Assembly (NCBI RefSeq): GCF_011682045.1
Contig: NZ_VVIW01000003.1
Coordinates: 186,001 to 250,000, forward strand
Direction: 5' to 3'
From: Massilia aquatica
GTDB taxonomy: Bacteria > Pseudomonadota > Gammaproteobacteria > Burkholderiales > Burkholderiaceae_D
DNA length: 64,000 nt
In this document: piece after piece, positions 1-64,000 of the stretch
Layout of the letters: each line of letters opens with the position of its first letter
How positions within the stretch are numbered: the first letter of the stretch is position 1
Notes under the pieces: generated by a model
Databases searched by the model: none
What the model saw: the letters and a program-made list of their open reading frames with translations, nothing else
Told to the model about the DNA's origin: nothing
Made by a program: the position numbers and the translations under genes

Positions 1-102
1 CCGGAAGGCGTGCGCTTTTATACGCGGCACAAGGCGGTGATGCAGCGCTGGCCGAACACCGCGAGTGCTGGCGTGGAATTTGCTTTTCCACAGATGAAGT
101 AG
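1..102 (+). CDS. C-terminal end of an unidentified protein (5' truncated by window edge)
   Basis: The first 33 codons are open in frame 1 and end in TAG at 100-102. The tail reads PEGVRFYTRHKAVMQ and finishes GVEFAFPQMK. No family can be recognised from so short a piece. It is followed by about 200 bp of non-coding sequence with a palindromic repeat, which fits the end of a transcription unit. Confidence 0.4.
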   Translation, partial: PEGVRFYTRHKAVMQRWPNTASAGVEFAFPQMK

Positions 103-142
103 AAGACCCTGAATGCGGGATGCGTACGGTTGGCTGATGATG

Positions 143-236
143 CGTCGTTCCCGCGCAGGGCTAGGCGCCCCCGCGGGAATCCATAGCACCTGTGATCAAA
201 GGTGCTATGGACCCCCGCCTGCGCGGGGGAGACGAG
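143..236. repeat. Nested intergenic palindrome (REP-like), copy 1
   Basis: An inner inverted repeat pairs ccatagcacc (181-190) with ggtgctatgg (201-210). An outer arm cgtcgttcccgcgcagg (143-159) is roughly complementary to gcctgcgcgggggagacgag (218-236). Related sequence recurs at 2953-2994 and 13905-13970, always between genes. This resembles the short extragenic palindromes of GC-rich proteobacteria. Function (mRNA end protection, termination) is inference. Confidence 0.65.
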
Positions 237-300
237 GGTTCAGCTAATAATGTGTCCACGGGGGTAGGTGAACCTAATTAGAAAAACAGGGATGTAAAAC

Positions 301-1674
301 ATGATCGAGTCTCTCAAGCACCTGCCGCACGCGGCCAGTTCCAGCAGCGCGCTGGCCGAACAGTTCACCGACCTCGCACCGGCATTGACCCGCCGCCAGG
401 CCGCCATCGAAAGCGCGCGCTGCCTGTACTGCTACGACGCGCCGTGCACGCGCAGCTGTCCGTCCGAAATCGACGTGGCCAGCTTTATCCGCAACATCCA
501 CGACCAGAACATCAACGGCGCGGCGGCGGGCATCCTCAAGCAGAACATCCTGGGCGGCAGCTGCGCGCGCGTGTGCCCGACCGAGATCTTGTGCGAAGAC
601 GCTTGCGTGCGCAATCACGATGAAGAAGGCCAGCCCGTCAAGATCGGCCTGCTGCAACGGCACGCGCTCGATCATGCCTCGTTTACCTCCTATCCGTTCC
701 AGCGCGCCGAGCGCACCGGCAAAAGAATCGCCGTGGTCGGCGCCGGCCCGGCCGGCCTGTCGTGCGCGCATCGCCTGGCCATGCTGGGCAACGATGTCGT
801 CATCTTTGAAGCCCGCTCCAAGTCCGGCGGCCTGAATGAATACGGCATCGCCAAGTACAAGCTGACCGGCGACTTCGCCCAGCGCGAGGTGGAGTTCTTG
901 CTCAGTATCGGCGGCATCGACGTGCAGCACGGCCGCATCCTCGGCGTGAACCTGCACCTGCACGAACTGCACACCCAGTACGACGCCGTGTTCCTCGGCC
1001 TGGGCCTGAACGCCAGCCGCCAGCTCGGGCTGACCGGCGAAGACGCCCCCGGCCTGATGGCGGCGGTGGACTACATCGCCGACCTGCGCCAGGCTACCGA
1101 CCTGGCCAGCTTGCCGGTGCCGAAGCGCGCCATTGTCATCGGCGCCGGCAACACGGCGATCGACATGGCGGTGCAGATCAAGCGCCTCGGCGCCGAAGAC
1201 GTGACCCTGGTGTACCGGCGCGGTGCGGAGTCGATGAGCGCGACGCACCACGAACAGGATATCGCGAAGGCCAATATGGTGCGTATCCGCACCTGGGCGG
1301 CGCCGCTGGAAGTGCTGCTCGACGATGCGGGCCGCGTGCGCGGCATGCGCTTTGAAGAGACGCGCCTCGATGGCGCCCGCCTGATCGGTACCGGCGCCTT
1401 TATCGAGATCGCCGCCGATGCGGTGTTCAAGGCCATCGGCCAGTGCATGGACCCGGTGGGTTTGTCGGACCAGATGGCGCAGCAGCTCACGCGCGAGGGC
1501 GACAAGATCCACGTCGACGCGCAGTTCCGCACGGCGCTGGCGGGTATTTACGCGGGCGGCGATTGCGTCGCGCCGGGGCAGGACTTGACGGTACAGGCGG
1601 TCCAGCATGGCAAGCTGGCGGCGATGGCCATTCACAATGACATCCAATTCAAGGTGGAGGCTTCCCATGGCTGA
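301..1674 (+). CDS. preT: NAD-dependent dihydropyrimidine dehydrogenase, small subunit PreT
   Basis: This 457-residue protein is the FAD/NAD(P)H subunit that feeds electrons to PreA for reduction of uracil and thymine. The N-terminal part has two cysteine sets for [4Fe-4S] clusters (C41, C44, C49, C53 and C88, C92, C98, C102). An FAD dinucleotide-binding motif GAGPAG follows at 147-152, and a second Rossmann motif GAGNTA begins near 281. The family is the GltD-like part of eukaryotic dihydropyrimidine dehydrogenase, split here as in E. coli. Its stop codon overlaps the start of preA by 8 bp, so the two subunits are probably translated together. The ribosome site before the ATG at 301 is weak. 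Confidence 0.93.
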   Translation: MIESLKHLPHAASSSSALAEQFTDLAPALTRRQAAIESARCLYCYDAPCTRSCPSEIDVASFIRNIHDQNINGAAAGILKQNILGGSCARVCPTEILCEDACVRNHDEEGQPVKIGLLQRHALDHASFTSYPFQRAERTGKRIAVVGAGPAGLSCAHRLAMLGNDVVIFEARSKSGGLNEYGIAKYKLTGDFAQREVEFLLSIGGIDVQHGRILGVNLHLHELHTQYDAVFLGLGLNASRQLGLTGEDAPGLMAAVDYIADLRQATDLASLPVPKRAIVIGAGNTAIDMAVQIKRLGAEDVTLVYRRGAESMSATHHEQDIAKANMVRIRTWAAPLEVLLDDAGRVRGMRFEETRLDGARLIGTGAFIEIAADAVFKAIGQCMDPVGLSDQMAQQLTREGDKIHVDAQFRTALAGIYAGGDCVAPGQDLTVQAVQHGKLAAMAIHNDIQFKVEASHG

Positions 1675-2944
1675 CCTGAGCATCGAATTTTGCGGCATCA
1701 AGTCCCCCAATCCGTTCTGGCTGGCCTCCGCGCCACCGACCGACAAGGCCTACAACGTGGTGCGCGCCTTCGAGGCGGGGTGGGGCGGGGTGGTCTGGAA
1801 GACGCTCGGCGAAGACCCGGCCGCCGTCAACGTGTCGTCGCGCTACTCGGCCCTGTACGGCAAGAACCGCGAGGTGATCGGGTTTAACAACATCGAACTC
1901 ATTACCGACCGCTCGCTCGAGATCAACCTGCGCGAGATCACGCAGGTGAAAAAGGACTGGCCGGACCGCGCCATGATCGTCTCGCTCATGCTGCCGTGCG
2001 AAGAAGCGCTGTGGGCCGAGATTTTGCCCAAGGTCGAGGCGACCGGTGCGGACGGTATCGAACTCAATTTCGGCTGCCCGCACGGCATGCCGGAACGCGG
2101 CATGGGAGCGGCCGTGGGGCAGGTGCCCGAGTATGTGGAGATGGTCACGCGCTGGTGCAAGAAGCACTCGAAGCTGCCGGTGATCGTCAAGCTCACGCCG
2201 AACATCACCGACGTGCGCAAACCGGCGCGCGCGGCCAAGGCGGGTGGGGCCGATGCGGTGTCGCTGATTAACACGATCAACTCGATTACGCACCTGGACC
2301 TGGACCGCATGGTGGCGCTGCCCATCGTCGGCAACGCGAGTACGCACGGCGGCTACTGCGGTGCGGCGGTCAAGCCGATTGCGCTGAACATGGTGGCCGA
2401 GATTGCGCGTGATCCGGAGACGCATGGCTTGCCGATTTCGGGCATCGGCGGCATTGGCAACTGGCGCGACGCGGCCGAATTCATCGCGCTCGGCGCCGGG
2501 TCGGTGCAGGTGTGCACCGCCGCGATGCTGCACGGCTTTCGCATCGTGGAGGAGATGAAGGACGGCCTGTCGCGCTGGATGGACGAGAAGGGCTACAAGA
2601 CCATCGCCGAGTTTTCCGGCAAGGCGGTGCCCAACACGACGGACTGGAAATACCTGGACATGAACTACCAGGTGATCGCGCAGATCGACCAGGACAAATG
2701 CATCAAGTGCGGCAAATGCTATGTGGCGTGCGAGGATACCTCGCACCAGTCGATCGCCCAATTGATCGACGCGGCGGGTGTTCGGACGTACGAAGTGATC
2801 AAGTCGGAGTGCGTTGGGTGTAATCTGTGCGAGATTACCTGCCCGGTGGACGCGTGCATCACGATGGTGCCGCAGGAGACCGGGAAGGCGTACATGAACT
2901 GGACGCAGGATCCGCGTAATCCGAGGGCGGAAGTGCTTAGTTAG
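1667..2944 (+). CDS. preA: NAD-dependent dihydropyrimidine dehydrogenase, catalytic subunit PreA
   Basis: 425 residues from the ATG inside the end of preT (MADLSIEFCG). A TIM-barrel dihydroorotate-dehydrogenase-like domain binds FMN and pyrimidine. It is followed by a ferredoxin tail with two CxxCxxC sets, the first beginning at C345 (CIKCGKC) and the second at C382 (CVGCNLC). The family converts uracil/thymine to the 5,6-dihydro form with PreT. The 8-bp overlap with preT and the following transporter and dihydropyrimidinase genes place it firmly in a pyrimidine catabolic operon. An upstream in-frame ATG at 1607 is rejected because it lies inside preT and adds unrelated residues. Confidence 0.94.
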   Translation: MADLSIEFCGIKSPNPFWLASAPPTDKAYNVVRAFEAGWGGVVWKTLGEDPAAVNVSSRYSALYGKNREVIGFNNIELITDRSLEINLREITQVKKDWPDRAMIVSLMLPCEEALWAEILPKVEATGADGIELNFGCPHGMPERGMGAAVGQVPEYVEMVTRWCKKHSKLPVIVKLTPNITDVRKPARAAKAGGADAVSLINTINSITHLDLDRMVALPIVGNASTHGGYCGAAVKPIALNMVAEIARDPETHGLPISGIGGIGNWRDAAEFIALGAGSVQVCTAAMLHGFRIVEEMKDGLSRWMDEKGYKTIAEFSGKAVPNTTDWKYLDMNYQVIAQIDQDKCIKCGKCYVACEDTSHQSIAQLIDAAGVRTYEVIKSECVGCNLCEITCPVDACITMVPQETGKAYMNWTQDPRNPRAEVLS

Positions 2945-2952
2945 CCCTTGAG

Positions 2953-2994
2953 CCGTCGTTCCCGCCGAGGGCCGCCTTGGCGCGGGAACGACGG
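2953..2994. repeat. Intergenic perfect palindrome (REP-like), copy 2
   Basis: Arms ccgtcgttcccgc (2953-2965) and gcgggaacgacgg (2982-2994) form a 13-bp perfect stem with a 16-nt loop, just after the preA stop. The left arm matches the outer arm of the repeat at 143. No U tract follows, so it is not a typical intrinsic terminator. It could trim expression between preA and the transporter gene (inference). Confidence 0.65.
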
Positions 2995-3026
2995 ATTCCG
3001 ACGTCACCACTTAGGAGAATACCACT

Positions 3027-5928
<2,902 letters not shown>

Positions 5929-5962
5929 ATCCCGTCGCACGTCTTCAACCCTGGAGTGATCA

Positions 5963-7201
5963 ATGAACGATTTGCGCATTAACGGCGAGCGCCTGTGGGC
6001 CTCGCTGATGGAACTGGCCAAAATCGGCGCCACGCCAAAAGGCGGCGTCAAACGCCTGGCCCTGACGGACCTCGACAAACAGGGCCGCGACCTGGTGGTC
6101 GGCTGGGGCAGGGAAGCCGGCATGTCGATCACGGTCGACCAGATCGGCAACGTCTTCATGCGGCGCGAAGGCCGCAATCCGGCACTGGCGCCGATCATGA
6201 CCGGCAGCCATATCGACACCCAGCCAACCGGCGGCAAATTCGACGGCAACTACGGCGTGCTGGCCGGGCTGGAAGTGGTACGCACCCTGAACGACCAGGG
6301 CATCGAGACCGAAGCACCGGTCGAAGTGGCTTTCTGGACCAACGAGGAAGGTTCGCGCTTCGTGCCGGTGATGATGGGTTCGGGCGTCTTCTGCGGCGCC
6401 TTCAGCCTGGAGACCGCGTATGCCGCCAAGGATACCGAAGGCAAGAGCGTGCGCGACGAACTGGCGCGCATCGGCTACATGGGCGAGCAGGTGCCGGGCC
6501 AGCATCCGATCGGCGCGTATTTCGAGACGCATATCGAACAAGGGCCGGTGCTGGAAGACGCCGACAAGGTGATCGGCGTGGTGCCGGCGGTGATGGGGTT
6601 GTCGTGGTACGACTGCGTGGTGACCGGCATGGAGGCGCACGCCGGCCCCACGCCCATGGGGCTGCGCAAGGATGCCTTGCAGGTGTCCACCTACATCATG
6701 CAGGAGGTGGTGAAGATCGCGAATCGCTATCCGCCTTACGGGCGCGGCACGGTCGGCATGGTGCAGCTGTTCCCGAACAGCCGCAACGTGATTCCGGGCG
6801 AGGTCAAATTCAGCATCGACCTGCGCAACGTGAACGATGAACTGCTCAATACCATGCACGAAGAAATGCTGGCCTTTATCGACAAGACCCGCAGCGACTC
6901 CGGCCTGGCGATGTCGATCGAGCGCGTGTCGTACTATCCGCCTTGTCCCTTCCATCCGGACTGCGTGGGTGCGGTGCGCGAGGCGACTGCAAAACTCGGC
7001 TACTCGACCATGGACGTGGTTTCCGGCGCCGGTCACGATGCGATCTACGCGGCGCGGCTGGCGCCGGCCGGGATGATTTTCGTGCCCTGCAAGGATGGCA
7101 TCAGCCACAACGAAATCGAGGATGCGAGGTCCGACCACCTGGAAGCCGGCTGCAATGTGTTGCTGCATGCCATGCTGGAACGGGCGAAAATCGTTCGCTG
7201 A
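5963..7201 (+). CDS. Zn-dependent M20/carbamoylase family hydrolase, probable beta-ureidopropionase
   Basis: 412 residues of the hydantoinase/carbamoylase branch of the M20 metallopeptidase fold. Visible metal ligands are H83 (GSHIDTQ), D94 (KFDGNYG) and E128/E129 (TNEEGSRF). The dimerisation motif GMEAHAGPTPMG and a C-terminal GAGHDA complete the pattern. As last gene of the preT-preA-transporter-hydA series, it most likely hydrolyses N-carbamoyl-beta-alanine and N-carbamoyl-beta-aminoisobutyrate, finishing the reductive pathway. The same family includes N-carbamoyl-L-amino-acid and allantoate hydrolases, so the exact substrate rests on context. Confidence 0.88.
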   Translation: MNDLRINGERLWASLMELAKIGATPKGGVKRLALTDLDKQGRDLVVGWGREAGMSITVDQIGNVFMRREGRNPALAPIMTGSHIDTQPTGGKFDGNYGVLAGLEVVRTLNDQGIETEAPVEVAFWTNEEGSRFVPVMMGSGVFCGAFSLETAYAAKDTEGKSVRDELARIGYMGEQVPGQHPIGAYFETHIEQGPVLEDADKVIGVVPAVMGLSWYDCVVTGMEAHAGPTPMGLRKDALQVSTYIMQEVVKIANRYPPYGRGTVGMVQLFPNSRNVIPGEVKFSIDLRNVNDELLNTMHEEMLAFIDKTRSDSGLAMSIERVSYYPPCPFHPDCVGAVREATAKLGYSTMDVVSGAGHDAIYAARLAPAGMIFVPCKDGISHNEIEDARSDHLEAGCNVLLHAMLERAKIVR

Positions 7202-7315
7202 TAATTTCAGTTAAGAAATCACGTCGGCGTTCTCCTACTGCTACGCCCGGACTGTTCTGATTCGTGCGTAGGAGTTTGCTTGTTACGCTGTCCTTTTCCA
7301 TGAGGAGGACAGTTC

Positions 7316-8476
7316 ATGCGCGCTTTAACCTATCACGGCAGCAACGACGTCAAGGTCGACAACGTACCCGATCCGATTTTGCAGGAGCTCGACGATGTGA
7401 TCCTGAAAGTGACTGCCACCGCGATCTGCGGATCGGACCTGCACATGTACCGCGGGAAGATCCCGGCAATGAAGAGCGGCGATATCCTGGGCCATGAATT
7501 CATGGGCGAAGTCGTCGAGACGGGACCCAACGTCACCAAGCTGCAAAAGGGCGACCGCGTGGTGGTGCCGTTCGTGATCGCCTGCGGCAGCTGCTTTTTT
7601 TGCGATATGGATCTGTACTCGGCGTGCGAGACGACCAACCCCGATCGCGGTTCGATCATGAACAAGAAAAGCCTGCGCTCGGGTGCCGCGCTGTTCGGGT
7701 TCAGTCATTTGTATGGCGGCATACCCGGCGGGCAGGCCGAGTATGTGCGCGTGCCGAAGGCGAATGTTGGGCCGATCAAGATTCCGAAAAACCTGGCCGA
7801 TGAACAGGTGCTGTTCCTGAGCGATATCCTGCCGACCGGTTACCAGGCGGTGCTGAACACGGGCGTGGGCAAGGGCGGCAGCCTGGCGATTTTCGGTGCG
7901 GGGCCGGTGGGGCTGATGGCGGCGGCCAGTGCGCGCATGCTGGGGGTCGAGAAAATCTTCATGGTCGACCATCACAAGTTCCGGCTCGATTTTGCGCAGC
8001 AAACCTATGGCGTCATTCCGATCAATTTTGAAGAGTGCGACGCTGCGGAGTTCATCCTCGATCACACCGATGCGCGCGGCGTCGATGGCGTGGTGGAGGC
8101 GGTCGGCTTCGAGGCCAAGGGCAGTGCGGTGGAAACCGTGATGACCAACCTGAAGCTCGAAGGCAGCAGCGGCAAGGCGCTACGCCAGTGTATCGCGGCG
8201 GTGCGGCGCGGCGGGACGGTCAGTGTGCCTGGCCTGTACGCCGGGTTTATCCACGGCTTCCTGTTCGGAGATATTTTCGAGAAGGGGATCGGCATCAAGG
8301 CCGGGCAGACGCACGTGCAGAAGCATATGCCGGAACTGCTCAAGTTCATCGAAGAAGGCAAGCTGCATCCGAATGCGATCATCTCGCATCGCCTGAACCT
8401 GTCGCAGGCGGCCGAGGGCTACAAGATGTTCGATAAAAAAGAGGATGACTGCCGCAAGGTGGTGCTCACGCCGTAA
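7316..8476 (+). CDS. Zinc-dependent medium-chain alcohol dehydrogenase
   Basis: 386 residues, start ATG preceded by GAGGAGGAC. The catalytic zinc site is C38 (AICGSD) with H60-E61 (GHEF). The four structural-zinc cysteines are C90, C93, C96 and C104. A Rossmann motif lies in [10 protein letters not shown]. The sequence resembles the formaldehyde/threonine-dehydrogenase-like branch of the MDR superfamily; the substrate is not evident. The 114-bp gap before it holds ctcctac and gtaggag arms (near 7232 and 7268) that could form a hairpin, so it is probably transcribed separately from the pyrimidine operon. It converges on the next gene. Confidence 0.85.
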
Positions 8477-8486
8477 GCGTAACGGC

Positions 8487-8514
8487 CCTGCGCGTGGCGT
8501 CGGCCCCGCGCAGG
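8487..8514. terminator. Possible hairpin between convergent genes
   Basis: Arms cctgcgcg (8487-8494) and cgcgcagg (8507-8514) could fold between the converging dehydrogenase and allantoate hydrolase genes. There is no U tract on either side, so termination is only suggested by position. Confidence 0.3.
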
Positions 8515-8521
8515 AGCGGCG

Positions 8522-10267
8522 TTACCCAAGGCTGCGCAGGAAATCAAGAAAGACCTGCGCCGCCATGTCGGCATCATCGGCCGTCATCGTCTCCAGCCGG
8601 TTATGGCTGATGCCGCCATTGCCGCAGCGGACAAACAGCATCGCCACATCGGTAATCTTCGCCATGGCCATCGCATCGTGTCCCGCGCCGGAAGCGAGGT
8701 CGTAGCGCGGTAAACCCGCACGCTCGATTGCCGCACCCAGCTGGTCCATCAACGCCGGCGCACACGGCGCGGCCGGCGCCGACACGATCTGCTCGATCTC
8801 CATGTCGACATGCCGGCGAGCGCAGATCGCCTCGATGCCGTCCAAAATATCCTTGACCGCCGCATGGCGCACGGCGTCGTCCGCCGCGCGGATGTCCAGC
8901 GACAGCTTGCAATGGCCGGCAATCACGTTCACCGATCCATTCGGCACCTGCAACTGGCCCACGGTGCCCACCAGCGACGCCACACCGGTACAGCGCCGCT
9001 CCACCAGCAGCACGATTTCCGCAGCCGCCGCCGCCGCATCCTTGCGCATGTTCATGGGCGTGGTGCCGGCGTGGCTGGCCAGCCCGGTCAGCTCGACCAG
9101 GTAGCGCGAACTGCCGGCAATCGCCGTCACCACGCCCACCGCCAGGCCGCGTTCCAGCAGCACCGGACCCTGTTCGATATGCACTTCCACGAACCCCGGC
9201 AGATCGGCCGGATTGCGCGCAATGCCCGCAATCGCATCGGGATGATGACCGGCCGCTCTCAAGGCCTCGCGCATGGTCACGCCGGCTGCATCGGTCTGTT
9301 CCAGCAACGCCATGTCGAACTGGCCGATCACCGCGTTACTGCCCAGGAAGGTGCTGCGAAAGCGCACGCCTTCTTCTTCGGCAAAGCCCACCACTTCAAG
9401 GTGGTAGGGCAGGCGCTCGCCGCGTTGGTGCAGGTGGCGCACCACCGCAATCGGCAGCAGGATGCCCAGGCGCCCATCGTATTTGCCGCCATCGCGCACG
9501 GTGTCGTAGTGCGATCCGGTCATCAGCGTTTTTGCTTCCGGGTCATGCGACAGGTAGCGCCCGACCACGTTGCCGACAGCGTCGATATGCGTTTCCATGC
9601 CGGCCTCGCGCATCCACTCGGCCAGCTGCGCGGCGGTGCGCTGGTGTACGTGGGTCATGTAGGAGCAAGTCAGGCCATCGTCCGCTTCGCTCCATGCGCC
9701 GATGATTTCGGCCCACTGCATGATGGTGGGGCCGAACGTGAGCGTGAGCTTGAGCAGGTCGTTGATGCGCAGTTCGGCGATGCGGTGAATCTGGCGCAGG
9801 CTTTCGGCCATTTCATCAAGGCGCTGGTTTTTCAGGCGCCGCGTGAAGGTCTCGATGATCGCGCTGCGCGTCAGCCCATTGCCGTCCGGGCCCTTGACCG
9901 CGAGGATGAACGGAAAGCCGAAGCGGGCGTTGTAATCGGCATTGAGCTTGTGCAGGGTCGCATATTCTTCCGCGCTGCACAGGTTAAGGCCCGACTTGGC
10001 CTGTTCGTTGGTCGACTCCTGCGTCAGTTCGCCGGCGATGGCGGCTTTGCCGGCCAGTTCCGGGTGGGCGCGGATCAGGCCAAGCTGCTCGTCGACGCTG
10101 GCCTTGGCCACCGCCGTTTGCAGCGCGTACTTGAGCGCTGCCACGGTCGCAAACGGCCGTGCGGCCGCTGCCCGTTCGGGGATCCATGGCGAGTGTTCGT
10201 AGATGCCGCGCAGGGTGTCGATAAAGGCCGCCGCGTCGCAGCCGTTCAAATCAGTTAATGTGGTCAT
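8522..10267 (-). CDS. Fused OHCU decarboxylase - allantoate amidohydrolase
   Basis: 581 residues joining two purine-catabolic enzymes. Residues 1 to about 165 match OHCU decarboxylase (UraD), with the HPELAGK motif carrying the catalytic histidine H68 and the LTQEST segment. Residues from about 170 match an allantoate amidohydrolase of the M20/carbamoylase family, with GSHYDTVRDGGKYDG, EEEGVRFR and a C-terminal GAGHDAMAM. The first domain makes allantoin from the urate oxidation product; the second cleaves allantoate. The allantoinase that acts between them is not in this window. The divergent puuD region nearby agrees with urate breakdown. The two domains are in one uninterrupted frame. Confidence 0.92.
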   Translation of the reverse strand: MTTLTDLNGCDAAAFIDTLRGIYEHSPWIPERAAAARPFATVAALKYALQTAVAKASVDEQLGLIRAHPELAGKAAIAGELTQESTNEQAKSGLNLCSAEEYATLHKLNADYNARFGFPFILAVKGPDGNGLTRSAIIETFTRRLKNQRLDEMAESLRQIHRIAELRINDLLKLTLTFGPTIMQWAEIIGAWSEADDGLTCSYMTHVHQRTAAQLAEWMREAGMETHIDAVGNVVGRYLSHDPEAKTLMTGSHYDTVRDGGKYDGRLGILLPIAVVRHLHQRGERLPYHLEVVGFAEEEGVRFRSTFLGSNAVIGQFDMALLEQTDAAGVTMREALRAAGHHPDAIAGIARNPADLPGFVEVHIEQGPVLLERGLAVGVVTAIAGSSRYLVELTGLASHAGTTPMNMRKDAAAAAAEIVLLVERRCTGVASLVGTVGQLQVPNGSVNVIAGHCKLSLDIRAADDAVRHAAVKDILDGIEAICARRHVDMEIEQIVSAPAAPCAPALMDQLGAAIERAGLPRYDLASGAGHDAMAMAKITDVAMLFVRCGNGGISHNRLETMTADDADMAAQVFLDFLRSLG

Positions 10268-10344
10268 GGGGTGTCCATTCTTGATTACCGATCATAAGCG
10301 CTGGCCGCGTTGCAAACATACGCGCCGGCTGATAAACGCTATCG

Positions 10345-11283
10345 CTACTTCTGCACCAGCGCCTTGGCCGCCGCGCTGACCTGGTCGCGCAGCCATTTGT
10401 GCTCGGGCGCCTGGTGCACGCGCTCATGCCACAACTGGTAAAACCGCATCGGCGGGAACTTGACCGGCACCGTGAAGCTTTTCAGCGGCAGCGTCTTTTC
10501 GTAAAAGCGCATGAACTGGCGCCCGGTGGTCAGTACCAGGTCGGTCTGCGTCAGCATATACGGAATCAGGCCGAAATAGGCCGATTCCACTGCCACCGTG
10601 CGCTGCATGCCCTGGCGTTCGAGGAAGGCGTCGATCACGCCATGGTAACCGGGCAGCGTCTGCGACGGCGCCACGTGCGGCAGGGTGAGGTAATCCTCGA
10701 TCGTCATGGCGTCGCTGGCGGTGCGCTTGGCGTACGGGCTGTCGGCGCGCATGGTGCAGATGATCGGGTCTTCGAACAGCTTGGAGATGTGCAGGTGCGC
10801 CGGCGGCTCGTCCCAGTTGGCGATGACGAGGTCCATGTCGCCGTCCGACAGCATGCGGATGTAATCGACGCCGCCACCCAGGCTGTGAATGACCACGCGG
10901 CTGTTGGGGGAGCCGCGCCGCAGCGCCGCCACCACGTTCGGCAGGAACTGGCTGTCGAGGTAATCGGGTGCTGCGATGTGGAAGGTGCGCGCTTCTTCCT
11001 GCGGCACGAAGGGCGACTTTTTGACGAACAGGCTCTCGGTTTCGTCGAGGATGCGCTTGGCGGGTTTGAGCAGGCTTTCGCCGTGCTGGGTCGGCACCAT
11101 GCCGCGCGCGCCGCGCACCAGCAGCGGGTCGCCCGTCAGTTCGCGCAGTTTGCGCAGCGAGGCCGAGATCGAGGGCTGCGGCTGATTGAGCTTGAGCGCC
11201 ACGCGCGAGACGTTTTTTTCGACCAGCAGCAGGTACAGGATGCGGATCAGGTGCAGGTCGAGGTGTTGGGGAAGGCTGGACAT
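10345..11283 (-). CDS. LysR-family transcriptional regulator, probable urate/purine regulator
   Basis: 312 residues from the ATG at 11283 (MSSLPQHLDL); a longer GTG start at 11340 would add 19 residues without a clear ribosome site. The N-terminal winged helix is typical (LNQPQPSISASLRKLRELTGDPLLVRG, split here by its turn). A periplasmic-binding-like effector domain follows. It is transcribed away from puuD across a 122-bp gap, the usual arrangement for a LysR protein controlling its divergent neighbour. Effector (urate or allantoin) is inferred from context only. Confidence 0.88.
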   Translation of the reverse strand: MSSLPQHLDLHLIRILYLLLVEKNVSRVALKLNQPQPSISASLRKLRELTGDPLLVRGARGMVPTQHGESLLKPAKRILDETESLFVKKSPFVPQEEARTFHIAAPDYLDSQFLPNVVAALRRGSPNSRVVIHSLGGGVDYIRMLSDGDMDLVIANWDEPPAHLHISKLFEDPIICTMRADSPYAKRTASDAMTIEDYLTLPHVAPSQTLPGYHGVIDAFLERQGMQRTVAVESAYFGLIPYMLTQTDLVLTTGRQFMRFYEKTLPLKSFTVPVKFPPMRFYQLWHERVHQAPEHKWLRDQVSAAAKALVQK

Positions 11284-11303
11284 CGTTGTGTATATGAATT
11301 CGA

Positions 11304-11318
11304 GTATGTGGAATATAC
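11304..11318. promoter_or_regulatory. Candidate LysR operator between regulator and puuD
   Basis: The sequence gtatgtggaatatac is an imperfect dyad with gtat/atac ends and contains a T-N11-A core, the classical LysR binding pattern. It lies in the divergent gap, close to the regulator start, as expected for an autoregulatory site. Short AT-rich dyads are common, so support is modest. Confidence 0.35.
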
Positions 11319-11405
11319 GCGATATTTCATGTAATGACACTTGAATCAGTTTATCTTGGGTAAATTCGCGCTACTATCGCCGCAGCCCACGCAACAAGGA
11401 AACCC

Positions 11406-12623
11406 ATGGAAGTGTACGGATACCTGCTCCCCTACGGCCTCGAATGGCTCAACCTCATCGTGCGCTGGCTGCACGTGATCACCGGAATCGCCTGGATCGG
11501 CGCCTCGTTTTACTTCGTCTGGCTCGATAACACCATTCGCCCGCCGGCCCCGGGTTCCGAGCTGGCCAAAAAAGGCGTGTCCGGCGAATTGTGGGCGGTG
11601 CATGGCGGTGGTTTCTACAACCCGCAAAAATACCTGGTGGCGCCGGCCGAACTGCCCAAGGAGCTGCACTGGTTCAAGTGGGAAGCCTATTCCACCTGGC
11701 TGTCGGGCTTTGCGCTGCTCACCATCGTCTACTACTTCAACGCGCAGGCGATGATGGTCGATAAGGCCGTGGCCGACCTCTCGTCAATGCAGGCGATCGG
11801 CGTCGGCGTCGGCAGTCTGGTGGTCGGCTGGACCGTGTACGACCTGCTGTGCCGCTCCCCGCTGGGCAAGCGCGACCTGCCGTTCGGGATCGTGATGTTC
11901 CTGTTTTTGGTGGCCAGCGCGTATGTGCTGAACAAATACCTGAGCGGGCGCGCCGCCTATATTCATGTGGGCGCGATGATCGGCACCATGATGGTGGCCA
12001 ATGTGCTCATGCTGATCATTCCGGGCCAGCGCAAGATGGTCGCGGCGATGACGTCTGGCCAGAAGCCGGACCCGATCCATGGCCTCAAGGCCAAGCAGCG
12101 CAGCGTGCATAACAACTACTTTACCTTGCCGGTCCTGTTCATCATGATCAGCAATCACTACGCCATGACCTACCGCCACGAGCACGCATGGGCGGTGCTG
12201 GCCGGGATCATGGCGGCCGGCGTCTTGATCCGCCATTTCTTCAACCTGCGCCATCGCGGCCGCGTGGAGTGGCGCTACCCGGCAGCCGGCGTGGCGCTGC
12301 TGCTGGCGGTGGCGATCGCCATCGCGCCGAAAGCGCCGGCGGCCGCCGTTGCGGGGGCAGATCCGGCGGCGCAGTTCGCACAGGTGGAGGCGATCATCAC
12401 GCAGCGTTGCGCGACCTGCCACGCCGAGCATCCGACCCAGCCCGGGTTTGCCACCGCGCCGGCCGGGATCATGCTGCACAAGCCTGATTTGATTCACCAG
12501 AACGCAGCGAAAATTTACCAGCAATCGGTGCAGCTGAAAGCTATGCCGATCGGGAACCTGACCAATATGACCGACGCCGAGCGCGCACAGGTCGCCGCCT
12601 GGTTCGAAGCCGGCGCAAAATGA
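11406..12623 (+). CDS. puuD: Urate hydroxylase PuuD (membrane urate oxidase with cytochrome c domain)
   Basis: 405 residues. The N-terminal ~300 residues form a multi-helix membrane domain with the family's opening LNLIVRWLHVITGIAWIGASF region (split about residue 20) and GLKAKQRSVHNNY motif. The C-terminal ~90 residues are a cytochrome c domain with the haem motif C335-ATC-H339. PuuD oxidises urate to 5-hydroxyisourate and passes electrons to the respiratory chain rather than making peroxide. It fits directly with the nearby OHCU decarboxylase domain. Divergent LysR gene upstream; the next gene starts 8 bp after its stop. Confidence 0.93.
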   Translation: MEVYGYLLPYGLEWLNLIVRWLHVITGIAWIGASFYFVWLDNTIRPPAPGSELAKKGVSGELWAVHGGGFYNPQKYLVAPAELPKELHWFKWEAYSTWLSGFALLTIVYYFNAQAMMVDKAVADLSSMQAIGVGVGSLVVGWTVYDLLCRSPLGKRDLPFGIVMFLFLVASAYVLNKYLSGRAAYIHVGAMIGTMMVANVLMLIIPGQRKMVAAMTSGQKPDPIHGLKAKQRSVHNNYFTLPVLFIMISNHYAMTYRHEHAWAVLAGIMAAGVLIRHFFNLRHRGRVEWRYPAAGVALLLAVAIAIAPKAPAAAVAGADPAAQFAQVEAIITQRCATCHAEHPTQPGFATAPAGIMLHKPDLIHQNAAKIYQQSVQLKAMPIGNLTNMTDAERAQVAAWFEAGAK

Positions 12624-12631
12624 GGACAACA

Positions 12632-13861
12632 ATGAACGCACAAGAAAAACTGGTCGACTGGATCGACGCCCACTTCGACGAACAGGTGGCGTTTTTGCAG
12701 GAAGTGATCCGCATTCCGACCGATACGCCGCCGGGGAACAACGCGCCGCACGCGGACGCCGTGGCCACGATGGTGGAAGCACTGGGCTGGAGCGCCGAGA
12801 AGCACGCGGTGCCCGAGCAGGCCGTGCGCGATTACGGCATGGAGAGCATCACCAACCTGATCGTGCGGCGGCCGTATGCGGCGGGCGGGCCGACCATTGC
12901 GCTCAATGCGCATGGCGACGTGGTGCCGCCGGGCGATGGCTGGGTGCATCCACCGTATGGCGCGGTGGTGGAAGGCGGCTTCATTTACGGGCGCGCTGCG
13001 GCGGTCTCAAAAAGCGATTTTTCGACCTATATTTTTGCCGTGCGCGCGCTGGAAGCGCTGGGCGTGCCGCTCAAGGGCGCCCTGGAACTGCACTTTACCT
13101 ATGACGAGGAATTCGGCGGTTTGCTGGGACCGGGCTGGCTGCTTGAACAGAAACTGACCAAGCCCGATTTCGTGATCGCGGCGGGCTTCAGCTACAACAT
13201 CGTCACCGCGCATAACGCCTGCCTGCAACTGGAAGTGACCGTGCATGGCAAGTCCGGGCACGGCGCCATGCCGGAAACCGGGCACGATGCCTTGCAGGCG
13301 GCCACGCGTATTTTGAATGCGATCTACGGGCAGCTGCCGGAACTGAAAAAGATCAAGTCGAAGGTGGCGGGCATCGATTCGCCGACCATGCTGGTGGGGC
13401 GCATCGATGGCGGGACCAATACCAACGTGGTGCCGGGGAAGGTGGTGCTGAAGATGGACCGGCGCATGATTCCGGAGGAAGATCCGGTGGCGGTGGAGGC
13501 GCAGGTGAGGGCGCTGATCGAAGATGCCGTGCGCGATGAAGCGGGGATTCGGGTCGAGATCCGGCGCTTGCTTCTGTCGCACGCGCTGCGGCCCTTGCCG
13601 GGGCAGGACAAGCTGGTGGCGAGCTTGCAGAAGAACGGCAGGCAGGTGATCGGCGAAGAGATTACTGCGCACGGCACGCCGCTGTATGCGGATGCGCGCC
13701 TGTATGGCGAACATGGGATTCCGGCGGTGCTGTATGGCGCGGGGCCAAGGACGGTGCCGGAGTCGAATGCGAAGAAGGCCGATGAACGCCTGGCGCTGGA
13801 GGATTTGCGCAAGGCGACCAAGGTGGTGGCGTTGACGTTGCTGGATTTTTTGGGCCAGTAA
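12632..13861 (+). CDS. M20 family metallohydrolase (ArgE/DapE-like) coupled to puuD
   Basis: 409 residues from the ATG at 12632, which has a TGAGGAC ribosome site. A second ATG at 12620 overlaps the puuD stop. The M20 fold is shown by NAHGDVVPPGDGW (metal His/Asp), the family loop GRAAAVSKSDF, TYDEEFGG (Glu ligands) and HGKSGHGAMPE (lid domain). The closest named relatives are acetylornithine and succinyl-diaminopimelate deacylases, but tight coupling to puuD suggests a role in urate or ureide handling (inference). Substrate unknown. Confidence 0.83.
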   Translation: MNAQEKLVDWIDAHFDEQVAFLQEVIRIPTDTPPGNNAPHADAVATMVEALGWSAEKHAVPEQAVRDYGMESITNLIVRRPYAAGGPTIALNAHGDVVPPGDGWVHPPYGAVVEGGFIYGRAAAVSKSDFSTYIFAVRALEALGVPLKGALELHFTYDEEFGGLLGPGWLLEQKLTKPDFVIAAGFSYNIVTAHNACLQLEVTVHGKSGHGAMPETGHDALQAATRILNAIYGQLPELKKIKSKVAGIDSPTMLVGRIDGGTNTNVVPGKVVLKMDRRMIPEEDPVAVEAQVRALIEDAVRDEAGIRVEIRRLLLSHALRPLPGQDKLVASLQKNGRQVIGEEITAHGTPLYADARLYGEHGIPAVLYGAGPRTVPESNAKKADERLALEDLRKATKVVALTLLDFLGQ

Positions 13862-13904
13862 TCCTGCTCTGTTTCTGCCAGCCCCCCGCGCGTCCCCTTG
13901 GCTG

Positions 13905-13970
13905 GAGCCCATGTCATCTTTGATCACAGGTGCTATGGGCTCCCGCCTGCGCGGGAGAGACGGCTCGTAA
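13905..13970. repeat. Intergenic palindrome (REP-like), copy 3
   Basis: Arms gagcccat (13905-13912) and atgggctc (13935-13942) surround tgatcacaggtgctatgg, nearly the core seen at 190-210. They are followed by cccgcctgcgcgggagagacgg as in copy 1 (positions about 13942-13963). It sits between convergent genes and may act as a bidirectional transcript end. Confidence 0.6.
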
Positions 13971-13993
13971 GGTAGCGGTAAGTGCGCGCGGGG

Positions 13994-16351
13994 TTACTTC
14001 AACGTCCGCTCAAACAGCTGGTAAATCCGGCGATACTGGTCGTACCAGCTCTCCGGCTGCACGAACGCGTGCCGTTCCAGCGGGTAGCTGGCCAGTTCCC
14101 AGTGATCCTTTTTCAGTTCGATCAGGCGCTGCGCGATGCGCACCGAGTCCTGGTAAAACACGTTATCGTCCACCATCCCGTGCGAGATCAAGAGGTGCCC
14201 GCGCAGCTTGTCGGCGTATTCGATCGGCGACGACTTGCGGTACGCCTCCGGATCGAGATCCGGCGTGTTGAGGATGTTGGCGGTGTACTCGTGGTTGTAG
14301 GTGGTCCAGTCGGTCACCGGCCGCAGCGCGGCGCCGGCCTTGAACATGTCCGGCTCGCGCATCAGCGCCATGAAGGTCATGAAGCCGCCATAACTGCCGC
14401 CGTACACGCCCACGTTTTTCAGGTCGCCCTGGTGGTTCGCCGCCATCCAGTTCACGCCATCGACGTAGTCTTCCAGTTCCGGATAACCCATCTGGCGATA
14501 GATCGCGGTGCGCCATGCGCTGCCGTAGCCTTTGGACGCGCGGTAGTCCAGGTCGAGCACGATGTAGCCCTTCTCGACCAGCAGGTTATGGAACATCTGC
14601 TCGCGGAAGTACACCGGATAACGCTTGCTCACGTTCTGCAGGTAGCCCGCGCCGTGCACGAACATCACGATCGGGTACTTCTTGCCCGGTTCCAGCGTGG
14701 CGGGGCGATACAGCTTGCCCCAGATCTGGCCCGCGCCCTTGGTCGACGGCACTGCCACGTACTGCGGTTCGATCCAGCTGCGTGCCTTGAACGCGGGCGA
14801 GCGCGTGTCGGTCAGCTTCACCGGCGCACCGCCGCTGGCAGCGATGGTCGCCAGCTGCGTCGGCATATAGCTCGACGAATAGTGCAGCAGCAGCTTGCGT
14901 TCGTCCGGTGACAGCGCAAACTGCTCCACGCCTTCGAGCGCCGTCACTTCACGCAGTTTCGCGTCGGTGCTCGAGACTGCGCACACTTCATACGTGCCCG
15001 GATTCTTCGGGTTGCACATCATGTACGCCGTGGTCCCATCGGCCGTCCACTGGATACGGGTCGCTTCCCACTTGCCCTGCGTGAGCGCGCGTGTCCTGCC
15101 GTCGCCGGCGCGCGTGTACAGGTGCGCGTAGCCGCTTTCTTCCGACAGGTACCACAGCGTGCTGTTATCGGGAAGCCAGCCGAATTCGTTGTTGCCCGAG
15201 TTGACCCAGGCGTTGTCGGTGACGCGGTGGGCCGGCTTGAGCGTGGCGCCGGCCAGGTCGACGGTGGCGATCCAGCGGTCCTTGTTGTCGGCGGCGCGCA
15301 GCATGACGGCCACGCCGGTGCCATTGCGGCTCCATTCGATCGCCGCGCCGTCGTCGTCCACGCGCACCACGCGGTTGCCTTTCAGTTCGGGCAGTTTTTG
15401 CGCCTTGCGCAGGTCCGCCAGCGGATCGACGGTGATGCCGGGCAGGGGGTCGAACGACAGGTCGCGCATCTCGCGCGTGGCCAGGTTGACCAGCTTGAGC
15501 GTATGCGACACCGGTGCGTTGCGGCCCACGCGCGGACGCTGGTCGTCGAATTCTTCGTAGCCCGATTCGGTCACGTAGCGCGGCAGCTTGCCGATGCGGC
15601 CCTTGTCGGTCACCTTCGGTGCCGTGACCAGCAGCAGCCAGCGGCCGTCCGGCGACAGGGCGCTGCCATCGATGACGACTTTGTCGCCCAGGTAGATCGG
15701 CGCCGGCGCGCGCGTGGCGTCGGCGCGGCGTTCCTGTTCGGCGCGGTCGCGGCCCGCGTCGCGGTCTTCTTTCTGGCGCTTGAGGGTCGAGATCAGGCGC
15801 AGTTGCAGGTCGCGCAGATTGTCGGCGTCCGGCGCGGCGGCCGGGTCTTTGGTGGCGCGCACGGCGGCCAGCGGGGATATCAGGCGGTCGGCGCGGTTCC
15901 AGCCGAGCCACTCGTGGCCGACGCGGAACTGCACGCCGCGTCCGTCGGCGGCGTACTGCGGCGCCATGATGCCGGTGCTGCCGCGGGTGATCTGGGTCAG
16001 CGCGCCGTTTTTCAGGTCGCGTTCGAACAGGTCGCCGTTGCGCAGCATGAGGGAGCGCGTGCGCTCGCGGTTGTAGATCACCTTGTCGCTGTCGAGGTTC
16101 GCCAATTCGCCGTCGCCGACCAGACGCGCTTTGCCGGGAGCGGCCTGGTAGATGTCGCGCAGCTGCGAACCTGTGCGTTTCTGTTTGTAGAACACCTGCT
16201 TGCCGTCCCAGCTCCACCAGGCGGTTTCCGCCGGCGTGCCGATCCAGTCGGGATGGGCCATCGCCTGATCGAGGCTGATGGGGTCGGCGGCGACGGCGGC
16301 AGCGGGGATGGCCCACAGCGCGGCCAGGAGGGGTAGGACAATTAGGCGCAT
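13994..16351 (-). CDS. Exported S9 family prolyl oligopeptidase / dipeptidyl peptidase IV-like
   Basis: 785 residues with a clear signal peptide (MRLIVLPLLAALWAIPAAAVAA cut to its hydrophobic core, cleavage near AVA-A). A long beta-propeller region follows, then an alpha/beta-hydrolase catalytic domain. The triad is visible: S653 in GGSYGG, D728 in HGMVDDNV and H761 in ERHAF. The family removes N-terminal dipeptides or cleaves after proline in peptides, here probably in the periplasm. It stands alone, convergent with the M20 gene, with its promoter in the 520-bp gap to the right. No sign of damage. Confidence 0.9.
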   Translation of the reverse strand: MRLIVLPLLAALWAIPAAAVAADPISLDQAMAHPDWIGTPAETAWWSWDGKQVFYKQKRTGSQLRDIYQAAPGKARLVGDGELANLDSDKVIYNRERTRSLMLRNGDLFERDLKNGALTQITRGSTGIMAPQYAADGRGVQFRVGHEWLGWNRADRLISPLAAVRATKDPAAAPDADNLRDLQLRLISTLKRQKEDRDAGRDRAEQERRADATRAPAPIYLGDKVVIDGSALSPDGRWLLLVTAPKVTDKGRIGKLPRYVTESGYEEFDDQRPRVGRNAPVSHTLKLVNLATREMRDLSFDPLPGITVDPLADLRKAQKLPELKGNRVVRVDDDGAAIEWSRNGTGVAVMLRAADNKDRWIATVDLAGATLKPAHRVTDNAWVNSGNNEFGWLPDNSTLWYLSEESGYAHLYTRAGDGRTRALTQGKWEATRIQWTADGTTAYMMCNPKNPGTYEVCAVSSTDAKLREVTALEGVEQFALSPDERKLLLHYSSSYMPTQLATIAASGGAPVKLTDTRSPAFKARSWIEPQYVAVPSTKGAGQIWGKLYRPATLEPGKKYPIVMFVHGAGYLQNVSKRYPVYFREQMFHNLLVEKGYIVLDLDYRASKGYGSAWRTAIYRQMGYPELEDYVDGVNWMAANHQGDLKNVGVYGGSYGGFMTFMALMREPDMFKAGAALRPVTDWTTYNHEYTANILNTPDLDPEAYRKSSPIEYADKLRGHLLISHGMVDDNVFYQDSVRIAQRLIELKKDHWELASYPLERHAFVQPESWYDQYRRIYQLFERTLK

Positions 16352-16871
16352 GGTAAATACAGTTCAGTGGAAAATGAAAGGAAATGCGGGAAGTTGCACG
16401 ATCGCATTCTAGCGCAGGCGGAGCCGCCGTGCGGACAATGCGCGCTCCGGCGGCATCGGCAAAGCAAGTACAAACGATCAGCCAAATCGGTCCTTGTCAA
16501 CCTGATTGAGCAGCCAGCGCCATCGCTGTACCGATTAGCCCGTTTTACGCGGAATAGCCGATTTATCGTTTTTATGTTGACCAGATGCATTAAACTGGGT
16601 AAACCAGCCTGCTGGTCAGACAATGCCGCCGGTGCCCGCGTTTGTCGCGTCGCCGGTTCCGAAGACGACTGCAATCATGTGGATATAGCATGCCGCCGAT
16701 CTTGACGCGCAAGTGGGTTACCCGCGCCTGCGTGCGATGCGCGCCAGGGGCGGGCGCCAGGGTATTTCTGTCCGGCCTGTTCGATCCATAGGCCACACCG
16801 ACATTTTGCGGCAAGCGCAGCTCGCTGCGCCGATGTCATCAGCAACCCGCCAACCATTCAGGAACCTTAAT
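16352..16871. other. Non-coding gap between divergent genes
   Basis: 520 bp between the S9 peptidase and the RTX protein, with no convincing gene. The left part must hold the peptidase promoter. A TTGACC box at 16573 followed 17 bp later by TAAACC is a weak candidate promoter for the large RTX gene. Longer in-frame starts for that gene (16713, 16833) lie here but carry atypical residues. Confidence 0.4.
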
Positions 16872-19800
16872 ATGATCAGCGCATCCGATTTGTTTCCCTC
16901 CCCTAAAGCGAGCCGCAGTATCGACCAGCAAACCCGGGAGGCGCGCCCTGGTGGAACGATTGTCGTCGAGCACGCCGGGAACCTGGAAACCGGCATCGGC
17001 TACGCCAGCGGTCGATCGTTCATGGTGGACAATGTGGGCCCGATCGTCGGCAGCGTCGGCGTCCCGGCCGGCAGCACCTATCTCAGCGGCGCCGCGCTCG
17101 AGTTCACCGTCAACTTCAATGAAGTGGTGCTGGTCGACAGCACTGGCGGCACCCCGCGCCTGGTCCTCACCATCGACGGCCCGGCCACCGTGTATGCGCA
17201 GTACCTCAGCGGCAGCGGGACCAGTGCATTGACGTTCAGTTATACAGTCGCCAACGGCAACGTCGATGGCGACGGAGTGGCGCTGGGCGGCGCCATCGAC
17301 CTGAACGGCGGTACGCTCAAGGATGCGGTCGGCAACAACGCCACGCTGACCCTGAACAGCGTCGGCGCCCTGGGGGGCGTGCTGGTCAATGGCGCGGCGC
17401 CCGAGGTGTCGTCCATCTCACTGGTCAACGCGGCCATCAACAACCTGGCCAGCGTCGACTACACGGTGGTCTTTTCCAGCGCCGTGACCAACGTCGACAT
17501 CGGCGACTTCGTCCTGAACGGCAGCGGCAGCGCCAGCGGCAACATCGCCGCCATTTCCGGCAGCGGCACCACCTACACCGTGACCGTAAACACGGTGGCC
17601 GGCAACGGCACACTGCGCCTGGACCTGAACAGTTCCGGCACCGGCATCATCGATGGCGCCAGTACTCCGATCGCAGGCGGTTACAGCGCCGGCGCCGCTT
17701 ACACCATCGACACGGCCAGCCCGGCCAGCACCTCGGTGGCGGCGCCGGCGAATGGCAGCTACAAGGCCGGCAGCGAGCTCGACTTCACCGTCAATTTCAG
17801 CGAAGCGGTCACGGTCGACAGCAATGGCGGCACGCCGACCCTGGCCGTCACGCTCGACACCGGCGGCACGGTCAACGCCCACTACCTCAGCGGCAGCGGC
17901 GGCAGTGCGCTGGTGTTCCGCTACACCGTCGGCGGCGGGCAGAACGATGCCAATGGTCCGGCCCTGGGGCCGGCCATCGCGCTCAACGGCGCTACCCTGA
18001 AAGATGCGGCGGGCAACGACGCCACGCTGGCGCTGAACGGCGTAGCCGCCCTCGGCGGCGTGCTGGTCGATACCGAGACGCCCGACCTGTACCAGATCAC
18101 GCGCATCGGTGCGCGCAACAACAATGGCGCCAGCGTCCAGTACAACGTCAAGTTCATCGAGAGCGTCAGCGGCGTCGATACCAGTGATTTTTCGCTGTAC
18201 AAGGGCGGCACGGCGAATGGCAGCATTGCCTCGGTCTCCGGCAGCGGCGCCGATTATGTCGTCACCATCGGCAGCGTCGCCGGCGACGGCGAGCTGCGCC
18301 TGGACCTGAAGGGTTCCGGCACGAATATTGTCGACCTGGCCGGCAATCCCATCCCGAACGTGCCGCGCACCGGCAACCAGAGCTATATCCTGGACCACAC
18401 GGCGCCGGCGGTGGCGTCGGTGGCGGTGCCGTCGAATGCCACCTATGGCGTCGGCCAGGCGCTCGATTTCAGCGTCAATTTTGGCGAGGCCGTCACGGTG
18501 GCGAGCGGCGGCGGCACGCCGCGCATCGCCGTCATGCTCGCCACCGGCGGCACGGTGTATGCGAACTACGTCAGCGGCAGCGGCGCGAGCGCGCTGCTGT
18601 TTCGCCACATCGTCGCCAGCGGCACCGCCGACAACGATGGCATCGCGCTCGGCGCCGCGCTCGACCTGAACGGCGCGACCCTGAAAGACGCGGCCGGCAA
18701 CGATGCCGCGCTGGCGCTCAACAGCGTCGGCGCGCTGACGGGCGTGCTGGTCAACGGCCTGGCGCCCACCGTCACCTCGATCAGCCGGGTGCAGGCCGCC
18801 AGCAACAATCTGACCAGCGTGGACTACACGGTGCTGTTTTCCAGCGCCGTCAGCAACGTCGATGCCAGCGACTTCAGCCTGACCGGCAGCGCCGTGAGCG
18901 GCAACATCGCATCGGTGTCGGGCAGCGGCGCCACCTATACCGTAACGGTGAACAACATCGCCGGCGACGGCACCCTGCGCCTGGATCTGAACAGTTCCGG
19001 CACGGGCATCATCGACGGCGCCAGCAGCCCGATCGCGACCGGCTTCACGGCCGGCCAGGCGTATACCTTCGACCACACGGCGCCGCTGGTCGGGTCCGTG
19101 ACGGCGCCCGCCGACGCGACCTACCTGGCCGGCGCCGCCCTCGACTTCGTGGTGCAGTTCGGCGAAGCGACCAGCGTCGACACCAGCGGCGGCACGCCCT
19201 CGATCGGCATCACGCTCGACAGCGGCGGCAGCGCCCAGGCGCACTACGTCAGCGGCAGCGGCGGCAGCGCGCTGACCTTCCGCTACGTGGTGGCCAACGG
19301 CCAGAGCGACAGCAGCGGCGTGGCCCTGGCCGGCGCCATCGCGCTCAATGGCGGTAGCTTGAAAGATGCGCTCGGCAACAATGCCACGCTGGCCCTGAAC
19401 GGCGTGGCCGCGCTGGGCGGCGTGAAGGTCGATGCGCTGGCGCCGCTGGCGTCGTCCATCGTGCCGGCCGGCCCGGCCCGCACCAGTGCCAGCAGCGTGA
19501 CCTACACGGTCACGTTTTCGGAAAACGTCAGCGGCGTCGACACTGGCGACTTTACGCTGGCCACCTCCGGCAGCGCCGCCGGCACGATTGCGTCGATCAG
19601 CGGCAGCGGCAGCACCTACACCGTTACGGTCGACACGGTCGCTGGCGACGGCATGCTGCAATTGAACTTGAAGGGCAGCGGCACCGGCATTGCCGACACG
19701 GCCAGCAATCCGATCGCGGCCGGGCTGAGCGGCCAGGGCTATGTCAGCGACCATACGGCGCCGGGCGCAACCCTGGCCATGTCGGGCCTGAACCTGGGCG

Positions 19801-22079
19801 CGGGGCAGACCGCGCTGCTGACGATTGCGTTCTCGGAGGCGGTCATCGGCCTCGACCTGGCCGACCTGAGCGCCGGCGGCGGCACCCTGAGCAACCTGGC
19901 CAGCATCGACGGCATCACCTGGACGGCGCTGTTCACGCCGGCCGCCAATACCACTGCCGCGGCCAACACCATCACGCTCGCCGCCAGCGGTGTCACCGAC
20001 CTGGCCGGCAATGCGGGCACGGGCATGCCGGCCTCGCCCGCCTACGCCATCAACACCGTGGTCGCGCCGCCTCCGGTCGTGCCGCCTGCGGCCGTGCCGC
20101 CGCTGCCCGCCCTGCCCGTGACGGCCGGGCGCAGCACGGTCGACGGCGTGGTGCTCGATACCACGGTTACCTACAACGCGGCCACGGGCCTGAGCAGTTC
20201 CATCATCGCGATTTCGCCGATCCAAACGGGCCGGCCTGACGATCCGGGTTCGCCCAACGCATCCCTGGCCGATATTGCGCTCGGCCTGAACAACGGCGCG
20301 GGCGGCGTGGCGGTCAAGCTGACGGTCAGCCTGCCCGACGGGGTCGGCCTGCTGGTCGATGGCACCAACAGCCTGCTGAGCAATCAGCAAGCCTTGCTCG
20401 ACCTGATCCGGCGCATCGAACAGAAGACCACGGCCGGCAGCGAGGTGCAAAACGCCATGAAAGGCCTGGGCCGGGATTTTCTCGGTTCGCTGTTCGGCGA
20501 CGTGCTGCTGGAAAGCATGACCATCACGCCGCAAGTGGCGCCCGGCAGCAGCGCGGCACCGGCCATTCTCATCAGCGGCAGCTCGACCACGGCGGCCGAG
20601 GGCAGCCATCACCCGGGCGCCATTGGACTCGTGATCGACGCCAGCGGCTTGCCGGCGAACGCAGTGCTGCAACTCAATAACGTCGATTTCGCCGCGATTG
20701 TCGGCGCTGCCACCCTGCGTGGCGGCGATGGCCGCAACTTCGTCATCGGCGACGGCGCCGCGCAGAACATCCTGCTCGGGGCCGGCGACGACCTGCTCTT
20801 CGGCGGCGCCGGCGACGACCTCATCGGCAGCGCCGGCGGCCAGGACTGGCTGGACGGCGGCAGCGGCAACGACAAGCTGGCCGGCGGCATCGGCAACGAT
20901 CAGCTGCAAGGCGGCAGCGGCGACGACCTGCTGCAGGGCGGGCGCAGCGACAGCGGCGCCTGGCAATTCTGGATCGAGCGTAGCGGTGCGCTGACGGGGC
21001 GCCACCAGACAGCGCTGTTCGCGCCGGGCCAGAGCGAAACGGTGGCGCGCGCCGACCTGAATGCGGCGGCGCCGGAACTGGCCTTCTTGAACGCGCCGCA
21101 GCACAAGCTGCTGCAACTGGCCGGCATGTACCAAGCCGTCTTTGGCCGCGTGGCGGACTTGCCGGGCCTGGCGTTCTGGGCCACCGACAGCGGCGACCTG
21201 CATACCACCGCCGCTTCCTTCCTGGCATCGAAGGAATGGGCTGATGCCGGCAATGGCGCGCTGGACGACCTGGCGTTCCTGACCACGCTGTACCGCCAGG
21301 GCCTGGGCCGTGCGCCGGACGCGGACGGCCTGGCATTCTGGCTGGCGCAGCTCGACGGCAGCGGCGCTACAGGCGTGCACAGCCGGGCCGACGTGCTGCT
21401 CGGTTTCGCGCTCGGCACCGAACTGCAGGCGCGCATCGACACGCCGGCCGGGGTGGCCATCGGCAGCGGCATGGCGGGGGTGGAAGGCAACTGGATTGCC
21501 GGCGGCGGCAACGACCGGCTCGACGGTGGCAGCGGCAGCGACCTGCTGGTGGGCGGCGACGGCAGCGATACCGTGGTGTACGGCGGCAAGCTGGGCGACT
21601 ACGCCATCCTGCTGGGCATGGACGGCAAGGTGCGCATTGCGGACAAGGCCAGTGGCGACGTCGATACCATCAGTGGGATCGAACTGGGCGAATTCGGCGG
21701 CGTGACGGTCGACCTGGCATTCACGCAAGCGAGCAGCGCGACCTTGCGCAGCGTGGGCTTGCTGTATCAGAGCGTGCTGGACCGCCCCGCCGATCTGCAC
21801 GGCATCAACGACCTGGTGGGGCGCGGCTTGAACGCCTTGCAGCGGGCGCAGGCCTGCACCGGTTCGGACGAATTCAAGGCGCGCTATGACGGCGTGGCCG
21901 ATGCGCAATTCGTCCATTCCCTCTACGGCAACGCGGGTGTGGACGCCACTGCCGCGCAAGAGGGCGCGTGGATCGATTACCTGGGTACGCATACGCGCGC
22001 CGAGCTCGTCGCGGTCTGGATCGATGCCAGCGGCGCGGCGCAGGGGCAGTTTGGCGCCAACGGCCTATGGCTGGTATGA
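16872..22079 (+). CDS. Giant RTX / DUF4214 repeat protein, probable type I-secreted surface protein
   Basis: 1735 residues from the ATG at 16872 (MISASDLFPS), preceded by CAGGAACC. After a short leader come four tandem ~227-residue modules, each made of two bacterial Ig-like/Swm-type halves. Each module begins D(H/T/N)TAP-like and contains LxFxVxFxEAVTVDSxGGTP and GDGTLRLDL. Then come another Ig-like domain (from about 19749), a proline-rich hinge near 20070, and glycine-aspartate RTX nonapeptides (GAGDDLLFGG, GGSGNDKLAGG) that bind calcium. DUF4214 segments (LQLAGMYQAVFGR, LYQSVLDRPADL) surround a second RTX patch. There is no Sec signal. The layout is typical of type I-secreted adhesins or S-layer-like proteins; no exporter genes lie nearby. 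Confidence 0.85.
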   Translation: MISASDLFPSPKASRSIDQQTREARPGGTIVVEHAGNLETGIGYASGRSFMVDNVGPIVGSVGVPAGSTYLSGAALEFTVNFNEVVLVDSTGGTPRLVLTIDGPATVYAQYLSGSGTSALTFSYTVANGNVDGDGVALGGAIDLNGGTLKDAVGNNATLTLNSVGALGGVLVNGAAPEVSSISLVNAAINNLASVDYTVVFSSAVTNVDIGDFVLNGSGSASGNIAAISGSGTTYTVTVNTVAGNGTLRLDLNSSGTGIIDGASTPIAGGYSAGAAYTIDTASPASTSVAAPANGSYKAGSELDFTVNFSEAVTVDSNGGTPTLAVTLDTGGTVNAHYLSGSGGSALVFRYTVGGGQNDANGPALGPAIALNGATLKDAAGNDATLALNGVAALGGVLVDTETPDLYQITRIGARNNNGASVQYNVKFIESVSGVDTSDFSLYKGGTANGSIASVSGSGADYVVTIGSVAGDGELRLDLKGSGTNIVDLAGNPIPNVPRTGNQSYILDHTAPAVASVAVPSNATYGVGQALDFSVNFGEAVTVASGGGTPRIAVMLATGGTVYANYVSGSGASALLFRHIVASGTADNDGIALGAALDLNGATLKDAAGNDAALALNSVGALTGVLVNGLAPTVTSISRVQAASNNLTSVDYTVLFSSAVSNVDASDFSLTGSAVSGNIASVSGSGATYTVTVNNIAGDGTLRLDLNSSGTGIIDGASSPIATGFTAGQAYTFDHTAPLVGSVTAPADATYLAGAALDFVVQFGEATSVDTSGGTPSIGITLDSGGSAQAHYVSGSGGSALTFRYVVANGQSDSSGVALAGAIALNGGSLKDALGNNATLALNGVAALGGVKVDALAPLASSIVPAGPARTSASSVTYTVTFSENVSGVDTGDFTLATSGSAAGTIASISGSGSTYTVTVDTVAGDGMLQLNLKGSGTGIADTASNPIAAGLSGQGYVSDHTAPGATLAMSGLNLGAGQTALLTIAFSEAVIGLDLADLSAGGGTLSNLASIDGITWTALFTPAANTTAAANTITLAASGVTDLAGNAGTGMPASPAYAINTVVAPPPVVPPAAVPPLPALPVTAGRSTVDGVVLDTTVTYNAATGLSSSIIAISPIQTGRPDDPGSPNASLADIALGLNNGAGGVAVKLTVSLPDGVGLLVDGTNSLLSNQQALLDLIRRIEQKTTAGSEVQNAMKGLGRDFLGSLFGDVLLESMTITPQVAPGSSAAPAILISGSSTTAAEGSHHPGAIGLVIDASGLPANAVLQLNNVDFAAIVGAATLRGGDGRNFVIGDGAAQNILLGAGDDLLFGGAGDDLIGSAGGQDWLDGGSGNDKLAGGIGNDQLQGGSGDDLLQGGRSDSGAWQFWIERSGALTGRHQTALFAPGQSETVARADLNAAAPELAFLNAPQHKLLQLAGMYQAVFGRVADLPGLAFWATDSGDLHTTAASFLASKEWADAGNGALDDLAFLTTLYRQGLGRAPDADGLAFWLAQLDGSGATGVHSRADVLLGFALGTELQARIDTPAGVAIGSGMAGVEGNWIAGGGNDRLDGGSGSDLLVGGDGSDTVVYGGKLGDYAILLGMDGKVRIADKASGDVDTISGIELGEFGGVTVDLAFTQASSATLRSVGLLYQSVLDRPADLHGINDLVGRGLNALQRAQACTGSDEFKARYDGVADAQFVHSLYGNAGVDATAAQEGAWIDYLGTHTRAELVAVWIDASGAAQGQFGANGLWLV
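17028..19748 (+). repeat. Four tandem ~680-bp coding repeats
   Basis: Module starts at 17028, 17709, 18393 and 19071, with the next boundary at 19749, give periods of 681, 684, 678 and 678 bp. Each copy repeats the same order of short motifs, such as GCGTCGAC-type segments encoding TVDSNGG and segments encoding SGSGxSAL. The near-equal length suggests amplification by unequal crossing-over of one module. Confidence 0.75.
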
Positions 22080-22109
22080 CGGCGCCGGCGGCGCAAGGAG
22101 ATGCAGCTG

Positions 22110-22529
22110 CTAGCGGGCTTGCCAGCGCTTGCGTGCGGCCTCGGCCAGTTCGAACAGCATCATTCCACCCAGCATCGCCGCCACGAACACCAGCGCATCG
22201 CTGCCGCCGGTTGTGAGCGACGCCAGAGCCGGACCCGGGCAGTAGCCGGCCACGCCCCAGCCGGCGCCGAAAGTCAGCGCGCCGAGCAGGAGGCGCTTGT
22301 CGATCATGCGGGTAGCAGGCAGGTGCAGCGCGCCCGGGCGCCGCGCCGCGATGCGCAATCCGATCGCCGCCACAGGGATGGCGCCAGCCATCACGAAGGC
22401 CAGCGCGGGATTGAAGTTGCCGGCCAGGTCCAGAAAGCCGATGACCTTGGCCGGATCGGTCATGCCCGACAGGATCAGGCCGAGGCCGAACACCAGGCCG
22501 CTGGCGAAGGCGGTTATGACGTTTTTCAT
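22110..22529 (-). CDS. YeeE/YedE family membrane protein (DUF6691-type half), sulfur transport
   Basis: 139 residues from the ATG at 22529. It has four hydrophobic segments and the family motif GYCPGPALAS, whose cysteine lies in the predicted permeation path. Family members move thiosulfate or other sulfur species across the membrane, often as two half-size proteins. The upstream half-transporter ends in TGA overlapping this ATG (ATGA), so both are made together. Control by the BigR-like regulator at the head of the operon is likely. It converges with the RTX gene, 30 bp away. Confidence 0.85.
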   Translation of the reverse strand: MKNVITAFASGLVFGLGLILSGMTDPAKVIGFLDLAGNFNPALAFVMAGAIPVAAIGLRIAARRPGALHLPATRMIDKRLLLGALTFGAGWGVAGYCPGPALASLTTGGSDALVFVAAMLGGMMLFELAEAARKRWQAR

Positions 22530-22966
22530 GCGGTTCCCGATCCGGCCAGATGGCGCAGCACGAAGACGGTGGCGAAGCCGGCCAGCATGAAAGCGGCAGT
22601 CGCGGCCAGCGAGCGGGGCGACAGGCGGGCGATGCCGCACACGCCGTGTCCGCTGGTGCAGCCCGAGCCGTAGCGGGTGCCGAGTCCGACCAGCAGGCCG
22701 CCGACGATCAGGCTCGCCTTGCCGGCTTCCACGTGCACGGCGGGAAGGGGAGCGAAAACGACAAATGCCAATGGCGAAATGATTAGTCCAAGCACAAAGG
22801 CAATGCGCCAGCCGAGTTCGCTACGAACCGGACGCAACAAGCCGCCGAGGATGCCGCTGATGCCGGCGATGCGGCCATTTAGCAACACGAACATGGCTGC
22901 GGCCAGGCCGATCAGGGCGCCGCCCGCCAGCGCGCGGACAAGGTCAGGGTTGAGCGAGGGCATCAT
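22526..22966 (-). CDS. YeeE/YedE family membrane protein, first half-transporter
   Basis: 146 residues from ATGATG (22966/22963) after a GGAGAAGC ribosome site. Hydrophobic helices are interrupted by GLGTRYGSGCTSGHGVCG, whose two cysteines are typical of the YeeE/YedE sulfur-transport signature. It overlaps the regulator gene by 23 bp upstream and the second half-transporter by 4 bp downstream. It presumably assembles with that partner for persulfide, sulfite or thiosulfate movement. Longer starts upstream lie inside the regulator and are rejected. Confidence 0.87.
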   Translation of the reverse strand: MMPSLNPDLVRALAGGALIGLAAAMFVLLNGRIAGISGILGGLLRPVRSELGWRIAFVLGLIISPLAFVVFAPLPAVHVEAGKASLIVGGLLVGLGTRYGSGCTSGHGVCGIARLSPRSLAATAAFMLAGFATVFVLRHLAGSGTA

Positions 22967-23306
22967 CTTGCTTCTCCGGGATGGGCGAACAGAACTGTTG
23001 GTACAACACGTCCATGACGGCTTTGGCTTGCTCGCTGCTGAGCGAGTAGAAAATTTGCTTGCCGTCACGTCGGGTGCTGACCAGTTGCTCATTGCGCAAG
23101 ACGGTGAGCTGTTGCGACAGCGTTGGCTGGCGGATGCCGGTCAATTGTTCGAGTTCGCCCACATTGCGCTCCTGATGAGACAGCTGGCACAGGAGGAACA
23201 GGCGGTCGCGGTTGACCAGCACTTTGAGCAGCGCGCAGGCTTTGTCGGCACCTGCGGCGAAGCGGTCGAGATCGAGTTGGTGTTCGGGCATGAGAAGGTA
23301 CGGCAT
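22944..23306 (-). CDS. bigR: ArsR-family regulator, BigR/SqrR-like persulfide sensor
   Basis: 120 residues, winged-helix ArsR family. The DNA-recognition region reads TGIRQPTLSQQLTVLRNEQL, followed by the beta-wing RRDGKQIFYSL. Two cysteines are placed as in persulfide-sensing BigR/SqrR: one in LFLLCQLSH and one in QQFCSP near the end. The earlier C in KACALL is extra. BigR proteins repress sulfur-oxidation and transport genes until reactive sulfur forms a di- or tetrasulfide bridge. It heads the operon with two YeeE/YedE genes, which supports that role. The start at 23306 follows TGGGTTG; a second ATG lies five codons later. Confidence 0.83.
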   Translation of the reverse strand: MPYLLMPEHQLDLDRFAAGADKACALLKVLVNRDRLFLLCQLSHQERNVGELEQLTGIRQPTLSQQLTVLRNEQLVSTRRDGKQIFYSLSSEQAKAVMDVLYQQFCSPIPEKQDDALAQP

Positions 23307-23320
23307 TCATTATCAACCCA

Positions 23321-23349
23321 GATAATATATCACGGAATAGAATATGATC
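23321..23349. promoter_or_regulatory. AT-rich imperfect dyad upstream of the BigR-like gene
   Basis: Arms gataatata (23321-23329) and gaatatgatc (23340-23349, near-complement) surround cacggaata, 15-43 bp upstream of the regulator start. BigR/SqrR operators are AT-rich palindromes over the promoter, so this is the best operator candidate. Assignment is by position and symmetry only. Confidence 0.4.
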
Positions 23350-23542
23350 GCGTGAATTGTTCTTGCGGCGATTGCTGAGGCTGTGTCTTAATGTCAGACC
23401 TGGCACCGCAGGGAGAACCGGAAGGGGAGGATGTCGAACCTGGCATTGAGGGGGAATGCCAGGCCCGGCATCGGAGGGCTTTGTGCGCTGCAGCAGTGGT
23501 AGCGCGGACATGCGTCCGGCCACGAGCGCGGCCGGTGAGGAA

Positions 23543-23656
23543 TCAGGCGTCTTGCTGGTCCTGCTCCGGCTCGGGGCCGTCGCGGAAGAAAATGGCAATG
23601 CGGACGGCCAGGGCGATCGCCGCCAGCGCGCCAGGCAGATATTCGATCACTTCCAT
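23543..23656 (-). CDS. Small single-span membrane protein (37 residues)
   Basis: A short open frame starts at 23656, 2 bp after the stop of the 88-residue gene upstream, with GGGGTTGAGC as ribosome site. It encodes MEVIEYLPGALAAI followed by a hydrophobic helix (LAVRIAIFF) and a charged tail RDGPEPEQDQQDA. Its position, helix and basic/acidic distribution look like a genuine small membrane peptide. No family is recognised. Confidence 0.45.
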   Translation of the reverse strand: MEVIEYLPGALAAIALAVRIAIFFRDGPEPEQDQQDA

Positions 23657-23658
23657 GC

Positions 23659-23925
23659 TCAACCCCGCGATGCCAGGTTGCGCAGCTCGGCAGCCAGGCT
23701 CGGATGCATGTTCTGATAGGCATTCGCCATCACGATCAGCTTGCGGTGGCTGCGCATGCGCGCACGCTCGTCCTGGGTCGGCTTGACCGCTACTTCCTGC
23801 GCGATGAACTGGCGCTCTTGCGCGGCAAACAGCGCAGCGGCAAAGGCACGGGCCGCATTGCTGACGTCGGTCAGGTAATGGCGGAAGCCCTGGTTCGTCG
23901 GTTGGGTGTAGGTGGCGCTGCTCAT
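23659..23925 (-). CDS. Hypothetical 88-residue protein
   Basis: Starts at the ATG at 23925 after a strong CCAGGAGAG site; the longer frame upstream has AT-rich, non-coding character. The product begins MSSATYTQPTNQGF, contains an alanine-rich helix (SNAARAFAAALFAAQER), then a basic helix (RARMRSHRKLIVMANAYQN), and ends RNLASRG. It is predicted soluble and largely helical. No family is recognised with confidence. It probably forms a two-gene unit with the small membrane protein just downstream. Confidence 0.65.
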   Translation of the reverse strand: MSSATYTQPTNQGFRHYLTDVSNAARAFAAALFAAQERQFIAQEVAVKPTQDERARMRSHRKLIVMANAYQNMHPSLAAELRNLASRG

Positions 23926-24110
23926 TTGGAACTCTCCTGGATTAAACTGTGTGTTGTTGCAGTGCAGTATAAGAGAATCGCAGCTATAAAGAAAATTTTG
24001 ATTTATGATGCCCCATATCACCATCGTCAATATCAGATCATTTCTTTTCTATATGCATTATTCGCGTCAGTGATGATACTGAGCAATATGAAATGTCCGA
24101 ATATTAAGGT

Positions 24111-24338
24111 GATGAAAGCGGCAAAGCACTTGGCTGGAGGAACCGAAGCACGCTCAACACCTTGAAGCATGTCGCTGCGGGATTGTTACAAGCCTTCCTC
24201 GGCGGCAACAGCGACGTCGGCGGTTTATGGGCGTTCGGCGTGCTGTACGGCGAGAGCCGTGCCCCGGATTATTCCTTGCACTTGAATTTGCCTGACGCCA
24301 GCGCGGCCGGACGCAGCGTGAAAGACGACGCGGGTTAA
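24111..24338 (+). pseudogene. Coding remnant lacking a start
   Basis: 75 codons are open from just after TAA (24105-24107) to TAA (24336-24338), without ATG or a ribosome site. The translation looks coding: DESGKALGWRNRSTLN, then HVAAGLLQAFLGGNSDVGG, then WAFGVLYGESRAPDYSLHL. GC content is high in contrast to the AT-rich 185 bp before it. This is probably the 3' end of a gene whose front was lost. It converges with the last immunity gene 10 bp away. Confidence 0.45.
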
Positions 24339-24347
24339 GCGTTGCCT

Positions 24348-25052
24348 TCAACCGCCGGTCCAGTACAAGGGCTTGCCGGCCAGGTAGCGTTTGATTTCAT
24401 TCTTGACATTGCGGTCGTGCCGTGAAGCGTAGAAGGAGTGGCGCTGCGCCTCTTCCGCGCTGACCGGCTCGCTGATATCGAAAACCCCCACGGCCATCCA
24501 GTGCGGGTCGCCGTAGACAAAGCGCAGATCGCGGTAGCGCTCGTCCGGCGCGAAGCCGGCTGTATGGCCGATGATGCGCCAGTCGCCTTCAACGCGCGCT
24601 TCGAACAGCCCGTGGGTACCGATGGTAATCGGTGGAATCAGCCAGGTGTCGATCCTGCTGTAGTCGAACACCGGCTGGCTGGCCGTATAGTCGAAAAACT
24701 CGGCCAGTGCGCCGACCGTCATCTTGCTGACGATCCGGCCGAAGCCCCAGCGTCCATCGTCAAGCTTGAAAGCGAAAATGTCCCCCGGCGTGGCTTTTTG
24801 CCGCTTCGGACGTTTGGCGGTCTTGATCGTTACCTGCCGGAGGTCGAGCGCTTCAAGACCGGAAACGATCTGGTCGTCGAGGTTGACCGTGAATGCCAGG
24901 CTCAAGGCGTATTGCAGTTCCTGCAAGGTCGGTTTGCGCGCCAGGTCTTCCTGGTATTGACGGCTGACAGCGCGCAGAAAATGCCGCACCGAGTCAAGCA
25001 CGGCATCGCCAACCATGATATCCGGATTGTCCGGCGCGTTCCACCATCCCAT
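24348..25052 (-). CDS. Imm26-like immunity protein, paralogue 5 (distal)
   Basis: 234 residues from the ATG at 25052, which overlaps the upstream stop by one base (TAATG). It has the shared architecture of the array. That comprises MGWWNAPDNPDIMVGDAVLD at the N-terminus, a helical RKPTLQELQYAL segment, the core GDIFAFKLDDGRWGFGRI at about 105-122, and GDWRIIGHTAGF followed by a VYG motif near 185. The GDIF...GFGR core matches immunity protein family Imm26 as I know it. The C-terminal tail (AGKPLYWTGG) differs from its siblings. Likely neutralises a polymorphic toxin; which one is unknown. Confidence 0.72.
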   Translation of the reverse strand: MGWWNAPDNPDIMVGDAVLDSVRHFLRAVSRQYQEDLARKPTLQELQYALSLAFTVNLDDQIVSGLEALDLRQVTIKTAKRPKRQKATPGDIFAFKLDDGRWGFGRIVSKMTVGALAEFFDYTASQPVFDYSRIDTWLIPPITIGTHGLFEARVEGDWRIIGHTAGFAPDERYRDLRFVYGDPHWMAVGVFDISEPVSAEEAQRHSFYASRHDRNVKNEIKRYLAGKPLYWTGG

Positions 25053-25768
25053 TATTGACCTCCGCATGAGGCAGGAGCGCCACCGGCGCCATCGCGCGCG
25101 GCGATGAGCGTCTTGATATTGACGTCGCCACGCGCCGCCAGGGCCGGCAGTGCTTTTGCCGCTGTGGCACTGACCGGTTCTTCCTTACCGTGGATATCGA
25201 CTGCTTTCAAAAAATTCGGTGGCGTGCCATACACGAAACGCAAGGCGCTGAACCTGGCATCAGGTTGATAGCCGGGTGTGTGTCCGATAATCCGCCAGTC
25301 GCCATCCTTGCGCGCTTCCAGCAACGAGAAACTGTCGATGGTGGTCGGCGCAATCAGCCAGTTCCCGGTTTTTGAATAATCAAGGATGGGCTGCCCGGCG
25401 ATATAGTCGAAGAACTCGGCTACCGCACCCATCGACGTGTCGGTGACGATGCGTCCGAAGCCATAGCGGCGGTCGTCCAGCCTGAATGCAAAGATATCAC
25501 CGGCCGATACGGTCTGGCGCCGCCGCCGTTTCGCTGTCGTCAGCGCTACCTGCCGGACTTCCAGCGCATCAAGGCCATCGAACAGATCGCTGCCGGCATT
25601 GACCTTGACCGCCAGGTTCAGCGCATATTCCAGCTCCGCCAAGGTCGGTTTGCGCGACAGGTCTTCCCGATACCCGCGGCTGAAATCGAACAGGCAATGG
25701 CGCGTCAGATCCAGCACTGCATCGCCCACGGTCAATTCCGGATTGTCCGGCGCGTTCCACCATCCCAT
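25052..25768 (-). CDS. Imm26-like immunity protein, paralogue 4
   Basis: 238 residues starting MGWWNAPDNPELTVGD. The core reads GDIFAFRLDDRRYGFGRIV, and the GDWRIIGHTPGYQPD segment follows. It is the most diverged in the central helix region (AGSDLFDGLDALEVRQV) and in the tail, which ends in a glycine/cysteine stretch (GAPASCGGQ). Translational coupling to the next gene by TAATG and 14 bp spacing from the gene before show one transcript. Sequence change concentrated outside the core is what would be expected of immunity paralogues tracking different toxins. Confidence 0.72.
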   Translation of the reverse strand: MGWWNAPDNPELTVGDAVLDLTRHCLFDFSRGYREDLSRKPTLAELEYALNLAVKVNAGSDLFDGLDALEVRQVALTTAKRRRRQTVSAGDIFAFRLDDRRYGFGRIVTDTSMGAVAEFFDYIAGQPILDYSKTGNWLIAPTTIDSFSLLEARKDGDWRIIGHTPGYQPDARFSALRFVYGTPPNFLKAVDIHGKEEPVSATAAKALPALAARGDVNIKTLIAARDGAGGAPASCGGQ

Positions 25769-25782
25769 GCCTTCTCCTTTAG

Positions 25783-26478
25783 TCAGTTACCAGGTCGTGG
25801 CGCATGCCCGGCGATCAAGAGCTGGAAGCGAAAGTCATCGTAAGCGACATACTCTGGCAGACCCTCGGCATCGGCAGCACTGATCGGTCGATCCTGGTCG
25901 TCAATACCGATAGCATACAAACTGTTTTGAGATGACCCGTAAACGTAAAGCAGATCCTTGAATTCCGGACCAGGGACGAAGCCGGCCGTGTGACCGATGA
26001 TCCGCCAGTCGCCAATCGAACGCGTTTCGAGCAGCGAGTAGCTTTCGATCGGGACAGGCGGGACCAGCCATTTTCCCAGTTTGCCGACATCGCAAACCGG
26101 CTGCGCTGCGAAGTGATCGAAGATTTCAGCAAAGGCGCCAACCGACGTCAGGCTGACGATACGGCCAAACCCAAAGCGTCCATCGTTTATCTTGTAAGAA
26201 AAGATGTCACCTGGTTTTACTTTCTGCTTCTTCGGCCTCCTGGCGGTTTTCAACAGCACTTGTTTGACTTCCAGTTCGTCGACATCGGCGAGAATATCAC
26301 TGTCAACGTTCACCTTGAACGCCAGATTCAAGGTGTATTCCAGCTCCTGGAGGGTCGGCTTGCGCGACAATTTTTCCTGGAACTCGCGGCTGACGTCGAT
26401 CAAACAACGGCGTGCCGCATCAAGCACGCTATCGCCCACGGTCAGATCCGGATTGTCCGGTGCATTCCACCATCCCAT
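25783..26478 (-). CDS. Imm26-like immunity protein, paralogue 3
   Basis: 231 residues starting MGWWNAPDNPDLTVGD. It has the common helical segment RKPTLQELEYTL, core GDIFSYKINDGRFGFGRIV, FDHFAAQPV, and the GDWRIIGHTAGFVPG segment. GC content is visibly lower than in paralogues 4 and 5, hinting at a different donor or faster change. The tail ends IAGHAPRPGN. It lies between siblings with gaps of 14 and 18 bp. Confidence 0.72.
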   Translation of the reverse strand: MGWWNAPDNPDLTVGDSVLDAARRCLIDVSREFQEKLSRKPTLQELEYTLNLAFKVNVDSDILADVDELEVKQVLLKTARRPKKQKVKPGDIFSYKINDGRFGFGRIVSLTSVGAFAEIFDHFAAQPVCDVGKLGKWLVPPVPIESYSLLETRSIGDWRIIGHTAGFVPGPEFKDLLYVYGSSQNSLYAIGIDDQDRPISAADAEGLPEYVAYDDFRFQLLIAGHAPRPGN

Positions 26479-26496
26479 ACAGGGTTCCTTGGTAAG

Positions 26497-27210
26497 TCAA
26501 CGTGCGCGCCCGATACCGTCGGCGCGCGGTGGGACATGGTTGGCAATGAGTTGCGTGAAGCGGAAGTCATCGTAGGCCGAATAGCGCGGCAAACCTTCGG
26601 CGTCGGCACCGCTGATCGGTTCCTTGTTGCCGAAAACATCCGTGGCCGTTTGCCCGTTTGGGGCGATGCCGTAGACGTAACGCAGTGATTTGTATTGCGG
26701 GCCTGGAACGAAGTCCGGCGTATGGCCGACAACGCGCCAATCGCCCTTCGAACGTGTTTCCAGCAAGGCATAGCTCTCGATGGGCACCGGCGGCACCAGC
26801 CATTGATCGAGTTTGCTGAAGTCGGTGATCGGTTGTTCGGCAAAGTGATCGAATATTTCCGCAAAAGCCCCGATTGACGCATCGCTGAGAATCCGTCCGA
26901 AGCCGAACCGTCCATCGTCCAGTTTGTAGGCAAAAATGTCGCCCGGATTTACTTTCTGCTTTTTCGCACGTTTCGCGGTTTTCAGGACAAGCTGCTTGAC
27001 TTCTAGTTCTTCAAAGCCATCAAGCAGGTCGCTGTCGAGATTGACCCGAAACGCGAGCGTGAGTACATACTCGAGTTCCCGCAGCCTCGGCTTTCTCGAC
27101 AAGTCTTCCTGGTACTCGCGACTGAAGTCGCGCAGAAAATGCCGCACCGAGTCCAGTACGGTATCGCCTACGGTGACCACCGGATTGTCCGGTGCATTCC
27201 ACCAGCCCAT
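26497..27210 (-). CDS. Imm26-like immunity protein, paralogue 2
   Basis: 237 residues starting MGWWNAPDNPVVTVGD, ribosome site AAGGAGATTCG. It has core GDIFAYKLDDGRFGFGRIL, FDHFAEQPITDFSK, and GDWRVVGHTPDFVPG. It is closest to paralogues 1 and 3 by eye, sharing the VPPVPIESYALLETRSKG and AYDDFRF tail segments with paralogue 3. The array order and single orientation argue for successive local duplication. Confidence 0.73.
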   Translation of the reverse strand: MGWWNAPDNPVVTVGDTVLDSVRHFLRDFSREYQEDLSRKPRLRELEYVLTLAFRVNLDSDLLDGFEELEVKQLVLKTAKRAKKQKVNPGDIFAYKLDDGRFGFGRILSDASIGAFAEIFDHFAEQPITDFSKLDQWLVPPVPIESYALLETRSKGDWRVVGHTPDFVPGPQYKSLRYVYGIAPNGQTATDVFGNKEPISGADAEGLPRYSAYDDFRFTQLIANHVPPRADGIGRAR

Positions 27211-27256
27211 CGAATCTCCTTCATGCTGCCCACCGCAGGCAAGGGCAGGTGTGCTG

Positions 27257-27958
27257 TCACTTAGCCGGTTTTCGCGGTGGAACGTGACTGGCGATATGTT
27301 GCTCGAACAGATAATCGTCCAGGCCGATGTAGGGCGGCAGTCCCTCCGCCTCGGTCGCGGAGATATCCCCTTTCTTGCCTTCCATATCTTTCCACATCAG
27401 GGTGTTTGGGGTGGAACCATACACATAACGCAAGGCTTTGTATTTCGGGCCGAGCACGAAGTCCGCAGTGTGACCGATAATGCGCCAGTCCCCGATTGAA
27501 CGGGTTTCGAGCAAAGAATAGCTTTCGATCAGCACCGGTGGCACCAGCCAGGTATCGATCTTCGTGTAATCGAAGACCGGCTGCTCGGCGAAATAGTCGA
27601 AAATCTCGGCAAACGCGCCGACCGACGCGTCCGCGACAACCCGGCCGAAGCCGAAGTGGCCGTCTTTCAGCTTGTAGGCAAAGATATCACCCGTGCTGAC
27701 CTTGTGTTTCTTCGGCCGCTTGGCCGTTTTCAGTACGACCTGCTTGATTTCCAGTTCGTCGACCCCGTCCAGGATGTCGCTATCGACGTTGACTTTGAAA
27801 GCGAGGTTGAGGGCGTATTCAAGTTCCTGCAGGGTCGGTTTGCGCGACAAGTCTTCCTGGTACTCACGGCTGAAATCGCGCAGGAAATGCCGCACCGAGT
27901 CGAGTACGGCATCGCCGACCATTATGTCCGGATTTTCCGGTGCACTCCACCATCCCAT
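27257..27958 (-). CDS. Imm26-like immunity protein, paralogue 1 (next to the Rhs toxin)
   Basis: 233 residues starting MGWWSAPENPDIMVGD, after an AAAGGAGCATGTA site. It has core GDIFAYKLKDGHFGFGRVV, FDYFAEQPVFDYTK, GDWRIIGHTADFVLG and VYGSTPNTL. It directly follows the Rhs gene with a 47-bp gap, the position of the cognate immunity gene in Rhs loci. So it is the best candidate to block the GIY-YIG toxin tip. The other four copies probably guard against related toxins (inference). Confidence 0.75.
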   Translation of the reverse strand: MGWWSAPENPDIMVGDAVLDSVRHFLRDFSREYQEDLSRKPTLQELEYALNLAFKVNVDSDILDGVDELEIKQVVLKTAKRPKKHKVSTGDIFAYKLKDGHFGFGRVVADASVGAFAEIFDYFAEQPVFDYTKIDTWLVPPVLIESYSLLETRSIGDWRIIGHTADFVLGPKYKALRYVYGSTPNTLMWKDMEGKKGDISATEAEGLPPYIGLDDYLFEQHIASHVPPRKPAK

Positions 27959-28005
27959 TACATGCTCCTTTTTTGAGTTTACTATGTGGCTACAGGAGGG
28001 CGCTT

Positions 28006-31000
28006 CTAGCAGCCCGCGCTGCCTGTACCGGCGTCCGCACTGCCTCCGCTTCCGCCTTTTTTGCCATTGAGCCGGTCTGTCTCGGCTTGAAATTCACGTT
28101 CAAAATACGCTTGCCTGGTTTCCGCCCGCGTGGTGTTCTTATGGTCGAATGAGGCGACCTTGTTGCCGCGCGCATCCCAATCAGCCGCATCTTTCAAGTC
28201 CATGCCGATGGTCCCGTTTTTGGTGTGGTGATGCTCGATATTGGCCTGTTCGATGCCGCGCGCCTTGCCATAAGTGACGTCGCTGGCAATTTCGCGCATG
28301 CTTGCCCCCGAGCCTTCGGGCATCCGCCCCGAGTTGCGATGCTCCGCGGCGCGCCGCTTGAGGTCATCGGTAATGCCGACGTAGTACGGTTTGGTCCCAC
28401 CCGGCGCCCACAGTTCGTAGACAAAGTAACCCGGCGTCGATTCATGGACCCACCCCAGCGGATCCATCCACCCGCTCGGATTGGGCGCATACGCGTACAG
28501 GTTGGCGCCGCCATCGAGCCCGATCGGGTCCTGGCTGATGTAGCGCCCCACATCCGGATCATAATACCGGAACGTGTTGTAGTGCAGTCCCGTTGCCTGG
28601 TCTTCGTACTGCCCCGGAAAGCGCAGCGGCTGGTCGATGCGCGCGACCAGGGCCGCGTCTTCGCCCGCCTCGACCTTGCCCCAGGCCTTGTACTTGCCGG
28701 CCCACGCAATCTGGCCGGCCTCGTCGGTCACTTCCAGCGGCGCGCCCACCAGGTCGGTGTGGAAGTGGAACACGCGCGTGCCCTGGCGCGCGTTGTCGAT
28801 CGCCACTGCCGCCATCGCCGCGCCGATCACCGCATCGATGCGCGCCAGCGGCGTGTAGGCCGCGTCCGGGTTGTAGACGTAGCTGCTCACGCCACCCTCG
28901 CGCACTTCCTGCACCATGCGCAAGCCCTGCCAGACGAAGCGCTTGCGCTCGACGTGCGTCATGCCGCCGCTATCGGTGCGCGCTTCGGTGCTGGCAATGC
29001 GCCGTCCCAGCGCGTCGTACTCGAAGCGCATTTCCACCAGGCCGCGCACCGTTTCGGTGCGGATGCCGATCAGGCGGTCTTCGGCGTCGAAGCTGAAATG
29101 CTGCACCTGGTGCGCGCCCTTGCGCTTGAGCGCCACATTGCCCCAGGCGTCGTAGTCGAAGCGGATATCCTGCCACACGCGCAGGCGGTTGCCTTCGACC
29201 TGGCCGCGGCTCTTGCCGGCGGCGCCGGCGTCGAGCAGGTTGCCGGCCGCATCCCACGCAAACTGTTCCTCGCGCTGTTCGTCGGTGCGCGTCTCGCGCT
29301 GCAGATGGCCGGCCGGATCGTACTGGAAGTCGATGCTGCCGCGCAGCTTGTCGCGCTGCCCGGCCAGTTCGCCCGCAGGACTGTAGCGGTAGTCGCGCCA
29401 CAGGTCGCCCTGCTGCCGGCCCACGCCGCCCGCGTGCGGGCCGCTGGCCTGCCAGGCGCGCCGTCCCAGCGCGTCGTAGCCCATGCGCTGCACCAGGCGG
29501 CCCTGGGTGCGCTGCACTTCGCGGTGCAGGTCGTCGCGCTCGAAGTCGCTGATGATGTGCTGGGCGCTGCGGATCTGGTGCACGTGGCCGGAGCCATAGG
29601 TGAGGGTGTCGATGCGCTGCCCGTGCGGCAGGTTCAGCGTGGTCAGGTTATCGAGTTCGTCGAACGCGTAGCCGACCGTGCCCTCGGCGCCGTGTTCGGC
29701 CACCAGCCGGCCCGCCGCGTCGTAATCGAAGTGGACGCTGCTGGCGACGACGCCGAGGGCGGCCCCGGCCTCGGTCGGCACGCGCGCGCCGCCCAGCAGG
29801 CGGTCTTGCTGATCCCAGGCATAGCGGCTGGTCGCGCTGGCGGTCAGGCGTGCCAGCAGGCGGCCCATCTTGTCGCGCTCGAAGCGCGTGCTGCGGCGTG
29901 GCCGTTCGGCCTGCCCGGCAAGCGGCGCGCCGATTTTTTCGATCTCCACCAGGTTGCCGGCCGCGTCGTAGCGCAGCAGGCGCTCCATGCCGTCGGGCCG
30001 GATTTCGCGCGTCAGGCGGTTGGCGCTGTCGTACTCGAAACGGTAGCGCGCCGCAGCGCCGGCTTCCATCTCCACCACCCGGCCCTGGACGTCGTAGCGG
30101 TAGTGCAGATGGCGCTGCGCCGCATCGATTGCTTCGAGCACCTGGCCGCGCGCATTGCGCACCCAGCGGTTGATCCGTTCGGCGCCGTAGCGGCGTTCGG
30201 TCAGGTGGCCGGCGGCGTTGTAGACAAAGCTCTCAACGCTGCCGTCGGGCAGGGTCACGCGCGCCGGTTCGCCGCTGCGCAGGCGCTCGATGCGGGTGCG
30301 CTGGCCGAGCGGGTCGATGGCTTCGGCCAGCAAGCCATCGGCGTCGTAGTCGTATGCGGTGGTCTTGCCCGAGCAGTCGGTGTAGGACGTGAGCAGGCCG
30401 CGCCGGTTCCATTCGAGCGTGCTGCGCCCGCCGCGCGCATCGACCCGCGCCACCGGGTAGGGCGACAGGCCGGGCGGATATTCCTGGCGCGCTGTGCGTC
30501 CGAGCGGATCGGTGGTCGAGAGCAGGCGGCCAAGGTAATCGTAGTGCGCCGTCCAGCGCTTGCCGTCGGCCGCGGTCAATTGCGTCACGCGCAGGCTGTT
30601 GCCGTCGTAGGCGGTGCGCGTGGTGCGGCCGAGCGGATCGGTTTCGGCCACGATGCGCCCCAGCGGGTCGTATTCGAAGGCGATGGTGCGCTCGCCGGGC
30701 AGTTCGATTCGCACCGGTTGCCCGGCCGCGTTGTACTGCATGCGGTAGCTGCCACCATCGAGATCGGTGCAGGCCAGGATGCGGAAGTTCTCGTCGTAGA
30801 CCCAGTGCGCGGTGCGTCCCTGTTCGTCGGTGGCCCAGCTCTGGCGCTGCGCCGTGTCGTAGCGGAACGCGGTGTGTTCGCCTTCGCTGGAGCTGCATGC
30901 CACCACCCGCGCCTGGCCGTCGACCTCGGCCCAGGTATAGCGCGACACCAGGCCGAGCGCCGTGGTGTGGCTGGTCATCAGGCCGGCGGCCCAGGTGAAC

Positions 31001-32313
31001 TGGCGCGACAGGTCGCCGTTGGCGTCGGTCACCGAGAGCAGCTGGCCGGCCGCGTCATAGCCATAGCGCACCAGCGGGCCCGGGGTGCCGCCGTGGGTGC
31101 ATTCGACCATGGCCAGGCGCGCCGGCAGCGCGCTGTAGTGCAGGCTCAGTTCCTGGCCGCCGCTGGAACGGATCGCGGTGACGCGCTGCGCGTCGTCGCG
31201 CTGGTAGCTGATCCACTGGGCGCTGCGGTCCTCGACCCGGCGCACCCAGGCGACATCGTCGGTGGCCGGGTCGAGGTGGCCGAAGTCGAACCAGGTGTCG
31301 TTGAGGGTGTACAGGATGAACTGCCCGTCCGCAGTGCGGGCCAGGTAGCATTGTTCTTCTTCGCTAAATGCCGTGGTCCCCGCTTGAAGGAGGGGGAAGC
31401 CGGTTTCGCGGCCCTGGCCATCGCGGTACCAGATCTTGCCGTCGCGCTGCTGCAGGCACAGGTCCCATGGCAGCACCCAGCCGCGCCCGAGCGTGCCTTC
31501 GGCGGTGAGGTTGCTGGCGTAAAAGCGCGAACCCACCAGCGGCAGCGGGCTTTGCACCACAAAGTCGATTTCATCCTGCGCCAGCAGCAGCTTGCGGCCG
31601 GTGGCCACTTCCACCGGTTTGCCGAACAAGCCGCCCATGACGCGCCCGACCACCGGCGAGATGACATAGCGTCCGACCGCTTCGCCGACGATAAAGCCGC
31701 CGATGAATTTGGCGGCGCACGGCAGCACCGCCTTGGACAATCCGCCGGCGGCCTTGACCAGTCCCGCCAGGCCGCCCACCAGCCCGGCCAGGGCGAAGGC
31801 CCAGTCGACCGTGGTGCGCAGCCAGGCCGGCACTTCGTCCGCCACTTCCTTGTAGCGCACCGTGCCGCCGCCGATGAAGACATTGTGCGAGCCGCCGTCG
31901 ATCTTGGCGCCGCAGACAATGGCGTCGGTCTTGCGCGCCGCCGGCAGGCCGTTGATGAAGACGTTGCCCGAGCCGTCGGCGATCACCGGCGACGGCGAGT
32001 GATTGCTGCACGCGACCGTGCTGACGGTGGCATAGGCGGCGGCCAGGTTGTTGGTGAACACGTTCATCGAGCCGGTGATGATGGTGCCGGCCGGCGAGGA
32101 GAACATCTTGCCGATGCCCTCCCCGAGCGCGAGGATGCCGCTCGCGCCGAGGCCGGCGGCCATGCCGGCCAGCAGGGCCACGCCGAAGCCGCAGGTGAAG
32201 GTGGCAAAGGCGACGGCGGCGATGAGGGCAATCCCGATCACGGCGCCGACCAGGAACCCGGTCAGTGCGCTGGTGTGGGCGATCGGGTCGGTGATGCGGG
32301 CAGCTTCAAGCAT
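28006..32313 (-). CDS. PAAR-Rhs polymorphic toxin with GIY-YIG nuclease C-terminus (T6SS effector)
   Basis: 1435 residues from the ATG at 32313 ([10 protein letters not shown]) with GGAAGG ahead; a longer upstream frame overlaps the chaperone gene. Order: two N-terminal hydrophobic helices (about 18-70), a PAAR-like region ([19 protein letters not shown]) near 110, the Rhs shell with many YD repeats ([18 protein letters not shown]), and the core-end motif near 1270 ([11 protein letters not shown]). A variable tip covers about 1288-1435. The tip has GIY-YIG hallmarks: FVYELW, then [16 protein letters not shown] with the conserved arginine, and [10 protein letters not shown] with the expected glutamate. 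It should be cut free and degrade nucleic acid in target cells. Delivery by type VI secretion is inferred from PAAR and the chaperone. Confidence 0.9.
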
Positions 32314-32333
32314 GGCGGACCTTCCGTTGGGTG

Positions 32334-32825
32334 TTACGGGGCGCTGGCGGGGGCGTCGGCGGGCGGCGCAAAACTGTCGAGCCAGGCGCGCCACAGCGTC
32401 TCGAACTCCTGGTCGAACGCGCGCGCGCTGGCGGCCGTGAGGATCAGCGCGCGGCGCGGGCCGATGACGAAGGCGGCCTGGCGCTGGCGGATGGTCTGGG
32501 CGCCGTTCTTGTACTGCGCCTCGATCCGTTCGCCCTGCATGGCCGGGTCGTGCAGGCCTAGCCGTTCGGGCGCGCGCGCCAGCAGCTTGTGGCTGGCCAA
32601 GCGCGATTTGAGCAGCGCGATCTGGCGCTCGACATAGGCGGCCAGGTCTTCGCCCTCGGCCAGCCAGTCGCGCGCGATGCTCAGGTTGGGCTGGGTCTGG
32701 AGGTTGGCCGGGATGAAGATGTTACTGGTGCGGTCCTCGTAGCCGGCGGGCAGGCCGATGCTGCCTTCGTGGATGCCGATCCGGGCGTTGCTGCCGCTGC
32801 TGCTCGCTGCTGTGGTGTCGCTCAT
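32334..32825 (-). CDS. DcrB/DUF1795 (EagR-type) chaperone for the Rhs effector
   Basis: 163 residues. It resembles the DUF1795/EagR family, with the N-terminal [18 protein letters not shown] strand region, the [22 protein letters not shown] helix (split by its turn) and a final [13 protein letters not shown] helix. EagR proteins bind and shield the N-terminal membrane helices of PAAR-Rhs effectors before loading on the T6SS spike. It lies 20 bp upstream of the Rhs start, on the same strand, exactly where such chaperones are encoded. The gene ends in a proline/alanine tail. Confidence 0.85.
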
Positions 32826-32897
32826 GCGCTGCTTTCCGTTTTGTGAAGTTCAAAAAGTATTCGGCGATGGGAGGTGGCGGGGTTGTCGGTGGCGCTC

Positions 32898-33722
32898 CTA
32901 TTTGGTGGAGTAGCGCGCCGCCGTGGCGTCGCCGGCACAGCGCGGGGCGCGTGGGCCGGTGCAGCGTTCGAGCATGTCGATCATGGCGGGCAGGGCGCGC
33001 CGGCGCGCAATGGCCAGCGCGTTTTCGCCGCGCGCGTTGCGAAGAAACGGATCGGCGCCCTGGTCGACCAAAAAGGCGGCCAGGTCGCGCTTGCCGGCGT
33101 CGATGGCCAGCATGAGCGGCGTGCTGGCCTGCGGGCCGCTCGCATCGATCGCCGCGCCCAGTTTGAGCATGCTGTCGGCCAGCGCCGCCTGGGCGCCCGG
33201 GTCGGCGCCGTGGGCGCTGTTGGCCAGGTGGTGCAAGCCGGTGTTGCCGTCGTCGTCGCGCAGGCGCGTATCGGCGCCGCGTTCGAGCAGGACGGCGGCG
33301 GCGCGCCACTGGCCGGCGGAAAGGGCCGCGTGCAGCGCCGTGCCGCCTTGTTGGGCATCGCGCGGCGCATCGATGACGGCGCCGGCCTGGTGCAGCAGGT
33401 GCAGCGCCTCGGCGTCGCCGGCGGCGGCGGCGATCATCAGCGGCGTGCGCCCGCCGTGGCATGGGTTGGGATTGTCGCCGGCGGCCAGCACTTTCTTCAG
33501 CGCGGCATGACGCTCCTTGCCAAGGGCGGCGAAGAGGCGCGGGGCGTTGGCGGCGTCGGTGGCGGGGCAGCGCTGGCGCGCGGAAGGCTGCTCCGGCAAG
33601 GGCGCGGCCGGCGCCCAGGGCGTGGCCAGCAGGCAGGCGGCCAGCCATGCCAGGCGCCAGGCGCTTGCGATCGGGCGGCCTGGCCTGGCGTGCGTTTGAG
33701 TTGAGTCCTTGCAATTGACCAT
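32898..33722 (-). CDS. Exported ankyrin-repeat protein
   Basis: About 274 residues if the ATG at 33722 is used. Other starts (33791, 33830) would add an extra hydrophobic stretch, and none has a strong ribosome site. A hydrophobic signal-like segment (RLAWLAACLLATPWAPAAP) precedes five or six ankyrin repeats, for example GGRTPLMIAAAAGDAEALHLL, GGTALHAALSAGQW, GNTGLHHLANSA and STPLMLAIDAGKRDLAAFLV. Ankyrin proteins mediate protein contacts. Its place at the head of the chaperone-Rhs-immunity unit suggests an accessory or periplasmic protective role (inference). Confidence 0.75.
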   Translation of the reverse strand: MVNCKDSTQTHARPGRPIASAWRLAWLAACLLATPWAPAAPLPEQPSARQRCPATDAANAPRLFAALGKERHAALKKVLAAGDNPNPCHGGRTPLMIAAAAGDAEALHLLHQAGAVIDAPRDAQQGGTALHAALSAGQWRAAAVLLERGADTRLRDDDGNTGLHHLANSAHGADPGAQAALADSMLKLGAAIDASGPQASTPLMLAIDAGKRDLAAFLVDQGADPFLRNARGENALAIARRRALPAMIDMLERCTGPRAPRCAGDATAARYSTK

Positions 33723-33969
33723 GCTGAGGAGATCCATCAGGTATGCGTGCAATATAAAAAGAGCAAAAAGGATTCTATCAAACCATTTCATTCCAGACAA
33801 TTTGTATCGGAACGCGGGGCACGCAGACACCTACCGGTGACGTTTGCAATGACTATTGTGTTAAGATCAACTTTTCGTCGTTCAGTCAAAGAGTAGATCA
33901 TGTCCGCACAGCGCATCTTGCTGCCAATGTCGCCGAGCCCGGCCATCTTGAATCGAAGGAGCGCGGCGC

Positions 33970-35808
33970 ATGGCTGCTGACGACAGCGCGATGCAGCTGT
34001 ACCTGGAACGCTGCAAGGCCACGGCGGCCGGGTATATCGAGCGCGCAACCCGCTTTAACGTGACCGACCTGGTGCTGCTCGGCGCGCGCCCCGTCATGCG
34101 CCAGTTTTCGGTCACGGTCCGGCACGACCTGGAAGTCATTTCCGAGGCGATTGACTATCACGGCGTGCACCATCCCGATAAAGGCGATTTTGGCACGGCC
34201 GACTGGAAGTGGTACCAGGAGGAAGTGGGAGCGCAGGCGCGTTCGGAATTTGTGCGTCCCGAGACGATGGATAGCCTGGTGCAGTCGGTCAGGACCCAGG
34301 CGTACGCCGCCATTTCCGCCAGAACCTGCATTCGCACTCATCCCCGGCGCCTGTTCCATACCTATACCTGCAATGGATGCAATGGCCGGGGCAGGGTACA
34401 GTGCGGGAACTGTTCCGGCGCGGGCGAGGTCCGGTGCGGGAGCTGCTCGGGTTCGGGACGCACCAGCTGTTCGAGCTGTGGCGGTTCCGGCTCGATCACC
34501 CAACATGCGACCGTGACAGACTACAACGGTCACACCCGCCACGAAACGCAGCGCCGCTCGTGCGGTTCCTGTTCGGGCGGCAGCGTCACGTGTTTCACCT
34601 GCGGCGGCTCCGGGAAAAACCGCTGCGGCAACTGCGCTGGTACGGGCGAGCTTACCTGCACAGGCTGTTCCGGGCATGGCTACCTGACCAAAGTCACCTC
34701 GACGGCGACCTATACCATTCCGGGTTTCGCGGGCCGCTATCCCGAAGGCACGCCCGATTACGTGCATGCGGCCCTGTGCAAGGTGGGATTTGCCAGCCTG
34801 GCCAGTCATGGCGATATCGCACTCCAGAAGGTGGATGTGTTGCGCGACAAGTCGGCGGCGGAGTTCGTGTATCAATGCGCGATACCATTTTGCGAGCTGT
34901 CGATCGACGTGCGCGGCGTCACATCGCAGTGGGTGATGTTCGGCGCCGATCCGCAGATATTCGACGCCGGCGGGGTGCTGGAAGCACTGCTGGAGAGCGA
35001 CTTCAAGGCCCTGGCGGACGTGAGCAGCGGCGGCGCGCGCTGGTCGCCCTGGTTTTATCGGTCGGCGCGCAAGGCGGTCGCGCCGTTCATGGAGTCGGAG
35101 GTGAACCAGATGGTGCTCGACGCGACCTCGGAAGGGCTGGCGCCGAATGCGATCGTGGAAAGGGTCAGCCGCTCGGTCTCGGAAACGTATGTTGAACAGA
35201 CCTTGAAAAACCTCAGGACCACGGTGTCGGTGGCGGCGAACTGGTCGCGTTTGCGGTCGCTGATTGTGTTGATCGTCTTGGCGATCCCGTTTTCGTTTGC
35301 CGCGAACGGGTATCTTCAGCGCAACAAGGCGATCGACCTCTTGTCGGCCGATAAGCAACGCTTCATTTACCAGCCGGACAATGCCGCTATTCAGTGGGAA
35401 ATGGGGCTGATGACGATTCCTTTCATCCTGCTGGGATGGTTCGTCGCGAAATGGCTCAGCGTGCGCTGGTTGAAAAAGGCCGGCGGCCAGAGAACGCTAC
35501 TGTGGGCGCAGCGCCAGGGACTGTTGATGGGGAAGTGGAGCGCGTTGCTGATCGTGGTGACCGCAGTCGGCACCACCGGGGCGTTCTTCAAGCGCTGGCC
35601 GATGTGGGTTGACGATAACGGCAAGGGTTATGGATTGATTCCTGTGTATGAACCGAGAATCCCTTACGAAGCGCAGGAAGCGGCGAAGGACATGGAAAAA
35701 ATGCGGCGCGAGGGGAGGAAGTTCGAATCGGTGGTGGAGATCGAAAAGAAGCGGCGCGCGCGTCTCAAGCTGGAGCAGGACAACAACGCAGCCGCCGGGA
35801 AACCGTAA
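33970..35808 (+). CDS. Membrane protein with doubled DnaJ-type cysteine-rich zinc domain
   Basis: 612 residues, ATG preceded by GAAGGAGCG. Residues about 134-236 contain eight CxxCxGxG-like units (CNGCNGRG, CGNCSGAG, CGSCSGSG, CSSCGGSG, CGSCSGG, CFTCGGSG, CGNCAGTG, CTGCSGHG). That is twice the four of DnaJ, and there is no J domain. The eight CxxC pairs could hold four zinc ions. After a soluble region come three hydrophobic segments (about 428-445, 477-495, 523-540) and a basic coiled tail (MEKMRREGRKFESVVEIEKK). Function is unknown; a membrane-anchored unfolding or redox role is only a guess. Confidence 0.8.
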   Translation: MAADDSAMQLYLERCKATAAGYIERATRFNVTDLVLLGARPVMRQFSVTVRHDLEVISEAIDYHGVHHPDKGDFGTADWKWYQEEVGAQARSEFVRPETMDSLVQSVRTQAYAAISARTCIRTHPRRLFHTYTCNGCNGRGRVQCGNCSGAGEVRCGSCSGSGRTSCSSCGGSGSITQHATVTDYNGHTRHETQRRSCGSCSGGSVTCFTCGGSGKNRCGNCAGTGELTCTGCSGHGYLTKVTSTATYTIPGFAGRYPEGTPDYVHAALCKVGFASLASHGDIALQKVDVLRDKSAAEFVYQCAIPFCELSIDVRGVTSQWVMFGADPQIFDAGGVLEALLESDFKALADVSSGGARWSPWFYRSARKAVAPFMESEVNQMVLDATSEGLAPNAIVERVSRSVSETYVEQTLKNLRTTVSVAANWSRLRSLIVLIVLAIPFSFAANGYLQRNKAIDLLSADKQRFIYQPDNAAIQWEMGLMTIPFILLGWFVAKWLSVRWLKKAGGQRTLLWAQRQGLLMGKWSALLIVVTAVGTTGAFFKRWPMWVDDNGKGYGLIPVYEPRIPYEAQEAAKDMEKMRREGRKFESVVEIEKKRRARLKLEQDNNAAAGKP

Positions 35809-35842
35809 CGGGCTGCGCGTGCCATGCGCGGCTTTGGAAATG

Positions 35843-36490
35843 TCAGCGGCGTGGGTAGATCTGGTGGATTTTCCCGTTCGCCGCTTCGGTAACTGAGACG
35901 CGGCCGGCGTCGTGCTTCACCCTGAAGTGCCGTTCTATATAAATTTCGTACCACAGACGCATGCAGACAGCACTGACGCGCCCATCTTCGTAGCGGAAAT
36001 CCGCTTCGGTGTAGTCGCCGCCGGCGTGCAAGGTCCAGGTTTGTTGGATGCGGCCGTCGTGCAGCGCGCCGTACGTCACTCTTTGCAAGCTCGCCGTCGC
36101 CTCAGTGCCGCACACGCTGGCGAACCTGAATTCGCAGACGCCATCGCCGTCGTAGGTGGTAACCTCGTCCGCGTGCATCCACAGGCCGTCGTCCATCAAC
36201 GCCGAATACCACGTCATCGCGACCACACGCCCCTGCTGGTCGAACAGGTAGCTGAAACGGTTTTTTCCGGGACCGGTTGCTCGTTTCAGAAACGGGGAGG
36301 GCGTCTCTCCGCGCAGTTCATTATCGTAGGGCTCCAGGGTCAGCGGGGGCAGTCCGGTGCCCCATTTTTCGGATACGCCACGCGATTGCGCCTGGTTGAG
36401 CAGCCTGGCGTAAGCATGTTCATGTTCCAGGAAAATCGCGCTCAGCTTTTCTCTGTTCATGTGGCCGGCGCTGACTGGTTTGATTGTCAT
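35843..36490 (-). CDS. Hypothetical protein, possibly immunity-like
   Basis: 215 residues from the ATG at 36490, which overlaps the stop of the gene before (ATGA). An alternative start is MNREKLS ten codons in. The sequence alternates charged and aromatic residues in beta-strand style (NRFSYLFDQQGRVVAMTW, LWMHADEVTTYDGDGVCEF, CMRLWYEIYIERHF) and lacks a signal or membrane helix. No family is recognised. Small soluble proteins in short coupled operons near Rhs loci are often immunity proteins, but nothing here proves that. It converges on the cysteine-rich membrane gene. Confidence 0.7.
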   Translation of the reverse strand: MTIKPVSAGHMNREKLSAIFLEHEHAYARLLNQAQSRGVSEKWGTGLPPLTLEPYDNELRGETPSPFLKRATGPGKNRFSYLFDQQGRVVAMTWYSALMDDGLWMHADEVTTYDGDGVCEFRFASVCGTEATASLQRVTYGALHDGRIQQTWTLHAGGDYTEADFRYEDGRVSAVCMRLWYEIYIERHFRVKHDAGRVSVTEAANGKIHQIYPRR

Positions 36491-36792
36491 GGCATGAAGG
36501 TGTCTTTGTCCAGATAATAGACGGCGGCGGCGATCAGCTCCCCGACTGGCGCCGCAGGATTCTTTTCCAGTCTTTCGCCGACGATCGCCTGGAACATGGG
36601 CGCTTCCAGCCAGGTGCAATGGGTTTCCTCCAGGTCGAATTTTTCATCGTCGTCCTGCGCGATATAAAACCGGCCTTCCCTGATGTCTTTTTCCGATGTC
36701 GTGTCGAAGCTCTTCTCGACGAAGATCCATCCGCTCTCGGGAAACGCATCCTGGTGGGCCAGCAAATCGCCGATTCCGGAAAAAGTCATCAT
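36487..36792 (-). CDS. Small acidic hypothetical protein (DUF7716-like)
   Basis: 101 residues, start after AAGGAGTAAAACG. Very acidic, with MTFSGIGDLLAHQD, the strand GWIFVEKSF and the helix GELIAAAVYYLDKDTF. It resembles small proteins grouped as DUF7716, though I recall that family only loosely. Overlap by four bases with the 215-residue gene shows co-translation. Confidence 0.65.
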   Translation of the reverse strand: MMTFSGIGDLLAHQDAFPESGWIFVEKSFDTTSEKDIREGRFYIAQDDDEKFDLEETHCTWLEAPMFQAIVGERLEKNPAAPVGELIAAAVYYLDKDTFMP

Positions 36793-36837
36793 CGTTTTAC
36801 TCCTTGCCGCAGGCGCGGGGGATTCGGTTTGGGCCGG

Positions 36838-37281
36838 TCATTGTCGATGGTCTGGCGACGCGCGCCTGGCATGCTGCGCACTTTTCCTGCGCCGGGACGA
36901 AGGGCGCAGCAATGCCGCTTTCAGCAGCCGGATGGCTGGCGTCAAGGCAAACGCATCTTCCAGCGTCGAATCCTCGAGCGCCCAGTAATCGATCATTTCC
37001 CAATGAATTCTGTGATTTCTGGCGAGTGCGTCGATCACCTTGTCGACATGGACATCCTGGCCGGTCTGATTTGCGAGATCATTTGCGGTCTCAAGCATCA
37101 ATTCCATCATGATTTCCCGCTCGTCGCTTGAGCAGCCGGGAGCTGCATGATAGGCGAGGTATTTTTCCAGCCAATCAACCGTCCTGAATTTTCCCGGCAA
37201 CTCGCATTCCCAGTCTTGTGAAAACGGGCCGGGAAGCGGCAGCCCAAGCTGCCTGCAGATGCGTCGATAGGCGTCGTTCAT
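36838..37281 (-). CDS. Hypothetical helical protein
   Basis: 147 residues beginning MNDAYRRICRQLGLPL. A DWECELPGKFRTVDWLEKY segment is followed by long helices (REIMMELMLETANDLANQ) and a basic C-terminal tail (LLRPSSRRRKSAQHARR). Nothing resembles a known catalytic motif. It lies 45 bp before the 101-residue gene on the same strand, likely in one transcript of small genes. Confidence 0.6.
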   Translation of the reverse strand: MNDAYRRICRQLGLPLPGPFSQDWECELPGKFRTVDWLEKYLAYHAAPGCSSDEREIMMELMLETANDLANQTGQDVHVDKVIDALARNHRIHWEMIDYWALEDSTLEDAFALTPAIRLLKAALLRPSSRRRKSAQHARRASPDHRQ

Positions 37282-37333
37282 CCGGTTTGAGTCCTCAGGA
37301 AGGCGGCTGGCTTTGTCATCGGAACGCGCGCGG

Positions 37334-37543
37334 CTATATCTTCTTCAGCGCGCTGGCGCGATGCGCCGCTTCGGCGCCGGTCTTGTCGCTGACCACCAGA
37401 TATTCAGGGTGCTCGGGCGAGGCCGCTACGTCATGGCCCTTGATATGGCCAGGCGAGGTCAGTTTTTTCTTGACCGTGCCGTGCACCGTCCCTTGTGGCG
37501 AGTTCCACGTTACCTTGTCGCCTGCCTTGAATTCTTCCGCCAT
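37334..37543 (-). CDS. DUF2945 (HVA1-type TUDOR) small protein
   Basis: 69 residues from the ATG at 37543 (MAEEFKAGDKV), which is better spaced from GGAGAA than the ATG at 37549. The pattern GDKVTWNSPQGTVHGTV, then a middle VAASPEHPEYLVVSD and the C-terminal AAHRASALKKI is that of the DUF2945 / hypervirulence-associated TUDOR family, common and uncharacterised in proteobacteria. Full length for the family. Confidence 0.83.
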   Translation of the reverse strand: MAEEFKAGDKVTWNSPQGTVHGTVKKKLTSPGHIKGHDVAASPEHPEYLVVSDKTGAEAAHRASALKKI

Positions 37544-37631
37544 GTTCATTTCTCCAGAGTTGACCGCGATGGAAATTTAAACATGGATTGGCATGGGCAG
37601 GCGTCCGATACAGCGTCGATTGCGGGACCGG

Positions 37632-38912
37632 TCACTGCGCGACCGCGTGGATCAGCAGCCCCACCAGCCCGCCCACCACGGTGCCGTTGATACGGATGAA
37701 TTGCAGGTCGCGCCCGATGGCCAGCTCGATGCGCGTGCTCATTTCTTCCTTCGACCATTTGGCCAGCTGCTGCTCGATGAACTTGCCCACGTCGCCGCGG
37801 TAGCGCTGCACCAGGGCCGCGCTGCCGGCCTCGATCGCGCTGTTGAGCCAGGTGCGCACGCCGGGGTCGGCGCCCAGCACGCGTCCGCATTCCTGCACCA
37901 GTTGGCGCACGGTGGCGGCAAGCACCGGATCGGCGCCCTGCAGATCGGCCTTCACCCGCTGGCGCAAGGTATCCCAGATCCCGCCGAGCATGGCTTGCAG
38001 TTCCGCGCTGCGCAAGGCGTCGGCCTGGTAGCGCGCCACCGATTCCTTCCAGCCGGGATCGGCCTTCAGGCGCACGGCACTGTCGGCCAGCCAGCTGTCG
38101 AGCTTGCCGCGCAGCGGGTGCTCGCGGTTCATGCGCACGTCGATCGCCTGTTCGCGCAGCGAGCCGATCACTTTTGGCGCGTAACCGATCACCATCGACT
38201 TGACCATCGCGTTCTCGATGGCGAAACAGCGCAGCATGAATTCGCCGATGGTGTCATGGTTGCCGTCGTCGCCCAGCCAGGTAATCAGCTTTTCCAGCAG
38301 CGGATCGAGCAGCGCCTGGGGCGTGCCTTTGCCGATCATGGTGTCGAGAAAGCCGCCGGCCAGGCCGGACAGGTCCAGCTTGCCCAGCTCGGCGCTGGCA
38401 AGGTCGCGGATACGGATGCGCATCGCCTCGTCGTCCACCTTGTCGAGCGCCTGCGCCAGAACGCCGATGAGCGCCTGGCTCACTTGTCCGGCATGGACCG
38501 GGTCGGCCAGCCATGCACCGGCACGGCCGGCCAGGTCGGCTTGGCGGATGCGCTCGGCCACGCCTTGCTCGGTAACAAAATGGTTTTCCACGAAGCTGCC
38601 CAGGTTGGCGCCGATGCTCGCTTTGCTGTTGGGAATGATCGCGGTATGCCAGAGCGGAATGCCGAGCGGGTGGCGGAACAGGGCGACCACGGCAAACCAG
38701 TCGGCAACCGCGCCGATCATGGCCGCTTCGGCGAATGCTTCGAGATACGCCCAGGCAGGATGTTGCCCGCGCTGCGAGCGGGCGATGGCGAACAGCACGG
38801 CGGCCGCCAGCAGCAGGCCGAGCGCCACGCGCTGCATGGTGCGCAGGCGGCTGCGCTTGTAGGAATCTTCGGCGGCGTCGAGCTGGCCGACAAGGTTGGA
38901 ATCGTGTGTCAT
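37632..38912 (-). CDS. DUF445 family membrane protein
   Basis: 426 residues. An N-terminal helix (VALGLLLAAAVLFAIA) and a second hydrophobic, conserved stretch AAMIGAVADWFAVVALFRHPLG are the DUF445 signature. A long helical, amphipathic body and a C-terminal helix (INGTVVGGLVGLLIHAVAQ) follow. The family is widespread and its role is unsettled. It is monocistronic here, with its promoter in the 142-bp gap toward 39054. Confidence 0.87.
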   Translation of the reverse strand: MTHDSNLVGQLDAAEDSYKRSRLRTMQRVALGLLLAAAVLFAIARSQRGQHPAWAYLEAFAEAAMIGAVADWFAVVALFRHPLGIPLWHTAIIPNSKASIGANLGSFVENHFVTEQGVAERIRQADLAGRAGAWLADPVHAGQVSQALIGVLAQALDKVDDEAMRIRIRDLASAELGKLDLSGLAGGFLDTMIGKGTPQALLDPLLEKLITWLGDDGNHDTIGEFMLRCFAIENAMVKSMVIGYAPKVIGSLREQAIDVRMNREHPLRGKLDSWLADSAVRLKADPGWKESVARYQADALRSAELQAMLGGIWDTLRQRVKADLQGADPVLAATVRQLVQECGRVLGADPGVRTWLNSAIEAGSAALVQRYRGDVGKFIEQQLAKWSKEEMSTRIELAIGRDLQFIRINGTVVGGLVGLLIHAVAQ

Positions 38913-39054
38913 GTGGTCGATCTTAGTTGCTTGATGTTAAACGGCCGCCAGGATGGATGGTCGTGGCAGGGCCAGGAATGGGACGCTGTGTCAACAGCGG
39001 GCACAGCAGGCCATGGGCCGGACTGCTGCTGCGCGACAGCGGACCGCACGCATC

Positions 39055-39987
39055 TTACCCGGCTTGGCCGGCGGCGTAAGCGCCGGCGCTGAGCGCCTGG
39101 CCGCAATAGCGCGCCCACAGCATCATGCTCCACTCGCGCTGCGGCCATGTCAGCGGCAGCATCTGCAGCGCCTCGATGAACCGGGCAAAGGTAATGATGT
39201 GGAATGAGGAAGCGCCATCCTTGAGCAGCGCGCCGAACGCCTGCCCGGTCGCGATGGCGCTGGCGTCGCCCGGTTCGCAGAACAGGCCGGTCATCCGGAA
39301 ATCGACGTTCTTTTGCTCGATCTCGTGTTCGGCGATGAGCTGGTTGCGGAACAGCTGGTTCAATGCCGGCGTCATGAACGCCTGGTACGGCACGTTGAAT
39401 GCGCCGCAGCGCGTTGCGATCTCTTCGTACTGGGCGGTGTCGTAGATGGTTGGCGAAAACGGTTCGGTAAACTTGCTTTCGAGGCCGATCAAGCCGCGTT
39501 GGCCTTGCGCTGTCACTTCCAGCTTCACGTCGAAGGCGGAATTGTCGATCCACTGTTCCGGTGCGTACTCGAAACGGATCGCCGTGACCTCATCGATCGA
39601 CGGGATCAGGGCCTGCACGAGGTGGGTTGCCAGCGGCAGGTTCTTGCGGAGCGGGCCGAAAAAATTGAACAACAGCGGCTGGCTGGACAGCATGTTATTG
39701 AACAGGCGCCGTTCGTCGATCATGCCGCCGGCTTGGTTTTTATGTTCGTCCAGTGTTTCCCGCACTGCCTCGATGGTGCCGGGGCCAAAGAAATTCTTTT
39801 CCGACGACTCACCGTTGTTGAGCATGCTGCACACCGTGTCGCCAGGGCGTAGGGGATGCGGGCCGGCAGTCTCGGCCAGCACGAACGCGCGCCACCAGCC
39901 CTGGTGAAAACGGACGCGGCGCTTGCGCCGGGATTCGTCCGGCAGGTTGCCGATTTGCTCGCCCAGACTGGTATGTTGTTGCTGCAT
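39055..39987 (-). CDS. PGN_0703-like putative restriction endonuclease (PD-(D/E)XK fold)
   Basis: 310 residues from an ATG after CAGGATGC. The middle carries a probable PD-(D/E)XK core: FDVKLEVTAQ supplies the aspartate, and about ten residues later GLESKFTEP supplies the E-x-K. Flanking segments (NNMLSSQPLLFNFFGPL, FNVPYQAFMTPALNQLFRN) match the putative restriction endonuclease family named after PGN_0703, as I recall it. There is no methylase or specificity subunit nearby, so it is an orphan. Nuclease function is inferred from the fold. Confidence 0.65.
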   Translation of the reverse strand: MQQQHTSLGEQIGNLPDESRRKRRVRFHQGWWRAFVLAETAGPHPLRPGDTVCSMLNNGESSEKNFFGPGTIEAVRETLDEHKNQAGGMIDERRLFNNMLSSQPLLFNFFGPLRKNLPLATHLVQALIPSIDEVTAIRFEYAPEQWIDNSAFDVKLEVTAQGQRGLIGLESKFTEPFSPTIYDTAQYEEIATRCGAFNVPYQAFMTPALNQLFRNQLIAEHEIEQKNVDFRMTGLFCEPGDASAIATGQAFGALLKDGASSFHIITFARFIEALQMLPLTWPQREWSMMLWARYCGQALSAGAYAAGQAG

Positions 39988-40270
39988 TGATGCATCCTGT
40001 AGTTGGTAAGGTCAGGCTCAAAGTGGCTCTGGCGGATCGGTGAAAAGGGAATCGGGATGCTGCATTCTCACTACGCTTTACGGCAAGATCGCCGAAACCA
40101 TCCATCTTAGCAAAAAATATTGCTGAAATATAATAATAACCAACTCTTTCTATTTTTCTATTAAGACAATAAAATTGCCCTATCGAATCTTCGGGGCGGC
40201 CGGCCAGGCGAGGCGTTCAAGCCGGGCCGGTGCGGCGCTATGACATGGTTAAACAATCGACAGGATACGC

Positions 40271-40849
40271 ATGGCGCTGTTTGGAAAGCGGGAAAAGAAT
40301 CTCGAGGCACAAGTCGCTTCATTGACGGCGGAACTGGAACAGGAGCGGCACACGGCGCGTAACGCCTTCAAGATGGCGCAGGCAACGCAAGAGAAGCTGA
40401 CAGCGCTGCATGCAACGCACCTTGGCGTCAGTAAGGAACTGGCAGCGGCGCGGCAGCTCCAGGCCGACCGGGCAGCGGTGCCGCCCAGCGTATCGGGTCA
40501 ACTGATCCGGTATATCAATGTGCTCGGGCTCTTGCTCATCGCTGCGGCGCTGCTGCTGGCCTGGCGCATCGCGTTGCCGGCAGAGCCAGGGAAAAGCCTG
40601 GCGATCAACTGGTGCATTTACCTGAGCTGCCTGCTGACGGGCCTGTCCCTGACCGGTTTTGGCCGTCCCAACGTCTTGGGCAGCTGGTTGCTGGCGGGAA
40701 CGTTGATGACCACGTGTGCGGTCATTGTCGCCTTGGCGATCGCCTTGCGGGCGCTGCCGGTCACTGTCGATTCCTTGGGGTTGGGCGCGGTGAACGCTGT
40801 CGGGATCATTGTGCTGGCATGGAGCAGCCGGCGTTGGAGAGCAACCTGA
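40271..40849 (+). CDS. Coiled-coil plus membrane protein of unknown function
   Basis: 192 residues. An N-terminal coiled coil (EAQVASLTAELEQERHTARN) is followed by four hydrophobic helices (LIRYINVLGLLLIAAALLLAW, WCIYLSCLLTGLSLTGF, LLAGTLMTTCAVIVALAIAL, GAVNAVGIIVLAW). Start ATG with ACAGGATAC upstream. About 280 bp of partly AT-rich non-coding DNA precede it. An IS5 element is inserted only 14 bp past its stop, and sequence beyond that element differs sharply in composition. Confidence 0.65.
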   Translation: MALFGKREKNLEAQVASLTAELEQERHTARNAFKMAQATQEKLTALHATHLGVSKELAAARQLQADRAAVPPSVSGQLIRYINVLGLLLIAAALLLAWRIALPAEPGKSLAINWCIYLSCLLTGLSLTGFGRPNVLGSWLLAGTLMTTCAVIVALAIALRALPVTVDSLGLGAVNAVGIIVLAWSSRRWRAT

Positions 40850-40863
40850 GCAAGGCATCAGTG

Positions 40864-42097
40864 GGGCACCTCGAAAAACCGGCGCAGCCGTGGCATCATA
40901 ACGGCTCCACGTTGCTGACCTAATTTCATGATCAAGACGAGTCTGTTTGCCGACCAAGAGCGCGAAGCTAAGCTGAACAAGCTTGGTGATGCGCTCAAGG
41001 TGATGGAGCAGCATGTCGACTTCGTCGCGCTTGCCGATGCGGTTGATGAAGCGGCTCCGCGTCCCGGCCGCGAACGCGGCGGGCGTCCTCCATTCCCGAC
41101 CGAACTGATGGTTCGCGTCCTGCTGATCCAGCAGTTGTTCAACCTGAGCGACGAACAAATGGAATTCCAGTTGCTCGATCGCCTGAGCTTCCAGCGCTTT
41201 GTTGGACTGCGTTCCAGTAGTCAGATACCGGACCGGACAACGATCTGGACGTTCAAGGAGCACTTGCTCAAGGCCGGTGCCAGCGAGAGTATCTTTGAAG
41301 CCGTCAACCGTCAGCTCTCCAGGCATGGCTACATTGCGCGTGGCGGTCAGATGGTTGACGCGAGCATCGTGCAAACGCCGAAGCAGTCAATGAACAAAGA
41401 GGAAAAGGCGCTCGTTGGAGAAGGCGCCATGCCCATCGACTGGAAGCCTGCAAAGCGCCGGCAGAAAGACATGGACGCGCGCTGGACCAAGAAGCATGGC
41501 AAGTCCTACTTCGGCTACAAGGTATCGGCTAATGCAGACAAACGTTACAAGCTGGTACGCAAGATCAAGGTCAGCACGGCCAGCGAGCATGACACCCTTC
41601 ATTTCGAGGCGGTGCTCGACCCCACGAATACCAATCGCAACGTCCTGGTAGATAAAGGCTACGTGGATGGCGAGCGCGAGGACAGGTTGACGCGGCAGGG
41701 CTGGCGCATGCATATCCAGCGCAAAGGAAGCAAGGGCAAGCCAATTTCGGAAACCCAAAAGCGGCGCAATACGCGCATCGCCAAGACCCGCGCCAGGATC
41801 GAGCATGTGTTTGCCGGCTTGGCCGAGATGGGCGGCAAGGGCCTGCGCACGATCGGATTGGCGCGCGCCACGTTGCAGCTCAATTGGAAGGTCGCCGCCT
41901 ACAATTTGCGGCGCCTGGTCTATTTGAAGGAGGCCAGGGTCGAGGCGTTCTGACGCCCGCAGTCCGTCCTGACTGCACAAAACGAGGTTCAGCGCCCATA
42001 AAACAGGCGGGAAGCGGCTCGGTCTGACATCAAAAAACGCAACTGCCGGCATCGCGACCGGCGATTACGCGGAAATTACCGGTAATTCGAGGTGCCC
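40864..42097 (+). mobile_element. Complete IS5-family insertion sequence (1234 bp)
   Basis: Terminal inverted repeats are gggcacctcgaaaaaccgg at 40864-40882 and its counterpart ending at 42097 (reverse complement gggcacctcgaattaccgg), 17 of 19 matching. The element is bracketed by a direct 4-bp target duplication agtg at 40860-40863 and 42098-42101. One intact transposase lies inside. Perfect target copies and an undamaged gene point to a recent insertion. Confidence 0.92.
40928..41953 (+). CDS. IS5-family transposase
   Basis: 341 residues. The N-terminal domain (FPTELMVRVLLIQQLFNLSDEQ) is the usual DUF772-type region. The DDE catalytic core shows D in GGQMVDASIVQTP, D in NVLVDKGYVDGERE, and E in ARIEHVFAGL. 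This is the IS5/IS1106-like group. The full frame is intact between inverted repeats, so it is probably active. Confidence 0.93.
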   Translation: MIKTSLFADQEREAKLNKLGDALKVMEQHVDFVALADAVDEAAPRPGRERGGRPPFPTELMVRVLLIQQLFNLSDEQMEFQLLDRLSFQRFVGLRSSSQIPDRTTIWTFKEHLLKAGASESIFEAVNRQLSRHGYIARGGQMVDASIVQTPKQSMNKEEKALVGEGAMPIDWKPAKRRQKDMDARWTKKHGKSYFGYKVSANADKRYKLVRKIKVSTASEHDTLHFEAVLDPTNTNRNVLVDKGYVDGEREDRLTRQGWRMHIQRKGSKGKPISETQKRRNTRIAKTRARIEHVFAGLAEMGGKGLRTIGLARATLQLNWKVAAYNLRRLVYLKEARVEAF

Positions 42098-42101
42098 AGT
42101 G

Positions 42102-42645
42102 ATGAGCACTACAACAGTAACATCTCAAGCAAGCTTTTTCCAGGCCAAAAAATCAGAAGCCATTGATAATGAAACTCAGAGGTGGTTTTATGACTTGGAT
42201 AATGAATTTTTTTATGGTGCATCTTCATTTTGGGAGAAGAGTTCTCTAGTGCGCCGCTCCGAACCATGCCATTATGGGGAGAGCAAAGGAGTGGTGAATT
42301 TCAGTATCTTTTACTAGTAAATAATAACGCAGTCGTGAGGTTGAGTCCGTGGAGTGTTGAGCGTAGACATTAATTTGGATTTTTCCTCTATAGTTACCAA
42401 CGTTTTCGACTGGAAGAACCTGTCATTATAAAGACAGACTTGCCGGTGGCTGGTCTTCTATCGTCAACGATATCTTGCGGATGGGTGGCAACTCAAGGAA
42501 AGGCAAACTTGGGAATACCCCTGATTGAGATCGGGTAATCGATTATTTCAATGACTCTAGAAATCACGACAAACAAGTCATGGATGCAAATGGAGCGGGT
42601 GTGACAGTACTTCTCTCCATAGTACAAAACACTGATACCTGGTAG
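42102..42645 (+). pseudogene. Decayed gene cut off by the IS5 element
   Basis: Coding-looking text runs through three frames. The first part starts at the ATG at 42102 (MSTTTVTSQASFFQAKKS, later RWFYDLDNEFFYGASSFWEKS). It continues in a second frame to TAA at 42371 (APLRTMPLWGEQRSGEFQYL, SPWSVERRH), then in a third frame to TAG at 42643 (YKDRLAGGWSSIVNDILRM, VIDYFNDSRNHDKQV) with one inner TGA. So at least two frameshifts and a stop have accumulated. The IS sits one base before the ATG; without it, aaggcatcagtg would supply a ribosome site. The family is not recognised. GC is far below the neighbours. Confidence 0.45.
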
Positions 42646-42774
42646 GTTGATCAAGGGTGTGATAGTCGAGCAGCTTACCGACCCTGTTTAACTGGGCCAG
42701 CATCCGGCCATCAAGACGGTGAGAATTAATAATTTACGGTTAAGTTATCTAGACGATATGGGAAATAATAGAAC

Positions 42775-43452
42775 ATGAAAGCTGCTGAACTTATCTCGGC
42801 GTTATCCAGCAAACTTGGCACAACTTCCCAATCTGAACTCGCAGATGCATTAGGGGTAACGGTAGGAACGCTTAGCAATTGGAAGAATAGAGATGAAGAT
42901 TTGAGCGCATTGCAGGTTGCATCCGCTTTGGCAAAATCTCGCTCCGCAGCGGTACGTAAGTCCCAATTTGAGACTATTCAACCTATAGTTGAATTTTACT
43001 CAATTAATAGGTGTGAATCTGCCCAAGGCGCTGGCTGGTTGGTTTTCGATGGGGGAGCTGGTGCAAATTTATATGCGAAAGGATTAAGAGATGCGCTTCG
43101 TGAAAGTCATGGGATATATATATTTTATGATTCCCGGGGACGTGCATTATATGTCGGAAAAGCCAGAGAGCAGACGATATGGAAAGAAATGAATCTGGCG
43201 TACAACCGAAAGCGAGATATTCAGAAAATATCGCTCGTACGCCATCCGGAACGAAATCAGGAATTTAAGCCAGGCTACGAAAAATTACGGCAGCCAAAAG
43301 ACACGCAACTTGAATTATTTGATTTGGCTTGTTATTTTAGTGCTTATCGCGTTGATGATGGAATGATTGATGACCTGGAGGCGTTAATGGTAAGGGGGTT
43401 TGTAAATGACTTATTAAATGTCCGTATGGAAACTTTTGCGCATGCAAGATAA
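42775..43452 (+). CDS. Helix-turn-helix protein fused to a GIY-YIG nuclease domain
   Basis: 225 residues. Residues 1-60 form a Cro/CI-type HTH (QSELADALGVTVGTLSNWKN). After a linker, residues about 112-220 form a GIY-YIG domain: HGIYIFYDSRGRALYVGKA contains both signature parts, EMNLAYNRKRDIQ carries the conserved basic position, and IDDLEALMVRGFVNDLLN gives the glutamate and asparagine. The gene lies in AT-rich DNA unlike its surroundings, which suggests transfer. It could be a DNA-binding nuclease of a mobile element or a defence protein; neither partner genes nor target are visible. Confidence 0.78.
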   Translation: MKAAELISALSSKLGTTSQSELADALGVTVGTLSNWKNRDEDLSALQVASALAKSRSAAVRKSQFETIQPIVEFYSINRCESAQGAGWLVFDGGAGANLYAKGLRDALRESHGIYIFYDSRGRALYVGKAREQTIWKEMNLAYNRKRDIQKISLVRHPERNQEFKPGYEKLRQPKDTQLELFDLACYFSAYRVDDGMIDDLEALMVRGFVNDLLNVRMETFAHAR

Positions 43453-43573
43453 TTTGGGAAGCTTTCGCCACGGATGATTTAATTACTTCAGGGTGACCGT
43501 CGGCCAAGCAGCGGACGGTTGCGCAAAACCAGAGATGCTATGGTGAAAATATAGTACTCGAAAAATAAAGTGA

Positions 43574-43828
43574 ATCTATTACAGTCGGCCCAGGCGGGCG
43601 AGGGCGACGCCCGAGGAACCGGATCCGGACGATGTTATTGGGGGCGATCGCAGCAGTTCCAATGAGCAAATCAAACAAGCATTTCAGAGGAAAATCAGTC
43701 GGGTTCATCCGGAGAAATTCATCGGCCTGGACCAGGCAGTCGTTGAATTTGGCACTAAACGGGCGCGAATGATCAACCGGGCACGCGATCGGATTGTCGA
43801 AGATCGCGCGGCACTGCCGGCGGTGTAA
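43574..43828 (+). pseudogene. C-terminal J-domain fragment of a DnaJ-like protein
   Basis: 84 codons from after TGA (43571-43573) to TAA (43826-43828), without a start codon. The translation has PEEPDPDDVIGGDRSSSN, then EQIKQAFQRKISRVHPEKF, then KRARMINRARDRIVEDR. This is a J-domain with HPE in place of the functional HPD tripeptide. GC content matches the chromosome, while the DNA just upstream is AT-rich. So the island probably replaced the front half of this gene. Confidence 0.6.
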
Positions 43829-43938
43829 CCCGAGGCTGGCGGCCTCGGACTCTGGAATCGCCGACACTGTGCGATGGCAGTTTCGGCACCGACTACTTCC
43901 GGCACGGATTCGTTTTGCGTTCGGTGGCAGGAGCTGAG

Positions 43939-44838
43939 CTATTTCCCGGTCAGCGGGTCGAACCACAGTTCCCCGCGCGCCAGCGGCGTCTGCGGCGTCA
44001 GGCGGGGATTGGGCAGACGGATCACGCGCCGCTGCGTCATCGCCGCCCTGGCGATGATGTCGCCTTTGTAGCGCAGGAGCAGGGCATGGAGCGACCCGTC
44101 GCGGATCATCATTTCCATACCCGCTTCAATGCGGCGCGCCAGCTGCGCGCCTTCGGCGTCGCGGCGCAGGAAGAAGTAGCGCGGCAGCGGATAATGCAGC
44201 AGCAAGGTCGGTTCGATTTCCATCTGCGGGAAGGCGTCATGGCGTTCGCTCAATTCGCGCAGGGCTTCATCGGCGGAACGCGAGAAAAAGTCGAAGCGTC
44301 CCGCCGCCAGCATGGCGAACAGGCCGGCGTAGTTGCTGCCTTCGACCACGCTGATGCCGGCGTGTTGCAGGATCGCGATGTCGACCCAGCCCTGGCCGAC
44401 GCCGGCGCGCAGCGGGCGCAGGTCGGCTGCGGATTTCACGCGGGCAAAGCGTGCGCGGTCGGTCTGGCGGATCAGCAGCAGGCGGTAGCCGAGCAGGCCG
44501 CGGTCGACCGGCAGGCGGATGGGCAGGAATTGCGTTTCCAGTTCCGGCGAACTGGCGCGTACGAAAATGTTGATGCGTCCGGACGGCGTCGCCATTTCCT
44601 GGGCCACGCGCGAGGGCGACATTGCGGCCGCCGAATGGCGCTGCTCAAAGGCGCCGAAGGCGGAGACAGTTTTTTCCAGCGCCGCGCGCAGCACCGCCCA
44701 GTCGTAGTCGTAGCGGCTGTCGACGCCTTCGCTGGTGAGTGGATAGGTGAGGGTGGCCGCGTGGGCGGGGCAGGCGAGCGCCAGCGATGCCAGCAGCATG
44801 CCGCAAAGGCCGGCCAATCGAAGGATGATCTTGTGCAT
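43939..44838 (-). CDS. Periplasmic solute-binding (SBP_bac_3-like) protein
   Basis: 299 residues from the ATG at 44838 (MHKIILRLAGL). A signal peptide runs to about residue 27 (LASLALACPAHA-A). The mature part resembles PBP2/amino-acid-binding proteins of the kind that often stand alone in Oxalobacteraceae (LGYRLLLIRQTDRARFARV, GSNYAGLFAMLAAGRFDFF, RYFFLRRDAEGAQLARRIEAG). No permease or ATPase genes are adjacent. The ligand is unknown. It may serve a sensor or non-transport role. Confidence 0.8.
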   Translation of the reverse strand: MHKIILRLAGLCGMLLASLALACPAHAATLTYPLTSEGVDSRYDYDWAVLRAALEKTVSAFGAFEQRHSAAAMSPSRVAQEMATPSGRINIFVRASSPELETQFLPIRLPVDRGLLGYRLLLIRQTDRARFARVKSAADLRPLRAGVGQGWVDIAILQHAGISVVEGSNYAGLFAMLAAGRFDFFSRSADEALRELSERHDAFPQMEIEPTLLLHYPLPRYFFLRRDAEGAQLARRIEAGMEMMIRDGSLHALLLRYKGDIIARAAMTQRRVIRLPNPRLTPQTPLARGELWFDPLTGK

Positions 44839-45745
44839 CAGAAAGTGACGGGGACTGGCGAAACGCCAAGTGTGCCATGCGCGCCTGTGGCTCACCAAGC
44901 GCGGCGCTCTGCGCTGGCGCGATAACAACGGATCGCGGCGGCATGGACACGCGCCGACAAGGATCATGCGCAACTCAACAAGCAATGGACTACTGGCATC
45001 AACGCTGCGCAAGCACACCAATGTTGACAAGCACGGCGCGCTTTAGGCGCTCCCACGCCATGCACCGATCGCGACGATCAAGAAATGGCAGGAAGAGAAG
45101 CCGCCTGTGCTCCTGAAGGGCCTGTCGAAGCAAGCGAATCTTGGCACGTGGACACAATAAATTGTTTTATGGAAATGTTCTTAAGTGGTATTTGATGGTA
45201 TATTGCAAGCGTGGATCAGTAGTAATGAAAGTCGGCACCCGCGCCTGTCAATTTCTGCCTGGAACGATATCTCCGAAGGTGGCCCGATGCAGGCTAATTC
45301 TTAATAGAAACACTGTCTTGACGGATGCTGTTGGAACTTATTGTCTTGTTCTGATGTCGAATAATTGCCCTTTCAGTGAGTTATCATGGAATGATTGTCG
45401 CCTGTTGTGGCTTGTTGAAATCGATGTTCTGTGTTTGAATAGAACGTTGAGCTCTCTCATCCTTCGCAGTTGTTGTTAGGCATGATCTCCCTCGTATTCC
45501 CTCGTCAGTTCCGTGCTGTTAGATGCTATTTAGCATGCATAACGGGCTGTTTGAATGCGTCGACATCATGCGCAATGGTGAGTCATCCTGTTGCGGATTG
45601 AGAAGCCCGGAGATTTTATTGCCGATGTATTTGGCAGGAAAAAGCAAGCTGATAAAACGCAGATGCCAGCGCGATCATCGATGTCTGTCGATCGCCATTG
45701 CACCGAACCGGATTAACTCGAACAAGTTTTTGGAGCGCTACAGAA
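44839..45745. other. 0.9-kb gene-poor stretch upstream of the tubulin-like operon
   Basis: No convincing gene. At 45020-45160 one frame reads NVDKHGAL, stop, ALPRHAPIATIKKWQEEKPP, then GLSKQANLGT. This is coding-like and vaguely reminiscent of a transposase C-terminus, but broken by TAG at 45044. From about 45160 to 45690 the DNA is AT-rich with short open frames of non-coding character. The promoter of the operon starting at 45746 must lie in its right part. Confidence 0.4.
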
Positions 45746-47218
45746 GTGACGGATCAATCAAAGGGCGCGAATTGGGCGCTGGAATCGGGCACATGGTCCA
45801 TGGAGCGCGGCGGAGCCGAATTGCGGCTGACTGAAACCAGGATGGGATTCCCGGTTTCTCCATTATTCACATCCGCAGATCTGGTCCAGGCGATGCACAT
45901 GCGTACCGCGCCGGATGGTTCCGGCCCGGCTTACCCGCCCGAGTTCGAGTTTTCGCCGCTGGACGGCGCGCCCCTGCAGGCAGCCCGTAGCAGCGAGGCG
46001 GTCTGGATTGCACCGAGCGGCGCGCGTTCGGTGAACGACCCGTCGGCGCAGCTGGCCGTGGGGTTGCAGCAAAGCGCGCAATCGATCGACAGCGCCTTGC
46101 TGAGAGGCGGCGAGCCCGATGGCGAGCCGCCGCTGGAAATGCCCTTGCCGCCGCCCGGCGCGTATGAATTCTTTTCCGCGCCCTTCGGCACCCGCGCCAG
46201 TGCGCTCATTGCCATCGATACCAGCAAGGGCGCGGTATTTGCATGGCTGCCGGCCGCGCAGGCCTGGCAGCCGTTGGCGGGCGAGGATGCCCTGCTGTCC
46301 GAATGTCATTTGTCCCATCGTGCATGGCGCGCCGAATTGATGGTGCAATTTAACAGCTGTCTGTTCCTGGCGACGGACAATGGCCTGGTGCTGCTGCAGC
46401 CGGATTTTGCGGCACTACAGTATCGTGTTGCCTATTTCGGTGACGGTGCGGCGCAGGCTGCGCCGATCGCCTTCGAAAAAAGGGTGTGGGTGCCCGTGAC
46501 CGACCGCAGCGGCATGCTCAAGATGGTCAACGTCGATACCGAAGGTGAAGAGGGCCCGCCTTTGTTACTCGGCAACGTTCACGATATTGGCGAAGTGAGC
46601 CGGCCCGTCGCCTATGGGCGGACGGCGGTCTGGCCTTGTGGAAAAGGCCAGATTTGTCTGCAGACGGGGCCTGACGGGTCGGTTTCCGCCAGCTTCATTC
46701 CTTGGCAGCAAGACATCATGCCCCACTTCGAATTCGGCTCGCCTTACCTCTCGCGTGCCGGCGTGCTGTGGCAACTGTGCTTTTCCGGCACCGAAGACAC
46801 CTATGTGTACGTGCGCCTCGGAACCACCCGCTGGGAGCGCGTGCCCGCGCTCACGCCGCGCCTGTGCTCGGGTACGGTCAACTACCGCTTCAGCACCATG
46901 TATCCGGGCGTCGATCCGTGGCTGGAACCTGAACACGGCGACGACGGCGCCGCCAACGCGGTGGTGTTCCCCTTGCTGGAACTGAACGGTGGCGTGCTGG
47001 CGCTGAAGATGGCCAGTACATCGAGCCTGACCGCGCTGCTCAATTCGCACGACAAGATGCGCGCCGAACTGATTTTCGAAGACCGCAGCAGCGCGTTCGT
47101 GATTCAAACGATCCCCGTGCCGCAGCCATGGGACATGCGCGTATTCGTCCACCAGGGCGCCCTGTGGGCCTATCATCCGGGCATGCAGCGGATCATCGGC
47201 TGGGGCGTGGCGGTATGA
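45746..47218 (+). CDS. Tubulin-like operon gene 1: unknown cytosolic protein, possible beta-propeller
   Basis: 490 residues from the GTG at 45746 (preceded by TTGGAGCG); an ATG at 45698 would add 16 arginine-rich residues of doubtful value. There is no signal peptide or membrane span. Repeating strand-rich blocks with aromatic ends (ALIAIDTSKGAVFAWLPA, SCLFLATDNGLVLLQPDF, KRVWVPVTDRSGMLKMVNV, GALWAYHPGMQRIIGWG) suggest a beta-propeller, an inference from pattern only. The stop overlaps the next start (ATGA), so it belongs to the tubulin-like operon. Confidence 0.72.
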   Translation: MTDQSKGANWALESGTWSMERGGAELRLTETRMGFPVSPLFTSADLVQAMHMRTAPDGSGPAYPPEFEFSPLDGAPLQAARSSEAVWIAPSGARSVNDPSAQLAVGLQQSAQSIDSALLRGGEPDGEPPLEMPLPPPGAYEFFSAPFGTRASALIAIDTSKGAVFAWLPAAQAWQPLAGEDALLSECHLSHRAWRAELMVQFNSCLFLATDNGLVLLQPDFAALQYRVAYFGDGAAQAAPIAFEKRVWVPVTDRSGMLKMVNVDTEGEEGPPLLLGNVHDIGEVSRPVAYGRTAVWPCGKGQICLQTGPDGSVSASFIPWQQDIMPHFEFGSPYLSRAGVLWQLCFSGTEDTYVYVRLGTTRWERVPALTPRLCSGTVNYRFSTMYPGVDPWLEPEHGDDGAANAVVFPLLELNGGVLALKMASTSSLTALLNSHDKMRAELIFEDRSSAFVIQTIPVPQPWDMRVFVHQGALWAYHPGMQRIIGWGVAV

Positions 47219-48705
47219 GCGCGCTTGGCCGGCTGTTCCCGAAGTTGACCGTCGCGTTTGTCCTGGGCGCCGCATGGCTTGCCCCCGCGTGCGCCGTCCA
47301 GCAAGCATTCCTGGTCCAGAATTCAGGCTGGATGGAGCCGTTTTATACCGATCCGGATTCGCAGTTCAAGCCCCTCATCGCCGCCGTCGCGGGTGCCGCC
47401 GCCAGCCCCGGCGACAAGCTGACCCTGCTCGCGTTCAGCCAGACCAGCGGCACCAATGTCTCGCCGCTGGCGCTGGGCGAGATCGGTACCGCAGGCGCCG
47501 TCATGCCGTCCCTGGCCGCGCTGGGACTGGCCCGCAAGGGAGGTCCCAACTCGGCCCTGGCCGACACGGATTTCCAGGAAGCCATCGGCAGCGTCATTCG
47601 CACGACCTTCGGGGCCAGGCCGGGCATCATCTGGATTTTCACGAACAATAAGAACAGTCCGGGCAACGACCCCGCCACCGCGGCGCGCAATCTCGATTTC
47701 TACCGCATGCTGCACCTGGAGCCGTCCATCACGCGCACCCTCGTGTTCCCGCTCAAGATGCCCGTTCAAGGCAAGAAATTCGCGGCGCGCGGCTTGATGG
47801 TCTACGCGCTCGCCTACGGCAAGGAAGCCGGCGACGAGCTCAACAAGATCCTGGCCAATGGCAGGCTGTCGGCCATCCTGACGCGCCAGCCGGCCCGCTT
47901 AAAGCCGGTGGACCAGGACGGCGTGCGCATCGTGCCCGAATCGATCCTCAATACGCCGGACATCAAGGCCAGCATCGGCCGCGACCAGCGCACCCTGGTG
48001 CTCGATGTCGAGGCATCGAAGCTGGTGCCGGCGGTGCGCCTGAAGGCTTCGCTGGAAAACCTGTTCTATCCGTATCTGATCGGCCATGCGGGCGTGCAGG
48101 GGACACTGCGGGTCGGCCAGCGCACGGTGCCGCTGGAGGTTACGCCGGCCAACATCGACAACCTCGCTCCGGGCGAACGCAAGTCGATCGAAGTCAATTT
48201 CAAGCTGCCGCTGGAAGAAGTGCCTTCGGCCTGGTCGCGCCAGTCGATGGCCGCCATGGGCAAGCAGGTGACGATCCCCATGACCGTCGAACTGGGCCTG
48301 TCCGACCAGCAGCTGGCGCTGCCGGACAGCTTCAAGGCGGAGATGGCCGAACTGTTTCCGGGCGACCCGATCTCGGACGTCTTCGTGCCACCGGCCAGCG
48401 TGCGCGTCTCGATGACCCGGGTGCCGCTGCTGGTGCGGGTCCAGTATCCGATGCTGCCCGTGCTGGTGGTCATCGGCGCCGTGTTCGCTTTCGTGGCGGC
48501 GCTGCTGGGCCTGTTGCTGTTGTCGTCCCGCAGCACGCGCTACGCCGTCCATGTCGACGGCGTGCGCCGCCAGGTCGTGCTCAAACCCTTCCGCAGCCTG
48601 GTCATCCAGGATGGCGAAGGCAATCCGGTGGGCACGCTACGGCGCGGTGTCGGCGGCCCGCAAGTCTCAAGCGTGCTGCCGGGACATACGCTAACCCTTG
48701 GCTGA
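47215..48705 (+). CDS. Tubulin-like operon gene 2: exported vWA-like membrane-anchored protein
   Basis: 496 residues from the ATG at 47215, coupled to gene 1. A signal peptide (LTVAFVLGAAWLAPACA) leads into a vWA-like Rossmann domain. The first strand is AFLVQNSGWMEPF, where QNSGW replaces the metal-binding DxSxS; the later IIWIFTNNKNSPG replaces the usual TDG. So the metal site looks altered. Beta-rich regions follow, then a transmembrane helix (LPVLVVIGAVFAFVAALLGLL split near residue 20) at about 420-440 and a cytosolic tail ending in VSSVLPGHTLTLG. It probably exposes the vWA part to the periplasm. Confidence 0.75.
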   Translation: MSALGRLFPKLTVAFVLGAAWLAPACAVQQAFLVQNSGWMEPFYTDPDSQFKPLIAAVAGAAASPGDKLTLLAFSQTSGTNVSPLALGEIGTAGAVMPSLAALGLARKGGPNSALADTDFQEAIGSVIRTTFGARPGIIWIFTNNKNSPGNDPATAARNLDFYRMLHLEPSITRTLVFPLKMPVQGKKFAARGLMVYALAYGKEAGDELNKILANGRLSAILTRQPARLKPVDQDGVRIVPESILNTPDIKASIGRDQRTLVLDVEASKLVPAVRLKASLENLFYPYLIGHAGVQGTLRVGQRTVPLEVTPANIDNLAPGERKSIEVNFKLPLEEVPSAWSRQSMAAMGKQVTIPMTVELGLSDQQLALPDSFKAEMAELFPGDPISDVFVPPASVRVSMTRVPLLVRVQYPMLPVLVVIGAVFAFVAALLGLLLLSSRSTRYAVHVDGVRRQVVLKPFRSLVIQDGEGNPVGTLRRGVGGPQVSSVLPGHTLTLG

Positions 48706-48747
48706 CGCCATCTCCTTTTTCGCTTTTCACCTCGCCCAGGAACCATC

Positions 48748-49191
48748 ATGCAAGAAAAAAAAGACAATGCCGGCTTCGCCTTGCCGGCGCCGGTCGAAAC
48801 TAACCCGGCTGCGCCGGCCGCGCCTGCGACCGATACTGCGGCGCCTGCTGCGACCACCACGGTAGAAGGCCAAATGCCGGGCTTGCCCGCCGAAGCGGTC
48901 AACACCGGCTCGCGCGACATGATGATCGGCGGCGCCGTCCTGCTGGTGCTGTTCATCGCCTTCTTTTTCGCGAAAAACGCCTACGCCAACGGACTCGTCG
49001 GCAAACGGGTGCCGCCGGCCAAGGCCAATGCCGCCGGCTGGTGGATGTTCATTTTCATGGCCAGCCTGGCCACCGCCGTGGTGCTGGCAGTCGTCAATTC
49101 GGCCAAGTTCGTCGCGCCCATGTTCCTCGGCCCGCTCGGCGCGGTGGCGATCGTCGCCCTGGTCCTGATGATCCTCTCCGGCCGCAAGTAA
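48748..49191 (+). CDS. Tubulin-like operon gene 3: small membrane protein
   Basis: 147 residues. The first 50 are alanine/proline/threonine rich (PAAPAAPATDTAAPAATT). Then come three hydrophobic helices (MMIGGAVLLVLFIAFFFA, WMFIFMASLATAVVLAVV, APMFLGPLGAVAIVALVLMI). Start after CCCAGGAACC. It lies 42 bp from both neighbours in the operon. No family is recognised; a membrane platform for the GTPase is a reasonable guess. Confidence 0.72.
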   Translation: MQEKKDNAGFALPAPVETNPAAPAAPATDTAAPAATTTVEGQMPGLPAEAVNTGSRDMMIGGAVLLVLFIAFFFAKNAYANGLVGKRVPPAKANAAGWWMFIFMASLATAVVLAVVNSAKFVAPMFLGPLGAVAIVALVLMILSGRK

Positions 49192-49233
49192 TTTCCCCCG
49201 CACCACTGACAGTTCACAAGGAATCCAAGCATC

Positions 49234-52200
49234 ATGGCAGACAATCTCAACCAGACTATCGGCGCCGGCAACGAGCGTAAGGCGGAGCAGAGCATCGACC
49301 TGCGCCCCACGCTTTTCATAGGCATCGGTGGTACCGGGATGGAAGTGCTGATGCGGGTGCGCCGGCGTATCCTGAACACGATGTGGGGCGGTTCCGGCGC
49401 GCGCACGCGCATCGAGAGCCTGACCGAGTTCCCGGTTGCGCAATTCATCCAGTTCGACCTCGATACCGGCGCCATCGTCGACAGCGGCCGGGCCCAGTCG
49501 GAAGACTTGCAGTTCGACCAGGTCAAGTTCACCGACGATGAAAAAATCGTCGAAGGCTTCGACATGGACAAGTACAGCCGCGACGACGACGCCCTGGAAA
49601 AATACCCGCACATCAAGGAATGGCTGTCGCTCACGCCCAAGAAAATCCGTGAACTGGGCATCGATCCTTCCAAGGGCGCGGGCCAGATCCGCGCCGTCTC
49701 GCGCCTGTACCTGTTCGACAAATACATCAAGATCCGCGACAAGATCCGCCTCAAGCTGAAGAACCTGAAGGCCGGCCTGTCGCACGAAAGCCAGCTGAGC
49801 GCACTCGGCTTGCGCATGGAAACGAGCAAATTCCGTATCGTCATCGTCGGTTCGGTGGCCGGCGGCACCGGTTCCGGCGCCTTCCTCGACATGGGCCTGA
49901 TGGCGCGCTGGCTGGCCAAGTCGGAAGTCGGCCACGCCGACGTCGAACTGATGCTGTTCCTGCCCACCGGCTATGCGGGCGCCAACAAGGACCGCACCGA
50001 AGCGAATGGCTACGCCGCGCTGATGGAGCTCGAATCGGCCATGCTGGGCAACAAGGGTTACGTGGGCCGCTGGGATGCCTACGACCAGCCGGAATTGCCG
50101 CGCGAGCCCTACCACGAAGTCTACCTGATCGATTCGGGCAACCTGGCGCAGCAGCACACCAAGGATGTCAAGGACGTCTACCACATGGTGGCCGACGCCC
50201 TGTTCGAAGATTTCGCCTCGGGCGACTTCGCGCGCAAGAAGCGCTCGGTGGCCGTCAACCAGGCGCAGCACAAGAACTTCCTGCACGATGCACTGGTGCC
50301 GAAGAACCGCTTTGCCGACATGCGCCTGTCGTATTCGAAACGCTTTTCCTCGTTCGGCCAGGCCGTGCTCGACACGCGCCAGGAAGCGCGCCGCGACGAA
50401 CGCGCCTACCGCTGGGCCGGCGCCATGCTGATGGCCTTCTTCGGGGTGGGCGGCAGCGATGTGGGCGCCAACCGCGCCACCGACAAGCAGCGCGATGAAT
50501 TCACCTCCGCGCAAATGGCGCTGAACAAGACGCCATTCAGCGATTTTCCGGAGTTTTCCGACAGCGCCATCGAGCTGAAACGATCGAGCGGCCAGTTCGA
50601 CGAGTACGCCATCGTCGACAACCTGCTGCAGGACAAAAATGGCTTGCTGCTGGCCGGGGTGGAACAGCGCGTCAACGTGCGCATGGACACCATCAAGAGC
50701 GGCTTCGACCGCAAGGAATGGCCGGCGCAAGTGCGCGAAGCGGTCAAGCAGCTCGAACGCGATGCCGTGCGCGACCAGGATTCGACCGCCGACACCACCG
50801 AAGACCGGGTTACCAAGCGGCGCCGCGAAGTGCTGGAACAAATCAAGGGCAATATCCGCACCCAGCTGTATGCCTACCTGGACAACAAGGAATTCGGCGG
50901 CCTCGAATACGTGCTCTCGCTGGTCGAACAGATCAAGGACAAGCTCGAATCGCCCGGCACCGGCATCCTCAACGCCCTGAGCACGAATGCCGAGCGCTAC
51001 CGCGAAATCAAGGAAGCCGTGCGCACCCGCGAGTACGAGCGCCTGCTGGCCAACCTCGAGCAGACCCGTGGCGGCCTGTTCGGCGGCGGCGAGAAGCAGG
51101 CCGTGACCGTCATGGATCACTTGCGCACCGAAATTGCCAATGCCCTCAAATTCCATCTGCGCGCCAAGGCCGCCGACGAAGCCGTGGCGCTCATGACCGA
51201 GCTGTCGGCCTGGCTGGGCAAGCGCACCGGGGTCGATGCCCAGGGCCGCGCCCACTGGAACGGCCTGGTCGGCGAATTCCAGGCCGGCCGCGAAGCGGTG
51301 CTGGCCATGCTGGCCCAGCTCCAGCATTCCAACGCCGTGCTGCAGCAGGATTTGCGCAAGGACCACGCCACCCTGATCGCCATCCAGGTCAACCAGCCCG
51401 AGGTGGCCTTGCCGGGTGCGGCCCAGCTGCGCGAATGGGCCGACGACGCCTTCAAGGACCTGGGCGGTTCCAGGGCGCTGTTCCCGATGCTCGGTGAACC
51501 GGCCCAGCGTGCCGACATCCTGCTCAAGGTCAAGCGCATGGCCGAGCGACAACTGGCCCTGGCCAGCGCCACCGATGGCGACACGGCGGCATCGGATCCC
51601 CTGTTCGATGCACTTGAACAGATGAATCCGGCCGAGCGCATGGACAAGTTCCGCAAGCTGCTGGCCTGTTCCATGCCGTGGATCGACGCCAACCTGGCGG
51701 GCGACTTCACGGTCAAGGCCGACCAGTTCAAATGCTTCATCGGGGTGGCCGGCGCCGCCAGGTTCAAGGCCAAGTTCGGCGATGAACTAGGCGCCGGCAT
51801 TCCGACCCACGCCGGGATTACGGCGGCGCAACTGGAAATCGTCGAAACCGGCGTGCCCGGCCGCGCGGTCTGCTACTGCGAGCTGTCCGGGATTCCCATG
51901 ACAGTCCTGCGCGGCATGCCCGGCTGGCGCACCAGCTACCGCAAGGAAGCCGAAAAGAATCCGACCCACACGCACATCGACGCGACCCAGTTCAGCCACC
52001 CGATGGCGCCGTCGACCGAAGAAATTGGCCGCCTGGCCGAAGACTTCAAGTACTACCTGCTCGCTGTCATGCTGGGCATACTGACCCGCTCGACGCAGCG
52101 CATCGTGCCGCGCGGCCAGTACCAGTTCGCCGTGGCGCGGGGCGACGTGCGCCGCATTGGCAACGAACGCGCCGTGCGCCAGAACGGCTTGCCGTCGACC

Positions 52201-52959
52201 TACCGCGCCGCCATCGTCAGCCGCGTGCAAGACCGCCTGGCCGAATGCGACGCCGAGCAGACCGCGGCCCTGGCGGCGCTGGCGCATTTCTACGAGACCG
52301 CCGTGTACACGCCCAAACTGGTCGAGGACGCCACCGGCGCGCAAGAGAGCCGCAAGGGTTTCGCCAGCGCCATATCGAGCGAAGTCATGCATGAGCTGCG
52401 CGACAAAGCGCGCCGCAAGGGCATGGGCGAGCGCGAACTGGACCAGCTCGACGAGCGCCTGCAGAACAGCCTGAAGGACTGGGCTGTGGTGGTGGCCGAT
52501 TCGGATGAAGATGCTTACGACTACGAAGTGCGCGAGCCGGGCGACGATGGTCAGCCGCGCCTGAAATTTGCCATGCGTCCTGAGATGCTCGAAACGGGCG
52601 CCATGGCGGCGCTGCTGGCGCGCGGCGCCGCTGCCGGCGCGGCCGTCACGCCTGGCGCGGCGGGCTTGCCGGGCCTGGCGCCGGCCATGCCGCCGATGCC
52701 GGGCATGCCGCCGCCGCTGGGTGGAATGCCGCCGCCGCTGGTCGAGCATCAGTATCACCTTGGGGTGGGCGGCCAGCAGTACGGCCCGTTCGGCGCGATG
52801 CAGGTGGTGCAGATGGTCCAGTCCGGCCAGATCGCCGTTGCCGGCACCAAGGTCTGGCGCGTGGGCCTGACCGCCTGGGGCGAGCTGGGCCAGTTGCCGG
52901 AACTGGCGCTGCTGCTCCAGGCGCCGGCCGCGCCGATGATGCCTCCACCTCTGGTTTAA
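49234..52959 (+). CDS. Tubulin-like operon gene 4: bacterial tubulin-like GTPase with C-terminal GYF_2 domain
   Basis: 1241 residues. The N-terminal ~450 residues match the bacterial tubulin-like family (Pfam Tubulin_2). A glycine loop lies at 29-35 (IGIGGTG), and the tubulin/FtsZ signature loop A209-GGTGSG at 210-215 lies in VGSVAGGTGSGAFLDMG; this corresponds to GGGTGTG of FtsZ. The middle is a long helical region (about 480-800, with coiled segments such as LQHSNAVLQQDLRKDH). A glycine/proline/methionine linker near 1130-1170 leads to a GYF_2 domain (QQYGPFGAMQVVQMVQ, WRVGLTAWGELGQL) that should bind proline-rich peptides. It may polymerise with GTP; no direct evidence. Central component of the six-gene operon. 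Confidence 0.85.
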   Translation: MADNLNQTIGAGNERKAEQSIDLRPTLFIGIGGTGMEVLMRVRRRILNTMWGGSGARTRIESLTEFPVAQFIQFDLDTGAIVDSGRAQSEDLQFDQVKFTDDEKIVEGFDMDKYSRDDDALEKYPHIKEWLSLTPKKIRELGIDPSKGAGQIRAVSRLYLFDKYIKIRDKIRLKLKNLKAGLSHESQLSALGLRMETSKFRIVIVGSVAGGTGSGAFLDMGLMARWLAKSEVGHADVELMLFLPTGYAGANKDRTEANGYAALMELESAMLGNKGYVGRWDAYDQPELPREPYHEVYLIDSGNLAQQHTKDVKDVYHMVADALFEDFASGDFARKKRSVAVNQAQHKNFLHDALVPKNRFADMRLSYSKRFSSFGQAVLDTRQEARRDERAYRWAGAMLMAFFGVGGSDVGANRATDKQRDEFTSAQMALNKTPFSDFPEFSDSAIELKRSSGQFDEYAIVDNLLQDKNGLLLAGVEQRVNVRMDTIKSGFDRKEWPAQVREAVKQLERDAVRDQDSTADTTEDRVTKRRREVLEQIKGNIRTQLYAYLDNKEFGGLEYVLSLVEQIKDKLESPGTGILNALSTNAERYREIKEAVRTREYERLLANLEQTRGGLFGGGEKQAVTVMDHLRTEIANALKFHLRAKAADEAVALMTELSAWLGKRTGVDAQGRAHWNGLVGEFQAGREAVLAMLAQLQHSNAVLQQDLRKDHATLIAIQVNQPEVALPGAAQLREWADDAFKDLGGSRALFPMLGEPAQRADILLKVKRMAERQLALASATDGDTAASDPLFDALEQMNPAERMDKFRKLLACSMPWIDANLAGDFTVKADQFKCFIGVAGAARFKAKFGDELGAGIPTHAGITAAQLEIVETGVPGRAVCYCELSGIPMTVLRGMPGWRTSYRKEAEKNPTHTHIDATQFSHPMAPSTEEIGRLAEDFKYYLLAVMLGILTRSTQRIVPRGQYQFAVARGDVRRIGNERAVRQNGLPSTYRAAIVSRVQDRLAECDAEQTAALAALAHFYETAVYTPKLVEDATGAQESRKGFASAISSEVMHELRDKARRKGMGERELDQLDERLQNSLKDWAVVVADSDEDAYDYEVREPGDDGQPRLKFAMRPEMLETGAMAALLARGAAAGAAVTPGAAGLPGLAPAMPPMPGMPPPLGGMPPPLVEHQYHLGVGGQQYGPFGAMQVVQMVQSGQIAVAGTKVWRVGLTAWGELGQLPELALLLQAPAAPMMPPPLV

Positions 52960-52969
52960 GGAATTTGTT

Positions 52970-54205
52970 GTGAAATCGTGTACCACATGCGCGTCCCCGC
53001 TCTGTAGCGACGTGAAATACTGCCCGTTCTGCGGGGACGGTACGACGGCCCAGGCCCGCGCAAACAAGCCAGCGGCGCGCGCCGCCGTGGCTGCGCCAGC
53101 CGATGGCGAGGCCGCGCCCGCGCCGCGCGCCAGGCGCGCGCCCGAAGCGGCAGCCGCGCCGGCGCCAGCGGTTCCCGCAGCGCGCCCAGGTCCGGCAGGG
53201 CCCGCCGTTCCCGCAGCGGCGGCGGGCCCTGCCGTCGCGGCGCGCGAGGGCGTGCGCGGCACCCCGCCATCGTTCCCTGTCCCGCCGGCGCCTGTCGCGC
53301 CTAAAAAAGGCGGGTTCGGCAAGTGGGTCGTGCTGGCTGTGATCGCGGCGGGTCTGTTCCTTTACTTCAAGAACAAGCCCGACCAGAACGAAGTCGCCTG
53401 CAATGCCGCTTTCGATGCAGGCAACAAGGCCTTGCTGGCCAAGGACATGGCGGGTGCGCGCAGCCAGGCGCTGCTGGCCAATGGCAGCTGCACCGGGGAC
53501 TTGCGCAACAAGGCGCAGTCGCTGCAAACGGCACTCGAGTCGGCCGAGTCGGCCAGCAGCGGTTGCCTGCGCAGCTTCCGCACCATCGACAGCCACCTCG
53601 ATGACCACAAGCTCGCCAGCGCGCGCGAGGCGCTGAACCGGCTCTCTAGCAGGTGTTCGGCCGAGCCGGATGCCGCGCAGGCGCGCGGCAAACTCACTGC
53701 GGCAGTCGTGGCAACGCAGGCTGCGCAAGCCATCCTGCGTGAAGCGCTCGACGCCAACGACGTCGCTGCGGCAAAGACGGCGTATGCACGCCTGCTTGGC
53801 CTGAACCGCGAGAACCCCGATCTGGCTTCGCTCAAGAAGGAGCTCGCCCAGTCGGTGGCGGCGGCCGCCGAGGCAGCCGTGACGCGTGCTGTCGCAGCGG
53901 CGCCGGAGCCTGCCAGGCCGGTTGCCCCGGCCCCGGTCCGGGTGCAGGAAGCGGCGCGCCCGTCGCCACCGCCACCGAGTCGTAAGCAGGAAGCGGACAG
54001 CGGCGCCGCAGTCAAGGCGGAGATGGCGGGCAGTTTCCTGCGCGAGGCGGAGACAGCGCTGTCGCAGAAAAAATTCGATGCCGCCAAAACCTACGTGGAA
54101 AGCGCACGCCGGATGGATCCGAACAATCCCCGTCTGGACAGCATGCTGCAGCGTATCAACGACCGCGAACACCAGGTATTGCAACAAGAATCGACCCTCA
54201 GATAA
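52970..54205 (+). CDS. Tubulin-like operon gene 5: zinc-ribbon membrane protein with helical repeats
   Basis: 411 residues from a GTG start (TAAGGAATTT ahead), 10 bp after the GTPase gene. The N-terminal zinc ribbon has C4, C7, C18 and C21 (CTTC...CPFC). A proline/alanine-rich linker (about 30-105) could be the ligand of the partner's GYF_2 domain. A transmembrane helix (WVVLAVIAAGLFLYF, about 118-133) is followed by a helical, TPR-like outer part with repeated alanine/leucine patterns (ARSQALLANGSCTGDLRNKAQ, ETALSQKKFDAAKTYVESAR). The ribbon should face the cytoplasm and the repeats the periplasm. Confidence 0.75.
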   Translation: MKSCTTCASPLCSDVKYCPFCGDGTTAQARANKPAARAAVAAPADGEAAPAPRARRAPEAAAAPAPAVPAARPGPAGPAVPAAAAGPAVAAREGVRGTPPSFPVPPAPVAPKKGGFGKWVVLAVIAAGLFLYFKNKPDQNEVACNAAFDAGNKALLAKDMAGARSQALLANGSCTGDLRNKAQSLQTALESAESASSGCLRSFRTIDSHLDDHKLASAREALNRLSSRCSAEPDAAQARGKLTAAVVATQAAQAILREALDANDVAAAKTAYARLLGLNRENPDLASLKKELAQSVAAAAEAAVTRAVAAAPEPARPVAPAPVRVQEAARPSPPPPSRKQEADSGAAVKAEMAGSFLREAETALSQKKFDAAKTYVESARRMDPNNPRLDSMLQRINDREHQVLQQESTLR

Positions 54206-54225
54206 ATTCACAACCCGGAAGAGCC

Positions 54226-54942
54226 ATGCAAAATACATCGACAAAACTGATTGCCCTGGCATTGGTCACAAGCATCGTCGGCGGCTGCGCGATGCCTCCC
54301 CAGCAGGGTGATGTCTATCGTAACGCCTCCGATTCGCCGCGCAACGCCGGCGCCGAAGATCCGTGCAGCGTGGGCCAAGCGGCGCTCGCGGGCGCGGCCA
54401 TTGGCGCCCTGTTGGGCGGCCTGACCAAGGGCGGCAAGGGTGCTGTGAAAGGCGCGCTTGCCGGTGGCGCCGTCGGTGCCGCTGGCTGCCTGGCGATTAA
54501 CGCCAACTCGCGCCAGACGCGCACGGCGGCGCAGGTCGACCAGGCCTACATCCAGGCCAACAACCGCCTGCCGGCCGACCCCCAGGTGCTGGCTTACACG
54601 CCGACGATCGCCAGCACGGCCCAGCGTGGCCAGCCGGTGCGGGTCAACTCGACCGTCGAACTGGTCAACGGCTCGCAGAACAAGGTGACCGAAGTCCGTG
54701 AAGAGTTGCAGGTATTTGACCAGTCCGGCAAGCAATTCCTGGGCGGTCAGAAGCCGCTCACCAACAACAGCGGCGGACGCTTCGAGAATTCCTTCGTCAT
54801 GACCTTGCCGCAGTCGGTATCGCAGGGTACCTACACGATGAAGACCACGTTGTATGTCAACGGCAAGGTATCGGCGACGCGCAACCTGCAGACCCAGCTT
54901 GTGATTGATGAGCGCGGCGTGATGATGGTGGCCAGCCGGTAA
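54226..54942 (+). CDS. Tubulin-like operon gene 6: lipoprotein with glycine zipper
   Basis: 238 residues. A lipoprotein signal ends in SIVGG-C21. A glycine zipper (AALAGAAIGALLGGLTKGG, then GALAGGAVGAAGCLA) suggests insertion into the membrane. The C-terminal half is beta-rich (VRVNSTVELVNGSQNKV, GTYTMKTTLYVNGKVSATR). Last gene of the operon, 20 bp after gene 5. Such lipoproteins often sit in the outer membrane, so the operon may span the envelope. Confidence 0.75.
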   Translation: MQNTSTKLIALALVTSIVGGCAMPPQQGDVYRNASDSPRNAGAEDPCSVGQAALAGAAIGALLGGLTKGGKGAVKGALAGGAVGAAGCLAINANSRQTRTAAQVDQAYIQANNRLPADPQVLAYTPTIASTAQRGQPVRVNSTVELVNGSQNKVTEVREELQVFDQSGKQFLGGQKPLTNNSGGRFENSFVMTLPQSVSQGTYTMKTTLYVNGKVSATRNLQTQLVIDERGVMMVASR

Positions 54943-54967
54943 AGCGGCGCGACGCCCCGTGCGGGCG

Positions 54968-55423
54968 TCAGCGACGGTTCTGCCAGGGCTTTTTTCGCTG
55001 CGCGTCGAAGAAGAAGCCCTTCCACAGGAACATCAATTTCCCATCGGCCTTGGGGAACAGGAAGGTGCACCTGGCATCAATGGGTGTCACTGTCGCGGGC
55101 AAGTGCAGCTTGTCGGTGCTCGCGTGCATCTGCTCGCGAAAATAGTCGGCAGTGCGCTCCTGCGTTCGCGCGTAGGTCGGCGACCTGCATACGCGGCCGT
55201 CGAAGGCGAAACTGTCCTTGCTGATGCTTACCGGTTTTCCGACCAGGCGTTTCGCCTGTTTATCGTCTATCGCGGTTACATCGGCTGAGTCAAGGGCCGT
55301 AACAACTGTCCATTTGCCCAAAATATCGGCATTGTTCGCTTCACCGGCTCGCGCGCTCAATGCAATGACAGCGCCGAGGACACCGACAAACACGTGCGAT
55401 AGTGTGGATTGAAGAATTTGCAT
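54968..55423 (-). CDS. Exported hypothetical protein
   Basis: 151 residues with a signal peptide (SHVFVGVLGAVIALSARA-G). The mature part begins NNADILGKWTVVTALDSA, has CRSPTYARTQERTADYF and ARCTFLFPKADGKLMFLW (a possible disulfide pair), and ends RKKPWQNRR. The GKW start recalls small lipocalin-like domains, but this is weak. It converges with the tubulin-like operon and is the last intact gene before the decayed island. Confidence 0.65.
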   Translation of the reverse strand: MQILQSTLSHVFVGVLGAVIALSARAGEANNADILGKWTVVTALDSADVTAIDDKQAKRLVGKPVSISKDSFAFDGRVCRSPTYARTQERTADYFREQMHASTDKLHLPATVTPIDARCTFLFPKADGKLMFLWKGFFFDAQRKKPWQNRR

Positions 55424-55439
55424 CGTATTGGCGCCCCGG

Positions 55440-55838
55440 CTATTTTTCAGACGACAGGAAGGGCGCGGCTTCGCCAGCCCTGCGGATGATCAAGCCCCTT
55501 AAAAGAACGAACTTCGTCTTGCCGTCGCGTCCCTTGACCCGTGCTTTTGTCATTGATGCGATCAGCCGTCCAGCCGCCTTCAGGTTGCCGCTGCCGACGA
55601 GGTCGAATATGTCCGATGAGCCTGGGATGCCGAGGTTGTATGCCAGGCTCACCAAGGCGTCAAATTGAATCTCGGATAATGCCTGCTTAGTAACCCGGCG
55701 GCGAACACCCCTCTCCGCTTCCGCGACTTTTGATGAGAACGCCACCTCGACTTGAGCTGCACTGACCTTCTGCTTCAGCTCAGCTGCGGTGCATGGGCCA
55801 TCGTGGGCTTTGATACCGATGCCCCAGGTGCAATTTCC
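55440..55838 (-). pseudogene. Remnant of a GH24 phage-type lysozyme
   Basis: One frame reads GNCTWGIGIKAHDGPCT (from about 55838), then ELKQKVSAAQVEVAFSSKV and IQFDALVSLAYNLG, ending PFLSSEK at 55440. The CTWGIG and FDALVSLAYNLG motifs are those of GH24 endolysins. The first in-frame start (GTG, 55745) would skip the motif region. Upstream, the expected catalytic glutamate segment is not recognisable, although the frame stays open. So it is a front-truncated or decayed endolysin, pointing to a former prophage beside the tRNA. Confidence 0.6.
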
Positions 55839-56061
55839 GCACGCAACGCAACTTATACGGAGTTGGTGCGCATTAGCGGTCGAATGCGCATGTACAGACC
55901 AGCCGAGCCTGAGGCTTGGCGCGGCCGTGAAGCCTTACCCGGCCATGGCAGCTTAACGCTAAGTGCTCCATACTACTGATGGAAAAGGCGCGATCGACGA
56001 GGTGCTGTTGGGAGATGCAGACACTTTGCGGACAAGCTATGCGCTGGTGCAGCAAGGAGGA

Positions 56062-56138
56062 TGGTCAGGGTGAGAGGATTCGAACCTCCGGCCTCTGTGT
56101 CCCGAACGCAGCGCTCTACCAGGCTGAGCCATACCCCA
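56062..56138 (-). tRNA. tRNA-Pro(CGG), degenerate copy
   Basis: 77 nt including encoded CCA, with anticodon loop TTCGGGA (CGG) and intact D and T arms. Compared with the copy at 59407-59483 it has four differences, all transitions: pair 1-72 becomes T-G, 2-71 becomes G-T, 7-66 becomes an A-C mismatch, and 30-40 becomes a C-A mismatch in the anticodon stem. It is probably non-functional and marks the left end of an island. Confidence 0.75.
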
Positions 56139-56354
56139 ACGGCAAATCGTGATTCCTTTACCTACCAACGCCTTGTAAAAACAATGATTTGGTGACCGCT
56201 CCGCTTACTTGCGCATAGTTGCGCGAAACCGTAACCAAGAGCTCTTTGGTATGCATTGGTATGCATTGGTATTCATTTCAACGAAGTCGAAGAAAGATGA
56301 CAAACGAAAAAGCCGCCCATTGAGGCGGCTCGTCTACGCATCTTGAGGTGCGCG

Positions 56355-56598
56355 CTACAGTCTCCACGCGCTGCCGACTCCGCCAAAGAATACTCGCTCT
56401 TCCGGTGCGTATCCAATACTTTGCCCAAGAAACGTTCTCTGTCCATCCAGCTCCAGTTGAACGAGTTTCCTTGAGGCAGGAGGGGGGAAGCCCCAATGCA
56501 TGCAACGCACAGCCCGATTGGTAACCGCTGGACGTGGCAAATATTTCCTCGTTGTTGTACAGGCTCGCTATAAGAGCGCGAGAGGAGTTGCGGGACAT
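56355..56598 (-). pseudogene. Possible small gene broken by a frameshift in a C6 run
   Basis: A frame starting at 56598 reads MSRNSSRALIASLYNNEEIF, ATSSGYQSGCALHALG. Coding character then continues in another frame: FPPPASRKLVQLELDGQRT, GQSIGYAPEERVFFGG, ending SAWRL at 56355. The switch falls in GGCTTCCCCCCTCC, a six-C run (around 56485-56490). It could be a real frameshift, a sequencing error, or chance. Family unknown. Confidence 0.3.
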
Positions 56599-57036
56599 AC
56601 TCAGTTTGATGTGAATACGTTTATATTGTTCCTTTGTATATTCTAAATTTTTCAGTTAGAAGGATGCCAAATGCATCGGCCAAAACGGCGGACGCAGAGA
56701 GAGTTAATACTTGGAGTGATGGTTCTGGCTGCTCCTGACGAACAGGGTCAGCGAGCAATATCGACGCAGGCCCGTCGCGCTAGGAACCAGCGTCAGTCGG
56801 TCAGGTGTTCGTTCATCTTAGAGACTTCAGCGCTGAAATTGTGCGGTGCTTGACGTAGATGATTCTGCGAGGTGTCTTTTGATGACTTGGCGCGATAACG
56901 AGAGTTGCATGGCACCGCTAATTTTTCGACGAAGAGGTGGGCGTACTGCAATTCAAATGTCGTCGCGGACCGGATGGTACAAAAGTGAACGCGCGAGATT
57001 TCAGCGCCGAAATCGCAAGCGTAGCTTCCTTCAAAT

Positions 57037-57273
57037 TTAAGCTTGGCCTGTTTCCTGAGCGTGGTCAGGGAACTTAGATGCTGCGTCTGTGCCAGTAACG
57101 CAGTATTCGTCATCCAAGCATCCTGTAATTTCTCCCAGTGCCAGAGCCCATCGGTCGTGGAAGCGTCCCATGTCGCTCACCTCAAGATTTTCCAAGAATG
57201 TGTGGAATGCCCTTCTGGAGGCGAACACCGGGCGCAGCAAGGCCATTGATTCTTTAAGTAGGTGCTCAGGCAA
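57037..57273 (-). CDS. Doubtful small protein
   Basis: 78 residues from a TTG start, with a stop three codons upstream. The sequence (MALLRPVFASRRAFHTFLEN, MGRFHDRWALALGEITGCLDDE) has plausible amino-acid composition but no ribosome site and no recognised family. It may be the tail of a broken gene. Confidence 0.3.
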   Translation of the reverse strand: MPEHLLKESMALLRPVFASRRAFHTFLENLEVSDMGRFHDRWALALGEITGCLDDEYCVTGTDAASKFPDHAQETGQA

Positions 57274-57644
57274 GCCTGCCTATGTGATGTGGTCAGCGTG
57301 TAGCTGATTCGTAAATGATGCGTATGGCAATTTGATTGTCAAGCGGGAGGGGGAATGTCGCGTTGTATTGAATCACCCGCATCGTTGAACGCTGCTCGTT
57401 AGGGGAAGTGATGAGGGGCGGCGCAATCATGGAAGTGCGATTTTTACTTGTGTATGCACAGTATCAACTATGGAATGTCCACGCATCGGCAGTCAAGTTG
57501 CCACAAGGCTATTAAAAGAGCATCAGCAAATTGCCATTCGTTGAAATTCATTGGGGTAACTATCGTTTCCTATGGTAAAAATTTACTTTTATGGAACTTT
57601 TCAATGATAAAATATCAGAAACTACTAACATGCATTGAAAATTT

Positions 57645-58091
57645 ATGCCCAAATATCCAGAAGAAGTGAGTTTTCCTTTAGCTGTAGCACATGCTTTGGA
57701 AAGCATATCTCCCATGAAGAGGGCTATTGCGGAAAAGGCGCAAATTTACGGTGGCTGTCACGTCTTAGCACTATTAGCTTGCTTAGTTCTAGCGTTCTAT
57801 TCCGGTTGGGTCCGCTGGGTGGCCGAGTTCTTCGTTTTGATCTCCCTGATTAACACGTGGTGTATGCGAAATGCATTATCGCAGCTGCAATCATATATGT
57901 CGACCGCCCATCCTGGTGGGCTAGACGCAGTCCTGTGGAAACACAGGATTTTGAATTATGTAGCGCTTCTATTGATGAGTTATGCCGTAGTCGCTATTTT
58001 GGTCTCTTGGTCCGGATGTATGCTCTCTGTATTTTTGGTAATGCTTATTAATATGGTCCATTATGCTGGCTATCGGGGGAGCGGTGCGTAG
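57645..58091 (+). CDS. Hypothetical four-helix membrane protein
   Basis: 148 residues starting MPKYPEEVSFPLAVAHAL. Four hydrophobic segments (HVLALLACLVLAFYSGW, AEFFVLISLINTW, YVALLLMSYAVVAILVSW, MLSVFLVMLINMVHYAG). AT-rich, with no clear ribosome site, but a consistent membrane-protein pattern. The next gene starts 30 bp later on the same strand with a strong site, so the two look like a cargo pair of the island. Function unknown. Confidence 0.58.
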   Translation: MPKYPEEVSFPLAVAHALESISPMKRAIAEKAQIYGGCHVLALLACLVLAFYSGWVRWVAEFFVLISLINTWCMRNALSQLQSYMSTAHPGGLDAVLWKHRILNYVALLLMSYAVVAILVSWSGCMLSVFLVMLINMVHYAGYRGSGA

Positions 58092-58121
58092 GTGCGCGAA
58101 CAATAGAATAAGGAGAGAAAA

Positions 58122-58763
58122 TTGGGATACCCGATAATTCGCTACAAATGTTCTAAGTGCGCTCGACAAGAGAGTGGAGGCGGCTCGCATAAACCGCTCT
58201 ACTATCGACTTTCGAATGGTCGATATATGCGGCTAAATTCGTGTGTGGGCTGGTGTTTCTCATGCGATGGGTTGCGAAACATAGAGGACCTCTCGTTGGA
58301 TGACCACTTAGCCGTTGTGCGCCGTATATCTCGTTCACTTGGCTCCGCAACGTCACGTTGGAGATGGTTTGCGACTACGTGGGAGTGCCAATCGTTTCAT
58401 GCACTTGATGAAGGGCTATCCAATTCGCGTGAAATCGATGCCGAAAATTTCCGGAAGATGGCAAGACAATTAGAAGAAGCGACCACCTATATCGAATATT
58501 TGTCTTTGCGGAAATCTGAACCCAAGTGTTTGACATGCTCCAGTGAAAACGTGGAGCGCTTGACCAGGCAGGAAACCGAGGATTTTTGGGGCGGATGGAA
58601 CCATCCGGTGTGTGGAGGCACCCTAGTACAGTCAATCCTCGGGAGTATGAATCTTATCGCGAGTGCGACTCGGTTGGTCTACGGCCCTGATGGTGGGTTT
58701 TCCTGTGAGGAGCCTGAGTCTCCGTGCGAGCTACTTTCTAAATTTACACATCAGGAAGATTGA
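58122..58763 (+). CDS. Zinc-ribbon hypothetical protein with TTG start
   Basis: 213 residues from a TTG that follows AATAAGGAGAG at ideal distance. The N-terminal pairs CSKC (residues 9-12) and CFSC form one zinc-binding set. A middle helix (EIDAENFRKMARQLEEATTYIEY) is followed by CLTCSSENVERL with a later CGG, a second ribbon-like set. Soluble and AT-rich. No family is recognised; a nucleic-acid or protein-binding role is plausible. Co-oriented with the membrane protein before it. Confidence 0.6.
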   Translation: MGYPIIRYKCSKCARQESGGGSHKPLYYRLSNGRYMRLNSCVGWCFSCDGLRNIEDLSLDDHLAVVRRISRSLGSATSRWRWFATTWECQSFHALDEGLSNSREIDAENFRKMARQLEEATTYIEYLSLRKSEPKCLTCSSENVERLTRQETEDFWGGWNHPVCGGTLVQSILGSMNLIASATRLVYGPDGGFSCEEPESPCELLSKFTHQED

Positions 58764-58810
58764 ACGAAGCAGCATGCGATAAGTCAAATTAAAAGAATGG
58801 TAAATTAACA

Positions 58811-58918
58811 ATGGCAACGAGCCCCGGAAACAAGAATCCTGGTAACAATTTTGAATATTACTGTCCAAAAACTAGTTCTAACAAAGCTGTTCCTGCTAAG
58901 TTAAGGGGTAAAGGATAA
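58811..58918 (+). CDS. Possible 35-residue peptide
   Basis: ATG to TAA encodes MATSPGNKNPGNNFEYY, CPKTSSNKAVPAKLRGKG. Composition is low-complexity and basic; there is no ribosome site. It is listed because it follows the zinc-ribbon gene closely on the same strand. Chance occurrence is quite possible. Confidence 0.22.
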   Translation: MATSPGNKNPGNNFEYYCPKTSSNKAVPAKLRGKG

Positions 58919-59406
58919 GAAGTTAAAATATAGGAGGTCAGAGCATTTTATTGATACAAAATTTCTCTGGTTAGTAATGTTTTTTTTCCGGAAAAAGGAA
59001 AGCTACTAACGGAGCGTGTCGTTCTGGAGTTGGAAATCAGTTTGGGCGCAATCGAATGCGGATACGGAAGATGAACCGCTGCACTTCTGATTTGGCAATG
59101 AATTCACACGAGGCAACTCTTTTGAAACCTTACTTAATTGCCCGGAAAGATGATGCATTTAGCCTAATTTTTGGTAATTCCGACCAAGCCTTAGAGTTAT
59201 CTCTGATACGCATGTTGAGTCCTCGGAGAAGGCCGATTTGTCGTTCGTGCATGGCAGCATGGGAGCGTACTTGACGGCGCAATACTGATTGGCTACCGGG
59301 GGGCAAGCTTGATTTATTTCCGCATACCACGATTTTCACGAAAGCGTTAGTACTTCCCCGCGCTAGTGCCGCTTTCTCAATGAATCATAGTAAGTCCCCT
59401 TACTTC
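58919..59406. other. Gene-free AT-rich DNA left of the intact tRNA
   Basis: About 490 bp without a convincing gene. A 72-codon frame at 59056-59274 has neither ribosome site nor coding-like composition. This is the right end of the inserted island, next to the 3' end of tRNA-Pro where integrases typically act. Confidence 0.4.
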
Positions 59407-59483
59407 TGGTCGGGGTGAGAGGATTCGAACCTCCGGCCTCTGCGTCCCGAACGCAGCGCTCTACCAGGCTGAGCCACACCCCG
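59407..59483 (-). tRNA. tRNA-Pro(CGG), intact copy
   Basis: 77 nt including encoded CCA. The acceptor stem CGGGGTG pairs with CACCCCG. The D arm is GCTC/GAGC, the anticodon stem CTGCG/CGCAG has loop TTCGGGA (anticodon CGG), and the T arm GGAGG-TTCGAAT-CCTC is canonical. All stems pair. It is transcribed away from the island and next to ispB. Confidence 0.95.
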
Positions 59484-59521
59484 ACGGGTGGTCAGATCTC
59501 ACGCCTGATAAATTATGCCGC

Positions 59522-60511
59522 TCAGTGGTTCCTGTCAACTGCAAAGGTACACAGTTGCAGCAGGCTTTGCTTGTACAAACTTTCCGGCAATCCTGCAATC
59601 GCGTCCGCCGCGCGCTTGGCGGCAATTTCCGCCTCGCGCCGCGTGTAGTCGAGCGCGCCGCTGCTGGTCACCGCCGCCAGGATCGCGTCGAAATGCTGCT
59701 CGTCGCCTTGCTCGATGCAATTACGCACCAGTTCGCGCTGTTCCGGCGTGCCGTTTTCCATCAGCCAGATCAGCGGCAGGGTCGGCTTGCCTTCGCGCAG
59801 GTCGTCGCCGACGTTCTTGCCGATTTCGCTGGCGTCGCCCGCGTAGTCGAGCACGTCGTCGATCAGCTGGAAGGCCGTGCCCAGCGAGCGGCCGTATTCG
59901 CCGGCCGCGCTGATCTCGTCATCGTTGGCGCCGGAAATGAGCGCGCCCAGCTCGGCCGCCGCCTCGAACAGCTTGGCGGTCTTGGAGCGGATGACTTTCA
60001 GGTAGCTTTCCTGCGTCACATCCGGATCGTGCATATTGAGCAGCTGCAGCACTTCGCCTTCGGCGATCACATTGGTCGCGTCCGACAGAATCTGCATCAC
60101 GCGCATATTGTTCAGGCCGACCATCATCTGGAACGAACGCGAGTACAGGAAGTCGCCCACCAGCACCGAGGCCGCGTTGCCGAACAGCGCGTTGGCGGTC
60201 TGGCGCCCGCGCCGCATCGACGACTCGTCGACCACGTCGTCGTGCAGCAGGGTGGCGGTGTGGATGAATTCGACCACGGCGGCCAGCTCATGGTGGGCCG
60301 TGCCCTTGTAGCCATAGGCGTTAGCCACCAGCAACACCAGCACGGGGCGGATGCGCTTGCCCCCGGCGCTGATGATGTATTCGGCAATCTGGTTGACCAG
60401 GCTGACCTCGGAATGCAGGCGCGCGCGGATCACCGTGTTGACTGCCTCCATGTCCGGAGCGATCGATTGGGCGATGGAATTTTGGGGTGCGTGTAAGATG
60501 GCGGCGGACAA
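59522..60511 (-). CDS. ispB: Octaprenyl diphosphate synthase IspB
   Basis: About 329 residues if the TTG at 60511 is used. The inner ATG at 60451 (MEAVNTVIRA) would drop a stretch that E. coli IspB also has before the matching DM-x-x-VN, and an ATG at 60574 gives a longer leader. The two aspartate-rich motifs are present: LLHDDVVDESSMRRG and LIDDVLDYAGD, with GGKRIRPVLVLL ahead. IspB extends isoprenyl chains for the ubiquinone side chain. Divergent from rplU, as in related beta-proteobacteria. Confidence 0.92.
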   Translation of the reverse strand: MSAAILHAPQNSIAQSIAPDMEAVNTVIRARLHSEVSLVNQIAEYIISAGGKRIRPVLVLLVANAYGYKGTAHHELAAVVEFIHTATLLHDDVVDESSMRRGRQTANALFGNAASVLVGDFLYSRSFQMMVGLNNMRVMQILSDATNVIAEGEVLQLLNMHDPDVTQESYLKVIRSKTAKLFEAAAELGALISGANDDEISAAGEYGRSLGTAFQLIDDVLDYAGDASEIGKNVGDDLREGKPTLPLIWLMENGTPEQRELVRNCIEQGDEQHFDAILAAVTSSGALDYTRREAEIAAKRAADAIAGLPESLYKQSLLQLCTFAVDRNH

Positions 60512-60675
60512 GGCGAACCTGCAATGGACGTTAGGTGCGGCGATTATACGACAAGCCGCCTGTTTCCGCCCCATGCTCTACGGTTAAGCCCGCCCGCCGG
60601 CAGCGCCGGCCGTGCGTCCGTGGCGCGCCATGTCGTTGCCGACATACCACGAACATGTGGCCCTGTGCATGTATT

Positions 60676-60704
60676 TTGACGAAAAAAACCAATCCATGTA
60701 TAAT
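60676..60704 (+). promoter_or_regulatory. Sigma-70 promoter of rplU-rpmA
   Basis: A -35 box TTGACG (60676-60681) and a perfect -10 box TATAAT (60699-60704) are separated by 17 bp, 59 bp before the rplU start. This is near-consensus, as expected for a ribosomal protein operon. Confidence 0.85.
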
Positions 60705-60762
60705 CTGCGGTTCCCCCGGCTCCGGCCAGGGAATTTTTTAACATTTGATGAGGTTTCCTATC

Positions 60763-61074
60763 ATGTACGCGGTCATAAAAACCGGTGGCAAACAATACAA
60801 AGTTGTCGCTGGCGAAAAACTTAAAGTAGAACAGATACCGGCAGACATTGGTTCCGAACTCACCATCGATCAAGTTCTCGCAGTAGGCGCGGGCGACACC
60901 ATCAAGTTTGGTGCGCCATTGGTCGAAGGTGCAACGGTACTGGTAACTGTTGTGGCACACGGTCGTCACGATAAAGTGAAGATTTTCAAGATGCGTCGTC
61001 GTAAGCACTACCAAAAGCATCAGGGCCATCGCCAGAATTTCACCGAAATTCAAATCGTTTCGATCAACGGTTAA
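60763..61074 (+). CDS. rplU: 50S ribosomal protein L21
   Basis: 103 residues from the ATG at 60763 ([14 protein letters not shown]), with GATGAGG as ribosome site; an ATG 18 bp upstream would give an atypical extension. The sequence is the canonical L21, including the basic [14 protein letters not shown] segment and C-terminal [10 protein letters not shown]. It binds 23S rRNA in the large subunit. First gene of the rplU-rpmA unit. Confidence 0.97.
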
Positions 61075-61145
61075 TTCCGTGTGCCAGGCGCGCAAGCGCC
61101 CGGCTAGATCAGTCCAAAGTTAACCAGCTATCCAGGAGTATTTAA

Positions 61146-61430
61146 ATGGCACACAAAAAAGGCGGCGGCACAACGCGCAACGGCCGTGACTCAGAATCAA
61201 AACGCCTTGGCGTTAAAGTCTACGGCGGCCAGACCATCAATGCCGGCGGCATCATCATCCGTCAGCGCGGCACCCCGGTGCGCGCAGGCGAAAACGTCGG
61301 CACCGGCAAGGATCACACCCTGTTCGCGCTGGTCGACGGCAAGGTGAAGTTCGTTGTCAAGGGCGCAGGCTCGAAGCAGTTCGTTACCGTTGTTGCTAAC
61401 GACGCAGCTCCAGCAGCAGTCGCAGCGTAA
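61146..61430 (+). CDS. rpmA: 50S ribosomal protein L27
   Basis: 94 residues starting [18 protein letters not shown], the conserved N-terminus that reaches the peptidyl-transferase centre, followed by [20 protein letters not shown]. Ribosome site TCCAGGAG. A short alanine-rich tail (APAAVAA) extends beyond the minimal L27. It lies 71 bp after rplU and before an intrinsic terminator. Confidence 0.97.
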
Positions 61431-61482
61431 GTTGTATCCGCGCTGTCATGGCGCACATTTGTAAGGCGCAAGCCTTCCATTG

Positions 61483-61511
61483 AAAGGCTCTGCCCACGGT
61501 AGAGCCTTTTT
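61483..61511 (+). terminator. Intrinsic terminator after rpmA
   Basis: Stem arms aaggctct (61484-61491) and agagcctt (61501-61508) with a 9-nt loop are followed by a run of T. It separates rplU-rpmA from obgE, whose start is 22 bp further on; read-through may still supply obgE. Confidence 0.82.
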
Positions 61512-61532
61512 AGTTTTAGGGCGGCACAAAAT

Positions 61533-62642
61533 ATGAAGTTTATCGACGAAGCAAAAATCGAGGTCATCGCCGGCGACGGCGGCAATGGCTGCGCATCGTT
61601 CTGTCGCGAGAAATTCCGGCCTTTCGGCGGCCCGGACGGCGGCGACGGCGGCAAGGGGGGCTCGATCTGGGCCGTTGCGGACCGCAACATCAACACCCTG
61701 GTCGACTTCCGTTACTCCAAAATGCACAAGGGCAGGGACGGCGAACCAGGCCGCGGCGCGGACTGCTATGGCAAGGGCGCGGAAGACATCTACATGCGCA
61801 TGCCGGTCGGCACCTTGATCGTCGATAACAACAACGGCGAGATCATCGCCGATCTGACCGAACACGGCCAGACCGAACTGCTGGCCAAGGGCGGCGAGGG
61901 CGGCTGGGGCAATATCCACTTCAAGTCGTCCACCAACCGCGCTCCGCGTCAAAAGACCGAGGGCAAGGAAGGCGAACGGCGCGAACTGCGCCTGGAACTG
62001 AAAGTGCTGGCCGACGTGGGCCTGTTGGGCATGCCGAACGCCGGCAAGTCGACCTTCATTACGGCCGTCTCGAACGCCAAGCCGAAGATCGCCGACTACC
62101 CGTTCACCACCTTGCACCCGAACCTGGGCGTGGTGCGCGTGTCGCACGAGAAGAGCTTCGTCATCGCCGACATTCCCGGCCTGATCGAAGGCGCCTCCGA
62201 AGGCGCGGGCCTCGGCCACCAGTTCTTGCGCCACCTGCAGCGTACCGGCCTGTTGCTGCACATCGTCGACATGGCCCCGTTCGAGACCAATGTCGATCCG
62301 GTCAAGGAAGCCAAGGCCCTGATCAAGGAACTGGAAAAGTACGACGAGTCGCTGGTCGACAAGCCGCGCTGGTTCGTCCTGAACAAGCTCGATGTGGTGC
62401 CGGCAGAAGACCGCAAGAAGCTGGTCAAGGATTTCGTCAAGCGCATGGCCTGGAAGGGTCCTGTGTTCGAAATTTCGGCCCTGAGCCACGAAGGCTGCCC
62501 GGAGCTGGTCAACGCCATCTACCTGCACCTCGAGACCATCAAGAAGAGCGAGCACCGCGCCGAAGAAACGCAGATGACCGAAGAAGCACGCGGCATTGCG
62601 TCGATCGATCCGGACGATCCACGCTTCAAGATCCTCGACTAA
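61533..62642 (+). CDS. obgE: GTPase Obg (CgtA)
   Basis: 369 residues. The N-terminal glycine-rich Obg fold ([30 protein letters not shown]) is followed by the GTPase domain with G1 GMPNAGKS, G2 around DYPFTT, G3 DIPGLIEGA and G4 NKLDVV. Obg couples GTP to 50S ribosome assembly and stress responses. Position after rpmA is conserved in most proteobacteria. Confidence 0.97.
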
Positions 62643-62655
62643 GTTGGCAGTATCC

Positions 62656-63033
62656 ATGCTCAAGCAGAAGCTGCGCGCGCAGCTTCTGAACCTGATCGCC
62701 CTTGCCAGTTCGCTGGCCGCACTCGCGGCCTTGCTGGACCCGGACCGGGTGGCGATCGCCATGGGCGTGTTTCTCGTTGGCGTGAACGGCTACAGCCAGT
62801 TCTTCGCCATGTATGTCGGCGTCAGGGTGGCTACCGCCGCCCTGGCGCTGCTGGCAGCAAGGCAGGCCGACCAGCCTGTCCTCGGCGATATCACCGCATT
62901 GTTCGTCCTGGCGCAGCCGGCCGGCCGCTTTGTCGCGGCTTTCGCCATCGGCCTGCCCCAGGGATTGTTGTTAATCGTTTGCGGGATCGAACTGGCGGCA
63001 GGCCTCCTGCTGCTTGCCTTGCGCCCGCGCTGA
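62656..63033 (+). CDS. Small integral membrane protein of unknown function
   Basis: 125 residues from the ATG at 62656 ([17 protein letters not shown]); a longer frame from 62596 overlaps obgE and is rejected. Four hydrophobic helices are predicted ([64 protein letters not shown]). Located 13 bp after obgE and 16 bp before proB, so it is co-transcribed with them. No charged catalytic residues stand out. Confidence 0.7.
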
Positions 63034-63049
63034 CAAGAACCGCCGACCC

Positions 63050-64000
63050 ATGAACTCCGTCATCCAGACCGCCACCCGCATCATCATCAAAGTCGGCTCC
63101 TCGCTCGTCACCAACGACGGACGCGGGCTCGATCACGCCGCCATCGCGCGCTGGGCCGCGCAAATCGCCGCCCTGCGCGCCCTCGGCAAGGAAGTCGTCA
63201 TGGTCAGCTCCGGCGCCATCGCCGAAGGCATGCTGCGCCTCGGCTTCGAGAAGCGCCCGACCGACATCCACGAACTGCAGGCCTGCGCCGCCGTCGGCCA
63301 GATGGGTCTGGCGCAGATCTATGAAACCAGCTTTCGCGCGCACGGCCTGGGCACGGCCCAGGTGCTGCTGACCCACGCCGACCTGGCCGACCGCGAACGC
63401 TACCTGAACGCGCGTTCCACCCTCACCACCTTGCTGCGCCTGGGCGTGGTCCCGATCATCAACGAGAACGATACCGTCGTCACCGACGAGATCAAGTTCG
63501 GCGACAACGACACCCTCGGCGCGCTGGTGGCCAACCTGATCGAAGCCGACGCCCTGGTCATCCTCACCGACCAGCATGGCCTGTACAGCGCCGACCCGCG
63601 CAAGGACCCGGCAGCGGTGCTGATCGCCCATGGCGAAGCGGGCGACCCGGCCCTCGAAGCGATGGCCGGCGGCGCTGGCAGCAGCATCGGTCGCGGCGGC
63701 ATGCTGACCAAGATCCTGGCCGCCAGGCGCGCCGCCGGTTCGGGCGCGCACACCATCATCGCCTGGGGCCGCGACAGCGACGTGCTCACGCGCCTGGCCG
63801 CCGGCGAAGCGATTGGCACCGAGCTGCGTGCCCCGACCGGGCGCCTGACAGCCCGCAAACAGTGGATGGCCGACCATCTGCACACCGCCGGCAAGGTGGT
63901 GCTCGACGCCGGCGCGGTGCAAAAGCTGACCAGGGAAGGCAAGTCGCTGCTGCCAATCGGCGTGATCGAAGTGCGCGGCGAGTTCGGACGCGGCGCCGTC
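63050..64000 (+). CDS. proB: Glutamate 5-kinase ProB (3' end beyond window)
   Basis: 317 codons are visible before the window ends. The amino-acid kinase domain has [48 protein letters not shown] with [12 protein letters not shown], and [18 protein letters not shown] domain begins near residue 275 ([13 protein letters not shown]). ProB phosphorylates glutamate in the first step of proline synthesis. Start ATG at 63050; no obvious ribosome site, so it may depend on coupling to the gene before. Confidence 0.95.

Follow-up and report, generated by a model that had tools for sequence, protein, structure and literature searches.

A six-gene Massilia operon around an FtsZl1-type GTPase: a possible Burkholderiales variant of the FtsZl1/vWA system

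The six-gene operon at 45746..54942 (+) of the window, the stretch of 64,000 nucleotides of Massilia aquatica DNA analysed in this study, was interpreted as a variant of the FtsZl1/vWA system from Burkholderiales, encoding an envelope-spanning GTPase complex that would build or reshape a scaffold, with a probability of about 0.5. The co-directional arrangement of the genes with gaps of −4, 42, 42, 10 and 20 bp was confirmed, as was the tight packing around a tubulin-like GTPase reported by the first-pass annotation (Tubulin_2 at E 3e-56 and GYF_2 in gene 4); the domain calls for genes 1, 2, 4, 5 and 6 were broadly correct. The claim of an undescribed kind of system was dropped, since Makarova & Koonin 2010 (PMC2875224) had already described the Tubulin_2 proteins as the FtsZl1 family. 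The available text of that paper puts FtsZl1 forward as the centre of a remodelling system of vWA and membrane proteins, with Polaromonas naphthalenivorans as a member from Burkholderiales; tubulin plus vWA neighbourhoods were also treated as conflict systems in the accessible part of Kaur et al. 2020 (PMC7159879). The general FtsZl1-type kind was already predicted in 2010 and the operon is a variant of a known, uncharacterised kind, which may already be in the gene tables (additional files) of PMC2875224. The variant in the window looks horizontally acquired and lies near duplicated tRNA-Pro genes; of the other, older copy a decayed remnant is all that is left in the genome, at the usual site of that variant. 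Judged from sequence, the encoded set comprises a tubulin-superfamily GTPase, a propeller, an exported membrane-anchored and probably vWA-like protein, a three-helix membrane protein and a zinc-ribbon protein with one TM segment. The features are as follows:

45746..47218 (+), gene 1, beta-propeller protein of 490 aa, fast-evolving
47215..48705 (+), gene 2, export signal, periplasmic vWA-like domain (probable), C-terminal TM region and short cytoplasmic tail; MIDAS lost (VQNSGWM)
48748..49191 (+), gene 3, 147 aa, N-terminal tail followed by three TM helices (GF.[LVI]P motif and charge topology)
49234..52959 (+), gene 4, FtsZl1-type GTPase of 1241 aa
49312..50418 (+), Tubulin_2 domain of gene 4, aa 27-395, with the loop AGGTGSG at aa 209-215 (domain search, loop counts)
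52753..52905 (+), GYF_2 domain of gene 4, aa 1174-1224, nearest solved relative 7z3c (domain and PDB search)
52942..52956 (+), conserved C-terminal peptide PPPLV of gene 4 (motif counts)
52970..54205 (+), gene 5, cytoplasmic zinc ribbon, Pro/Ala-rich linker, one TM segment (aa 115-133) and periplasmic helical/TPR-like region
54226..54942 (+), gene 6, accessory lipoprotein with a glycine zipper

The gene 4 product matched PF13809 (Tubulin_2) with an E value of 3.2e-56 and 191.5 bits (cut-off 27), and FtsZ-like proteins of the FtsZl1 kind were equated with PF13809 in a 2023 paper. The GTP loop AGGTG[SA]G was found in all the 34 proteins counted, that of the window included; relative to the FtsZl1 signature loop GGGTG(S/T)G, which gene 4 carries, the first G is replaced by A, and clade 2 rows have Ala for Ser. 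For comparison with the FtsZl1 criterion of an extended coiled coil and a mostly helical C-terminal domain, an AF2 prediction of residues 1-1159 (15 rows) showed long helices within aa 519-708, with a mean pLDDT of only 51.7. The formation of filaments by FtsZl1 was doubted in 2010 because the T6-H7 elements could not be identified (PMC2875224, available text). The last eight residues of the GTPase contain PP[PMS]L in 15/15 clade 1 proteins and PDP in 19/19 clade 2 proteins.

PPG followed by a hydrophobic residue is the classical GYF ligand; for GIGYF2, an abstract mentions a PPG-phi motif. The motif was found in none of the 34 gene 3 orthologues and in three of the 31 gene 5 orthologues, and PPP in 22/31 of the latter, where the proline-rich linker is cytoplasmic. 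The earlier suggestion that the proline-rich stretches of both proteins are natural ligands of GYF_2 therefore came out weak. Binding of gene 3 was rejected as unlikely because its tail is predicted to be periplasmic (22/22) and lacks PPG-phi, and gene 5 is a possible ligand through its cytoplasmic linker.

The gene 2 product is probably vWA-like. It aligned in register over 106 columns with a vWA profile of 25 rows, with a score of 21.3 at an hhalign probability of only 3%; this score was reached by none of 200 shuffles, and the five other operon genes scored 9.2-14.2. The match to a vWA profile of five rows was not significant (0.4% over 28 columns, located elsewhere), and an HMM of five vWA rows run on the gene 2 proteins gave a best E value of 0.012. 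Genome-wide, the counts for the gene 2 profile were at least 5 of 349 and at least 3 of 398, only three or four first-look candidates being scored per genome. The single match of gene 2 in the PDB was judged to be due to chance. An intact MIDAS (D.SGS) was present in 0/33 gene 2 proteins and [VI]Q[ND]SGW in 33/33.

Among the remaining partners, no TM segment was seen in gene 1, which is presumably cytoplasmic. Gene 3 is predicted to be N-out and C-in (topology by charge, 22/22 orthologues), and its tail motif GFxLP (GF.[LVI]P) is kept in 33/33. Gene 5 retains its zinc ribbon and TM segment, the periplasmic part being either TPR-like or PEGA. Gene 6 is restricted to clade 1 loci and L039, and its resemblance to OmpA-like lipoproteins is confined to their start (E 8e-5, well short of the cut-off of the model).

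The neighbourhood survey bore out the conservation of the partners with the GTPase, tblastn matches to genes 1-4 being found in 35/35 loci. ORF calling was rough: gene 1 was uncalled in L044 and L056 and gene 2 in L043, both being found by tblastn, and the same was true of gene 3 in L064 and gene 6 in L055 and L061. The gene order was the same in one genome of another class; the distant operon also encodes an exported 17kDa_Anti_2 protein whose PG_binding_1 match narrowly missed the cut-off. In Mantel tests over all pairs genes 1, 2, 3 and 5 co-diverged with the GTPase (r 0.85-0.97, 0/2000 permutations), which largely reflects the two-clade split. Within clade 1 the correlations were weak, with r 0.41 for gene 1 (35/2000), 0.30 for gene 2 (85), 0.38 for gene 3 (71), 0.35 for gene 5 (27/2000) and 0.15 for gene 6 (441/2000). 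At L081 the start of an upstream minus-strand gene resembles, by eye, a TRAP/TAXI-type binding protein; a neighbour of this type was reported for Polaromonas by a 2010 reviewer (PMC2875224, available text).

A complex running from the cytoplasm to the envelope, as proposed in the first-pass annotation, is backed as an expectation. The GTPase would assemble on the inner membrane from the cytoplasmic side, the gene 1 propeller serving as a soluble adaptor, and would be tethered by gene 3 and by the cytoplasmic segments of genes 2 and 5. The vWA head of gene 2 (probably metal-free), the ectodomain of gene 5 and the accessory lipoprotein of gene 6 would touch the wall and outer membrane, contacts that in the distant genome may be made by the protein with the borderline peptidoglycan-binding domain in place of gene 6. 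With the turnover of GTP, the envelope-linked scaffold would be built up or remodelled.

The genomic setting is relevant to a rather unlikely alternative, a conflict or anti-phage system in which infection triggers assembly of the tubulin-like GTPase, with genes 2, 3 and 5 mediating its action at the membrane. Tubulin-bearing GTPase-centred systems were so argued in 2020 (PMC7159879, available text), and presence is patchy (34/145 genomes of the family, three with partial matches only). Clade 1 occurs in several families with different flanks; clade 2, which counts against this alternative, sits mostly at one chromosomal site, since 17/20 loci have the same upstream neighbour (cluster c6). The genome of the window combines the remnant of one variant with a complete copy of the second. 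Upstream of the operon are an IS and a Rhs toxin accompanied by Imm26-like genes, and downstream a lysozyme ORF and duplicated tRNA-Pro genes:

56062..56138 (−), tRNA-Pro(cgg), second copy, close to the operon; may mark the boundary of an island
59407..59483 (−), tRNA-Pro(cgg), 73/77 bases identical to the copy at 56062..56138

An island at these genes is only suggestive, because visual inspection of the ORFs at 26-43.5 kb (≥150 aa), 43-58 kb (≥80 aa) and 55.4-64 kb (≥110 aa) showed no recognisable integrase. The idea of tRNA-Pro serving as the attachment site was discarded: besides the second gene, no exact match of at least 14 bases to the 56062-56138 copy was found in the window. Another Tubulin_2 operon in the order adjoins caspase and CHAT genes. 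Against a role in conflict, PADLOC models gave no match to the six proteins at E≤1, and no effector domain was recognised in them (Pfam, NCBIfam).

Variable ectodomains of gene 5 would also suit a receptor, and a reviewer in 2010 suggested transport or signalling for FtsZl1 (PMC2875224, available text). A role in regulating envelope homeostasis or the export of proteins, in which the sensors of genes 2, 5 and 6 signal to a non-polymerising GTPase switch rather than to a scaffold, is nevertheless quite unlikely, no transporter or output domain being recognised among the six (Pfam, NCBIfam). A surface-adhesion or motility complex like the Myxococcus focal adhesions, where GYF and zinc-ribbon switches join a cytoplasmic assembly to vWA/envelope parts, is very improbable. 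The best match of the gene 4 GYF_2 domain (E 1.2e-6) was to the GYF of 7z3c, a structure entitled Adventurous gliding motility protein X; we take this protein to be GltJ. GltJ combines a zinc ribbon with a GYF domain, and gene 5 carries a zinc ribbon and one TM segment; a vWA adhesin, CglB, is placed at those adhesions by a reference title. However, sequence kinship is limited to GYF: no GltJ family match exceeded the cut-off (NCBIfam gliding_GltJ, E 0.29, 10 bits versus 450, GYF region only). No motor gene (AglRQS/MotAB-like) is present among the six, and the vWA-like gene 2 product is membrane-anchored and has lost MIDAS. A self-contained tubulin-superfamily machine of a distinct type in Gram-negative bacteria is quite unlikely. 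Its GTPase, having both a GYF reader and its own proline-rich peptides (linker and C-terminal PPPL), would cross-link subunits or filaments through its own tails, and would pull on or sense the wall via a metal-independent vWA and exchangeable gene 5 ectodomains; its two variants, of which one would be mostly vertical and the other horizontally mobile, would compete for one slot per genome.

With the operon taken as a variant of the FtsZl1/vWA system, it bears on the 2010 forecast that in many bacteria and archaea membranes are remodelled by a machine run by FtsZl1 (Tubulin_2) proteins. It would be a compact example from cultured hosts, built of a defined core (genes 1-4) and exchangeable outer parts and occurring in two natural variants, and would thus open the question to direct tests in Massilia, Duganella or Rubrivivax. 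No experiments on the FtsZl1/Tubulin_2 family were found among the matches listed in the open-licence literature, and further matches listed there contained nothing on the operon.

In common with the FtsZl1/vWA operons, as far as the available text of PMC2875224 describes them, the operon has an N-terminal Tubulin_2 GTPase domain, a long C-terminal part and several membrane proteins, and the adjacent vWA-type gene has a probable counterpart in gene 2. MIDAS (DxSxS) is intact in the majority, not all, of the vWA proteins linked to FtsZl1 there, unlike in gene 2. A protein kinase, diverged GTPase or OmpA gene, frequent but not universal in those operons, is absent from the six genes (Pfam, NCBIfam). 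The GTPase ends in GYF_2 and a conserved peptide, in contrast to the FtsZl1 described there; the words 'GYF', 'propeller' and 'zinc' do not occur in the main text. In the GAP1-N2 GTPase-centred systems (Kaur et al. 2020, PMC7159879, available text) tubulin-domain genes adjoin vWA genes, as gene 4 here adjoins the probably vWA-like gene 2, and one of those vWA genes encodes TM helices and an extracellular vWA. Gliding protein X of Myxococcus xanthus (7z3c) is alike in the sequence of its GYF, with zinc-ribbon and envelope partners as a common theme; whereas the Myxococcus adhesions, in the source text available, use MreB as cytoskeletal element and the Ras-like GTPase MglA, the operon has a tubulin-like GTPase and lacks a motor gene.

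The six open reading frames of the operon (45746..54942) were all found on the + strand of the window at the positions first assigned to them, with junctions of -4, 42, 42, 10 and 20 bp between successive genes, which confirmed the tight operon proposed in the first-pass annotation. The product of gene 1 (g1) is a propeller. The 1241-residue product of gene 4 (g4) matched Pfam Tubulin_2 at residues 27-395 (E 3.2e-56) and GYF_2 at residues 1174-1224 (E 1.5e-9), in agreement with the tubulin-like GTPase with C-terminal GYF_2 read earlier from the sequence, and was the only Tubulin_2 match in the 7.47 Mb genome. The Pfam search gave no family above its cut-off for g1, g2, g3, g5 and g6, and PADLOC no match for any of the six proteins.

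The GTPase was matched (E <= 0.001) in 34 of the 145 genomes of the family, the window genome included, three of them (G009, G087, G132) with a short or GYF-end match only. In the set of 35 loci surveyed together with their flanking DNA (L032-L066, with two genomes represented twice), g1, g2, g3 and g4 were each matched in 35/35 by tblastn (E <= 1e-3), g5 in 17 and g6 in 16. At locus L043 the best g4 piece shown by tblastn was the GYF end only; the same gene (genome G018) was matched over query residues 10-1153 in the genome survey. Protein clusters of g1, g2, g3 and g4 covered 33, 34, 34 and 35 loci, respectively, and g5 kin were clustered in 31 (32 including L059). The partners are therefore conserved with the GTPase, g1-g3 lying beside g4 in 35/35 loci by tblastn. 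In wider samples, a g2 profile matched 5/349 genomes across the order and 3/398 across the phylum (window genome counted; both are lower bounds), and Tubulin_2 8/398 genomes of the phylum, seven of them above the cut-off. Genome G802, from another class of the phylum, matched g1 (E 1.6e-25), g2 (8.5e-98), g3 (3.6e-21) and g4 (6.7e-224) in the gene order of the window, its g4 likewise bearing GYF_2. There, g4 is followed by an exported protein (17kDa_Anti_2 above and PG_binding_1 just below cut-off) and then by a CxxC-CPxC zinc-ribbon-like/TM protein with two PEGA stretches in its outer part. Taken with the gene content of G802, the locus survey makes g1-g4 the core of the operon, with variable outward-facing parts.

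The GTPases form two clades (support 100/99 and 100/100), with 67-82% versus 44-45% identity to the window g4. Clade 1, which includes the window, occurs in Oxalobacteraceae, Variovorax, Rubrivivax and Paraburkholderia, with flanks varying from genus to genus; in clade 2 the upstream neighbour c6 is common to 17/20 loci. Over all pairs, co-divergence with the GTPase gave r 0.95 (g1), 0.97 (g2), 0.90 (g3) and 0.85 (g5), each 0/2000 permutations, and 0.72 for g6 (53/2000), the high values being due in large part to the two-clade split. Within clade 2, g6 left out, r was 0.77-0.91 (at most 1/2000 permutations); within clade 1 it was weak (0.15-0.41; 27 to 441 of 2000), which would fit either some swapping of parts between clade 1 operons or saturation. 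Clade 2 g1 proteins carry a CPxCG zinc-ribbon-like motif absent from the window g1 (Zn_Ribbon_1 in 14/28 rows of the g1 alignment, E<=1). By tblastn, one clade 2 GTPase locus (L039) has g6, unlike other clade 2 loci, and more downstream genes, including by eye another zinc-ribbon-like membrane protein.

At the usual clade 2 site, the window genome itself retains the following feature.

L119:2921-4306 (contig C11), clade 2 operon deletion remnant, flanks intact

These flanks have ~89% DNA identity to locus L045. The leftovers comprise the g1 start (~44 codons alignable to L045), a g4 scrap (141 aligned bases) and the g4 end, after which a g5 reading frame remains open. The simplest account is that a clade 2 operon once present in the window lineage was stripped of its core, and that the lineage now carries a clade 1 operon at another site. 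None of the 34 matching genomes held two full-length GTPase matches (up to four candidates scored per genome), and the two variants may fill one slot.

The operon lies among the following features in the window.

25783-27958, -, three genes similar by eye after the Rhs gene; the one tested matches Imm26
28006-32394, -, Rhs protein bearing both prePAAR and PAAR motifs
33970-35808, +, membrane protein whose numerous CxxCxGxG-like repeats look, by eye, like the DnaJ zinc centre (no Pfam match at E<=0.05)
54968-55745, -, phage-lysozyme-like ORF and neighbouring exported-looking 151-aa protein
56062-56138 and 59407-59483, -, two tRNA-Pro(cgg) genes, 73/77 identical

The Rhs/PAAR toxin gene, the Imm26-matching gene with its two lookalikes and an IS transposase lie upstream, and the lysozyme ORF and tRNA genes downstream. 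The tRNA genes flank a lower-GC stretch beside the operon. The lysozyme-like ORF and 151-aa protein are possibly an effector-immunity pair; a homologous pair occurs in L047, close to a clade 2 operon. The surroundings of the operon resemble an accretion zone, with no integrase seen.

The proline-rich linkers of genes 3 and 5 had been proposed as GYF_2 ligands. This proposal is weak: PPG followed by a hydrophobic residue occurs in 0/34 g3, 3/31 g5 and 0/35 g4 orthologues, and in none of the window g3, g5 and g4. Since the g3 tail is predicted to lie outside, only the g5 linker or the PPPL repeats of g4 could reach a cytoplasmic GYF, which may bind the repeats of g4 itself. The g2 and g5 proteins are predicted to span the inner membrane with segments on both sides. 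The operon products are proposed to act by assembly, membrane tethering and envelope remodelling.

By its Tubulin_2 domain and loop, g4 belongs to FtsZl1, and its vWA neighbour is probable. No experimental study of this family was found among the papers listed in searches of the open-licence literature. In the 2010 description (PMC2875224), FtsZl1 is proposed for membrane remodelling, the T6-H7 elements are not found in it, and a reviewer's doubt on cytoplasmic versus outer-membrane partners is printed; the two-sided g2 and g5 would answer that doubt for the window's variant. From the passages available, a 2015 paper restates the FtsZl1/vWA remodelling idea, a later phylogeny puts Tubulin_2 proteins aside as divergent, and Kaur et al. 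2020 (PMC7159879) view tubulin and vWA neighbourhoods as conflict systems. Locus L082 (genome G401) is possibly a conflict-type FtsZl1 locus: a further Tubulin_2 gene, without GYF_2 match, adjoins genes for a caspase-family protein (Peptidase_C14) and a CHAT protein, with two small Cys-rich proteins (by eye). The operon had been taken for an undescribed system; on the relevant parts of PMC2875224, it is instead a real, conserved and interesting variant of a described but uncharacterised kind, FtsZl1.

What the first reader, a model, noticed from the sequence alone, without database searches (positions are those of the whole stretch)
45746..54942. Six-gene envelope operon built around a bacterial tubulin-like GTPase: candidate undescribed system
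One tight operon (gaps of -4, 42, 42, 10 and 20 bp) encodes a possible propeller, an exported vWA-like protein with altered metal motif, a three-helix membrane protein, a 1241-residue tubulin-like GTPase with signature loop AGGTGSG and C-terminal GYF_2, a zinc-ribbon membrane protein with periplasmic helical repeats, and a glycine-zipper lipoprotein. The proline-rich linkers of genes 3 and 5 are natural ligands for GYF_2. Together they could form a cytoskeletal or mechanochemical complex spanning cytoplasm to outer membrane. Roles in cell shape, envelope stress, secretion or defence are all open.
Basis: partly seen in the sequence, partly recalled or inferred. Interest (0 to 1): 0.82.

Follow-up and report, generated by a model that had tools for sequence, protein, structure and literature searches.

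The report
Tubulin-like GTPase operon in Massilia
Six neighbouring genes in a bacterium related to Massilia encode a distant relative of tubulin together with proteins predicted to sit in the inner membrane, the periplasm and the outer membrane; related bacteria keep the set in the same order, and it may be a GTP-driven scaffold that links the cell interior to its envelope.

The parts
45746..47218 (+). g1: beta-propeller protein, 490 aa, no signal peptide seen by eye, predicted cytoplasmic
47215..48705 (+). g2: signal peptide, periplasmic vWA-like domain with degenerate metal motif (QNSGW, ADTD, TNNxNSP), TM at about 403-440, short cytoplasmic C-terminal part
48748..49191 (+). g3: three-TM inner membrane protein; Ala/Pro-rich N-tail with conserved GFxLP motif
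   Evidence: motif in 41 of 42 loci
49234..52959 (+). g4: 1241-aa tubulin-like GTPase (Tubulin_2), long helical insertion, C-terminal GYF_2 and PPPL tail
52970..54205 (+). g5: N-terminal zinc ribbon, Ala/Pro linker, one TM, periplasmic part with weak helical-repeat match and 4 Cys
54226..54942 (+). g6: lipoprotein with glycine-zipper segment; Ala after the lipidated Cys (outer-membrane sorting inferred)

Best explanation
It is an FtsZl1-type (Tubulin_2) system. The GTPase g4 most likely forms a GTP-controlled oligomer or filament on the cytoplasmic face of the inner membrane (inferred from fold). Through its GYF_2 domain and conserved C-terminal tail, and with the propeller g1 as adaptor, it docks on an inner-membrane group made of g3, the short cytoplasmic end of g2 and the zinc ribbon of g5 (inferred from anatomy and co-conservation). 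g2 (vWA-like) and g5 carry the link through the periplasm towards the outer-membrane lipoprotein g6 (localisation inferred from signal sequences). The machine would organise or remodel the envelope as a standing housekeeping function, not as an acquired defence. Shown: conservation as a unit, domain content, and deletion of type B together with presence of type A in this genome. Not shown: GTP binding, polymerisation, any contact between the proteins, any phenotype.
Against: A normal FtsZ is present, so division is not the obvious role. No motor of the TolQ/ExbB/MotA kind was found in the six genes by Pfam. The 2010 reviewer's objection stands: a cytoplasmic tubulin needs a membrane-crossing partner to act on the outer membrane. 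A helical insertion of about 400 residues and an unidentified T7 loop could prevent polymerisation; Foldseek's own TM-scores for the whole model are low (0.26-0.44 by target length in the 50 rows listed). Distribution beyond the genus is patchy (10 of 399 in the order sample; 8 of 398 in the phylum sample). Related loci lie beside caspase-domain genes, which fits a conflict role. Genome G1001 keeps a full type A set and a type B set on one contig, so the two are not mutually exclusive and the apparent replacement may be chance loss. In Azospirillum g2 and g5 were not found among the annotated neighbours tested, so the chain is not fixed.
Confidence: 0.45

Rival explanations
1. A conflict or programmed-stress system in the sense of Kaur et al. 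2020: the tubulin assembles after an envelope sensor (vWA, propeller) detects invasion or damage, as a threshold switch for a killing or sealing response; the small membrane protein g3 could be the effector.
For: Tubulin + vWA operons in Firmicutes and Actinobacteria are put in GAP1-N2 conflict systems in PMC7159879 (section 29). Caspase-family, DUF4384 and OmpA genes flank the Azospirillum relative, and a caspase-domain lipoprotein and a DUF4384 protein lie beside the 1000-aa Tubulin_2 paralogue in L149 (the caspase also matches a PADLOC model, E 1.3e-7).
Against: None of the six proteins matches a P-loop GTPase, nuclease, caspase or known defence model (no GAP1 model was run). A g4 relative is in 17 of 17 genomes of the genus examined, the window's included, and type B sits among shared chromosomal neighbours. 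No phage hits, 2 plasmid hits.
Confidence: 0.25
2. A GTP-regulated signalling or scaffolding complex that does not polymerise: g4 acts as a monomeric or dimeric switch gathering g1, g2, g3 and g5.
For: Long helical insertion and large C-terminal part; T7 loop not identified by sequence alignment; the 2010 paper left open that these proteins might not form filaments.
Against: The predicted fold matches nearly the whole CetZ and tubulin chain, more than a mere GTP switch would need; T1 and T4 loops are conserved.
Confidence: 0.15
3. A transport or secretion apparatus: periplasmic vWA and repeat proteins plus a lipoprotein move a substrate across the envelope, the tubulin organising or powering it.
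For: Reviewer 1 of PMC2875224 noted transport genes beside FtsZl1 genes; a substrate-binding protein gene is annotated beside a Cylindrospermopsis Tubulin_2 gene.
Against: No channel, secretin, ABC or substrate family matched over its cut-off in the six genes; the window's flanks found no consistent counterpart in the other loci read.
Confidence: 0.1

Closest known systems
FtsZl1 / Tubulin_2 (PF13809) systems, Makarova and Koonin 2010 (PMC2875224)
   Same: Tubulin_2 domain with GGTG and AGGTGSG loops, long helical part after it, operon with membrane and exported proteins, a vWA-like partner
   Different: g1 propeller, GYF_2 on the tubulin, three-TM g3, zinc-ribbon g5 and glycine-zipper g6 are not named in the parts of that paper read here (its supplementary gene tables could not be read); no OmpA domain, kinase or P-loop GTPase matched in this operon; a second tubulin domain is predicted here, which the 2010 paper could not find
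GAP1-N2 GTPase-centric conflict systems with tubulin, Kaur et al. 2020 (PMC7159879)
   Same: tubulin with helical extension, vWA, membrane-bound parts, zinc ribbons
   Different: no P-loop GTPase match in the six genes; GAP1 and FNIII parts not seen but GAP1 not tested by a model; [quoted passage not shown]
Agl/Glt gliding machinery of Myxococcus, GltJ (AgmX)
   Same: GYF domain related by sequence to 7z3c, 'Adventurous gliding motility protein X'; here too a zinc ribbon, a one-TM protein with periplasmic part and an outer-membrane end
   Different: GTPase is tubulin-like, not MglA; no motor family in the six genes; GYF and zinc ribbon lie on separate proteins. That 7z3c is AgmX/GltJ (not the separate aglX) and that GltJ also carries a zinc ribbon contacted by MglA are recalled (Attia et al. 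2024, not held)
CetZ, FtsZ and tubulin (PF00091)
   Same: predicted fold over nearly the whole CetZ or tubulin chain
   Different: no PF00091 match; helical insertion of about 400 residues; GYF_2 and tail at the C terminus

Membership tests
FtsZl1 / Tubulin_2 | N-terminal Tubulin_2 domain with GTP-binding loops | tested here: met
   PF13809 E 3.2e-56, cut-off passed; T1 GxGGTG and T4 AGGTG[SA]G
FtsZl1 / Tubulin_2 | long, mostly helical region after the GTPase domain | tested here: met
   AlphaFold2 model, mostly helices across about 417-813 and again 928-1129
FtsZl1 / Tubulin_2 | vWA partner in the operon (in the majority of operons, not defining) | tested here: inconclusive
   Pfam VWA_2 in 2 of 27 g2 homologues, best E 0.037; 0 of 8; profile alignment E 0.012 with the three MIDAS loops in register, but 1 of 20 column shuffles scored better, and a first, smaller profile failed; 4 homologues in the list bear VWA/VWFA names in UniRef
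FtsZl1 / Tubulin_2 | OmpA-domain partner (several genomes, not defining) | tested here: not met
   no PF00691 in g1-g6 at E 0.1; g6 matches only the N-terminal glycine-zipper part of OmpA-like lipoproteins; OmpA genes lie beside the Azospirillum relative
GAP1-N2 conflict system | DO-GTPase and GAP1 genes | tested here: inconclusive
   no P-loop GTPase family in g1-g6 at E 0.1, but no GAP1 or DO-GTPase model was run and flanks were not scanned systematically
Agl/Glt machinery | GYF domain of the GltJ kind | tested here: met
   7z3c, E 1e-7, 5.7e-5; that 7z3c is GltJ is recalled from its name
Agl/Glt machinery | AglRQS motor | tested here: not met
   no such family among the six genes; the rest of the genome was not searched for it
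canonical tubulin/FtsZ | PF00091 domain | tested here: not met
   not among matches of g4 at E 0.1; the genome's only PF00091 match is the FtsZ gene
canonical tubulin/FtsZ | T7 loop that completes GTP hydrolysis in a filament | not testable with these tools
known anti-phage defence systems | match to a PADLOC model | tested here: not met
   0 of 6 proteins at E 0.1

The most novel reading that the evidence does not exclude
A tubulin with the complete two-domain fold, split by a helical insertion of about 400 residues, is the engine of a trans-envelope machine that runs from cytoplasm to outer membrane, built on the docking logic of the Myxococcus focal adhesion (GYF and zinc ribbon) but driven by a tubulin instead of a Ras-like GTPase, and important enough in the Massilia group that one version has taken over from another.
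Probability: 0.2. Interest if true: 0.85.

Novelty: new variant of a known kind. Interest (0 to 1): 0.56.

Why it matters
Tubulin_2 proteins have been known since 2010; the listings of the paper searches made here showed no experimental study of one, and two rival roles (membrane remodelling, conflict) are in print. This operon gives a compact test case with a defined partner set, a docking domain with a solved relative, and one genome in which a diverged version has been deleted while this one is present. A tubulin acting through the whole Gram-negative envelope would be a new kind of bacterial cytoskeletal machine.

Tried and rejected
GYF_2 binding of the proline-rich linkers of g3 and g5: no PPG core in either in the window. 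The only PPPG is in g1, in 17 of 20 distinct loci with g6 and 0 of 19 without, although both types have the GYF-like C-terminal domain by eye, so it cannot be the general ligand.

Known defence system: no PADLOC match. Phage or plasmid element: no phage and 2 plasmid records with a relative.

vWA proof by profile: a first profile of 4 vWA sequences of this genome failed (E 0.34, no better than a shuffle); a larger one of 18 sequences gave E 0.012, but 1 of 20 shuffles was better. Pfam gave 0 of 8 in a second set of homologues, four of them with VWA/VWFA names. Left as weak.

Sequence alignment of g4 with this genome's FtsZ to find the T7 loop reached only the T4 region. g2 and g1 profiles against solved-structure sequences gave nothing significant (weak BamB rows for g1, E 0.2-0.5). 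g5 of type B and g6 gave nothing significant either.

Covariation: the g1 zinc-ribbon motif CPxCG is in 18 of 19 distinct loci without g6 and 2 of 20 with; the acidic IPDP-type tail of g4 in 17 of 19 and 1 of 20; the PPPL tail in 0 of 19 and 17 of 20. It rests on few independent changes, and L068 and L070 have the ribbon without an IPDP tail; kept as a lead only. The Azospirillum tail holds both kinds of motif.

Rows dropped: 3 duplicate g4 sequences before the 39-locus counts. L151 (weak g4 match, E 9e-6) falls outside the 49; L074 and L163 have no g4 match. L172 and L173 were read after the counts and are not in them. Loci in the 49 were chosen because they hold a g4 relative; the unbiased test is. 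Some lists were capped by the tools (the best 120 homologues of 1038 and of 682).
Full report
WHAT IS THERE. The six ORFs lie on the + strand at the coordinates given, with gaps of -4, 42, 42, 10 and 20 bp. Only g4 has Pfam matches over the cut-off: Tubulin_2 (E 3.2e-56) and GYF_2 (E 1.5e-9). NCBIfam and PADLOC add no assignment. The genome is 7.47 Mb in 99 contigs with one Tubulin_2 gene and an ordinary FtsZ gene on the same contig. Its genus includes the genome of Massilia frigida: the contig of handle G004 has the length of that named record, and the g4 proteins are identical.

CONSERVATION. tblastn and then profile searches over fetched loci show the same gene order widely. Of 49 loci with a g4-like gene (E 1e-10), the window included, 42 have g1, g2 and g3, all in the same order and on the same strand; g5 is in 41 (the one without it, L066, ends at a contig end), g6 in 22. 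Because these loci were picked for g4, the reverse test matters. In a family sample of 294 genomes Tubulin_2 is in 83 and g2 in 82, with 81 shared. Tubulin_2 alone: G803, below cut-off, and G1011, another type (L151). g2 alone: G025, where the start of g4 was seen beside g2 at what looks like a contig end. In an order sample of 399 the numbers are 10 and 8, with 8 shared. In a phylum sample Tubulin_2 is in 8 of 398, 7 over the cut-off. Pairwise identities of g1 to g5 correlate at 0.79-0.89 over 39 distinct loci, 38 for g5; shared ancestry alone can give much of that.

TWO TYPES. Type A (this window; loci L002-L011 with 73-81% identity in g4, among them Massilia aurea, Duganella qianjiadongensis, Rubrivivax gelatinosus, Variovorax and Paraburkholderia madseniana) mostly has g6 and a g4 tail with PPPL. 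Type B (41-48%) mostly lacks g6, has a g4 tail of the IPDPDDDIPDPD kind, and its g1 carries a CPxCG zinc-ribbon motif. All 16 other same-genus genomes examined have a type B g4; one of them, G006, a 48%-complete assembly, has it broken by stops; all 16 also have a g2. Type B loci share chromosomal neighbours: 15 of the 19 distinct loci without g6 have one upstream gene in common, and 10 of the 19 (and L162) a molybdopterin-oxidoreductase-like gene downstream (the latter named by eye). In the window's own genome these two neighbours are present at 95% identity on contig C11 but only 2.6 kb apart. Between them are a remnant of type B g1 (residues 2-58), short remnants of g4 (residues 987-1037, and by eye its acidic tail), and a g5 open frame of about full length. 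So this genome has lost the type B core and carries type A on another contig. That is what replacement of a needed function would look like, but chance loss after redundancy is not excluded: genome G1001 keeps a full type A set (g1-g6, g4 72% identical to the window's) and a type B set (g1-g4, with a weak g5 match; g4 81% identical to that of L058) on one contig.

g2. Signal peptide, periplasmic domain, TM at about 403-440, a positively charged short tail. VQ[ND]SGW in 38, AD[TA]D in 39 and TNN[RK]NSP in 39 of 39 distinct loci. These sit where the three MIDAS loops of a vWA domain would be, with the usual DxSxS replaced by QNSGW. The statistics are weak; four homologues in the list bear VWA or VWFA names in UniRef. 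I call it vWA-like.

g3, g5, g6. g3: a GFxLP-type motif in the N-tail of 41 of 42 loci; in the 41 loci where three segments were called the first loop has 3-4 positive and 0-1 negative charges, and the N-tail more negative than positive ones. By the positive-inside rule the N-tail is periplasmic, which speaks against binding to a cytoplasmic GYF_2. g5: zinc ribbon in 37 of the 38 distinct loci that have g5 (missing in L068), with 4-8 further Cys in 35 of these 37, one TM in the window; in L070 the periplasmic part matches PEGA. g6: lipobox in 20 of 20 distinct loci with g6.

WIDER RELATIVES. Azospirillum sp. TSA2s plasmid p2 has g1 (E 1e-14), g3 (E 1.8e-15) and g4 with GYF_2; g2, g5 and g6 were not found among the 16 of 18 annotated proteins of the stretch that were tested. 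Around it are three caspase-family, three OmpA and two DUF4384 genes. A shorter Tubulin_2 paralogue of about 1000 aa in genomes of the window's family (L148-L150, L152) has other partners; in L149 they are a caspase-domain lipoprotein, a DUF4384 protein and a zinc-ribbon-like TPR protein, and L152 has a distant g6 relative (E 3e-4). These keep the conflict reading alive.

LITERATURE. PMC2875224 (parts 1-3 of 5 read), PMC7159879 (section 29 and passages), PMC9871819 (passages; it calls Tubulin_2 proteins FtsZ-like and leaves them out of its main trees), PMC3169522 and PMC8262864 (passages). The listings of searches showed no paper on this operon (one search listed 20 of 293); the library holds open-licence papers only.

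VERDICT. A real, conserved operon of a known but little-studied family, with a richer and partly new partner set. Most likely a GTP-driven envelope scaffold (0.45), with a conflict or stress role as the chief rival (0.25).

Noticed in passing
window 56062-56138 and 59407-59483: Two tRNA-Pro (CGG) genes on the - strand, 95% identical over 81 bp, flank a lower-GC segment of 3.3 kb with two ORFs that match no Pfam family at E 0.01; a likely insertion site beside a polyprenyl synthetase gene and an Obg gene.
   Followed up: partly
window 55440-55745, - strand: Phage lysozyme fragment of 101 aa (PF00959 E 2.7e-9, start of the profile missing) just downstream of the operon.
   Followed up: no
window 42775-43452: Low-GC gene for a CI-repressor-type HTH protein (PF07022 E 1.9e-6); the rest looks GIY-YIG-like by eye only.
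   Followed up: no
L148-L150, L152: A second, shorter Tubulin_2 protein of about 1000 aa with other partners; in L149 these include a caspase-domain lipoprotein, a DUF4384 protein and a zinc-ribbon-like TPR protein.
   Followed up: partly
L165 1-21207 (Azospirillum sp. TSA2s plasmid p2): Relatives of g1, g3 and g4 between caspase, OmpA and DUF4384 genes; g2 and g5 not found among the annotated proteins tested.
   Followed up: partly
L171 8308-9306 (contig C11 of the window's genome): Orphan type B g5 open frame left in the deletion scar of the type B operon.
   Followed up: partly
L172 and L173 (genome G1001): Full type A set and a type B set (g1-g4, weak g5 match) on one contig about 225 kb apart.
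   Followed up: partly
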